This document shows, piece by piece, positions 1 to 35,378 of a stretch of DNA of 35,378 nt. The stretch is from positions 1 through 35,378 of the forward strand of contig SVHY01000021.1 in NCBI GenBank assembly GCA_015055545.1. The letters run 5' to 3'. This stretch comes from Clostridiales bacterium. GTDB taxonomy: Bacteria > Bacillota > Clostridia > Christensenellales > Borkfalkiaceae. The number at the start of each line of letters is the position of its first letter. The stretch's first letter is position 1. A model generated the notes under the pieces. It was not told the DNA's origin. It did not search any database and was given only the letters and a program-made list of their open reading frames with translations. The position numbers were made by a program, and so were the translations under genes.

Positions 1-424
1 CGTTTCGTTAAAACGTTTCGTAAATTCGTTGTAATACCCTACTAGGTCCGTTCTTTCTTTCCACATCGGCTGTACGGGCACGACCGTGGATTTGTTATCC
101 AAAAATTCTCCGAGCGCGTACGCAAGCGACGTTTTACCCGTACCCGACATACCTTGCAAGATGATAATCTTCGTTACCGTCAAACCCGCGATAAAGCGAC
201 GAATATCGTCGATACTGTAATACAGCTTTAATTTACTGCACGCAAAGTTTCTAAACTCTTCGCAAAACCGTTTGAGCGTAATACTTTCGTCGTACGTCGT
301 CCGTTGAAAACGCGCGCGGTTCGCATCCAGCGTACACAGCATACAAAAACGCGAACGACCTTCTTCTTCATCGTCCTTTTCTTTCACTTTTCCCACCACT
401 ACGGGGTACGCACTCGTAGGCTGC
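1..424. repeat. Copy A of a 424-bp near-identical duplication inside AAA genes
   Basis: Positions 1-424 match 3443-3866 with a constant offset of 3442. By eye I count about 13 mismatches, some clustered near the right end, and no indel. The repeat covers the linker, CxxC and Walker A part of the two AAA paralogues. Identity ends abruptly on the N-terminal side, where the membrane anchors differ, and it runs off the window on the other side. Confidence 0.9.
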
Positions 425-699
425 ATTGTTTGCGCTAATTTTGTTCCGAATACGTCCTCGGAACGTTCAATCTTCACTTCCTTTTTATCCGTTGCAAGCG
501 CGATAAAAAGAAAGAGTAAAAGCACGGGCAACGCCAAAAGCAAAGCGATTATAAAATAGCTTACTTCCGAACGAACGACCGTTTTATCGTTGGAATTTAA
601 GTACGCAGAAAACGCGACGGCTAAAATAATGCCGACGATGACGACGAGCGCGATCATAACGATATATTTCGTTTTACTGTTTTTCTTATTGCTCTTCAT
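1..699 (-). CDS. Membrane-anchored McrB-like AAA ATPase, second copy (3' end beyond window)
   Basis: Partial gene: 233 codons are open from an ATG at 699 to the left edge. The first 75 or so residues hold two predicted membrane helices (about residues 12-34 and 48-68) separated by a short polar stretch, unlike the single helix of the neighbouring paralogue at 2720-4009. From the motif SAYPVVVGK onward it is nearly identical to that paralogue: the same acidic linker, a CxxC pair, and the Walker A motif GMSGTGKTS. The part with Walker B and sensor 1 lies outside. The start overlaps the end of the upstream coiled-coil gene by 14 nt, which suggests translational coupling. Inferred role: a membrane-tethered AAA ring subunit working with the other operon products. 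The family assignment is by motif only. Confidence 0.85.
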   Translation of the reverse strand, partial: MKSNKKNSKTKYIVMIALVVIVGIILAVAFSAYLNSNDKTVVRSEVSYFIIALLLALPVLLLFLFIALATDKKEVKIERSEDVFGTKLAQTMQPTSAYPVVVGKVKEKDDEEEGRSRFCMLCTLDANRARFQRTTYDESITLKRFCEEFRNFACSKLKLYYSIDDIRRFIAGLTVTKIIILQGMSGTGKTSLAYALGEFLDNKSTVVPVQPMWKERTDLVGYYNEFTKRFNET

Positions 700-2710
700 G
701 CTTGTTTTCTATCCCCGTTTCGCTTGGTTGTTGGCTTGGCGTTCCCGCTTGTTCTTGCGGCGGTTGTTGCAACGGCATTTGTGGCGGCTGCTGCATTTGA
801 GGCTGTTGCGGCGGTTGAGGTGGCTGCGGCGGTTGCGGATATGCTACGCCGCCCGTCTTTTTCGCTGCTTTTTCCGCTTGCTCCTTGGCTTTCGCTTCCG
901 TAAAGACTTGACTGCGGATTTTTTGTTTCGTCTTTTTCCATTCCGTCTTGAAGAATTTCTTAAAGACTTGGTATTGCCGTTCGATTTCGTCCGTCTTTTC
1001 TCGGCTGGAAAAATCGTCCTTGTCCGTCATTAACCCGTATTGATAACGGAGCGCATTCAAGCGCGCTTCGGCAAGCGTTTTCTGGTCTTCTAACTTCGCG
1101 TACTGCGCGTTGATTTCCTTGATACGCGCTACGTTGCTTTCAATTTGCGCGTTAAGCTTACGCATACTTTCTTCGTGTTCGGCGTTGATGACCGTCATTC
1201 TATCGGTAAATTCTTGCTTCACCGCCGCAAGTTCGTTGCGGTAACGTTCCGATTCTTCTTGACGTTGGCGTTCGACGTCTTGGATTTGTGCTTTCAAAGC
1301 CTCCACTTCTTCCGCGTGCAACATTTGCATAGCGTTCACTTCGTCCATATGCGCTTCGTTAAGCGCGACGATACTTGCCGCGTGCTCGTCTTGCAATTCT
1401 ATCATACGCTGTTCGTGTTCGGCGTTGATTTCCCGCACGTGTTCCAAATGCGCCAGTTCTGCAGCGTTCATATCGTCCACGTATTTTTGATTGAGCCGTG
1501 TAATCTCTTCGCCAAGCGAACGAACCGTGTCTTGCGAGTGAAGAAGTTCCGTTTTGAAATGGTCGATTTCCGCTTGCATACTATCGATCAGTTTACGCGC
1601 AACGACGAGTTCCTCCGATTCCTTTTCCAAATCGCGAATACGCCGTTCTAACATATTGATATATTCTTCGGGCGATAAACCGCTTTCTTTGATTTGACGG
1701 CTGATATTGCGGATTTGTTCCGCGAGTTTTTTTGCTTCCGCTCTGCGGCGGCGTTCTTCTTCGCGTTCGTAATTTTCCTTGAAATAATCTTTAATTCCAA
1801 GCCCGTGTTCATACGTTAAGAACAGGGAAAGTTCCACCGATTCCGCGATTTCATCGCCCACCGTACCCACGAACGGGGATACCGTTTTCGTTTCCGTTTT
1901 GATCTCGTACCCGTCGCGATCGTACGCCGCGATAAATTCATAGAGTTTCATCGCGCCGCGGAAGTTTTGGTTCATTTTCAAAACGTTGGTACGCGTAATC
2001 GGCGGTTTTAACATAGGCGTTTTCGCCACTTCCACCATAAGCGGCGTGTTCAAATAAACGGTTACCGCTTTATAAATGGTAAGAATCCTGTCGATTGCGT
2101 CCTGTGCAGCGTTATGTTCGCGTAAATAATCGTCGTTTTTGCGTTCTTCCTCCAAGCGTATCTCATAGGAAATTTTTCTGTTGCTTTCCACGATATCTTT
2201 ATGCATGGACATATTGCCCTTGTACGTGTTCGTCATTTCCACGATTCTCTCGTACCGCATACCGATAAAATCACGCAAATAGCAAAGCAACATATACAAA
2301 AATCTGTTTTCGTATACGGCGTAATCGCTCAAACGTTCCACCGTGTATAATTGATCGGGAATCAAATCCTCGCCCTCGTCAGGCTCACGCGTGAAAAGAT
2401 TGCTGTGGCGCGCCAAATGCTCCACGGAATCCTTGGACGTGCGTTTTACCTTTTCGATAGGCACGACTTCGCCGTTGGAACGAATAAACTGCCGCTCTTC
2501 TTTAATCGCTTTTTCCACGAACACAAGACCGGTTTCAATCGCTTCAATCCAGTCTTCTTCCACTATGCAGTTTTTGCGCGTTATCTGTATGATATCGTTT
2601 TCGTTGTCCGCCGATACGATCGCTTTGCGTTGCGTTTTACATTCGCGGTTATCCAGCGTATTCTTTCGATAATCGATAAGCGCACGGTATAATATGTCTA
2701 AATTATTCAT
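686..2710 (-). CDS. Coiled-coil protein with DUF2357-like N-terminal part
   Basis: 674 residues, soluble, no membrane segment. The N-terminal third contains DYAVYENRFLYMLLCYL (about residues 129-145), which resembles the ENRF signature of DUF2357 proteins, partners of McrB-type ATPases that often carry a PD-(D/E)xK nuclease. I see no nuclease motif here. Residues of about 315-620 are instead a long charged coiled coil rich in Glu, Arg, Lys and Gln. The C-terminus is a low-complexity Pro/Gln tail (PQPPQPPQPP type). It sits 9 nt downstream of the AAA gene 2720-4009 and overlaps the next AAA gene. The likely role is a scaffold or adaptor for the AAA proteins. The DUF2357 link is by memory of the motif and is tentative; the coiled coil is clear. 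Confidence 0.8.
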   Translation of the reverse strand: MNNLDILYRALIDYRKNTLDNRECKTQRKAIVSADNENDIIQITRKNCIVEEDWIEAIETGLVFVEKAIKEERQFIRSNGEVVPIEKVKRTSKDSVEHLARHSNLFTREPDEGEDLIPDQLYTVERLSDYAVYENRFLYMLLCYLRDFIGMRYERIVEMTNTYKGNMSMHKDIVESNRKISYEIRLEEERKNDDYLREHNAAQDAIDRILTIYKAVTVYLNTPLMVEVAKTPMLKPPITRTNVLKMNQNFRGAMKLYEFIAAYDRDGYEIKTETKTVSPFVGTVGDEIAESVELSLFLTYEHGLGIKDYFKENYEREEERRRRAEAKKLAEQIRNISRQIKESGLSPEEYINMLERRIRDLEKESEELVVARKLIDSMQAEIDHFKTELLHSQDTVRSLGEEITRLNQKYVDDMNAAELAHLEHVREINAEHEQRMIELQDEHAASIVALNEAHMDEVNAMQMLHAEEVEALKAQIQDVERQRQEESERYRNELAAVKQEFTDRMTVINAEHEESMRKLNAQIESNVARIKEINAQYAKLEDQKTLAEARLNALRYQYGLMTDKDDFSSREKTDEIERQYQVFKKFFKTEWKKTKQKIRSQVFTEAKAKEQAEKAAKKTGGVAYPQPPQPPQPPQQPQMQQPPQMPLQQPPQEQAGTPSQQPSETGIENKHEEQ

Positions 2711-2719
2711 AAATCGCCC

Positions 2720-4009
2720 TTACGCGTTCTTCTTCAAGCGTTGTACGTATTCCTTACAAAGCTGCATTTTGTTCTCGCCGAACAATTCGTCCAAATAATC
2801 GCAGAACCCGTCTACTACGCTTCGGATATATACGGGGTTTTGCATTTCTAATTTCCTAAGCACCTTCTTCGCCAAGATATCGTCCAGCGCGTCCAGCTCT
2901 TCCCCGCCACACGCTACGTATACCGGAATATACGACTTTATCTGTTTCATGATACGGTTACCGAACGTGATATGGAATACCTTGATCATGTATTCGTCCA
3001 GTTTTTCGAGTCGCCGCATATTCCGTTTCGTTATCGCGTATTCTTTCATCGCCTCGTCCGCAAGACTCATAAACTTTTCCGCCGTAACGTGTATGCTCTT
3101 CGTCTTGGGCGCGGTGAACGGTTCAGACTTTTGATCCAAGTTCATAACCATCGCTCTGTCGTACACCTTATCCGAGATCGCAAACGTCGAGTCGTCGTTG
3201 TTCGCAGTTCCGATAAACCACATATTATTCGGTAGTTTTATCCGTCCGCCCTTCAATTGCAAAGGATCGTTATCCCATTCGTCCGATACCACGTCTAAAT
3301 AACGTCTATCCGGATTCGGTAGTTCCAAAAGCGACAAAAATTCCGCAAAGTAATATTCTACGCGCGCGATGTTCATTTCGTCTAATATCGTTACGTATAT
3401 ATCCTTGCTGTAATTTGCCTCGTACATCTTTTGCAACAACGTCGTTTCGTTAAAACGTTTCGTAAATTCGTTGTAATACCCTACTAGGTCCGTTCTTTCT
3501 TTCCACATCGGCTGTACGGGCACGACCGTGGATTTGTTATCCAAAAATTCACCGAACGCGTACGCAAGCGACGTTTTACCCGTACCCGACATACCTTGCA
3601 AAATGATAATCTTCGTTACCGTCAAACCCGCGATAAAGCGGCGAATATCGTCGATACTGTAATACAGTTTTAATTTACTACACGCAAAGTTTCTAAACTC
3701 TTCGCAAAACCGTTTGAGCGTAATACTTTCGTCGTACGTCGTACGTTGAAAACGCGCGCGGTTCGCATCCAGCGTACACAGCATACAAAAACGCGAACGA
3801 CCTTCTTCTTCATCGTCCTTTTCTTTCCCTTTCCCTACCACTACGGGGTATGCTCCCGTAGGCTGTGATACGCCCGTGGAAATGATACGGGGAGCTTTAT
3901 CTTCATTTTTCATCGTCATCATAATAATCAAAATCACGATCACCGCAACGATTGCTATGTAAACGAATATCGCCGTTTTGGACGATGCTAACTCCAACAA
4001 TTTCTGCAT
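2720..4009 (-). CDS. Membrane-anchored McrB-like AAA+ ATPase
   Basis: 429 residues. One N-terminal membrane helix (about 12-33), then a linker with an acidic stretch (KDDEEE) and cysteines at 75, 78, 102 and 110. The AAA core has Walker A GMSGTGKT (139-146), Walker B TILDEMN (207-213) followed by the McrB/AAA_5-like segment ARVEYYFAEFLSLLE, and a sensor-1 region FIGTANNDDST (265-275) where McrB has its MNTxD motif. A helical lid follows (GGEELDALDD). All catalytic motifs look intact, so it should hydrolyse nucleotide, probably as a hexamer on the cytoplasmic face of the membrane. It is 11 nt downstream of the GH3/AAA fusion, whose C-terminus is a degenerate version of the same AAA fold. Substrate unknown. 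Confidence 0.88.
   Translation of the reverse strand: MQKLLELASSKTAIFVYIAIVAVIVILIIMMTMKNEDKAPRIISTGVSQPTGAYPVVVGKGKEKDDEEEGRSRFCMLCTLDANRARFQRTTYDESITLKRFCEEFRNFACSKLKLYYSIDDIRRFIAGLTVTKIIILQGMSGTGKTSLAYAFGEFLDNKSTVVPVQPMWKERTDLVGYYNEFTKRFNETTLLQKMYEANYSKDIYVTILDEMNIARVEYYFAEFLSLLELPNPDRRYLDVVSDEWDNDPLQLKGGRIKLPNNMWFIGTANNDDSTFAISDKVYDRAMVMNLDQKSEPFTAPKTKSIHVTAEKFMSLADEAMKEYAITKRNMRRLEKLDEYMIKVFHITFGNRIMKQIKSYIPVYVACGGEELDALDDILAKKVLRKLEMQNPVYIRSVVDGFCDYLDELFGENKMQLCKEYVQRLKKNA
3443..3866. repeat. Copy B of the 424-bp near-identical duplication
   Basis: Partner of 1-424 (offset 3442). It lies within the complete AAA gene. The high nucleotide identity, including synonymous sites, points to recent duplication or ongoing gene conversion between the two paralogues. 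Confidence 0.9.
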
Positions 4010-4020
4010 ATTTTACTTCC

Positions 4021-7000
4021 TTAAACGTTTAAATCTGTAGATTTTACGACTTTCACCGAACGGTTGACGTGCCCTTCGCCAAAGACGTTTTCCAGCGTGT
4101 GCGCAAACTTTTCTTCGGGCGATTTTTTCGCCGTAGCCAAGCTTACCGCCATAGCGGGTATTAAGCGTTGCGCCATTGCACAATCCAACGCTTCTTCTTC
4201 CTCGCCTCCCGCTGCAAGATACGTTGCGACGTATTTTTCCAAACGGTGCCATTGCTTGTTTTCGATACGGTATTCCCCGCAAGCGTTTTGCACGTATTCT
4301 TCCGTCTTATCAACGCGTTTCCAAAGCACTTCGTCGATTTGGTAATCGCGCAAAGCGTTTCGCGAAAGTTTCGCAAACTGCGAATACGCAAGCGATTGAA
4401 AGGACGTGCGTTCGCGTTCGATTTCCTGTTCGACAATACGCATTTCGCCGTTTTCTTCTTCGCCCGTTTTTTCCGCAACTAAACGCGTACGCGCGTCGCC
4501 CGATTTCAACGAAAGGTCTACAAGACAAGCCATATCCAAAATGTATTTAGGAATATCCGTAAACTTTTCCCCGTCCGCAAGCGTGACGATAAACCAAACG
4601 TTTTCAGGTAAAACGCAAGAACCGTTTGCCGCGCCTTTTATAAACACTTCCGTTTCGCGTTCGGGTTGGTCGATATAACGGATAACGGGCGCGAACGTAG
4701 ATTTAATATCTTCGCAACGCACGCCCATAAGCACTGCCGTATGCAAACTTTCGTCGGCAGGCGTAGCACTCGTCAACTTTCTTGCAATCGCGGAAAGTTC
4801 TACGTTCCCGTAACCGTCCTTGCGTTCAAACAACGCGTTGCCGTCCGTATTCTCGCCGTAATAATCTACGGCAAATTCCGTACCGAAATATTCGCTTAAT
4901 AAGGGAATGAATTTCATCAGCATCTCGCTGTCGTCGCTGCGCAAAATCAACAGTCTTGACGAGGACAACGCCGAAAATACCATACGCGCCGTTGCCGCGT
5001 CCACCGCTACGCCCCGTTCAAACGCGAACGTGATAAACTGTTTGCAAACCACGGGCAACGTGAATTCGGGATCGAATGGAACGGTTGTAAACGTCTTTTC
5101 TTCCGTTTCTACCGTCTGCGCGACCTCCTGTTCCACTTCGTATACCTTGGTAAACTCTTCTTCAAAAAGTTGTTCGTAAGGGATTTCGTCCGCTAAATCT
5201 TCCACGTTTAATTTTTCTCGGTTTTTTTGTTTTTCGCTCATATTATTTTCCAAACACTCTTTTATTTCTTTTTTCCGTTTTACAGTCAATATCGTCGCTA
5301 TCGTAATGGGCAGGATATTAAGCGCTGCCACCGTGAGATACATCCACCAGGTTTTCGGCGCCCAACGCACGTAATTGAAATACCCGTAAACAATATCCAA
5401 ACATAGCATTACGATACTTGCAACGATGAAAAAGCGTCTTGATTTGCCCTTCACGTCGAGCGGCATTTTCATCGGTACGTCTAAATAATACTTTTTATCT
5501 AAGATATTAGAACGATTTTGTAAATAATCTGAATACCTTTCTTTCGTTTTCTCCAACTTATCCGTGCCGTAGTACATTACGCCCGTTTGTCGAATATCGC
5601 GCACGGACGAGCCGATGTATACTTGATACGTACCGTTTTCCGTAACGAATCGCGCGCGTTTCTCGTCCCACACCGCCAAATCCATTTGCTTGGGCGAAAT
5701 AGAAATGGTCGTACTTTGTCCCGCCGCAAGATACACCTTGAAAAAGGCTTTAAGTTCTTTAGTCGGTCTAATCAACGCCGAATCGCGTTTCCCGATATAG
5801 ATTTGCACCACTTCCGAACCTGCGTAAGAACCGGTATTCCGAACGGTAACCTGTATACCGCTTGCCGAACACGACGCGTTAGAATACTCAAATTTCGTAT
5901 AACTCAACCCGTGTCCAAACGGATATTTTACCCGTAATCTCGACGTATCGTAATGCCTGTATCCGTAGAACGTACCCACTTTGTTCCTGCCCGCGTTTTT
6001 GTAGCTGAGCAGCTCTTGAAAATGTTCGTCCGCGTTATTATAACAGGTATACGCAAGTTTCCCCGACGGGCAAGCGTCGCCCGAAATAATCCGCTGTAAC
6101 GCCATCGCGCTACGCGAGCCGTCAAGCGGCGCGAGTAACACCGCCGAACAGGCTTTATCGAATTTCACGTCTACGTACCGATTACCTCCGATAATCGCAA
6201 CGATTTTCTTGTTCAACCGCGACAACGCCTCTACAAGCGCCAACTGATTGGCGGGAAGTTTGCTCGTTTGGTTACGGTTTGCGCGCTGCGCGCCTTCTTC
6301 CGTATATCCGAGAACCAACAAAACTACGTCCGCCCTTCTTGCCAAATCGCAAGCTTGTTGGATTAGATGGTCGCTACGGTCTTGTTCAATATCGTAACCC
6401 TTTGCATAACCGATAATCTGAAATCTATTGGGCGTTGAACCAAGCTGACGGTGCAAATTGACGATACGCCCGTTATTAGTCTCCGCTAAGCTGCCGATAA
6501 GTGCAACGTTTCCGCCGCGCAACGGCAATGTGTTTTGTTCGTTTTTGAGCAAAACTATACTCTCTTCCGCCGCCCGCAACGCAAGGCTGTCCTCGGCTGT
6601 TTTAAAGCCTGGCATAGGTCTCGATTGCGCCTGTTTACATTCGTCGGCAAAGCGCAGGATAAAATCCAACGTTTCGTCGATTTTTTCAGGGCTAATCGCC
6701 AAGCCGTCGCGACATTCCGCCTCAACTTCGTTAATCGTAATCTCGCCCGCTTCAAACTGTTCTTGCAAGAAATTATATTTATCAAGCGCGGCTTTTAAGG
6801 TTGCAACCGAACCTTTTTTGCAAAGCTTGTCGCTGCTCCTTGCAAACTGCAACGTATCGGACGGGGATTTACATTCGTACACGAGCGGAACTTTACTTCC
6901 AAAATCCGCAAGCATGGACGAATTGACCGTTTCGTACGCCCCGTCAAGCGTTTTATCCGACGTTTGCATTGCGCCTACGCCACGTTTAACGAGCATATCG

Positions 7001-7485
7001 AACGGTTTGGCAAAGTATTCCTTAATCGCGCGCATATTCGGTGCAACGTCCGAATAATCCACGTCCGTTTGCGTGAGCGTGGGATCGGAAACGCACGTTT
7101 TCATGCCCATTCTTGCACCCGACGTTACGAACGCGCCCGACATCATACCCGCAAGTAACGGGTCTTCCGTGTACCCGCTCGTATACGGCGTAGTTTTTAC
7201 GTTTGCGTTGGGGATATCAAAAATCGTATATCCGTTTCTGCGCGCGCGCGCCATAAGGCGGTCGGAAACTTGCGAAACTAAATCCAAGTTCCAAGAATTG
7301 ATAAGTCCCGAAAAGGACGGATACGATTCCGATTGCACGGACGCCGCGTTCATTTCTTTCACGGACGTTTCCGAAAGATATACGCCCGTTTCAAAGGACA
7401 TACCCCCCAGCGCCGAAATATCCGCAAGCAAGGAAAGCTTTTGTTCTATTGTAAGCTGATTGATTATTTCTTGATGTTTCAACAT
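4021..7485 (-). CDS. GH3-like pseudoenzyme fused by a membrane hairpin to a degenerate McrB-like AAA domain
   Basis: 1154 residues. Residues 1-290 match the GH3 (beta-glucosidase) TIM-barrel layout, 300-535 the second GH3 domain (AAEESIVLLKNE; YPFGHGLSYTKFEY), and 540-630 a fibronectin-III-like domain. Two membrane helices (about 684-704 and 713-734) form a hairpin flanked by KSRR and KRKK, so both ends should be cytoplasmic; there is no signal peptide. Residues of about 800-1150 align with the AAA protein at 2720-4009: SSRLLILRSDDSEML stands where it has Walker A, VLMGVRCEDI where it has Walker B, and LPENVWFIVTLADG at sensor 1. The nucleotide-binding residues are therefore gone. The GH3 part also lacks the usual KHF/NDQE and SDW motifs (VYECKSPSD at 202-210). 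It is probably a catalytically dead sugar-binding or structural protein. The LRR gene is 11 nt upstream. Confidence 0.85.
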   Translation of the reverse strand: MLKHQEIINQLTIEQKLSLLADISALGGMSFETGVYLSETSVKEMNAASVQSESYPSFSGLINSWNLDLVSQVSDRLMARARRNGYTIFDIPNANVKTTPYTSGYTEDPLLAGMMSGAFVTSGARMGMKTCVSDPTLTQTDVDYSDVAPNMRAIKEYFAKPFDMLVKRGVGAMQTSDKTLDGAYETVNSSMLADFGSKVPLVYECKSPSDTLQFARSSDKLCKKGSVATLKAALDKYNFLQEQFEAGEITINEVEAECRDGLAISPEKIDETLDFILRFADECKQAQSRPMPGFKTAEDSLALRAAEESIVLLKNEQNTLPLRGGNVALIGSLAETNNGRIVNLHRQLGSTPNRFQIIGYAKGYDIEQDRSDHLIQQACDLARRADVVLLVLGYTEEGAQRANRNQTSKLPANQLALVEALSRLNKKIVAIIGGNRYVDVKFDKACSAVLLAPLDGSRSAMALQRIISGDACPSGKLAYTCYNNADEHFQELLSYKNAGRNKVGTFYGYRHYDTSRLRVKYPFGHGLSYTKFEYSNASCSASGIQVTVRNTGSYAGSEVVQIYIGKRDSALIRPTKELKAFFKVYLAAGQSTTISISPKQMDLAVWDEKRARFVTENGTYQVYIGSSVRDIRQTGVMYYGTDKLEKTKERYSDYLQNRSNILDKKYYLDVPMKMPLDVKGKSRRFFIVASIVMLCLDIVYGYFNYVRWAPKTWWMYLTVAALNILPITIATILTVKRKKEIKECLENNMSEKQKNREKLNVEDLADEIPYEQLFEEEFTKVYEVEQEVAQTVETEEKTFTTVPFDPEFTLPVVCKQFITFAFERGVAVDAATARMVFSALSSSRLLILRSDDSEMLMKFIPLLSEYFGTEFAVDYYGENTDGNALFERKDGYGNVELSAIARKLTSATPADESLHTAVLMGVRCEDIKSTFAPVIRYIDQPERETEVFIKGAANGSCVLPENVWFIVTLADGEKFTDIPKYILDMACLVDLSLKSGDARTRLVAEKTGEEENGEMRIVEQEIERERTSFQSLAYSQFAKLSRNALRDYQIDEVLWKRVDKTEEYVQNACGEYRIENKQWHRLEKYVATYLAAGGEEEEALDCAMAQRLIPAMAVSLATAKKSPEEKFAHTLENVFGEGHVNRSVKVVKSTDLNV

Positions 7486-7496
7486 ACTTTATTCCC

Positions 7497-10400
7497 TTAA
7501 TACGGTTCGTTTAAAGAAGTTATATACATATTATTGATTTGCGCATACCCACTTTCGTCCGCCGCCGATTGCGTATACGTGAACGTCAACGTTTGACCTT
7601 TGCGCACCGTATACGAAAGCGATTGCGACGACGAACCGCCTTTCAGCGTTTTTGACGTAGAAGTTCCTGCTTTCACCGTCAAAGCACCCGTATTCGCGCC
7701 GTACACCCGCGCCGTAAAGGATATCGTCATATCCTGTTTCGCCGTGAACGTCAACGTTGCCGTAGAGTTTGCCGTCTTATTCGTGGACTCAATCGAATCG
7801 TAGTTCGTAAACAGTCTAAACGGCGTTTTCGACGTATTGGAAACGGTGAATACCTTTTTGAAATTGTTCAGCGTATAACTCGTCACGCGCATATTATTGA
7901 TATACCCGCAACGCGTACACACGTCGTCCGAATAGGAATGTCCGTATGCAGGGATAATTTCCGTATGCTCGTATCCGCAATCGTTGCAATACGTTTTACC
8001 CGAGCCCTCCCTGCGACAGGTTGCATCCTTTAATACGCTGTATTTATATTCCTTGCACGGCGTTTGCACGTTATTGTTTGCGTCGTAGTTCCATTGATCG
8101 CCTTGGTGTGCGCAGTTATCGTAGATGTAAATCATACCAAAACTGAGCGTATTCCATTTCGTAGCGAAATTATTATTCCATTGGCTTTGCGTACCTTCAA
8201 AATATATACTAAAGCCCCATTGATTATAAAACGTAGTTCCCGTTACCGTGCCCGCCGTAGCGGAAAGCACCATTTTACTAAGGTTCGTACAATTACTAAA
8301 CGCGCCCTCGTAATTGAGCGAAACACCCGACGAAACGCGTATCTCTTCTAAACTACCCACGTTATCAAACGCTTGCGAACGCATATCGGTAACGCCATTG
8401 CCAACGATAACCGTTTTTATCGACTCGTCGCCCCAGAAAGCGTAACGCGCGATGATATACGTCTTCGTCCTACCGTTGACGGATTTTTTATCCAACGTGA
8501 GCTTGGTTGCGCTGCCCGTATAATCCACCAGCGCGCAAACGCCGTTGGTTGCATACTTAAACACCAACCCGTCCACCGTAGCCGTTTGCAAACGCGTACC
8601 CGCCGCCGTATGTACGACAACGGCGTTATAAGCAACCTCGCCGTAATCAGCGTCGTTGACGGTTATGGGCAACGCACTTAAATTGCACACCTCGTGCAAC
8701 GCTCTACATCCCCCAAACGCGCCCGAATCAATAAACGTAAGCGTGGACGGCAAAAGGATATACGAAAGTTTTTCGCAACCCAAGAACGCGTACGAGCCTA
8801 TCGACATTAAACCGTTTCCAAATTCCACGGTTGAAAGTTCTACACAGTTAGCAAACGTTTCCGCTGCGATTGCGGTCAACGACGCAGGCAAGAACGCGTT
8901 TTGCAAGCTTTCACAGCCGTAAAAAGCACGTGCGCCAAGCACAGTCAAATTGTCGCCGAACGCAACGCTTTCTATCGACGTACAGTTTTCAAACGCCGAT
9001 GCGCCAAGTTCGATTAACGACATGGGAAGTTGTACGCTTTCCAGCGACGAACAGTTGATAAACGCTTCCGAGCCGATAGACAAAATCCCGTTGGGGAGCG
9101 TTACCGTTTGGAGCTTGCCGCAGTTTGCGAACGCGCCGTTGGCAACGTACAGCGTTTTAGGCGACAGCACCACCGTTTCTAACGTTTCGCTATTTGCAAA
9201 CAGTTCCGCACGCAACGTTTCCATCTCTCGCTCACCAAAGTCCACGCTCTCAAACGCGTTTCCGTCAAACGCTTTCGCGTCCAACACGAGCGGCGACTCG
9301 CCTATGAATTGCATGGAAGAAATTCCGCTGTTCCCGAACGCGTTTTCACCGATACGCGTTACCGCGTCGGGAATAGTGAGCTGGGTAATCGTTTCGTTTT
9401 CGGTAAACATATACGGTACGATACGGTAGTATTCCCCTGCTACGCTTTCGGGCAGTTTCACTTTACCGCCCAAGCCGTCGTATTCGATAAGATACCATTC
9501 GTCCCGCGCGTAAGCGAATTCAAAATCGCCCTGTTTTTGACGGGGCATACGCTCTTCGTGGGCGGACGAATACACGCGCAATGCGTTGAGCGCATAAACG
9601 CTTGTGTCGCTTAAATTTTCTATTTCGTACAATTTATAACAAGACAACAACGCGTCTTCCGCTATCATTTGCACGCTAGCGGGAATATACAAAAACCGTA
9701 AATTCACACAGGAAGCAAACGCACCCGAACCGATAGAAATTACCCCGTCGGGTAAATCCAGCGTTTTGATTGATTTCAAACCGTAAAACGCTTCTTTGCC
9801 GATAGTTTCCAGCAAGCCCGTCTGCGTAAACAGCACTTGTGATACGCCCGCACAATCAGAAAACGCGGCTTCTTCAATCGTCGTAACCGCCGCGGGAACG
9901 ATTAGCGTTTGTAACGCCGTACAAGTGGAAAACGCCCTTTCAGGGATAGTCGTAAGCGGCGTAGACGAAGTAAAGCCTACGTCTGTAAGGTTGGTACAAT
10001 GCTCGAACGCGAATTTACCAAGCGAGCTAACCATGGACGCGTCGAACGTCGTAATCGCCGTTTCTTTAAAGGCATTTTCGCCTATCGTTTGCACGCCCGA
10101 TACGGAAAATTTCGTCAATTTTTTACAGCCGTTGAACGCGTTGTCGCCAACGGCGGAAACGCCGCCCGAAACGGAAACAGTCGTCAGTTTCGGACAACCC
10201 TGAAACGCGTCGTTGCCTATCTTCGTGCCTTGGAAATTTTTTACCGTAAACGTTTCCAACGCCGAGCCGCAACCGCTGACAAAGCTTGCGGGCACGTCGT
10301 CCATGTTGCCAATCGTGATATTTTTTACTTTCGCGCTTTCGCCAAGCAACGCGGACAAGCCCTTGCCCGTGTCCGCTTCGTATTGCGAATAGTTATAGTT

Positions 10401-11522
10401 CTTTAAATACAAGTTTTCAATCGTTTTGGTATTGACGAAATACCGTCCGTTCATCTCGTATTCGACGAATTGATCTATGTAAATATCCGTAAGCGCGGAA
10501 CAGTTTGCAAATACCTGTGAATCCAGCTCTAACACGCTGTATTTATCGCCCGTGAGTTTTACGGACGCGAGCGCGTCGCAATAATTGAACGCGCCTAAGC
10601 CTATTTCTTCCAAGTTGTTGGCGGAAAAAGATTGCAAAGAAGAACATTCGGCAAACGCATACGCGCCGATCGTAACGTTGTCCTTAATTTCCACCTTTTC
10701 CAAATTCGTACAACCACGGAACGCGTTGAGTCCAATCCGTACGCCGCCTTCAATCACGACCTCTTCCAAAATTTCGTTGTACATAAACGCTGCTTCCGCG
10801 ATTTGATAAACGGGGTGTCCGTCTACGCTGTTGGGAATCACGATAGAATCGCCGCCCAAGCCCACGTATCCGACGATATTCACGGGCGCGTCCGCAGACC
10901 TGTCTTCTTGGTCTACGAACTCGTATTCTATATTATTAAGGAAGAAAGATTCTTCGTCGTCTTTGAATTTGTTCAAATGCACGACCGACGCTATCGCCCC
11001 GCAAATCAACGTAACGGCTGAAATTACGCCCACGATAGCGGGAATACCGAACTTGCGGCGTTGCACGCTAACGCCCTCTTCGCCCACTTCTTTTTGGATA
11101 CTTTCTCTATCGATAGGCTGTTTCTTTTTGCGTTTTTCGTACGTAACGTAGACGTCGTTCTCACCCAAGCAATAAGCGAAATTGCCGTATTCCGCGCGTA
11201 CGATCTTTAAACGGAAATCAATACACGAGCGGTGCAGTTCCACGTTATTCTTTAAGATAAACTTACCCTTTTTAAACGCCAAGTCTTTAATCGTTTTATT
11301 TGCCGCGCCCAAAGGATTGCCGTGCGCGTCGAATTGATCAATTTGCAACGTCAAGCCCGTCAGCGTTTCGTTTCTGAGATTGTTGAAATTGAGCAGCAAA
11401 AATCTACGGCTTTTCTTACGAATAATCAAAAACCGATCAATAAGCAAAAATTCGTTGGTTTGTTTATACGAATATTCGCCTTTGGATATTACGCTGTAAC
11501 TGCGAGTTTCTTTCTCTTTCAT
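7497..11522 (-). CDS. Type II membrane protein with BspA-like LRR ectodomain
   Basis: 1341 residues. An N-terminal domain of about 155 residues with alternating hydrophobic strands and a basic patch (EKRKKKQ) is followed by one membrane helix (about 159-182), giving an N-in topology. The outside part is a long array of TpLRR/BspA repeats (LRR_5 type: IGxxAFxxCxxLxxVxLPxxLTxI) from about residue 210 to 1120. A cysteine-rich segment follows (CAHQGDQW, CRREG, CNDCGY, CTRCGYI), like those in other Clostridia surface proteins, and then a C-terminal beta-rich domain. BspA LRRs usually mediate adhesion or protein binding. Its position between a membrane protein and the GH3/AAA fusion suggests it is the external arm of the operon's complex. 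The start overlaps the preceding gene by ATGA. Confidence 0.88.
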   Translation of the reverse strand: MKEKETRSYSVISKGEYSYKQTNEFLLIDRFLIIRKKSRRFLLLNFNNLRNETLTGLTLQIDQFDAHGNPLGAANKTIKDLAFKKGKFILKNNVELHRSCIDFRLKIVRAEYGNFAYCLGENDVYVTYEKRKKKQPIDRESIQKEVGEEGVSVQRRKFGIPAIVGVISAVTLICGAIASVVHLNKFKDDEESFFLNNIEYEFVDQEDRSADAPVNIVGYVGLGGDSIVIPNSVDGHPVYQIAEAAFMYNEILEEVVIEGGVRIGLNAFRGCTNLEKVEIKDNVTIGAYAFAECSSLQSFSANNLEEIGLGAFNYCDALASVKLTGDKYSVLELDSQVFANCSALTDIYIDQFVEYEMNGRYFVNTKTIENLYLKNYNYSQYEADTGKGLSALLGESAKVKNITIGNMDDVPASFVSGCGSALETFTVKNFQGTKIGNDAFQGCPKLTTVSVSGGVSAVGDNAFNGCKKLTKFSVSGVQTIGENAFKETAITTFDASMVSSLGKFAFEHCTNLTDVGFTSSTPLTTIPERAFSTCTALQTLIVPAAVTTIEEAAFSDCAGVSQVLFTQTGLLETIGKEAFYGLKSIKTLDLPDGVISIGSGAFASCVNLRFLYIPASVQMIAEDALLSCYKLYEIENLSDTSVYALNALRVYSSAHEERMPRQKQGDFEFAYARDEWYLIEYDGLGGKVKLPESVAGEYYRIVPYMFTENETITQLTIPDAVTRIGENAFGNSGISSMQFIGESPLVLDAKAFDGNAFESVDFGEREMETLRAELFANSETLETVVLSPKTLYVANGAFANCGKLQTVTLPNGILSIGSEAFINCSSLESVQLPMSLIELGASAFENCTSIESVAFGDNLTVLGARAFYGCESLQNAFLPASLTAIAAETFANCVELSTVEFGNGLMSIGSYAFLGCEKLSYILLPSTLTFIDSGAFGGCRALHEVCNLSALPITVNDADYGEVAYNAVVVHTAAGTRLQTATVDGLVFKYATNGVCALVDYTGSATKLTLDKKSVNGRTKTYIIARYAFWGDESIKTVIVGNGVTDMRSQAFDNVGSLEEIRVSSGVSLNYEGAFSNCTNLSKMVLSATAGTVTGTTFYNQWGFSIYFEGTQSQWNNNFATKWNTLSFGMIYIYDNCAHQGDQWNYDANNNVQTPCKEYKYSVLKDATCRREGSGKTYCNDCGYEHTEIIPAYGHSYSDDVCTRCGYINNMRVTSYTLNNFKKVFTVSNTSKTPFRLFTNYDSIESTNKTANSTATLTFTAKQDMTISFTARVYGANTGALTVKAGTSTSKTLKGGSSSQSLSYTVRKGQTLTFTYTQSAADESGYAQINNMYITSLNEPY

Positions 11523-12217
11523 GCTCTATTCCACCCGGATTTTTTTGCGTTGCGGACACTTAACGCGATGACGACGGATATAATATTTACCGCAATCAAA
11601 ATCCCCGCAATCAAAAGCGTTATCAACGCGCTTTCGCCCGTTAAGATAAAGCTTTCACGGAACACGCCGCCGAAAATGTTGGCAAGGCAGACCTTTACGC
11701 TCATGATTTCCATGAGCAACGCAAAACTGCACGCCACCAAGAATTTGGCTATTTTACCCGCTTTCGCTTTTCTCACCGTACTATCGGGGAAGGTCGCGTT
11801 ATCCACTTCGTCCACTACTATCGATACGTAAGACGTTTCTTCGGGCAATTCCACCACTTTCGTATAACCGCTCTTTTCCACTAAATCTTTCACTTTCAAA
11901 ACGTCAAAAACTTTGTTGCGGTTGTTAAACAATACGATTTCATAACAGATATACGAAATATCTTTATCCAGCTTGCACATCAGTTCTTTTTTCCCGAACC
12001 GCTCCGCCAAAACGTACTGCTTAATAAATTGCCGCCATTTAAGCGCAGGCTCAAACACCATGCTCTGCCCATGCTTTTCCACGACCTTTTTAATTCCTCT
12101 GTCCGTGGGCGCTTGAATGATATGCCTAGTTTTTAAAAACAGCATAGGAAAAACGTACGCCGCAGCAAACACGCTTGCGCCGCATACAAGTATCAACAAA
12201 AAACACCAAAAAGCCAT
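11519..12217 (-). CDS. Three-helix membrane protein, first gene of the AAA/LRR operon
   Basis: 232 residues, not recognised. It has an N-terminal helix (about 2-29), a soluble region of some 125 residues rich in Lys and Glu (30-157), and two C-terminal helices (about 158-181 and 196-221) ending in a basic tail. There is no signal-peptidase site and no known catalytic motif. The start at 12217 follows AAAGGA with 7-8 nt spacing, and the promoter lies 70 nt further up. Its stop overlaps the LRR gene start by ATGA, so the two products are probably made in a fixed ratio and may interact in the membrane. Confidence 0.8.
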   Translation of the reverse strand: MAFWCFLLILVCGASVFAAAYVFPMLFLKTRHIIQAPTDRGIKKVVEKHGQSMVFEPALKWRQFIKQYVLAERFGKKELMCKLDKDISYICYEIVLFNNRNKVFDVLKVKDLVEKSGYTKVVELPEETSYVSIVVDEVDNATFPDSTVRKAKAGKIAKFLVACSFALLMEIMSVKVCLANIFGGVFRESFILTGESALITLLIAGILIAVNIISVVIALSVRNAKKSGWNRA

Positions 12218-12286
12218 ATCTTCGTCCTTTTTATACGCTATCTATAATCATTAGATTACAATACCGCATATTAAAATCCATTGTAT

Positions 12287-12315
12287 ATTATATCACAAGC
12301 GCATACCCCTGTCAA
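12287..12315 (-). promoter_or_regulatory. Perfect consensus SigmaA promoter of the AAA/GH3/LRR operon
   Basis: Reading the minus strand: TTGACA (12315-12310), 17-nt spacer, TATAAT (12292-12287). Both hexamers match the consensus fully. The leader to the ATG at 12217 is about 60 nt. No obvious operator overlaps it, so strong unregulated expression is likely. Confidence 0.85.
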
Positions 12316-12402
12316 ATGTTTTTCACAAAACGACCTTATTTTTTTACACCGAATCTTTTTTTCATTTTTTTACAAGAAAATCCGTTTTTTGCGCTCAAAC
12401 AC

Positions 12403-12431
12403 TTGAAATAACAAGAAAAACATGCTACAAT
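12403..12431 (+). promoter_or_regulatory. glyA promoter
   Basis: TTGAAA (12403-12408), 17-nt spacer, TACAAT (12426-12431), followed by the ribosome site AAAGGATG at 12451 and the glyA ATG at 12464. It diverges from the operon promoter about 90 bp away. I see no purine-type operator or riboswitch in the short leader. Confidence 0.75.
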
Positions 12432-12463
12432 ATACACAAATAAATTTTTTAAAGGATGTTATT

Positions 12464-13714
12464 ATGAACGTTAAAACTCTCTTACAACAAAACGACAAAG
12501 AGCTGTTCGACGCTATTTGCGACGAAACGAACAGACAGAGAAACAAAATCGAGCTCATCGCGTCGGAAAACTTCGTTTCCGAAACTGTGATGGAAGCCAA
12601 CGGCACGACGCTTACCAACAAGTACGCCGAAGGTTATCCCGGCAAACGCTATTATGGCGGTTGCGAACACGTTGACGTTGTGGAATCTATCGCCATCGAA
12701 CGCGCAAAGAAACTGTTCGGCGCGAACTTCGCAAACGTACAACCCCATTCGGGCGCGCAAGCGAATATGGCGGTATTCTTCGCCTTGCTTACCCCCGGTG
12801 ATACGGTTCTTTCTATGAACCTTGCGCACGGCGGGCATTTAAGCCACGGTTCGCCCGTTAATATGTCGGGTAAATATTGGAATATCGTTCCCTACGGTGT
12901 AAACGAATCGGAAAACGTTATCGATTATGAAGAAGTAAGAAGATTAGCTTTGGAATGTAAACCCAAACTTATCCTTGCCGGCGCGTCGGCGTATCCCCGC
13001 GTAATCGATTTCAAAAAATTCTCGGATATCGCAAAGGAAGTAGGCGCATACCTCATGGTGGATATGGCGCACATTGCGGGCTTGGTTGCCGCAGGGGCAC
13101 ATCCCTCCCCCGTTCCCTACGCGGACGTCGTTACCACGACTACGCATAAAACGTTGCGCGGACCTCGCGGCGGTTTGATTTTGACCAACGACGAAGAACT
13201 TGCAAAGCGTATCAATAAAGCTATCTTCCCCGGAATTCAAGGCGGTCCGCTTATGCACACCATCGCGGCAAAAGCCGTTTGTTTCCACGAAGCGTTGCAA
13301 CCTGCGTTCACGACGTATGCAAACCAAGTGGTTAAGAACGCGAAAGCGCTTGCCGATACGCTCCTTGCTGAAGGCTTTAAACTCGTTTCGGGCGGTACGG
13401 ACAACCACCTTATGCTCGTTGACCTTACGGGCATGAAAGTAGATACGGGTAAAGAAGCGGAACACCTCTTGGACGAAGTAGGTATTACCTGCAACAAGAA
13501 CGCTATCCCCTTTGATACGCAAAAACCGTTCGTAACCAGCGGTATTCGCGTAGGTACGGCTGCCGTAACGACGCGTGGATTCAAGGAAGATGATTTGGTA
13601 GAAGTCGGTAAGCTCATTTCCATGACCTTGAAAGACTTCGATAATAACAAAGACGAAGTAGCGGCGCGCGTAAAAGCGCTTTGCGAAAAATATCCCCTTT
13701 ATCCCGAAAACTAA
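12464..13714 (+). CDS. glyA: Serine hydroxymethyltransferase
   Basis: 416 residues from the ATG at 12464, the usual GlyA length. An in-frame ATG at 12422 is rejected because it lies inside the promoter and the AAAGGATG ribosome site fits 12464. The PLP enzyme interconverts serine and glycine with tetrahydrofolate in the cytoplasm and supplies one-carbon units. Family marks are LIASENFVS (31-39), YYGGCEHVD (63-71), VDMAHIAGL (199-207), and [14 protein letters not shown] (224-237), where Lys229 is the residue expected to bind PLP. Own promoter and terminator, so monocistronic. No anomaly. Confidence 0.97.
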
Positions 13715-13730
13715 TCCAATCGATCCAACG

Positions 13731-13766
13731 AAAAAATCTCTTTGCTAGTCCGCAAAGAGATTTTTT
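13731..13766 (+). terminator. glyA terminator (bidirectional)
   Basis: 15-bp perfect stem (AAAAAATCTCTTTGC / GCAAAGAGATTTTTT) with a 6-nt loop and a T run. The flanking A and T runs let it also end transcription of the flavodoxin pseudogene from the other side. Confidence 0.9.
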
Positions 13767-13808
13767 ATTACTTGTAACATTAAATAAACCACACGATAAT
13801 AAAATTAT

Positions 13809-14400
13809 TTATACGCCTTTACCCATTTCGTAGGCTTCCAGCATAGCCTTTTTCGTCTTTATCTCGCCCGTTTCGTATGCGCCCATGCCGTAGATTACGC
13901 CCATTTCTTTTGCGCTTTCCACGCAGTCGGCATACCCCCTAAAACACGCTACCGTCGTTTCCGCGGAAGCGAGCTCTTCGTCTGCGGCAGTTACTATGTA
14001 ATAGAACTCTTTGTTCTTTACTTCCAACCAACGGGCAACCGTTCTGTCGATAACCGTTTTTAACTGTGCCGCAACGGAATAGAAATAAACGGGACTCGCC
14101 AAAACAAGTACGTCTGCGTCTATCATTTTTTGAAGCACTTCCGCCATATCGTCTTTTATCACGCATTTACCCGTCACTAAAAATTGCTTCGCATCTCAAA
14201 AGGCGTATTTTTGAGATATTTTTTGCAAGGAGGAAGCAATAATACTTAGCGTATTATAATGACGACGAGTGAAAAAGAGCCAAAAAGACGCTTTTGAGAC
14301 GGGTTCGCATTATATTGTCTTGGTTAAATTCATTACACAGCGTATCCGAATTCCCGCCCTTGCGCGGACTTCCTGATAAAATCAAAACCTTTTTACGCAT
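13809..14400 (-). pseudogene. Flavodoxin-fold NAD(P)H oxidoreductase gene broken in its first third
   Basis: The ATG at 14400 opens a proper N-terminus, MRKKVLILSGSPRKGGNSDT, with the FMN-phosphate loop SGSPRKGGNSDT of the NADPH-dependent FMN reductase family. After about 25 codons (near 14326) the reading changes to unrelated sequence and stops at 14254. The rest of the protein resumes near 14177 (GKCVIKDDM, then the FMN-site motif LASPVYFYS) and runs to 13809. The roughly 33 codons expected between, with the usual CxGC cysteines, are missing, replaced by about 150 nt of palindrome-rich DNA. The remaining 122-codon frame has no good start and lacks the phosphate loop, so it is almost surely non-functional. 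Confidence 0.8.
14183..14300. repeat. Palindrome-rich insert (MITE- or REP-like candidate)
   Basis: Contains nested inverted repeats: ATTGCTTC (14183-14190) with GAAGCAAT (14233-14240), ATCTCAAAA (14193-14201) with TTTTTGAGAT (14208-14217), TAATAC (14240-14245) with GTATTA (14251-14256), and an outer pair ATCTCAAAAGGCGT (14193-14206) with ACGCTTTTGAGAC (14288-14300). It has no coding potential. It sits where the flavodoxin gene lost its middle. A small non-autonomous element is the likeliest explanation, but no second copy is present in the window. Confidence 0.5.
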
Positions 14401-14436
14401 AATATTCACCAACCTTTTTGTTTTATTCTTGACTAT

Positions 14437-14465
14437 ATTATAACATATCTTTTTAGAAATAGCAA
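14437..14465 (-). promoter_or_regulatory. Promoter of the broken flavodoxin gene
   Basis: Minus strand: TTGCTA (14465-14460), 17-nt spacer, TATAAT (14442-14437). The ATG at 14400 follows with GGTTGGTGA just before it. The promoter still looks active although the gene is broken. Confidence 0.65.
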
Positions 14466-14507
14466 TGTTTTTACTGGAAATAATCCGTTTCGGCTATATC
14501 GTTATAC

Positions 14508-14536
14508 TTGACTTTTCGGATAATACGTGTTAAAAT
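14508..14536 (+). promoter_or_regulatory. Host promoter of the disrupted tRNA-Arg(CCU)
   Basis: TTGACT (14508-14513), 17-nt spacer, TAAAAT (14531-14536). Predicted start near 14543, just before the tRNA 5' half at 14547. With the host tRNA split, this promoter now points into the element and towards its own tRNA at 14724. Confidence 0.8.
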
Positions 14537-14546
14537 ACTATCAAAC

Positions 14547-14585
14547 GTTTCCGTAGCGTAACGGGATAACGCAGCTGCCTCCTAA
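14547..14585 (+). pseudogene. 5' half of host tRNA-Arg(CCU), split by integration
   Basis: Acceptor strand GTTTCCG, then TA, D-stem GCGT/ACGC, anticodon 5' strand GCTGC, and the loop CTCCTAA with anticodon CCT. After the loop the sequence no longer folds as a tRNA. The missing part is found at 26486-26529: GTTTCCG pairs along its full length with CGGGAAC there (one G-T pair). Rejoined, the halves make a standard tRNA, with one mismatch in the anticodon stem (T29 opposite C41). Confidence 0.85.
14579..14585. other. attL core (CTCCTAA, anticodon loop)
   Basis: The 7 nt CTCCTAA are shared with 26486-26492 and coincide with tRNA positions 32-38. Anticodon-loop crossover with a 7-nt overlap is a known habit of one group of tyrosine integrases. 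Left of the core is host DNA, right of it element DNA. Confidence 0.8.
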
Positions 14586-14679
14586 ACGCTTGGTCTATCC
14601 GTCTAATATACCTAAAATCAATGCTTTTTATGGTAAAAACGGGTAAAAATAGCCACTTTTTAAGACTTAAAAAGTTTTA

Positions 14680-14700
14680 GGAATAATTTTAGGAATAAAA
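14680..14700. repeat. Candidate integrase arm-type sites, left end
   Basis: GGAATAATTTT (14680-14690) and GGAATAAAA (14692-14700) side by side. GGAATAATTTT recurs at 14857-14867, and the same pair in opposite order is at 26323-26344 near the right end. Short repeats inside both ends of an integrated element fit arm-binding sites for the integrase N-terminal domain. Confidence 0.45.
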
Positions 14701-14723
14701 ATAAAATAAATTTAATCCATTTT

Positions 14724-14798
14724 GGTTCCTTAGTTAAATGGATATAACAAGCCCCTCCTAAGGGCTAGTTGTGGGTTCGATTCCCGCAGGGACTACCA
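14724..14798 (+). tRNA. tRNA-Arg(CCU) carried by the element
   Basis: 75 nt, CCA encoded. Acceptor GGTTCCT/AGGGACT (two G-T pairs), D-stem GTTA/TAAC, anticodon stem AGCCC/GGGCT with loop CTCCTAA, T-stem GTGGG/CCCGC with loop TTCGATT, 4-nt variable loop. It differs from the split host tRNA in most stem bases, so it is not a local copy. It reads AGG codons and would replace the function the insertion destroyed. I find no convincing promoter between 14586 and 14723, so transcription probably comes from the host promoter at 14508. Confidence 0.95.
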
Positions 14799-14825
14799 AA
14801 AAAACCACATTTTTTGTGGTTTTTT
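14799..14825 (+). terminator. Terminator of the element tRNA
   Basis: AAAAAACCACA / TGTGGTTTTTT stem with a short T loop, directly after the CCA end. Confidence 0.85.
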
Positions 14826-14891
14826 ACTATTTTTAGGGCAAAAATCGGTCGTTTTTGGAATAATTTTCAACTATTCCACTATATCCACCCA

Positions 14892-14941
14892 CATATTAAG
14901 TTGAGATACTTTTCTTAATATGCTATAATAATATAAAGGAG
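14892..14941 (+). promoter_or_regulatory. Promoter and probable operator of the HEPN-like gene
   Basis: TTGAGA (14901-14906), 17-nt spacer, TATAAT (14924-14929), then AAAGGAG (14935-14941) 6 nt before the ATG. A perfect 9-bp inverted repeat, CATATTAAG (14892-14900) and CTTAATATG (14914-14922), brackets the -35 box, so a dimeric repressor bound there would block the promoter. Confidence 0.7.
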
Positions 14942-14947
14942 ACTGTT

Positions 14948-15433
14948 ATGAGCCAAAACATACCCGAAGAAACAATGAAAAAAGTAGAATTACTTTGGAC
15001 AAAAGTAGGCTTTGTTGTACAACTTTCCCAAATGGTTGAATACAACTTGGCTAATATTCTTGGATTTGATGAAATATTAAAAAAGTTTGACGATGAAAAA
15101 CCATTATCTAAAAAAATATATGACAAAGCGGTAAAGAAGGCAAATTCGCTTTATAAAAAACTTTCAAAGCGCCCTTTAGGAAAAATTCTTGAACAGGCTG
15201 AAAAAGTCAAATTCTTTACGGAAGATGGTCTTAAACTTCTATCTGAAGCTTGCGAAAAACGAAATTTTGTTATTCATCATTTATTCCGTGAAGATTTGTT
15301 CAAAGGATACGTTGATACTCAACCTGAATATTATTACGAAACTGTTGAAGAAACCATAGGAATATTACACGAAATAAACGAGCAATTAGTCGAAATATTC
15401 AAGCAACAGAAACAAGAATATTGGATGTTATAA
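14948..15433 (+). CDS. HEPN-like helical protein, candidate RNase toxin
   Basis: 161 residues, almost all helical and charged. The segment EKRNFVIHHLF holds R105-N106 and H110, which fits the R-polar-x3-H motif of HEPN ribonucleases. The N-terminal stretch LLWTKVGFVVQLSQMVEYNL resembles the first helix of such small all-helical domains. No nucleotidyltransferase partner is adjacent. It is the only plus-strand protein gene of the element, with its own strong promoter, inverted-repeat operator and terminator, and so is controlled separately from the integrase and defence modules. It could be an abortive-infection or element-maintenance toxin. The HEPN call is motif-based; a related non-catalytic helical family is possible. 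Confidence 0.75.
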   Translation: MSQNIPEETMKKVELLWTKVGFVVQLSQMVEYNLANILGFDEILKKFDDEKPLSKKIYDKAVKKANSLYKKLSKRPLGKILEQAEKVKFFTEDGLKLLSEACEKRNFVIHHLFREDLFKGYVDTQPEYYYETVEETIGILHEINEQLVEIFKQQKQEYWML

Positions 15434-15439
15434 AAGACA

Positions 15440-15477
15440 AGGGATACCCACAATCAAGTGAGTATCCCAATTTTTTA
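15440..15477 (+). terminator. Terminator between the HEPN-like gene and integrase
   Basis: GGGATAC/GTATCCC stem extended by CCAC/GTGA, 6-nt loop, T run. It ends HEPN-gene transcripts and lies just before the integrase stop codon. Confidence 0.85.
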
Positions 15478-15480
15478 TTC

Positions 15481-16899
15481 CTAAAATAGGTTATTTAGTG
15501 CATTTAACGCCTTTTCTTGCGTGTCGGGGATAAAGTGACTGTAAACCTGTAAGGTAATGGTTGAGTCGCTATGTCCCATATACTTGCTAACCGTTTGCAA
15601 CGGAACGTTTTGCGATAACAATAAACTGCAATACGTGTGGCGTAGCCCGTGACAACAAACTCGTTTGAAACCTTTTTCGTCTTGAAACTTTTTCAGCCAA
15701 CCGCCAACTGTATGTGGATATACAGGTTCACGGCAGATGTTGACGGCAAAATAGTATTCGTCCACGTTGCTATCAAAATCATCATCTATAATTCTAAACC
15801 ACTCACGGTACTCCTTCAAATCGTCAATTAAAGGCGTTGGAAGGGGTATATCTCGCGCGGAAGTCTTTGTCTTGGGTTCTTTTTCATAGATTCCGTAACC
15901 TTTCGCCACAAGCCGATTTCTGCGAATATGTACTACTTGCTTGTCAAAATCAATATCCGACCATCGTAGTCCGTTAAGTTCGCCTGCACGCACGCCTGTA
16001 AGCAACATAAACTTTATCGGCACACGCTTGTAAATCAAATCTTCGGGAAGTTCGTCAAGCGCCTTCATAAATTCTTGCGCTTCGGCTATTGAATAAACTT
16101 CCTTTTCGTTTACGGGGCGAAGCGACGAATTGCTATTGCCCGAACCTACTTTTGTGGCACATACGGGATTTTTTGTTATCCAATCGTAACGCACGGCTTC
16201 GTTAAATACAGTTCTGAGCAATCTTCTATAACCTTTAATGGTTTCGGCTGAATAACCTTTATTTCGTTCGTTAGGCTTAAAATACTCGTCAAAATCAAGG
16301 TTGTGAATTTCGCAAATTTTTTGTGCCGTTTCACGAACTATGTAATTGCCTTTCTTTTTAAGTCCATAAGACGAGCAACGGGTTATCACGCCGTCTCTTG
16401 CGAGCGCTCTAAAACTTATAGACTTTGGCAAATCTTTTTTAAGACAAACGGTGTTGTCTTGCTTGCCGTTTTTCTGCTCAAAACTGTTTAGGAACATTTG
16501 AACGTGTCTAACCGTAATCTCGCTTACAGGTTTATCCGAAAGTCTATTATTCTTTAAGTAGTCGCTAAATTTTTTGGTAATTCCAATGCCTCTTAAGTAG
16601 TAATTTATCGACCAATTCTTTTTAACGCTTTCAAGCCACTCGGTTGCAAGTTCGTCAAAGGTTAAAACTTTTAATTTCTTAACGTCCGTTTTCAGTTCGT
16701 AAGCCTTTGCAAGTTCTTCTTCAAACTCAATGGCACATTTTTCTACGTATTTATGGAACTTGGCAGGGGTAAGGTCGTTATCATTTTTGACTAATTTATA
16801 GCAAACCTTTTGCTTGTCTGTTTCAGGGTCTCTGCCAAGCGCTTGTATCTTTGCTTTTAATTTTCCTTTTTTATCCGTGCTTATTTTGAAATAAGCCAT
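15481..16899 (-). CDS. int: Tyrosine recombinase (integrase) of the element
   Basis: 472 residues, longer than the common 380-400 for this family. The catalytic set is complete: Arg304 (TGVRAGELNGLRW), Lys in KTKTSARDIPL, His417 and Arg420 (HGLRHTYCSLLL), His443 (MGHSDS) and the nucleophile Tyr453 (LQVYSH). The N-terminal 75 residues hold a basic AP2-like arm-binding region, followed by a core-binding domain from about 78. That domain carries an unusual insert (about 152-218, KSISFRALARDGVITR) that reads like a small HTH. It is preceded by AAGGAGG and 11 nt from the HTH gene. Predicted to integrate and excise the element at the tRNA anticodon loop. Confidence 0.95.
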   Translation of the reverse strand: MAYFKISTDKKGKLKAKIQALGRDPETDKQKVCYKLVKNDNDLTPAKFHKYVEKCAIEFEEELAKAYELKTDVKKLKVLTFDELATEWLESVKKNWSINYYLRGIGITKKFSDYLKNNRLSDKPVSEITVRHVQMFLNSFEQKNGKQDNTVCLKKDLPKSISFRALARDGVITRCSSYGLKKKGNYIVRETAQKICEIHNLDFDEYFKPNERNKGYSAETIKGYRRLLRTVFNEAVRYDWITKNPVCATKVGSGNSNSSLRPVNEKEVYSIAEAQEFMKALDELPEDLIYKRVPIKFMLLTGVRAGELNGLRWSDIDFDKQVVHIRRNRLVAKGYGIYEKEPKTKTSARDIPLPTPLIDDLKEYREWFRIIDDDFDSNVDEYYFAVNICREPVYPHTVGGWLKKFQDEKGFKRVCCHGLRHTYCSLLLSQNVPLQTVSKYMGHSDSTITLQVYSHFIPDTQEKALNALNNLF

Positions 16900-16910
16900 T
16901 ATAATCCTCC

Positions 16911-17087
16911 TTAATCGTTATTTATGTAATTCAAAAGACTTTCCACATCAACTAAAATTTTATTGCCTACTTTTACGTTTCTAACTTTATTTTCTTTACA
17001 CCAAGTTCTAATGGCGTGTAGGGTAACAGCTGTGTCTTTGTCATCTTTTTGAATTAACTCTAATGCTTTTCTTACACTTCTAAGCAA
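16911..17087 (-). CDS. Small HTH protein, excisionase-like
   Basis: 58 residues if started at the TTG at 17087 (MLRSVRKALELIQ...). I choose this over the ATG at 17102 because GGAGGAAAT ends 8 nt before the TTG, whereas the ATG is part of that ribosome site. The sequence (DTAVTLHAIRTWCKENKVRNVKVGNKILVD) is a winged HTH of the Xis/MerR-like type (DUF6462-like in appearance) that usually precedes integrases in Firmicutes elements. Likely a recombination directionality factor or regulator of int. Upstream (17103-17271) I see no clear promoter. Confidence 0.8.
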   Translation of the reverse strand: MLRSVRKALELIQKDDKDTAVTLHAIRTWCKENKVRNVKVGNKILVDVESLLNYINND

Positions 17088-17271
17088 TATAATTTCCTCC
17101 ATAAAGTTGGAGTATCGGGATTTCTCCGTTTTTCTTCGATGCCTAACATATATTCTCAATGGCAATCCCCGAAGCTATATTCTTAGTAAAAACAACGTTT
17201 GCTTCCTATTTCATTAAACTTATTTCTATATTACTTCTCCTTTTGAAGTCAAACGGGTTTATATGCAGTAG

Positions 17272-17508
17272 TTAGCCTTCTACGTTATCCGAGCGTTTTT
17301 CAAACTGTTCTCTTAAAGCGTTATAGCCCGCCATAATCAAATGAACCTTTGAAAGACCTTTACTCAACAAGAAAGCATCAATTTCTTCTGCTTCCCTGCG
17401 GGGAATACTCGTACCCCAAACTTTATTCAGTTTTTTGCGTTCTTCTTTGTGCTTTGCTTCGTATACTCTGCGACTGATTCTAATAGGTGTGTCTTGTTTT
17501 CTTTCCAT
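17272..17508 (-). CDS. Small basic protein, RHH-like
   Basis: 78 residues, basic N-terminal half. The core VWGTSIPRREAEEIDAFLLSKGLSKVHLIMAGYNALREQ has a strand followed by two helices, the layout of ribbon-helix-helix DNA-binding proteins. It follows the TnpV-like gene by 12 nt with AAAGGAG as ribosome site. Probably a regulator of the element's recombination module. The fold is inferred from pattern only. Confidence 0.7.
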   Translation of the reverse strand: MERKQDTPIRISRRVYEAKHKEERKKLNKVWGTSIPRREAEEIDAFLLSKGLSKVHLIMAGYNALREQFEKRSDNVEG

Positions 17509-17520
17509 AGCGATACTCCT

Positions 17521-17841
17521 TTAATCCACATAAATAAGTTCGTTTAATATTTCTTCATCAATGCGGGTTTTGATTTCCGTTTCAATTTTAACGTCGTGCA
17601 TAAAATCTCCCGTCTTTTGATATTCGGGACGTTTCAAAAGTCTTTCTCTCATAACTTCCCAAATTTGTTCGGCGGCTTTGTCAATGCCGTGAAGATAGGT
17701 GGGTAAATCTTCAATCAACCAATCTCTACCTGTGTCAATAAGGTATTGCTTTTTCAAGTTTCCCCATCTGCCGTAAACGTGTTTAACGGGTGGATGCGAA
17801 CGCTGATATTCAATTACTTCTTCTAACGTCAAAACTTCCAT
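17521..17841 (-). CDS. TnpV-like protein
   Basis: 106 residues. YGRWGNLKKQYLIDTG near the N-terminus and RIDEEILNELIYV at the C-terminus match the ends of TnpV family proteins, small accessory proteins common in Firmicutes transposons and integrative elements, function unknown. First gene of the integrase-side operon. The ATG at 17841 follows AAGGAGATTT. No transposase is nearby. Confidence 0.75.
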   Translation of the reverse strand: MEVLTLEEVIEYQRSHPPVKHVYGRWGNLKKQYLIDTGRDWLIEDLPTYLHGIDKAAEQIWEVMRERLLKRPEYQKTGDFMHDVKIETEIKTRIDEEILNELIYVD

Positions 17842-17870
17842 TTTGAAATCTCCTTAACTGTAGTGTGTTG

Positions 17871-17910
17871 TCGTATTAATACGAATATCACTTTTTGCGA
17901 AAGAAGTCAA
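17871..17910 (-). promoter_or_regulatory. Probable promoter and palindromic operator of the recombination operon
   Basis: Minus strand: TTGACT (17910-17905), 17-nt spacer, weak TATTCG (17887-17882). The perfect 14-bp palindrome TCGTATTAATACGA (17871-17884) overlaps the -10 and start region, so a repressor there would silence the integrase genes. Confidence 0.5.
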
Positions 17911-17985
17911 GCTCTTTTTTATAAAATTCTAAAATTTTTTTACATATTTATTTCCTCCTTATGTTTTAGTGGGGAGCAGAGCAAA

Positions 17986-18193
17986 AATCGGGTTTCCCGA
18001 TTGTTTGGTTAGGTCAAAAGCGCTATTTTGGCAATTCCTTTTACCTGCTTTGAAAAAGCGGTGGAATTGCAACAAAATAATTTTTTAAGCGGTTTTCTTA
18101 ACCTGCTTAGGATTTTGGTATTTTTCGCTTTATTTTTTGGTTGTCTTTTCGCCTCGCAGAGCCCACCACTTTCAAACGAAAGTGTAGTGGGCT
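17986..18193. other. Structured non-coding stretch with three strong hairpins
   Basis: Part of an 836-bp gene-free region (17842-18677). Hairpins: AATCGGG/CCCGATT (17986-18002, 3-nt loop); GCAATTCC/GGAATTGC (18031-18070) enclosing an inner CC-GCTTT/AAAGC-GG stem; and a near-perfect 14-bp stem at 18160-18193 (AGCCCAC CACTTTC, loop AAAC, GAAAGTG TA GTGGGCT). An open frame of 69 codons crosses two of them but has no ribosome site. The region could be a small RNA, an origin of the excised form, or a transfer origin. Nothing decides among these. Confidence 0.6.
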
Positions 18194-18278
18194 ACACTTA
18201 TAAAAGTCAAGCCTATGGCGGGTGGATAAAGTTATAAAATTTCATTTTTATTTTTCCTCCTTATCTAGTAATTGTCTT

Positions 18279-18566
18279 TCACTTAAAAGGGTGATTTTTG
18301 ACTAAAACCGTACCCCCTAAATCAAAAAATTCTTAAATTTATTTTACCCCTTCACTTAAAAGGGCTTTTTAGAGCAAAAAGTAAAGGCAAAATTCAAAAT
18401 TTCTTAAAAAAATTTTTTTCTCTCCATATAAAGGGGCTATTTTTTGCCGTTTATGGGGGCCAAAATCTTCATTTTTAGTGTAAAAATTTTCCCCTCACTT
18501 AAAAGGGCGATTTTGGGGCAAAACGTGGCGGTCTAAACTTGAAAATTTTTCTTTTGGGGTACAAAA
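18279..18566. repeat. Four degenerate 72-bp tandem repeats
   Basis: TCACTTAAAAGGG starts at 18279, 18352 and 18495, with a variant TCCATATAAAGGGG at about 18423, giving a period of 71-73 bp. Each unit continues with an ATTTT(G)GGGCAAAA-like block and ends in an AAATTT-rich block and CCCC or CTC. The units are diverged (whole-unit identity perhaps 60%), but the head motif is exact in three. They lie between the hairpin stretch and the terminator of the defence operon. Confidence 0.75.
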
Positions 18567-18593
18567 AAGGCAAGTAGAACAAATCTACTCGCC
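18562..18593 (-). terminator. Terminator of the element defence operon
   Basis: On the minus strand GGCGAGTAGA / TCTACTTGCC forms a 10-bp stem with one G-U pair and a 5-nt loop, followed by TTTTTT. It is 85 nt downstream of the AAA gene stop. Confidence 0.85.
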
Positions 18594-18677
18594 TAAATAG
18601 GGAAGATATTAAATTGAATAAAAACCAATAAGCAAACGCCCACATTTTTGGACATCTGCCTATTTTTGTAAAAATTT

Positions 18678-19814
18678 TTAATTTTCTTCAAGCGCAGAAG
18701 CCACGTCTTCTTTGCTCTCCAACATTGCCTTAAACAGTAGTTCTTCTAAAACGGCTTGAATTTTATTTTTTATCGTTCGTGCATTTTCTCCTTGAGACAA
18801 GATACGTTTCGAAACAATTGAATAAACTTCCTCTTTTGTGAAATAGTCTTTATATTCTTCGTATTTATCGTCCAACTCTTTACATACAATTTTATAAATG
18901 GTTTCTTGACTAAAATCTTCAAAATGAATAAACTTGTCTATTCGATAATATATAGGAAGTCCTAAATGTTCTTTCATTTCATCTTCGTTTGAATAATTTG
19001 AAGTTAAAATTATTAATGCACCTGATATATCAACTTCATAAACAGCATCCTTAAAGACGGTATTGTCAAATAACGTATAAAACACGGAATAAAAAAACTC
19101 TGCGCATTTATCAAATTCGTCTAAAAAAATTAAATTTGATTCTCGTTCAAGCAAATCAAAGCCTATACTCCTTCTGTTGGGCTTATCTCCAAACAGGTAG
19201 TCACTATTTACATTACTCTTAAACATTGATAAATGTTTTTCTAAAAACTTATTATCGAAGAAGTTTTTAGCGATGGCTTTAACTAACTCCGTTTTTCCTA
19301 TACTGCTATTACCGTACAGCATTATGACATACGGTTTTTTCCTTTGAACGGATGTTAAGTAACGTAAAGACTTACTTGTTTCAATAATAGCATTGTCTTG
19401 ACCGATAACTATTTGATGGATTGCTCTCATTCCATTTACATAATTATTTTTATCTCGTGTAATATCATACTTTTGTCGATCTATATCCAATTTGATTTCT
19501 TTAGAATCTTTAAGACTGTTTAAGAAAAACAATAAATTAGACGAAGGATTATGTAACCAAACAACAGCATCATCACTAGTTAATTCAAGAATTAAATTTC
19601 CAACTCTATCATTAGCCGATTCAGTAATACCAATGTAACTATCATTCCTAACAATAAGTAATTTAGCTTTTTCGTTATTGGGAAATGGTTTACCTATTTT
19701 GTGATAGTTATCATTTAGGGTTACTATGTCCAAAAATAGTGTTGGTTTAACCAAATCTTTGGTTTTGTCGCTAAAATAAGCCTTTGCGCCAATAACAACA
19801 TTAAATGTTCTCAT
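18678..19814 (-). CDS. ClpB-type AAA+ ATPase of the element
   Basis: 378 residues. The first 125 residues are an unrecognised domain (MRTFNVVIGAKAYF...). Then an AAA module of the Clp/Hsp100 second-ATPase kind: VIGQDNAI (136-143), Walker A GNSSIGKT (168-175), Walker B LIFLDEFDK (228-236), sensor 1 ILTSNY (269-274) and a sensor-2 helix GENARTIKNKI near 342. All residues for ATP hydrolysis appear present. There is no ClpP-binding loop and no second AAA domain, so it is much shorter than ClpA or ClpB. It is 3 nt downstream of the DUF6414-like gene and last in the operon, after the restriction-modification genes. Likely the motor of a two-gene defence or maintenance module. Confidence 0.85.
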   Translation of the reverse strand: MRTFNVVIGAKAYFSDKTKDLVKPTLFLDIVTLNDNYHKIGKPFPNNEKAKLLIVRNDSYIGITESANDRVGNLILELTSDDAVVWLHNPSSNLLFFLNSLKDSKEIKLDIDRQKYDITRDKNNYVNGMRAIHQIVIGQDNAIIETSKSLRYLTSVQRKKPYVIMLYGNSSIGKTELVKAIAKNFFDNKFLEKHLSMFKSNVNSDYLFGDKPNRRSIGFDLLERESNLIFLDEFDKCAEFFYSVFYTLFDNTVFKDAVYEVDISGALIILTSNYSNEDEMKEHLGLPIYYRIDKFIHFEDFSQETIYKIVCKELDDKYEEYKDYFTKEEVYSIVSKRILSQGENARTIKNKIQAVLEELLFKAMLESKEDVASALEEN

Positions 19815-19817
19815 GTT

Positions 19818-20651
19818 TTATTCATCCTTTTGGCTTATACTTGCATACACAACATCAAAGAGTTTAATATGCGTTTCGGGTGCCGTTTTGGTATCTTGAC
19901 CGCTTGTTGTTTCTTCGGAAACATCTGCATTAAGTATATGGGGATAAATATCGCCTATTGTTTGATTTGGAGTAACTGTTGTTAGATTTTGCATCTTATT
20001 TAATTGGTCTATAAAATCAAAACTAGATTTAGGGAAGCTACCAATAAAAATACAATATGCAGTCAATTTTGAATTAAGCAAGTCGTTTCTTTTATAATTA
20101 CTTAAAAAAGCAGTAGAATTAAACCTTATGTATGTTTCATCGTCTATTTTATAATGGTCATAGCCTTCGTATCCTTCCATTACATTCTTAAATTCTTTAG
20201 TATCAACATCTTTTACGCCACTTTTTAATATTCGAGTGTAATTTCCTGCCACTCTAAAAAATGTAGCGGAGTTTTCGATATCAGAAACAATAATATTAGT
20301 AAATTCAGTGAAGCCTTCTTTTACTTTTTCAAAATCAGAAATTTCAGTGGACGTTACAGTAACTGTTTTATCAAATTGAGCGATATACTCTGATGCAATT
20401 TTACTTGAAAATAAGAATTTAAGCCTAGAAAAAAACGGCAAAGGAATCTTTATTGAAGCTTCAGCTTCAATATTACTTTCCAACTTTATAGACCCGCTAT
20501 CTTTTTCGTTCGTTACGGTTTGTTTTGAGCCTTTATAATATTGTTGTAAAATATTTCTTATTGTTTCTTTATCGAAATATATTATTTTGTTAATCGCTAT
20601 TTTGCTTATTTCAGGCGCTTTTGAGTCTAGAGCTTTTTTCTTTTTTCCCAT
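19818..20651 (-). CDS. Uncharacterised protein, DUF6414-like
   Basis: 277 residues, soluble. It begins with a lysine-rich stretch (MGKKKKA) and the segment NKIIYFDKETIRNILQQYYKG, which reads like the start of DUF6414 proteins. A mixed alpha/beta middle contains TAYCIFIGSFPKSSF, and the C-terminus is Thr- and Asp-rich. No catalytic motif is visible. It is 3 nt from both neighbours, so expressed with the R-M protein before it and the AAA ATPase after it. Probably the sensor or substrate adaptor of the AAA protein. The DUF assignment is from memory and uncertain. Confidence 0.7.
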   Translation of the reverse strand: MGKKKKALDSKAPEISKIAINKIIYFDKETIRNILQQYYKGSKQTVTNEKDSGSIKLESNIEAEASIKIPLPFFSRLKFLFSSKIASEYIAQFDKTVTVTSTEISDFEKVKEGFTEFTNIIVSDIENSATFFRVAGNYTRILKSGVKDVDTKEFKNVMEGYEGYDHYKIDDETYIRFNSTAFLSNYKRNDLLNSKLTAYCIFIGSFPKSSFDFIDQLNKMQNLTTVTPNQTIGDIYPHILNADVSEETTSGQDTKTAPETHIKLFDVVYASISQKDE

Positions 20652-20654
20652 TTT

Positions 20655-23600
20655 TTACTCCATAGGTTTAATCATTGATTCGATGAAGGAGATTTCTTCT
20701 TCGGTTAGATTGTATTTTGCATAAAGTTGTTGGTCGATTTCAGGGATAGTTTTGCTCCAATCAATATCCGAATTTGCCGTAAAATCTTGCATTGGAACAT
20801 ATTCCCAAACCTTTTTAGTGTTATCTTGAGTAACTTTTAACACTCCTAATAGCGCACGCGCAAACTTTGTTTTAACATATTTGAAAGTTGATTCAGCTTC
20901 ATAACGAGAATCCGTTTGTCCTGCTGAAATATAAGTTTCCGTATATCCCATCATAGGCTCGCCAATCAACGGTGTACCAATTAATGGAGTGCTTGAAATT
21001 TCACCAATAGCACCACTACCATTTGCCTTTGGAAACATAACTTTGTACTTATACAAGTTATCAATTGGCGCTAAATAATCTTTTCTAAACCATCTAACAA
21101 CTCTAGTATTTTTGCAGTTGCCATACATTTGCACATATTCATTATTGTCATTTGGTTTAGCTTCAGTAAATAATAAAGGCATTCGCTCAAAAGCACTAGT
21201 AGATATTCGTCTATCTGATGTTTTCTTCATTTCTTCGGGTTGTTCTTCATACGCCTTGTCTGAAAATCTATATTGACCTCTATTTAAGATAACTTGTGAA
21301 AAACTTACCGTACTAGTAGTCCATACCTTACTTTTGATGCTATTCAACTCTTTAAATGCGCAGTACACGCCTGTTTTGCCAAAATTTTCGTTTAAATCTC
21401 GATAGGAAACTGCAATGCCACCTTTAATATCAACATTTGGAAACAAAGTTGTACTATTTGAAACAGAGTATGCAACCTTAAAATGTTCATCTGCAAGAAT
21501 TTTTTTATTCCAACTTTCTGGAGTTGCGCCTGCATTATATAAAAATCTCGCAGGAGTAATCAAGCTTGCTTTTGTAGATAAACGATATGATATATCCATA
21601 AACAAGTGATATATTGGTTTATCATTAACTGAACCAATAACTGTTTCTTGATAAGGTGGATTACCCACAACTGCTTCAAATTTTAACATTTCCGTTTCTC
21701 CTTCGGTAAGGGTATCAGTAAGTTTAATCGTTTCAAAAGGTTTATTTTGCGTTAATAACGCCTTTAATTTGTTATAGTCTATTTCTTCGCCAACTTTAAC
21801 GTCTAACATATCGGTTGCGATAAATTCTTTTGCTATGTTTTGAGCATTTAATTCTAACATTTCATAAAGTTTTCTCGTTAACTCATAGCAAATTGACGAT
21901 TTAGGTATGGTGTAGATTGCATTAGCGATAAAATCTTTATCAAGACCAAGTTCTGTCATTCGTTTATGTAATGCCACGGAAAATTCACCCGCCGTGCCCG
22001 CTATATCCAATACTTTTCCGTTTGTAATAGGAAGCGATTTAATGAACTCTTCGGGAAGAAGATTTACCATATCGTCGCAAATATTAGACGGGGTTATTAC
22101 AATTGCATCGCCAAGTTTTCCAAACTTATTTACGGCAACGTTTGCTCTTTCCGCAGGGGCAAGGTCGGTTGCTCTTGACAAGTTATTTAAGTCTTGAATT
22201 TTATAATCTAAATCGCTTAAAACAAACTTGTTGGTTTTTTGATTTAAGAGAATTAAAATGTTTTTGCTTAAACCAAGATTTTTAGCGATTCTACCGTTTT
22301 CTTCCGTTTCCATTTTTTCGATTATATCGGAAAGTGAGATTACGGTATCTTTCGTGATAAAAGCGAAAAGCAAAATTCTTGTATAATAACTTTGAACTTT
22401 CTTTGTTAAGCTGATTTCTTGCTTACGCTTATCGTCGGCAGAAATAGGCGTTGTATCGGTTGACGGAGTAGTATCGTCGGTATCATCGCCCGACTGTGTT
22501 TCGGGAACGTCAAGCTCGCTACCTTCGTCTTCATCTTCACCATCGTGGGCAGGAACGGACAAGCCGGATTTAGAGCCAATTTCGTTTTCAAGTTCGATAA
22601 CCGCACGAATAGTGCTATCATCAAGAATGCTCAAATCTACGGGAATTTCAAGAGCTTCATCTTTTATACCTTTATCTTTTTGATAGTTGCTAACCGCTTC
22701 TAAAATATCGGTTGCAACAACACGTTCGATTTTATCTTTATTGATAGTGATAATAGGCGAAATTTCAAGTTCTTTTCTAATACGCTTTTCAAGTTCGCTA
22801 TTACCGCCCGTATCCACGTTTGCGTTGTAGATTTTCGATTTCTTTTCTTGCATAACAAACATTCTGTTCGGGTCAAAGTCCACGAGCAGAGTTTGCGGTT
22901 TCATATTGAATTTAATGGTTTTACCCGTCGTTTCGTCTTTGAACGTTTTAACGTATTGGTTTTGCAAACGGAAAACGGCTTGGTCGTATTCTTGTGGAGA
23001 AGCAGTATCTTTAAGATAAAGCATTGTATCCCATTCGGGAACGGTGCTACCCGTAAGCATACGGTTTACAGTTAAGGTAATGGTCTTTTTGCCGTTTTCT
23101 TCGTGGTTTGTAATAGACGTTTTAATTTCTTTTGGCGATTTATAAGCGTTAGGTTTGTCCACGCCTGAAATATTTACGATTTCATATCCATTTAAGTTGT
23201 GGAACTTATCTTTATTTGTTTTGATAAGTTCTTCTAACGCATCGCAAGAAGCGCAGTAAGGTAAAACGATTACAATATGACGGCACATTTTGCCTTCTTT
23301 TAATTTGTCGTAGTCAAGGAAGCCTAAAAGTTCATCATCAGATTTACTTCCATCGATAACTTCTAAAAGGTCAAGAATTTCTCTTTCATAAATAAACTTT
23401 TTATGAGTGCCGTCGTCGGCTTTCTTTATGCTTTGTGGTTTGAAAAGCGCAGAGAAAGCGTAGGTTGTACCTGCTTTTTTAAGTTCTTCTAAACGTTTAC
23501 GAGAAGATTCGTTGGGACGGAATGCAAAACGCACCATTTGCGGAAAACCATAGTAAGGGTTGTCCCATTCTTTGCATTCATCGTCTAAAATATGTTCGTC

Positions 23601-24719
23601 ATCCCAAGCCTTTTGCTCGTCAACAATGTCGGTGAATTGGTAGAAAGCAATAATATCTTCTTTTTTGAACTCGCTTCCCATTAAAATACGATATGGCGTA
23701 CCCGACAAGTGGATAGTTATATTCGTTTTAAGGGTTTTTATTGTTTTATCTGCTTCCTCAACGTCAACGAAGTCGTCGCTATCTTTCTTGTTTTTAACAT
23801 CGCTTTCGTAATTATTGGCGTTCTTTAACACTTCACCATATTTTTCTGCACGTGCGCCGAAGTGCGTTTCGTCAACGAGAAGAAGGTCAATATCTTGACC
23901 AAATACTTCTTGATGTTTATCTTTGATTTGTTCGCCTTGTAAATCTTGGAGAGTAAGGAAAATGACAACTTTTTTGCCTGTGCTAAGTCTTTCGGTAATA
24001 GTGTGATTATTATTTTTTAATGTGTCTGACGTTACAAATTCATAGCCGTCAAATTTAACGTGACTTTCAACGGTCTTTTTCCATTCAGCCTTAACGTCGG
24101 CTTTTGCAGAAACAACCACAACAAGTTTTGCACCCATTTCTACGGCACAGCACATAGAAGTAAACGACTTGCCGAAACGCATTACTGCATACATAAGCAA
24201 GTTTTTACGTCCGTTGGCGATTGCCGTTTTGAAAGCGTTAACAGTTTTTTCTTGATTAGGGCGCATAGGATATGTTTCTATGCGGGGGAATACGGTTTCT
24301 TCAGGTCTTAACGTTTCTACACTATAGAATTGATATTTTTGAGTTTTGTTTTGATAGTCGTTTTTAATGTCGGTAATAGCATCTTCAACGTCACCAACAG
24401 TTGCTTCCTTAAAAAATTCTTTGGAGTAGTAGATGCCTGCGGGCAAGTCAGAAAGTTGTAATCTTGATTTATGCTTTTCCATTTCTAAAAATTGGTGTAC
24501 GGAAAAATCACGGAAATAAACGCCGTCTATTTTCGCTTCGCTTTCAAATTTCTTTTCAAGATTAGGATAATGTTCTTCCCATTCTTTTAATCTAACCGAT
24601 ACAGGACGATAGGTGTCGCCAACTTTGAGATAGTTGGGAATAGTATTCGTGGTAAACGCATAGATGTGCGGTTCTACACGACCTATTATAATCTCGTCCA
24701 AAATTGTTTTATCTATCAT
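20655..24719 (-). CDS. Fused GIY-YIG-like nuclease, helicase and N6-adenine methyltransferase
   Basis: 1354 residues. Residues 18-53 (HIYAFTTN, KVGDTYRPVSVRLKEW) look like a GIY-YIG/T5orf172-type nuclease head. Residues of about 150-640 form an SF2 helicase: motif I MRFGKS (180-185), DETH (283-286), SGTP, and a motif VI-like QAVFRLQNQ. An acidic low-complexity linker (about 700-745) follows. Then comes an N6-methylase of Eco57I/type I kind, with DIAGTAGEF (near 905) for AdoMet and the catalytic NPPY (near 1019). The last 250 residues should be target recognition. This resembles single-chain Type ISP enzymes, but with a different nuclease. The short gene at 24739 ends 19 nt before it and is its likely partner. 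Catalytic activity of the N-terminal domain is not certain. Confidence 0.88.
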   Translation of the reverse strand: MIDKTILDEIIIGRVEPHIYAFTTNTIPNYLKVGDTYRPVSVRLKEWEEHYPNLEKKFESEAKIDGVYFRDFSVHQFLEMEKHKSRLQLSDLPAGIYYSKEFFKEATVGDVEDAITDIKNDYQNKTQKYQFYSVETLRPEETVFPRIETYPMRPNQEKTVNAFKTAIANGRKNLLMYAVMRFGKSFTSMCCAVEMGAKLVVVVSAKADVKAEWKKTVESHVKFDGYEFVTSDTLKNNNHTITERLSTGKKVVIFLTLQDLQGEQIKDKHQEVFGQDIDLLLVDETHFGARAEKYGEVLKNANNYESDVKNKKDSDDFVDVEEADKTIKTLKTNITIHLSGTPYRILMGSEFKKEDIIAFYQFTDIVDEQKAWDDEHILDDECKEWDNPYYGFPQMVRFAFRPNESSRKRLEELKKAGTTYAFSALFKPQSIKKADDGTHKKFIYEREILDLLEVIDGSKSDDELLGFLDYDKLKEGKMCRHIVIVLPYCASCDALEELIKTNKDKFHNLNGYEIVNISGVDKPNAYKSPKEIKTSITNHEENGKKTITLTVNRMLTGSTVPEWDTMLYLKDTASPQEYDQAVFRLQNQYVKTFKDETTGKTIKFNMKPQTLLVDFDPNRMFVMQEKKSKIYNANVDTGGNSELEKRIRKELEISPIITINKDKIERVVATDILEAVSNYQKDKGIKDEALEIPVDLSILDDSTIRAVIELENEIGSKSGLSVPAHDGEDEDEGSELDVPETQSGDDTDDTTPSTDTTPISADDKRKQEISLTKKVQSYYTRILLFAFITKDTVISLSDIIEKMETEENGRIAKNLGLSKNILILLNQKTNKFVLSDLDYKIQDLNNLSRATDLAPAERANVAVNKFGKLGDAIVITPSNICDDMVNLLPEEFIKSLPITNGKVLDIAGTAGEFSVALHKRMTELGLDKDFIANAIYTIPKSSICYELTRKLYEMLELNAQNIAKEFIATDMLDVKVGEEIDYNKLKALLTQNKPFETIKLTDTLTEGETEMLKFEAVVGNPPYQETVIGSVNDKPIYHLFMDISYRLSTKASLITPARFLYNAGATPESWNKKILADEHFKVAYSVSNSTTLFPNVDIKGGIAVSYRDLNENFGKTGVYCAFKELNSIKSKVWTTSTVSFSQVILNRGQYRFSDKAYEEQPEEMKKTSDRRISTSAFERMPLLFTEAKPNDNNEYVQMYGNCKNTRVVRWFRKDYLAPIDNLYKYKVMFPKANGSGAIGEISSTPLIGTPLIGEPMMGYTETYISAGQTDSRYEAESTFKYVKTKFARALLGVLKVTQDNTKKVWEYVPMQDFTANSDIDWSKTIPEIDQQLYAKYNLTEEEISFIESMIKPME

Positions 24720-24738
24720 ACAAAATCCTCGTTTGTAA

Positions 24739-25716
24739 TTACTTCTTTATAAGACTGACAAATTTTACTTTCTTATTTGTCTCCCAATCCATAACATAGC
24801 AATAAATGCCGTTGTGCTTTTTAGGATTATTCTTTTTGCAACCTTCACAAACTTCTTCGTGGGTTTCGTCGCCCCAAAGGAACGCTTCCGTTTCTGTACC
24901 ATGTTTACAACTATTGGGGATTACAAATTTAAGCCCGTCCATTTGCCAAATGTTCCAAGAAAGAATTTCGGCTATTTCACGAAGCCAATCCTTGCTTGGT
25001 TTTTTATTGAACTTATCTTCATAATAATCGCTAAACGTGAACAATAGATTTTCACGGGCAAGCAAAACGTTGTCGCCTTGCCACTCATATCCGTAAACGC
25101 TTTTTACTGCTTGTTTTGCCCATTCGTACCATTCTTGTTCATCATCAACGTTTTCGGAAACAACACGGAGTTTTCTATCTAACAAGCCAATTCTTTCTTT
25201 CACGGGAATCGTATTACCTGAAACGGTGTCATAACGGCTTGCAAGATACGGTGCTTCACCACAAGATATTTCTAATCGGTTTGCTTTTACATAGTCTTGC
25301 CAAGTTTTGCCGTCTTCCGTCGGGAAGGTTATTTTCTCTTGAGTTGCCGTCCACGTTTTTTCTTGTTCTACATTAAAAACGTTTTCTCTACCAAACCAAG
25401 CGTTATCAACAAGATTGTTTTGCTTGTTGCATATCCACGAAGGAGTAAAGACTTCTGCTTTATCACGAACACGGGTAAGTTGTTCTTGCTTTGTTTTTTC
25501 TACACGGGGCTTAATGATTGTACCGTTTTTGCCCGTAACCGAAAACACCGTGATTTGGCGGTCTTTTGTATATGTTTCGTCATATTGGGTGTAATCGTCC
25601 GTAGCCCAAATGATATTCTTGCCCGAAGAGTTATCTTTGAGCAGAATATTCAATAGCGTGGAGTCCAACGCCAATATGCGATTTTCCTTTATATCAACTC
25701 TAATTTCTTTCGCCAT
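24739..25716 (-). CDS. Restriction-modification accessory subunit (subunit M-like)
   Basis: 325 residues. It matches a widespread family usually found directly before helicase-methylase proteins: VRDKAEVFTPSWICN (91-105, like the start of N6-methylases), LEISCGEAPYLASRYDT (148-164), IGLLDRKLRVVSENV, VYGYEWQGDNVLLARENLL, and a C-terminal Cys/His set (CKHG, CEGCKKN, GIYCYV) that may bind zinc. It lacks a full methylase core, so it probably helps the 1354-residue protein recognise or modify DNA. The 20-nt gap, same operon and matching family context support the pairing. Confidence 0.85.
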   Translation of the reverse strand: MAKEIRVDIKENRILALDSTLLNILLKDNSSGKNIIWATDDYTQYDETYTKDRQITVFSVTGKNGTIIKPRVEKTKQEQLTRVRDKAEVFTPSWICNKQNNLVDNAWFGRENVFNVEQEKTWTATQEKITFPTEDGKTWQDYVKANRLEISCGEAPYLASRYDTVSGNTIPVKERIGLLDRKLRVVSENVDDEQEWYEWAKQAVKSVYGYEWQGDNVLLARENLLFTFSDYYEDKFNKKPSKDWLREIAEILSWNIWQMDGLKFVIPNSCKHGTETEAFLWGDETHEEVCEGCKKNNPKKHNGIYCYVMDWETNKKVKFVSLIKK

Positions 25717-25722
25717 TTTAGT

Positions 25723-25914
25723 TTACCATCTTGAATTGCTTAAAAAGGTCAAAAGGTCGTTTATATCTTTTGCCCTTGAATAAGCGTCAATAGCGTTAAT
25801 CCAATTTGCTTTTTGTTGGGTGGATAAGTTCATATCATTACAAATCATTTGCTTTATTATTTCAGTTTTTGCTTTTTCCAACCCTTTTTGAATAATATAA
25901 TCGTTTAAGTTCAT
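25723..25914 (-). CDS. Small helical protein before the R-M genes
   Basis: 63 residues (MNLNDYIIQKGLEKAKTEII...), helical, unrecognised. AAAAGG precedes the ATG at 25914, and the stop is 6 nt before the accessory subunit gene, so translation is probably coupled. It could be a small regulator or a subunit of the R-M complex. Confidence 0.7.
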   Translation of the reverse strand: MNLNDYIIQKGLEKAKTEIIKQMICNDMNLSTQQKANWINAIDAYSRAKDINDLLTFLSNSRW

Positions 25915-25940
25915 CTGTTTTCCTTTTATTCTACCACACT

Positions 25941-25965
25941 AAATATGACAGTTTACGTCATATTT
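25941..25965. promoter_or_regulatory. Inverted repeat, candidate operator for the XRE regulator
   Basis: AAATATGAC, 7-nt spacer, GTCATATTT: a perfect 9-bp inverted repeat between the regulator gene (25976-26182) and the R-M genes. GTCAT/ATGAC half-sites 7 nt apart resemble the C-boxes of controller proteins in R-M systems. A weak promoter with -10 TAGAAT lies just below it. Confidence 0.6.
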
Positions 25966-25975
25966 ATAAAAGTTA

Positions 25976-26182
25976 TTATTCTTCGTCTATAACTTCTACA
26001 ATATCTTCAATATTGCACTCTAAAACTTTGCAGATTTTAGCTAAAATTTCGGTGTTTACGTGTTCGTTCTTACCGAGTTTTGCAAGCGCAGTAGTAGTCA
26101 TACCCGTAGCAATACGAAGGTCTTTTTTCTTCATATCCTTATCAATTAAAAGTTTCCATAGCTTTTTATAACTGACAGCCAT
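25976..26182 (-). CDS. XRE-family HTH regulator (controller-like)
   Basis: 68 residues of the Cro/YozG type: KKDLRIATGMTTTALAKLGKNEHVNTEILAKICKVLECNIEDIVEVID, a complete HTH_3 fold. First gene of the defence operon with its own strong promoter. Size, fold and location immediately before R-M genes, with an inverted repeat between, match C-proteins that delay restriction until methylation is complete. It could equally be the lysogeny-type repressor of the element. Confidence 0.88.
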   Translation of the reverse strand: MAVSYKKLWKLLIDKDMKKKDLRIATGMTTTALAKLGKNEHVNTEILAKICKVLECNIEDIVEVIDEE

Positions 26183-26220
26183 TTTATAGCACCATCCTTA
26201 ATAAAAAATCTGTTTTATCT

Positions 26221-26249
26221 ATTATAGCATATCCATCTAAAAATTTCAA
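26221..26249 (-). promoter_or_regulatory. Promoter of the element defence operon
   Basis: Minus strand: TTGAAA (26249-26244), 17-nt spacer, TATAAT (26226-26221). The leader to the ATG at 26182 carries AAGGATGGTG. The rest of the interval up to 26486 contains the arm-type repeats and nothing coding. Confidence 0.8.
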
Positions 26250-26322
26250 CTAAAAATCCAATATTTAGATTTTTAATTTTGAAAATAGTTTTTCTTGATA
26301 TTAGGTAGGGAAAATACAATTT

Positions 26323-26344
26323 GGAATAAAATAGGAATAATTTT
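26323..26344. repeat. Candidate integrase arm-type sites, right end
   Basis: GGAATAAAA (26323-26331) and GGAATAATTTT (26334-26344), the same motifs as at 14680-14700 and 14857. They lie about 140 bp inside the right att core. Confidence 0.45.
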
Positions 26345-26485
26345 AGAATAAAAGTTGTTTCATTTTATAAACAAGATTTTACGATACGAATAAAATTAAA
26401 CGTTTTTCCGTCTTAAAATCTCTATAAAATGCACAAAATTGCACGAAATACACAATATAAATTCTTTGTTTACAGTTTCATTGTG

Positions 26486-26492
26486 CTCCTAA
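26486..26492. other. attR core (CTCCTAA)
   Basis: Identical to the attL core at 14579. Left of it (TTGTG) is element DNA; right of it the host tRNA 3' half begins. Confidence 0.8.
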
Positions 26493-26529
26493 GCCGCCGA
26501 TGTGGGTTCGAGTCCCGCCGGGAACACCA
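26486..26529 (+). pseudogene. 3' half of host tRNA-Arg(CCU)
   Basis: Loop CTCCTAA, anticodon 3' strand GCCGC, variable loop, T-stem GTGGG/CCCGC with loop TTCGAGT, acceptor CGGGAAC, A, CCA. It pairs with the 5' half at 14547. No 5' half precedes it on this side, so it cannot fold as a tRNA here. Confidence 0.85.
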
Positions 26530-26563
26530 AAAAATCGACAAGTAAAAACTTGTCGATTTTTTT
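26530..26563. terminator. Host tRNA terminator, also serving the sugar operon
   Basis: AAAAAATCGACAAGT / ACTTGTCGATTTTTT stem with a tiny loop, directly after the tRNA CCA. On the minus strand it lies 74 nt after the stop of the oxidoreductase gene, so it works for both directions. Confidence 0.85.
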
Positions 26564-26636
26564 ATATAAACCACCAGCTTGGTGTGTCCGTGATTTGGAT
26601 TATAGGCGTTTATATCCATACCAAAAAAACGTACAA

Positions 26637-27716
26637 TCAATCAAATCTAACCGCTTTACCTGTGGAAATGCTTTCGTATACCGCGTTCATTGCCTTAATC
26701 GTGTTCTTGTGCCAACCGATATTGATTTTCGGCAGTCGTTTCTTGTCGATGTTTTCCACAAACTCGTCAATCAAGCCCACCCATTCGTCAAAATAAGTAT
26801 ACTGTACGGTATATTTATTTTCGGGCGAACCGTTGTGATAGGTGTTCGGTCCGAAACAATCGGTGAACATACTGCCTTCTTGCCCGTGGATAACCAAATT
26901 CACTTCCATTCGTTTGGGGAAAACTTCCCAACCGGGGCCGGGGACTTTGAGTTTGTTTTCCGCTCTCGACCAACTGGGGTCAAGCGAGAAAATAACGCCG
27001 TTTTTCATTCTTCCCACCACCGCAAGCATATCCTCTTCTTCGATTTCGTGGCGCATATTGGGCGCAACTTTTGCGAAAATTACGTCAAATTCACTATTCG
27101 TCACTTCGCGAATCAAATCGAAAATATGCGGATGGTCGCAAAGCGCGCCGCCACGGAATTTATCGTGCCCCGCTTTGATCGGCACGCGCTTACCGTAGCT
27201 CTTTTCGGGTACGCCCTGCCAAGGGAACGCCCAAACGGGCGAAAGCGTGATATTCGTTGCGTTGAACGCGTCCGTTTCCCCTACCGCTTTATTTTTAATA
27301 AGCTCTTTCATACGCATAACGACGGGGTTGTAATGGAGTTCAAGCTCAATTTGGAAGGTAATTCCGCTTTCTTTTATAAGTTTTTCCATTTCTGCGTATT
27401 CATCCATATCGAACGTAGGAATTTTCATAGAAAGGATATTGATTTTCCGTTCCGCGCAAAGTCTAACCTGTCTTAAATGTTCGCTGTTTTCACTCGCCAA
27501 AACTACCGCTTCGATTTCAGGGTGTGCATCAAGCATAGCCTCGTCGTTATCATAACAAGGAATCCCTTGTACGCTGTTTAAAAATATTTCCTTAACTTCG
27601 TCGTTCGCCGTGGAAACTGCAATCCATTCAAGCTTTGGATTGTTTTTAAGTACGTCGTAATATTTTCTGGTATGCCCGTGCGTCATACTCATCATTGCAA
27701 TTTTCAATCTTTTCAT
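26637..27716 (-). CDS. Gfo/Idh/MocA-family oxidoreductase
   Basis: 359 residues. An N-terminal Rossmann domain starts KRLKIAMMSMTHGHTRKYYDVL and continues to EAVVLASENSEHLRQVRLCAERK. The C-terminal beta-sheet domain contains GGALCDHPHIFDLIREV with the usual D-x3-H active-site spacing. The Gly-x-Gly of the dinucleotide loop is replaced by MTHGH, seen in a subset of this family. Predicted NAD(P)-dependent oxidation of a sugar or cyclitol in the cytoplasm. Last gene of the six-gene operon, 4 nt after its neighbour. Substrate unknown. Confidence 0.9.
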   Translation of the reverse strand: MKRLKIAMMSMTHGHTRKYYDVLKNNPKLEWIAVSTANDEVKEIFLNSVQGIPCYDNDEAMLDAHPEIEAVVLASENSEHLRQVRLCAERKINILSMKIPTFDMDEYAEMEKLIKESGITFQIELELHYNPVVMRMKELIKNKAVGETDAFNATNITLSPVWAFPWQGVPEKSYGKRVPIKAGHDKFRGGALCDHPHIFDLIREVTNSEFDVIFAKVAPNMRHEIEEEDMLAVVGRMKNGVIFSLDPSWSRAENKLKVPGPGWEVFPKRMEVNLVIHGQEGSMFTDCFGPNTYHNGSPENKYTVQYTYFDEWVGLIDEFVENIDKKRLPKINIGWHKNTIKAMNAVYESISTGKAVRFD

Positions 27717-27720
27717 TTCC

Positions 27721-28416
27721 TTATGCCTCCACCTTAACGTTTTCGAGCGTAGCGAGAGAAACCTTTGCCGCCGCTACAACCTTTTGAATATGCGCCCATT
27801 TTACCATATTTGCGGTTTGTACGTCTGCGTTCTTCGCCGTCGCAAACGCGTTTCTGATCGTATTGATTTGCAACTCGCTATATCCGTACAATTCCGCGTC
27901 CGTATCCATAAACGCCCGTTCGTTTTTGCCGAATACGTAAATGGATTCCTGCGGCATTTGCGTGTCCACTACTCTATCGCATCCCACACCGTTATCCGTG
28001 ATAATTTCGTGCTTATCCACGTCCTTTTGCCCCGCTTCCAACGTTGCGCCAAGCTCAATCGTGCAAACGCAACCGTTCTCCGTTTCTACGATACAGTTCA
28101 TTGTATTCTTACCTGCAATCGCAAAAATTTCTTTTGCTGTAGAATTGACGGTAAATTCCAAAATTCCCACTTCTCTTGCAAGCAGTTCAAACAAATCCGT
28201 ACCCTTTTTTGCCGTATGCCCGATACGATACGTGCACATATTCCCAAGTCTGCCCGTCAACACGAGATTGCGAAGTTCGATAAATCTTCTTTCGCTTTCC
28301 CAAGGCAATACGGGAACTTCTTTTCCGTCGATTGCCAGCGTTTTTCCGTCAGCAGAAAGCACGGCTTTTGCTTTTACGGAATACTTATTCAATAATAAAT
28401 CCAACCCTTTTTGCAT
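27721..28416 (-). CDS. Stand-alone protein resembling the C-terminal domain of Gfo/Idh/MocA enzymes
   Basis: 231 residues. I see no Rossmann nucleotide loop. The strand-rich part (NCIVETENGCVCTIELGATL, DRVVDTQMPQESIYVF) looks like the substrate domain of Gfo/Idh/MocA enzymes, and LRNLVLTGRLGNMCTYRIGH resembles the segment after the active-site helix. It may pair with the full-length enzyme encoded 4 nt downstream, as a subunit without its own cofactor site. No frameshift remnant of an N-terminal domain is seen upstream: the previous gene ends 12 nt before it. Confidence 0.7.
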   Translation of the reverse strand: MQKGLDLLLNKYSVKAKAVLSADGKTLAIDGKEVPVLPWESERRFIELRNLVLTGRLGNMCTYRIGHTAKKGTDLFELLAREVGILEFTVNSTAKEIFAIAGKNTMNCIVETENGCVCTIELGATLEAGQKDVDKHEIITDNGVGCDRVVDTQMPQESIYVFGKNERAFMDTDAELYGYSELQINTIRNAFATAKNADVQTANMVKWAHIQKVVAAAKVSLATLENVKVEA

Positions 28417-28428
28417 AATCTTTTCTCC

Positions 28429-29175
28429 TTATAACATTTTAATTCTCGGACTGTATTTTGCGAGATACGCCGCATTCTTTTCATCGCCGCCGGGGGTGTT
28501 TGCACTCGACCAGCAAGGTGCTTTAATACCACGGCGTTGACATTCTTTTACACACTCGATTTCAAGCATATGCGCAATATAGAAATCCACGATATTTGAT
28601 ACGGGCGCAATCGGCGTTTCAAAGCCCTCCACTTCAATTACCGCATCGCCAACGGGATTAAAATCATCGATACATACGTCCGCGTAATCGAACAAATTCG
28701 TCTTGTTCGGATGTCGGATAAAATGATCGGCGGGCATTTCGTTTTGCCAGTAGCTTGACGAAACGGCTACGATTTTCGCCCCCGCTTTTTTCGCTTCCAT
28801 AACCGCGTCAATCGTCGCGGGATTGATACCGATATTATGGAATACGATAAGCAAATCGCCAGGTTGCAATTTATAATATTTCATAATCGCCGATCCGTAA
28901 TTTACCGTTCTTTCAAGCTCTAAATATTTAAGTGCTTGATTGAATACCGTCAAGCCGTTTTCGGCAATCGGGTTGATATTTGCAAGACCACCCGCGCGAA
29001 AGAACATTTCACCCATACAAAGCGTGGTATGACCACCGCCGCCGTAGACGTTGATAAGTCTGTCTTGCTCAATCGCGTCCGCCATAAGGCAAGCCGCTTT
29101 TTTGATGTTTTCGCTTTGCGTTTCGTTGATTTTCTCCAAGTTTTCAACGATTTTCAAAAAATACGTTTTATCCAT
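28429..29175 (-). CDS. SIS-domain protein (UPF0309-like), copy 2
   Basis: 248 residues with one SIS (sugar isomerase) fold: INVYGGGGHTTLCMGEMFFRAGGLANINPI holds the phosphosugar-binding loop, and PGDLLIVFHNIGINPATIDAV the second conserved segment. It is a clear paralogue of the protein at 30002-30703 (shared FRAGGLAN). SIS proteins of this class are isomerases or phosphosugar-binding enzymes of amino-sugar pathways. Here the SGxG-like loop of the copy (SASGKN) is replaced by HNIGIN, so the substrates of the two copies may differ. The start overlaps the kinase stop by one base (TAATG). Confidence 0.85.
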   Translation of the reverse strand: MDKTYFLKIVENLEKINETQSENIKKAACLMADAIEQDRLINVYGGGGHTTLCMGEMFFRAGGLANINPIAENGLTVFNQALKYLELERTVNYGSAIMKYYKLQPGDLLIVFHNIGINPATIDAVMEAKKAGAKIVAVSSSYWQNEMPADHFIRHPNKTNLFDYADVCIDDFNPVGDAVIEVEGFETPIAPVSNIVDFYIAHMLEIECVKECQRRGIKAPCWSSANTPGGDEKNAAYLAKYSPRIKML

Positions 29176-30005
29176 TATTTCTCCTTTTCTATTTCCGTTC
29201 TTGACGGAATACTGTTTAAAATATATTTCCTGCCTACTTTAATTGCCGCGGCAATATTTGCGGTTTGACAAGCCGTTTTTAGGTCTGCGTTCTCCGCCAA
29301 GCACGCGCACAAAACGCCGTTAAACGTATCCCCTGCGCCCGCCGTATCTATCACTTTTTCGACTTTGAACGCAGGAATCAGTTCTCCCGTTTTGCGTATC
29401 AAACAACCTTTATCCCCCAAAGTAACGATTACGTTTTGATAATTTTCAAGCCCGCCCGTTTCGTGTTCGTTTGGCGTAAACAAATCGACATTTTCTAAAA
29501 AGGCGCACCCATGTATGCGTTGAGGCGCAGGATTGAGAACAACCCTTACCCCGTTGCCTTTCGCTATCTGCACCGCCTTTTCGTTGATGGGGATAGGGAC
29601 TTCGTTGTTGATCAAAAGAATATCGGCGGTTTTGATTTCGTTCGCAAACAATTCTACGTCCTGTTCGTCAAGCTCCGCGCCGCGATAGACAAGCACTCGG
29701 TTATCGCCGTTTTTATCCGTCGTAATCACCGCGTAAGGACTGCGTTCCTTTTTGCCGACGAAAAAAGATTTTATCCCGTTGCGTTCGGCTATTTCCGTGA
29801 AACGCTCCACGTCGCCTTGATAACAAGCGCAAAGAAAAGAAACTTCCGCGCCGTATCTTGCCGCCGCTACGGCTTGATTAAAACCTTTACCGCCAAGCTC
29901 GTTGTGAAAACTTTCCGCAACCGTCGTTTCGCCCGTTTTTCCAAAGCCGTCCACGGACAAAAACACCGATTCGCCCGCAATCCCGATAACCGCAATTTTG
30001 CTCAT
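29175..30005 (-). CDS. PfkB-family sugar kinase (ribokinase-like)
   Basis: 276 residues, slightly short for ribokinase. Signature 1 ELGGKGFNQAVAAARYGAEV (37-56) and signature 2 DTAGAGDTFNGVLCA near 217 with the catalytic Asp in GAGD. Predicted ATP-dependent phosphorylation of a sugar, feeding the SIS proteins. It overlaps both neighbours (4 nt up, 1 nt down), so strongly coupled. The exact sugar cannot be read; ribose is not implied by the context. Confidence 0.9.
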   Translation of the reverse strand: MSKIAVIGIAGESVFLSVDGFGKTGETTVAESFHNELGGKGFNQAVAAARYGAEVSFLCACYQGDVERFTEIAERNGIKSFFVGKKERSPYAVITTDKNGDNRVLVYRGAELDEQDVELFANEIKTADILLINNEVPIPINEKAVQIAKGNGVRVVLNPAPQRIHGCAFLENVDLFTPNEHETGGLENYQNVIVTLGDKGCLIRKTGELIPAFKVEKVIDTAGAGDTFNGVLCACLAENADLKTACQTANIAAAIKVGRKYILNSIPSRTEIEKEK

Positions 30006-30703
30006 AAATGTTTCACTCTGCCCATATATAAGTTTTCAAGCGTGATATTGTGTTCTCTACCGCCTTCGATATTACCGCTTAAATATACAGGCGGTTGCAC
30101 GCCGTCTTGCAAGGCTATTTTTGCGCCGTTTATAAGGCAGGTATTGAGAATAAAGCAAGCCGCGTAGGTGGAAAGCCCGCCCATTTTTGCCTTACCCATT
30201 TCCATACAGGCATCGCCGTAAGGAACTTTACAATCGATCGCAATATCTACGTTCTTGTGCAATTTACCGCCCTTTTCGATATACGACCAAGCAGATACGC
30301 CTACACTTTTTACACCTGCGGCTCTCGCAGTCTGTGCCATTTCGATTGGTACTTGGTTCTTCCCCGATGCGGAAAAAATAAAAATCATATCTTTTTCGCT
30401 TGGCGTGTATCTTCTAAATATTTCGCTTGCAATACCGCTCATTTTTTCCATTCGGCTCGATTTTGCCGCACCGTTATGGAGCATTAAATCCGTATCGAGC
30501 ATAGGTGAAACGTTCGCAAGTCCACCTGCGCGATAAAACGCGTCAAGCCCAGGCAAATGCGAATGTCCGCAACCAAAGGTAAAAATCAAACCATCGCTTT
30601 TTATCGTATCAGCGACGAGCCGAGAAACGGCATCAAGCCGTTCTCGCTCTTCGTTTTCTATTTGCACTAAACATGCGACGATTTTACGTAAATACTCACT
30701 CAT
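30002..30703 (-). CDS. SIS-domain protein (UPF0309-like), copy 1
   Basis: 233 residues. IFTFGCGHSHLPGLDAFYRAGGLANVSPML (about 40-69) is the typical first SIS segment, and DMIFIFSASGKNQVPIEMAQTARAAG the second with its phosphate-binding Ser loop. Likely a phosphosugar isomerase or hydrolase partner of the kinase. The start lies 8 nt inside the upstream GH-like gene, and the stop overlaps the kinase start by ATGA. Confidence 0.87.
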   Translation of the reverse strand: MSEYLRKIVACLVQIENEERERLDAVSRLVADTIKSDGLIFTFGCGHSHLPGLDAFYRAGGLANVSPMLDTDLMLHNGAAKSSRMEKMSGIASEIFRRYTPSEKDMIFIFSASGKNQVPIEMAQTARAAGVKSVGVSAWSYIEKGGKLHKNVDIAIDCKVPYGDACMEMGKAKMGGLSTYAACFILNTCLINGAKIALQDGVQPPVYLSGNIEGGREHNITLENLYMGRVKHL

Positions 30704-31733
30704 CTTTCTTCAAAACGCGTTTATAATTTTCGCCGATAGCATCCCAAAGCTTAATGGGATCGGGAGCAGCTACGCTCGTGCCCAAACCACCGCGGTACGT
30801 CCACGTTGCAAGACGGTCTACGCCCATACTTTCGTACATATCCACAACCTTGTCGATTTGCTTGAAATCTTCGGGCTGCGCGTTGTAGCCCATAAGCCAT
30901 CTTTCGCTTTGCTTACCGTATTTTTTTGCAATTCTAACCGTTCGTTCCGTAATTTCCTTAAAGAAACTTTCAGGAAGCGACCAGTTGATAATCGTCGTAG
31001 AGAATACGTCGAAATAAGGGCACGCCGCCACCATTTCCCAGTTATCGTAGCCGCGAAGCTCGGTTACGTAATATGTATTTTTCGTCGCGTGAACACAACA
31101 GGTAATTTCAAGGTTAGGGTTTACTTCTTTCAAGGCTTTGGAACAATCCGCAAGCGTTTTCAAAGCCTCACGCCAACGGAACTGTTTCACGTCGTCGTTC
31201 ATAAACTTCGGCATTTCATAACCGTAGTACTCCTCGAATTTCTTCATACATTCAGGACAACGGCACGCCCAGTCGTCGCCCGCGCCGCCCGTGATAGACG
31301 CGTAGGATTTAGGGTATGCGTAATGCGGTTCGTCCCAAAAGAACCCGTCCACTTCCGTTTCGCGCGCAAGCTTTAAGCAAATATTCGTGAAATAATCCCT
31401 AAACGAATTCGTGTTAAAACAAGCTGCATTCAGCACTTCGCCCGTATAAGCGGAAACTTGTCTGTGGTGGATATTATTCTGTAAGAATAAAGAAACTTGT
31501 TCGCCACCGAAATACTTACCGATACCCCACGTATCCGCTATACAACGCAAGCCTACTTTGTGCGCCGTCTTTACGATTTCGTTAATATTCGGAAACCAAA
31601 AATCCATATCAAATTCCGTGATCGCAAGGATAACCGTATCGCAACCGTGCGCTTTCATTTCCAAGAAATCTTTTTCCGCGTGTTCTACGTAGTTAAAACC
31701 GTAATAACTAACCGCCGTGTGTTTAATAGCCAT
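30696..31733 (-). CDS. Putative glycoside hydrolase-like TIM-barrel protein
   Basis: 345 residues from the ATG at 31733 (MAIKHTAVSYYGF). The alternative GTG three codons earlier is too close to GGAG. The beta/alpha pattern and VDGFFWDEPHYAYP (acidic pair at the end of a barrel strand) followed by WACRCPECMKKFEEYYG resemble putative glycoside hydrolase families with a CxCxxC element. No signal peptide, so it acts in the cytoplasm on an imported glycoside. First gene of the operon; its product presumably supplies the sugar for the kinase and SIS proteins. Confidence 0.75.
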   Translation of the reverse strand: MAIKHTAVSYYGFNYVEHAEKDFLEMKAHGCDTVILAITEFDMDFWFPNINEIVKTAHKVGLRCIADTWGIGKYFGGEQVSLFLQNNIHHRQVSAYTGEVLNAACFNTNSFRDYFTNICLKLARETEVDGFFWDEPHYAYPKSYASITGGAGDDWACRCPECMKKFEEYYGYEMPKFMNDDVKQFRWREALKTLADCSKALKEVNPNLEITCCVHATKNTYYVTELRGYDNWEMVAACPYFDVFSTTIINWSLPESFFKEITERTVRIAKKYGKQSERWLMGYNAQPEDFKQIDKVVDMYESMGVDRLATWTYRGGLGTSVAAPDPIKLWDAIGENYKRVLKKDE

Positions 31734-31765
31734 AATTTTCACTCTCCAATTTATTTTGTAATTTT

Positions 31766-31794
31766 ATTATATCATATGGCTATACAAACGGCAA
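31766..31794 (-). promoter_or_regulatory. Promoter of the sugar-catabolic operon
   Basis: Minus strand: TTGCCG (31794-31789), 17-nt spacer, TATAAT (31771-31766), GGAGAG before the ATG at 31733. The -35 lies 44 bp from that of the divergent AraC gene, so one regulator site can serve both. Confidence 0.75.
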
Positions 31795-31837
31795 GAACAA
31801 AAAGAAACGAAAAGGTTGAAATTTCGAAACCAAATAG

Positions 31838-31866
31838 TTGACGTACGAACGCGTTTATGCTATACT
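31838..31866 (+). promoter_or_regulatory. Promoter of the AraC gene (leaderless)
   Basis: TTGACG (31838-31843), 17-nt spacer, TATACT (31861-31866). The ATG at 31873 is only 6 nt past the -10, so transcription should start at or next to the start codon. Confidence 0.75.
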
Positions 31867-31872
31867 GTATTT

Positions 31873-32658
31873 ATGATTGATTTTACGAAGTATAATATCA
31901 AAATAGATTCCGCTTTCTCGTTGTCTTGGTCGAAGAACACGGCGTACGCGCGCGCACGCAAGTTCGACGCGCTTTCTTTCCGAGTGAAAGGCGACGCCGA
32001 TTATAAACACGGCGAACAAGCATATCACGCTCGTAGCGCGGATATCGTGTTCGTACCCGCGCATTACGATTATACGATAACGGCGAACAAAAACGAAGAA
32101 GTGTACGTTATCCATTTTTATATTGAAGGTTCTTCCTTTGATACAATGCAAGTATTCTCCCCTACCAACCCCGACGTTTTTTACCGCTTATTTGTAGAAA
32201 TTAGCGAAACGTGGCGCACAAAACCTATCGGTTATGCGGCAAAAATGTTATCGCTGTTTTATAAAATCGCCGAACAAATCGCCGTACAAACGCAAAAACA
32301 ATCCCTGCTTACCACGCCGCCTAAACTCGAAGAGGCGCTTTCTTATCTGCACGAACAATTCACCTCCCCCGAAACGACGGTAGAATCCACGGCAAGACAT
32401 ATCAAAACGAGTACGGTATATTTACGAAAAATTTTCCACTTAACGCTTGGCACAACCCCTTTAAAATATTTGAACGGTTTGCGTATGAACTACGCCGTCG
32501 GGCTTTTGAAAACGGGGTATTATACCATCGAAGAAATTGCGGAACTGAGCGGTTTTAACGACCCGAAATATTTTTCTACGCTCTATAAAAAGACGATGGG
32601 CGTTCCCCCGTCCGAAAAACTGCGAAAGGCTTTGTCTAGCCTGACAGGCTCTTTATAA
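31873..32658 (+). CDS. AraC-family transcriptional regulator
   Basis: 261 residues from the ATG at 31873. Upstream in-frame starts (31816) lie before the promoter and are rejected. N-terminal cupin-like sensor (KGDADYKHGEQAYHARSADIVFVPAHYDYTI...), C-terminal double HTH: TVESTARHIKTSTVYLRKIFHLTLGTTPLKYLNGLRM and YTIEEIAELSGFNDPKYFSTLYKKTMGVPPSE. It very likely activates the divergent sugar operon in response to its sugar. There is no Shine-Dalgarno before the ATG, which agrees with the leaderless prediction. Confidence 0.93.
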   Translation: MIDFTKYNIKIDSAFSLSWSKNTAYARARKFDALSFRVKGDADYKHGEQAYHARSADIVFVPAHYDYTITANKNEEVYVIHFYIEGSSFDTMQVFSPTNPDVFYRLFVEISETWRTKPIGYAAKMLSLFYKIAEQIAVQTQKQSLLTTPPKLEEALSYLHEQFTSPETTVESTARHIKTSTVYLRKIFHLTLGTTPLKYLNGLRMNYAVGLLKTGYYTIEEIAELSGFNDPKYFSTLYKKTMGVPPSEKLRKALSSLTGSL

Positions 32659-32678
32659 CTTTGCGTTATACCTATTAT

Positions 32679-32711
32679 AACACGCCTTTATTTATACGGC
32701 GTGTTTTTTTA
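32679..32711 (+). terminator. Terminator of the AraC gene
   Basis: AACACGCC / GGCGTGTT stem with an 11-nt AT loop and seven or more T. Confidence 0.85.
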
Positions 32712-32823
32712 TGAAAAGCAACGCTTTTTTAGCTTTTTTTGAATTTCCGCGCCTAAACCGTTGCAAATTCGATAAAAAGATGATAAGATATATTCATATC
32801 AATAAAATCGATTGATACATACT

Positions 32824-32852
32824 TTGCAATCTATTTTCTTGAATTTTAAAAT
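32824..32852 (+). promoter_or_regulatory. gdhA promoter
   Basis: TTGCAA (32824-32829), 17-nt spacer, TAAAAT (32847-32852), then AAAGGAG (32864-32870). Just upstream is ATCAAT/ATTGAT, an inverted repeat with a 7-nt spacer (about 32797-32815), a possible regulator site. Confidence 0.7.
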
Positions 32853-32855
32853 TAA

Positions 32856-34214
<1,359 letters not shown>

Positions 34215-34228
34215 TCCTTAAAAGTTTA

Positions 34229-34262
34229 CGGGCGTTCCCCTTTGGGAGCGCCCGATTTTTTT
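34229..34262 (+). terminator. gdhA terminator
   Basis: 11-bp GC-rich stem CGGGCGTTCCC / GGGAGCGCCCG (one G-T), loop CTTT, then ATTTTTTT. Confidence 0.92.
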
Positions 34263-34273
34263 ACGCCATTTCC

Positions 34274-34302
34274 TTGACAAGCACAAGAATATTGACTATA
34301 AT
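34274..34302 (+). promoter_or_regulatory. Perfect consensus promoter of mgsA
   Basis: TTGACA (34274-34279), 17-nt spacer, TATAAT (34297-34302). AAGAAGG lies 6 nt before the ATG at 34336. Confidence 0.85.
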
Positions 34303-34335
34303 ATAGTTGAACGAAACTACAAAAGAAGGTAAAAT

Positions 34336-34713
34336 ATGAAGAAAAACAAAATCAAAACGATTGCGCTGATTGCGCACGACAACAAGAAACACGAAATGGT
34401 CAACTGGGCGCTTGCCAATAAAGAAACGCTCAAACAATATAAGCTTTGCGGCACGGGCACGACGTCGCGGCTCATCGCCGAGGCAACGGGCTTAGAAGTG
34501 AAAGGCTACCTTTCAGGACCTATGGGCGGCGACTTACAAATCGGCGCGAAAGCGGCGGAAGGCGGCGTGGACGTGATCATCTTTTTTTGGGACCCCTTAC
34601 AAGCCCAACCGCACGACCCCGACGTAAAAGCCCTGCTCCGTATCGCCGTCGTGTACGATATCCCTATCGCCACCAACCGCGCCACGGCAAACCTAATTTT
34701 GAAAAATTATTGA
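34336..34713 (+). CDS. mgsA: Methylglyoxal synthase
   Basis: 125 residues, typical length. It converts dihydroxyacetone phosphate to methylglyoxal and phosphate, a bypass of lower glycolysis. Marks: ALIAHDNKK (10-18), CGTGTTSRLI (38-47) for phosphate, GPMGGDLQIGAK (61-72) with the catalytic Asp66, FFWDPLQAQPHDPDVKALLRI (83-103). The active-site residues His14, Asp66, His93 and Asp96 are all present. Monocistronic with a strong promoter. Confidence 0.96.
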   Translation: MKKNKIKTIALIAHDNKKHEMVNWALANKETLKQYKLCGTGTTSRLIAEATGLEVKGYLSGPMGGDLQIGAKAAEGGVDVIIFFWDPLQAQPHDPDVKALLRIAVVYDIPIATNRATANLILKNY

Positions 34714-34716
34714 TAA

Positions 34717-34756
34717 CGAAAAAAGGATAACGAACCCAATCGTTATCCTTTCTTCG
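34717..34756. terminator. Bidirectional terminator of mgsA and the LRR gene
   Basis: AGGATAACG / CGTTATCCT stem with loop AACCCAAT, flanked by A-rich and T-rich runs that extend the pairing to CGAA/TTCG. It serves both convergent genes. Confidence 0.85.
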
Positions 34757-34765
34757 TTGTATTGA

Positions 34766-35378
34766 TTATAATTTATACAAATAATCGTAGCTGTTTCTTA
34801 AGTAATCCGCTACATCTTCCTCGTCGCTTACGTTTACTGAAATACCATTTACCTTATCATGCCAATATCCCAAATGTTCTGTACTATACCAAGCGGAGGT
34901 ATCTTCAAATACTACACTTGTCAAACTGTCACAACCATAGAACGCACATCTTCCAATCATCGTTACCGAATCGGGGAGTGTTATGCTTATCAAGCCGCAA
35001 CTAGAGAACGCATCATTACCAATAGTCGTTACCGAATTACTTATAGTTACGCTTGTCAAACCGCGGCAATTCTGGAATGCCCTATCTCCAATCGTATCGC
35101 CGCTGGTAATAACAACCGTTTGCAATGCACTATTTTTTATACTTTTACAAGCAATTGCAGGAATGGTTGCCGATTGTATAGGGCAACCATAGAACGCCGC
35201 ATATCCAATCGTCGTTACTGAATCGGGTATCGTTACGCTTGTCAAACTGTCGCAACCAATGAACGCATATTCTCCAATCGTATCGCCGCTGGTAATAACA
35301 ACCGTTTGCAATGCACTATTTTTTATACTTTTACAAGCAATTGCAGGAATAGTTGCCGTTTGTATAGGACAACCATAG
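34766..35378 (-). CDS. BspA-like leucine-rich-repeat protein (5' end beyond window)
   Basis: The frame is open to the right edge (last complete codon at 35377); the TTG at 35311 is not a real start because the repeat pattern continues through it. About 204 residues of LRR_5 repeats are visible: AFYGCDSLTSVTIPDSVTTIG and variants. A cap follows that ends VSDEEDVADYLRNSYDYLYKL. A 107-nt segment is repeated at a distance of 186 nt. Likely a secreted or surface protein, but signal and anchor are outside. Unrelated in position to the LRR protein of the AAA operon. Confidence 0.9.
   Translation of the reverse strand, partial: YGCPIQTATIPAIACKSIKNSALQTVVITSGDTIGEYAFIGCDSLTSVTIPDSVTTIGYAAFYGCPIQSATIPAIACKSIKNSALQTVVITSGDTIGDRAFQNCRGLTSVTISNSVTTIGNDAFSSCGLISITLPDSVTMIGRCAFYGCDSLTSVVFEDTSAWYSTEHLGYWHDKVNGISVNVSDEEDVADYLRNSYDYLYKL
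35086..35192. repeat. Internal 107-nt repeat of the LRR gene, copy 1
   Basis: Matches 35272-35378 with three mismatches by eye (offset 186 nt, 62 codons). It encodes the repeat CPIQxATIPAIACKSIKNSA and what follows. Possibly longer, since copy 2 is cut by the window edge. Confidence 0.85.
35272..35378. repeat. Internal 107-nt repeat of the LRR gene, copy 2
   Basis: Partner of 35086-35192. The near identity at DNA level indicates a recent tandem expansion of a 62-codon module. Confidence 0.85.

Follow-up and report, generated by a model that had tools for sequence, protein, structure and literature searches.

A conserved gene set in gut bacteria that points to a membrane-anchored McrBC-like machine, a candidate sister of CoCoPALM

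Introduction

McrBC Type IV restriction systems pair an McrB-like AAA protein, which carries a specificity domain, with a nuclease-bearing partner that contains a DUF2357 domain. SipW/TasA fibre loci combine an ER-type signal peptidase with secreted proteins, and they are not known to contain an McrBC-like motor. In CoCoNuT systems, an NxD motif, a coiled coil and a McrC homologue without its own nuclease occur together, and these nuclease-free homologues are reported to be always accompanied by a nuclease partner (PMC11090510). A membrane-associated McrBC-like clade, CoCoPALM, was named in 2024 in a single paragraph of the same work, which describes an NxD McrB-like AAA protein with a fused FtsB-like transmembrane helix and coiled coil, a coiled-coil McrC homologue, a signal peptidase partner and a link to surface structures (PMC11090510).

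Here we describe a locus in a 35,378-nt stretch of DNA from a Clostridiales bacterium (the window). An earlier note, made from the sequence alone, knew of no described system with this gene set; that claim overlooked CoCoPALM, to which, judging from its one-paragraph description (PMC11090510), the class represented in the window looks like a sister. The full set, of about eight genes, is conserved among gut bacteria; in it, membrane-tied relatives of the McrBC motor that lack the nuclease are combined with large outside proteins and an inactive-looking sugar enzyme.

Results and Discussion

The operon and its continuation

The operon consists of six co-directional open reading frames on the minus strand, spanning positions 12217 to 1. 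The earlier note's description of six such genes, separated by short gaps or overlaps and preceded by one consensus promoter, is confirmed as a real observation, with both the coordinates and the 12/12 promoter match in agreement. The putative sigma-70 type promoter (12287..12315, minus strand) reads TTGACA-17-TATAAT, with a 17-nt spacer and a TG preceding the second hexamer, and lies ~70 nt upstream of the first start codon; shuffled sequence yields a mean of 1.6 sites at a laxer cut-off of 9/12. In order of transcription, all on the minus strand, the genes encode P0006 (P6; 11519..12217; 232 aa), with a transmembrane (TM) helix, a beta sandwich and two further TM helices; P0005 (7497..11522; 1341 aa), with an N-terminal domain (residues 1-160), one TM helix (~163) and BspA-type LRR_5 repeats; P0004 (4021..7485; 1154 aa), with a GH3-like pseudoenzyme, a TM hairpin (~685 and ~717) and a dead AAA domain; P0003 (AAA1; 2720..4009; 429 aa), with one TM helix and a McrB-like AAA domain bearing an NxD motif; P0002 (686..2710; 674 aa), with a DUF2357/McrC-like domain that bears a long beta hairpin, followed by a coiled coil; and P0001 (AAA2; 1..699; first 233 aa), with two TM helices and an AAA module. 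The successive junctions are a 4-nt overlap, gaps of 11, 11 and 9 nt, and a 14-nt overlap.

The window corresponds to contig C24, with base 1 common to both, in a metagenome-assembled genome of 1.95 Mb and 83% completeness, and P0001 is cut off by the contig end. Another contig of this genome, C34, ends within a relative of the first downstream surface-protein gene. In relatives, the operon runs on past AAA2 into two surface-protein genes, one for a transglutaminase and one for a giant protein of the surface. The isolate Anaerocaecibacter muris has all eight genes and offers a cultured species in which the motor question can be tested. The set is larger than the six genes described earlier. 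The same neighbours recur across many genomes, which is more than chance.

Two classes of loci

An AAA gene was called in 77 loci. MBG/transglutaminase or dead-AAA genes occur in 44 of them (M class, which includes the window), signal-peptidase/pilin genes in 23 (S class), both in none and neither in 10. On the AAA tree, M and S form separate branches (support values 96/93 and 100/86) that are neighbours. The S class fits CoCoPALM as far as its one-paragraph description goes, with the M class looking like a sister without the peptidase. Compared with that description (PMC11090510), the window's operon shares the NxD AAA protein with a membrane helix, the coiled-coil McrC homologue and the surface-structure link, but it lacks a signal peptidase or pilin match, has two AAA genes and a GH3/dead-AAA fusion, and is associated with LRR, MBG-type and transglutaminase proteins. 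An alternative reading is that the locus is a CoCoPALM member that has simply lost its signal peptidase. The shared NxD AAA/DUF2357 core and the adjacency of the two classes on the tree speak for it, but the branches are separately supported, none of the 44 M-class loci has a SipW or pilin match near its AAA genes, and two AAA genes are called in 31 of the 44 M-class loci versus 0 of 23 in the S class; we consider this reading very unlikely.

No match to a signal peptidase was obtained with the six window proteins. For the S class the Pfam evidence was weak (Peptidase_S26 at E 4e-4, under the cut-off, in L035, and no such match in L038), and the signal peptidase label was therefore retested with TIGR02228. 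With positions matched by hand to the AAA-gene ranges, this model hits the immediate neighbour of the AAA gene in five of six S-class loci (the exception being L134), over the cut-off in four. In three M-class genomes, it exceeds the cut-off only in the isolate, on a different contig from the operon. Searched against the PDB, the L035 protein matched SEC11C (E 9e-6), behind an unrelated designed protein (E 5e-8). The secreted S-class proteins are presumably TasA/camelysin-like.

The set recurs in many genomes, with GH3, LRR and P6 each missing from some loci. Relatives occur in Anaeroplasmataceae or Anaeroplasma bins, which suggested wall-less hosts and a machine that works regardless of the wall; this idea was dropped because penicillin-binding transpeptidases are encoded in the three genomes of this kind that were checked and in the isolate.

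A McrBC-like core without a nuclease

P0003 matches AAA_5 (E 1e-6), and the three distinct sequences that it matched at E values up to 0.01 are all McrB. N270 and D272 of its NxD motif are invariant in 13 sequences, and the NxD pattern occurs in 109 of 110 AAA proteins. The exception is a 79-aa fragment, the one protein classed as live that has none of the motifs; in three others so classed, the Walker B pattern, as defined here, is the sole motif missing. The N-terminal part of P0003 contains no Pfam domain and no DNA-binding specificity domain, being composed of the TM helix and a short linker. Inspection of this linker by eye reveals no obvious coiled coil.

P0002 matches DUF2357 (E 6e-7, over the curated Pfam cut-off). 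After this part, its model comprises a helix (307-341), a coil (347-557), a second helix (570-606) and then disorder, such that a predicted coiled coil of ~210 residues takes the place of the nuclease; the model contains no mixed alpha/beta domain and no nuclease fold of the PD-(D/E)xK or another type. Likewise, Pfam finds no nuclease in the six window proteins or in two downstream-type proteins of genome G022, nor is there one among the 25 most frequent of 80 families for 67 DUF2357 partners. The locus thus differs from McrBC in having no nuclease in the partner model and a membrane anchor on the AAA protein instead of a specificity domain, and from CoCoNuTs, as far as the source describes them, in that no HEPN or other nuclease was found. 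Domains and model agree with the earlier description of membrane-tied McrB-like AAA proteins with a DUF2357 coiled-coil partner, and the view that the set misfits plain restriction is borne out by these features, the dead GH3/AAA protein and the conservation of the unit.

A DUF2357 relative is found in 72 of 79 loci, counting those detected by tblastn in L107, L111, L112, L115 and L122, where antisense reading frames had masked them. Of the other seven loci, two (L082 and L114) stop within the AAA gene or shortly after it, and L093 is a 4.1-kb contig. DUF2357 was not found within L085, L091, L094 and L099: in the L091 genome it lies on other contigs, none was detected in the genomes of L094 and L099, and the L085 genome gives only a match of E 1e-4 that falls outside the DUF2357 region. 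In L085, L094 and L099, surface genes directly follow the AAA gene. Such absences may be true deletions or assembly collapse.

The pseudoenzyme and the surface proteins

P0004 has GH3 C-terminal and Fn3-like Pfam domains. The SDW nucleophile motif occurs in none of 28 P0004-type GH3 domains, and the KH motif is missing at the aligned columns in all 28; of the two ordinary GH3 relatives used as a yardstick, which were picked for having SDW, both have KH. In 16 of the 28, however, the residue aligned with the GH3 nucleophile is acidic, so that residual GH3 activity is conceivable, though unlikely. The AAA domain of the fusion is dead in 33 of 33 proteins; one dead AAA protein, in L106 (469 aa, none of four motifs), lies outside both AAA counts. 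Even so, one close pair shows purifying selection. A sugar-enzyme-like domain fused to a dead AAA domain had been proposed earlier and is upheld by these counts; its placement is corrected, since the two-helix hairpin, with both outer ends positive, predicts a cytoplasmic GH3 domain.

Residues 1-160 of P0005 are predicted to lie inside and its LRR region (LRR_5, E 2e-124) outside. The long LRR form occurs in the window and four same-genus relatives. In 16 loci with P6, the gene that follows encodes a long LRR protein in three, a 175-338-aa protein in 12 (one of which, in L097, gives a weaker LRR match), and in one it is an opposite-strand reading frame; the LRR arm noted earlier is thus present in the window's unit but is an optional add-on. 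P6 itself, found in 5 of 61 genomes searched, its own included, has a predicted structure of mean pLDDT 83, for which sequence and Foldseek searches gave no specific fold match. The downstream transglutaminase, outside the window, gives a transglutaminase-like Pfam match (E 1e-19 in L042), and its Cys, His and Asp/Glu are in place in 26 of 27 aligned rows, the 27th being another stretch.

Such an arrangement could serve a trans-envelope sensor, in which LRR/MBG arms bind neighbouring cells or mucus, and the dead GH3/AAA protein and live AAA proteins pass the signal inward. Relatives of P0005 retain the domain on the inside but have a variable outer LRR or none, the inner pseudoenzyme is sugar-enzyme-like, and an EAL-domain gene lies near one S-branch locus (L036). 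However, no kinase, receiver or DNA-binding domain was found in the window operon or the two downstream-type proteins tested, and a transglutaminase with its active-site residues suggests building over sensing, which makes the sensor quite improbable in our judgement.

A conserved docking tail on the last MBG protein was also considered and rejected: among 36 MBG-type proteins, the N-terminal 55 residues show no greater similarity (mean identity 0.31 over 630 pairs) than the outside part (0.30 over 150 random pairs), and this comparison lends no support to arms docked on the motor. All that is left in this tail is a short pattern (M, L or I, YxxYxxK), which we do not count as evidence.

Defence or surface structures

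The earlier note had also raised phage exclusion, for which surface and membrane parts would sense phage contact and the McrB/McrC-like motor would trigger exclusion or abortive infection. P0003 matches the PADLOC candidate PDC-M26A (E 1e-47), and distribution within the genus is patchy. In both of the two plasmid records examined, out of ten listed, an AAA gene with a ~41% identical product lies beside a DUF2357 gene and a PP2C gene; one of these operons, L160 of Rhodoferax, the one record tested, has neighbours matching Mokosh MkoA and, weakly, MkoB, but it differs from the window in its PP2C, kinase and helicase partners, and none of its genes is annotated as coding for a surface protein. 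On the other side, no nuclease or other known effector was found in the operon, and phage-side matches to P0003 are few (one viral contig and 2 of 50,697 phage records, next to 269 of 72,556 plasmid records), with no phage or plasmid match covering 80% of the query. The idea of a mobile element, for which these records were searched, was rejected. For 81 proteins flanking M-class loci, the 25 PADLOC families listed of 37 (E 1e-20) match one protein each and the 25 Pfam families listed of 95 are mostly metabolic or housekeeping. No defence family recurs among those listed, phage exclusion gains no direct support here, and we regard a defence role as unlikely.

The function is most likely that of a membrane motor for surface structures, with defence less likely. 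We see about an even chance that the whole is an McrBC-like machine without a nuclease, anchored in the membrane, that forms a sister class of CoCoPALM and is dedicated to such structures. Weighing against this are the variable presence of GH3, LRR and P6, the patchy spread of P6, the MBG tails that are no more conserved than the outside part, the acidic residue at the GH3 nucleophile position, and the loci L085, L094 and L099, whose genomes gave no good DUF2357 match. Its parts are evident from sequence or models: a pair of live McrB-type motors whose membrane anchors differ, an McrC-like partner that carries a beta-hairpin stalk and a long coiled coil, a GH3-like domain that lacks its catalytic motifs and is joined, on a membrane hairpin, to a dead motor, and single-pass proteins with large outside regions (LRR where present, MBG-type repeats, transglutaminase). 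The AAA modules would form a ring beneath the membrane, which the DUF2357 stalk would enter, stimulating NTP hydrolysis by analogy with McrBC. The dead AAA/GH3 protein would be a fixed or regulatory subunit and may read a cytoplasmic sugar. Strokes of the ring, transmitted via the anchors, would serve to export, position or move the MBG/LRR arms, and the transglutaminase would cross-link these arms. These data suggest that gut bacteria have adapted a family of DNA-restriction motors for work in the envelope, in at least two sister forms that differ in their outside parts, giving CoCoPALM-like systems a second class. A bolder version, in which a mixed ring of two live AAA proteins, kept alike by gene conversion, and the dead AAA/GH3 protein, driven by an McrC-like stalk, works as a mechanical membrane engine whose strokes drive extrusion, cross-linking or movement of the arms, is speculative and on balance doubtful; if true, it would be an envelope machine of a new kind.

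Paired motor modules

The AAA module of P0001 is 96.9% identical in DNA to that of AAA1 over 423 nt, although the membrane anchors of the two proteins differ. Within each of 16 loci, DNA identity between the two live motor modules is 97-100%; between loci (15 tested), it is at most 79%. This repeat breaks metagenome contigs and thereby conceals part of the operon, a warning for surveys of such loci. Near-identity of paired modules carrying different anchors is a new observation. Gene conversion may keep the two modules alike, perhaps because they must share one ring, and the pairs provide a clear natural case bearing on the upkeep of mixed AAA rings.

Gene order within and beyond the contig end

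The window is contig C24 of a metagenome-assembled genome that comprises 59 contigs, with a total length of 1.95 Mb and a completeness of 83%. The six co-directional genes proposed in the earlier note are borne out: they occupy 12217 to 1 on the minus strand, their junctions measure -4, 11, 11, 9 and -14 nt, and a putative consensus promoter (12/12 match) precedes them at 12315-12287. In reading order, the minus-strand genes encode a protein with three transmembrane (TM) helices (P0006, or P6), an LRR_5 protein with one TM helix (P0005), a GH3-like domain joined by a TM hairpin to an AAA-like tail (P0004), an AAA_5 protein with one TM helix (P0003, AAA1), a DUF2357 protein (P0002), and an AAA protein with two TM helices (P0001, AAA2) whose gene is truncated by the contig end. 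TM helices were assigned by a simple hydropathy count. The gene upstream of the promoter, P0007, presumably encodes serine hydroxymethyltransferase.

In G022, a genome of the same genus, genes for a transglutaminase protein (796 aa) and then for a 1668-aa protein with similar repeats come after the end of an AAA gene. Another contig of the window's own genome, C34, ends inside a transglutaminase gene, behind which lies a 2873-aa relative of the 1668-aa type of protein; this arrangement is repeated in the genomes G025 and G006. From this gene order, we infer that the C34 genes are the other half of the window operon. In the isolate Anaerocaecibacter muris CLA-AA-M11, all eight genes occur in order on one 400-kb contig, at 129,898-154,859. 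A review gives a mouse faecal sample as the source of this species (PMC12802175). In two Anaeroplasmataceae bins, MBG-type genes come first and P6 and an LRR gene lie downstream of them. The MBG-type label, applied to the repeats of these proteins, is based in locus L033 on an AgI_II_C2 match together with MBG_2 at E 0.0015, and in L080 on YDG at E 5e-5, the MBG_2 and YDG matches being below their curated cut-offs.

Recurrence of the gene set and its two classes

Among 61 genomes, including the window's own, P0003 has matches in 16, P0002 in 9 and P6 in 5; P0004 has matches in 43, because ordinary GH3 proteins are matched as well. Near-full P0004 matches that include the AAA tail occur in G000, G005, G022, G034 and G025 (split over two contigs in the last), the same five genomes that carry P6. 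Only the dead AAA is present in G006.

When the named genome collection was scanned, at least 576 relatives were obtained from at least 594 candidates, and the best 80, representing 79 loci, were used. An AAA gene was found in 77 of the 79 by our own ORF calls and cut-off. Co-occurrence, which the earlier note had proposed to test, was found: within four ORFs of the AAA gene, 44 of the 77 loci have MBG/transglutaminase or dead-AAA matches (M class). SipW/pilin matches occur within the same distance in 23 (S class), both sets in none and neither in 10 (Fisher 4e-12, a value that ignores relatedness). As a check of the S-class peptidase, TIGR02228 matched the gene next to the AAA gene in 5 of 6 S-class loci, above its cut-off in 4. 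A second AAA gene was called in 31 of 44 M-class loci versus 0 of 23 S-class loci. All 23 S-class loci lie on one branch (32 rows, 100/86) of a tree built from 121 AAA modules, and the M class lies on another (83 rows, 96/93); the 10 loci with neither set fall five to each branch.

Genes for AAA-DUF2357 with ER-type signal peptidases were also seen in L035, L037 and L038 and in the 23 S-class loci among L125-L157; we take the secreted proteins in many of these loci to be TasA/camelysin-like. An EAL-domain gene lies near L036.

The earlier note had also asked whether such loci lie in defence islands, and the flanks spoke against this: no defence family among those listed recurs in 81 flanking proteins of M-class loci (out of 147 candidates). 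With PADLOC at E 1e-20, each of the 25 families listed, of 37, is represented by one protein, and these families include UvrD-like helicase, AbiEii and MzaA models. The 25 Pfam families listed, of 95, have for the most part metabolic or housekeeping roles. Just upstream of P6, three loci share a gene (L083:350-1897, L085:3729-5231 and L115:3182-4717) for an uncharacterised protein of ~500 aa with four TM helices, and it may be a further member of the gene set.

Matched AAA modules within loci

AAA1 and AAA2 were compared by local DNA alignment in 36 pairs, drawn from named loci with exactly two AAA genes or pieces by ORF calls plus the window, L032 and L033; loci such as L115, in which the caller missed the second AAA gene, fall outside this count. 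Identity is two-peaked, at 96.9-100% (18 pairs) versus 70.6-79.6% (18 pairs). Within the high-identity group, the shared stretch is only 140 nt in L096 and 124 nt in L032, leaving 16 loci: the window (423 nt) and 15 others (~1.1 kb each). In these 15, the tract corresponds to the cytoplasmic module, starting past the anchors and ending at the stop codon or at most 58 nt from it. Over the final 1,050 nt of these 15, identity is 98.5-100% within a locus and 67.4-79.4% with the closest of the other loci in the set. On the strength of these alignments, we read the likeness as probable gene conversion. Where identity is exact, part of it may come from short-read assembly. Scattered differences are present in L087, the A. 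muris isolate, and in L100; the isolate, at 98.5%, shows that the identity is not an assembly effect alone. On other branches of the AAA tree, the two AAA genes are distinct paralogues of long standing.

Intact and dead domains

The AAA profile matches only McrB chains among PDB sequences. Four patterns were tested (Walker A, Walker B, NxD and arginine), and all four are kept in 106 of 110 AAA proteins; in three others the Walker B pattern, as written, is the sole one missing, and one is a 79-aa fragment. The NxD site reads NNDD in 107 and NDDD in 2, and PMC11090510 describes NxD, followed usually by D or E, as the mark of its NxD branch. None of the four patterns is present in any of 33 dead AAA domains. 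Eight of these 33 proteins have no GH3 match, including that of L101, which is truncated by a contig end. In 28 GH3 parts, the SDW motif is found in none, an acidic residue occupies the aligned position in 16, and KH is absent at the aligned columns in all.

In the close loci L111 and L112, the GH3/AAA piece common to both has a dN/dS of 0.19 (GH3 part 0.14, dead AAA 0.25); L112 covers just the C-terminal 738 aa of the fusion. These low values indicate that the dead domains are kept. The core genes give 0.10 (AAA1), 0.07 (AAA2) and 0.10 (DUF2357), and the two MBG-type genes 0.40 and 0.26; the fastest-changing gene is thus the first outside protein.

In the P0002 model (mean pLDDT 77, pTM 0.43), the DUF2357 part carries a long beta hairpin and is followed by a predicted coil of ~210 residues and a disordered tail. 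With Pfam at E 0.01, DUF2357 is detected in 36 of the 67 partners. Surface genes directly follow the AAA gene in L085, L094 and L099, and the genomes of these loci have no good DUF2357 match, reflecting either deletion between repeats or assembly collapse.

Predicted topology and working model

From the charges flanking the TM helices, P0001 is predicted to have its AAA part, and P0004 its two ends, inside; for the transglutaminase (L042) and the giant protein (L074), the outer parts are predicted to lie outside. The signal is weak for P0003 (2 versus 3) and P0005 (3 versus 2). By our own count, the linker holds two or four TM helices in 19 out of 24 GH3/dead-AAA proteins encoded in named genomes, the others having three (2 proteins), none (2) or five (1). 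Of 16 loci with P6, 12 have a gene for a 175-338-aa protein next to it (with a weaker LRR match in L097) and 3 a gene for a long LRR protein; in the remaining one, an ORF on the opposite strand comes next.

The operon parts are identified by sequence or model. By analogy with McrBC, and from the company these genes keep, one would expect a ring, the action of a stalk and the driving of outside arms. The term CoCoPALM, for a McrBC-like group, occurs in PMC11090510 and its preprint PMC10542128. The accessible main text of PMC11090510 contains no word starting with "surface" or "adhesi", and its "leucine-rich repeat" occurs solely in the abbreviation list and for the ATPases of Type III-A CoCoNuTs. 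The gene set is undescribed among the literature matches listed, whose scope excludes bioRxiv and most subscription papers.

Other features of the window and related plasmids

A low-GC island at 14724-25716, separate from the operon, adjoins tRNA-Arg (CCT) and encodes an integrase, Dodola-like DolA/DolB, a Type IIG restriction-methylase and a Type II methyltransferase. Five co-directional genes at 27721-31742 have no PADLOC matches, and the two of them searched have no Pfam match. A second LRR_5 protein of the window, partial, is encoded at 34766-35377 at the right contig end. Gene rows of the form PP2C-...-AAA-DUF2357 occur on a Deinococcus plasmid (L159) and a Rhodoferax plasmid (L160), the latter also with a kinase, a helicase resembling MkoA and a weak match to MkoB; these plasmid rows possibly represent an unnamed relative of Mokosh.
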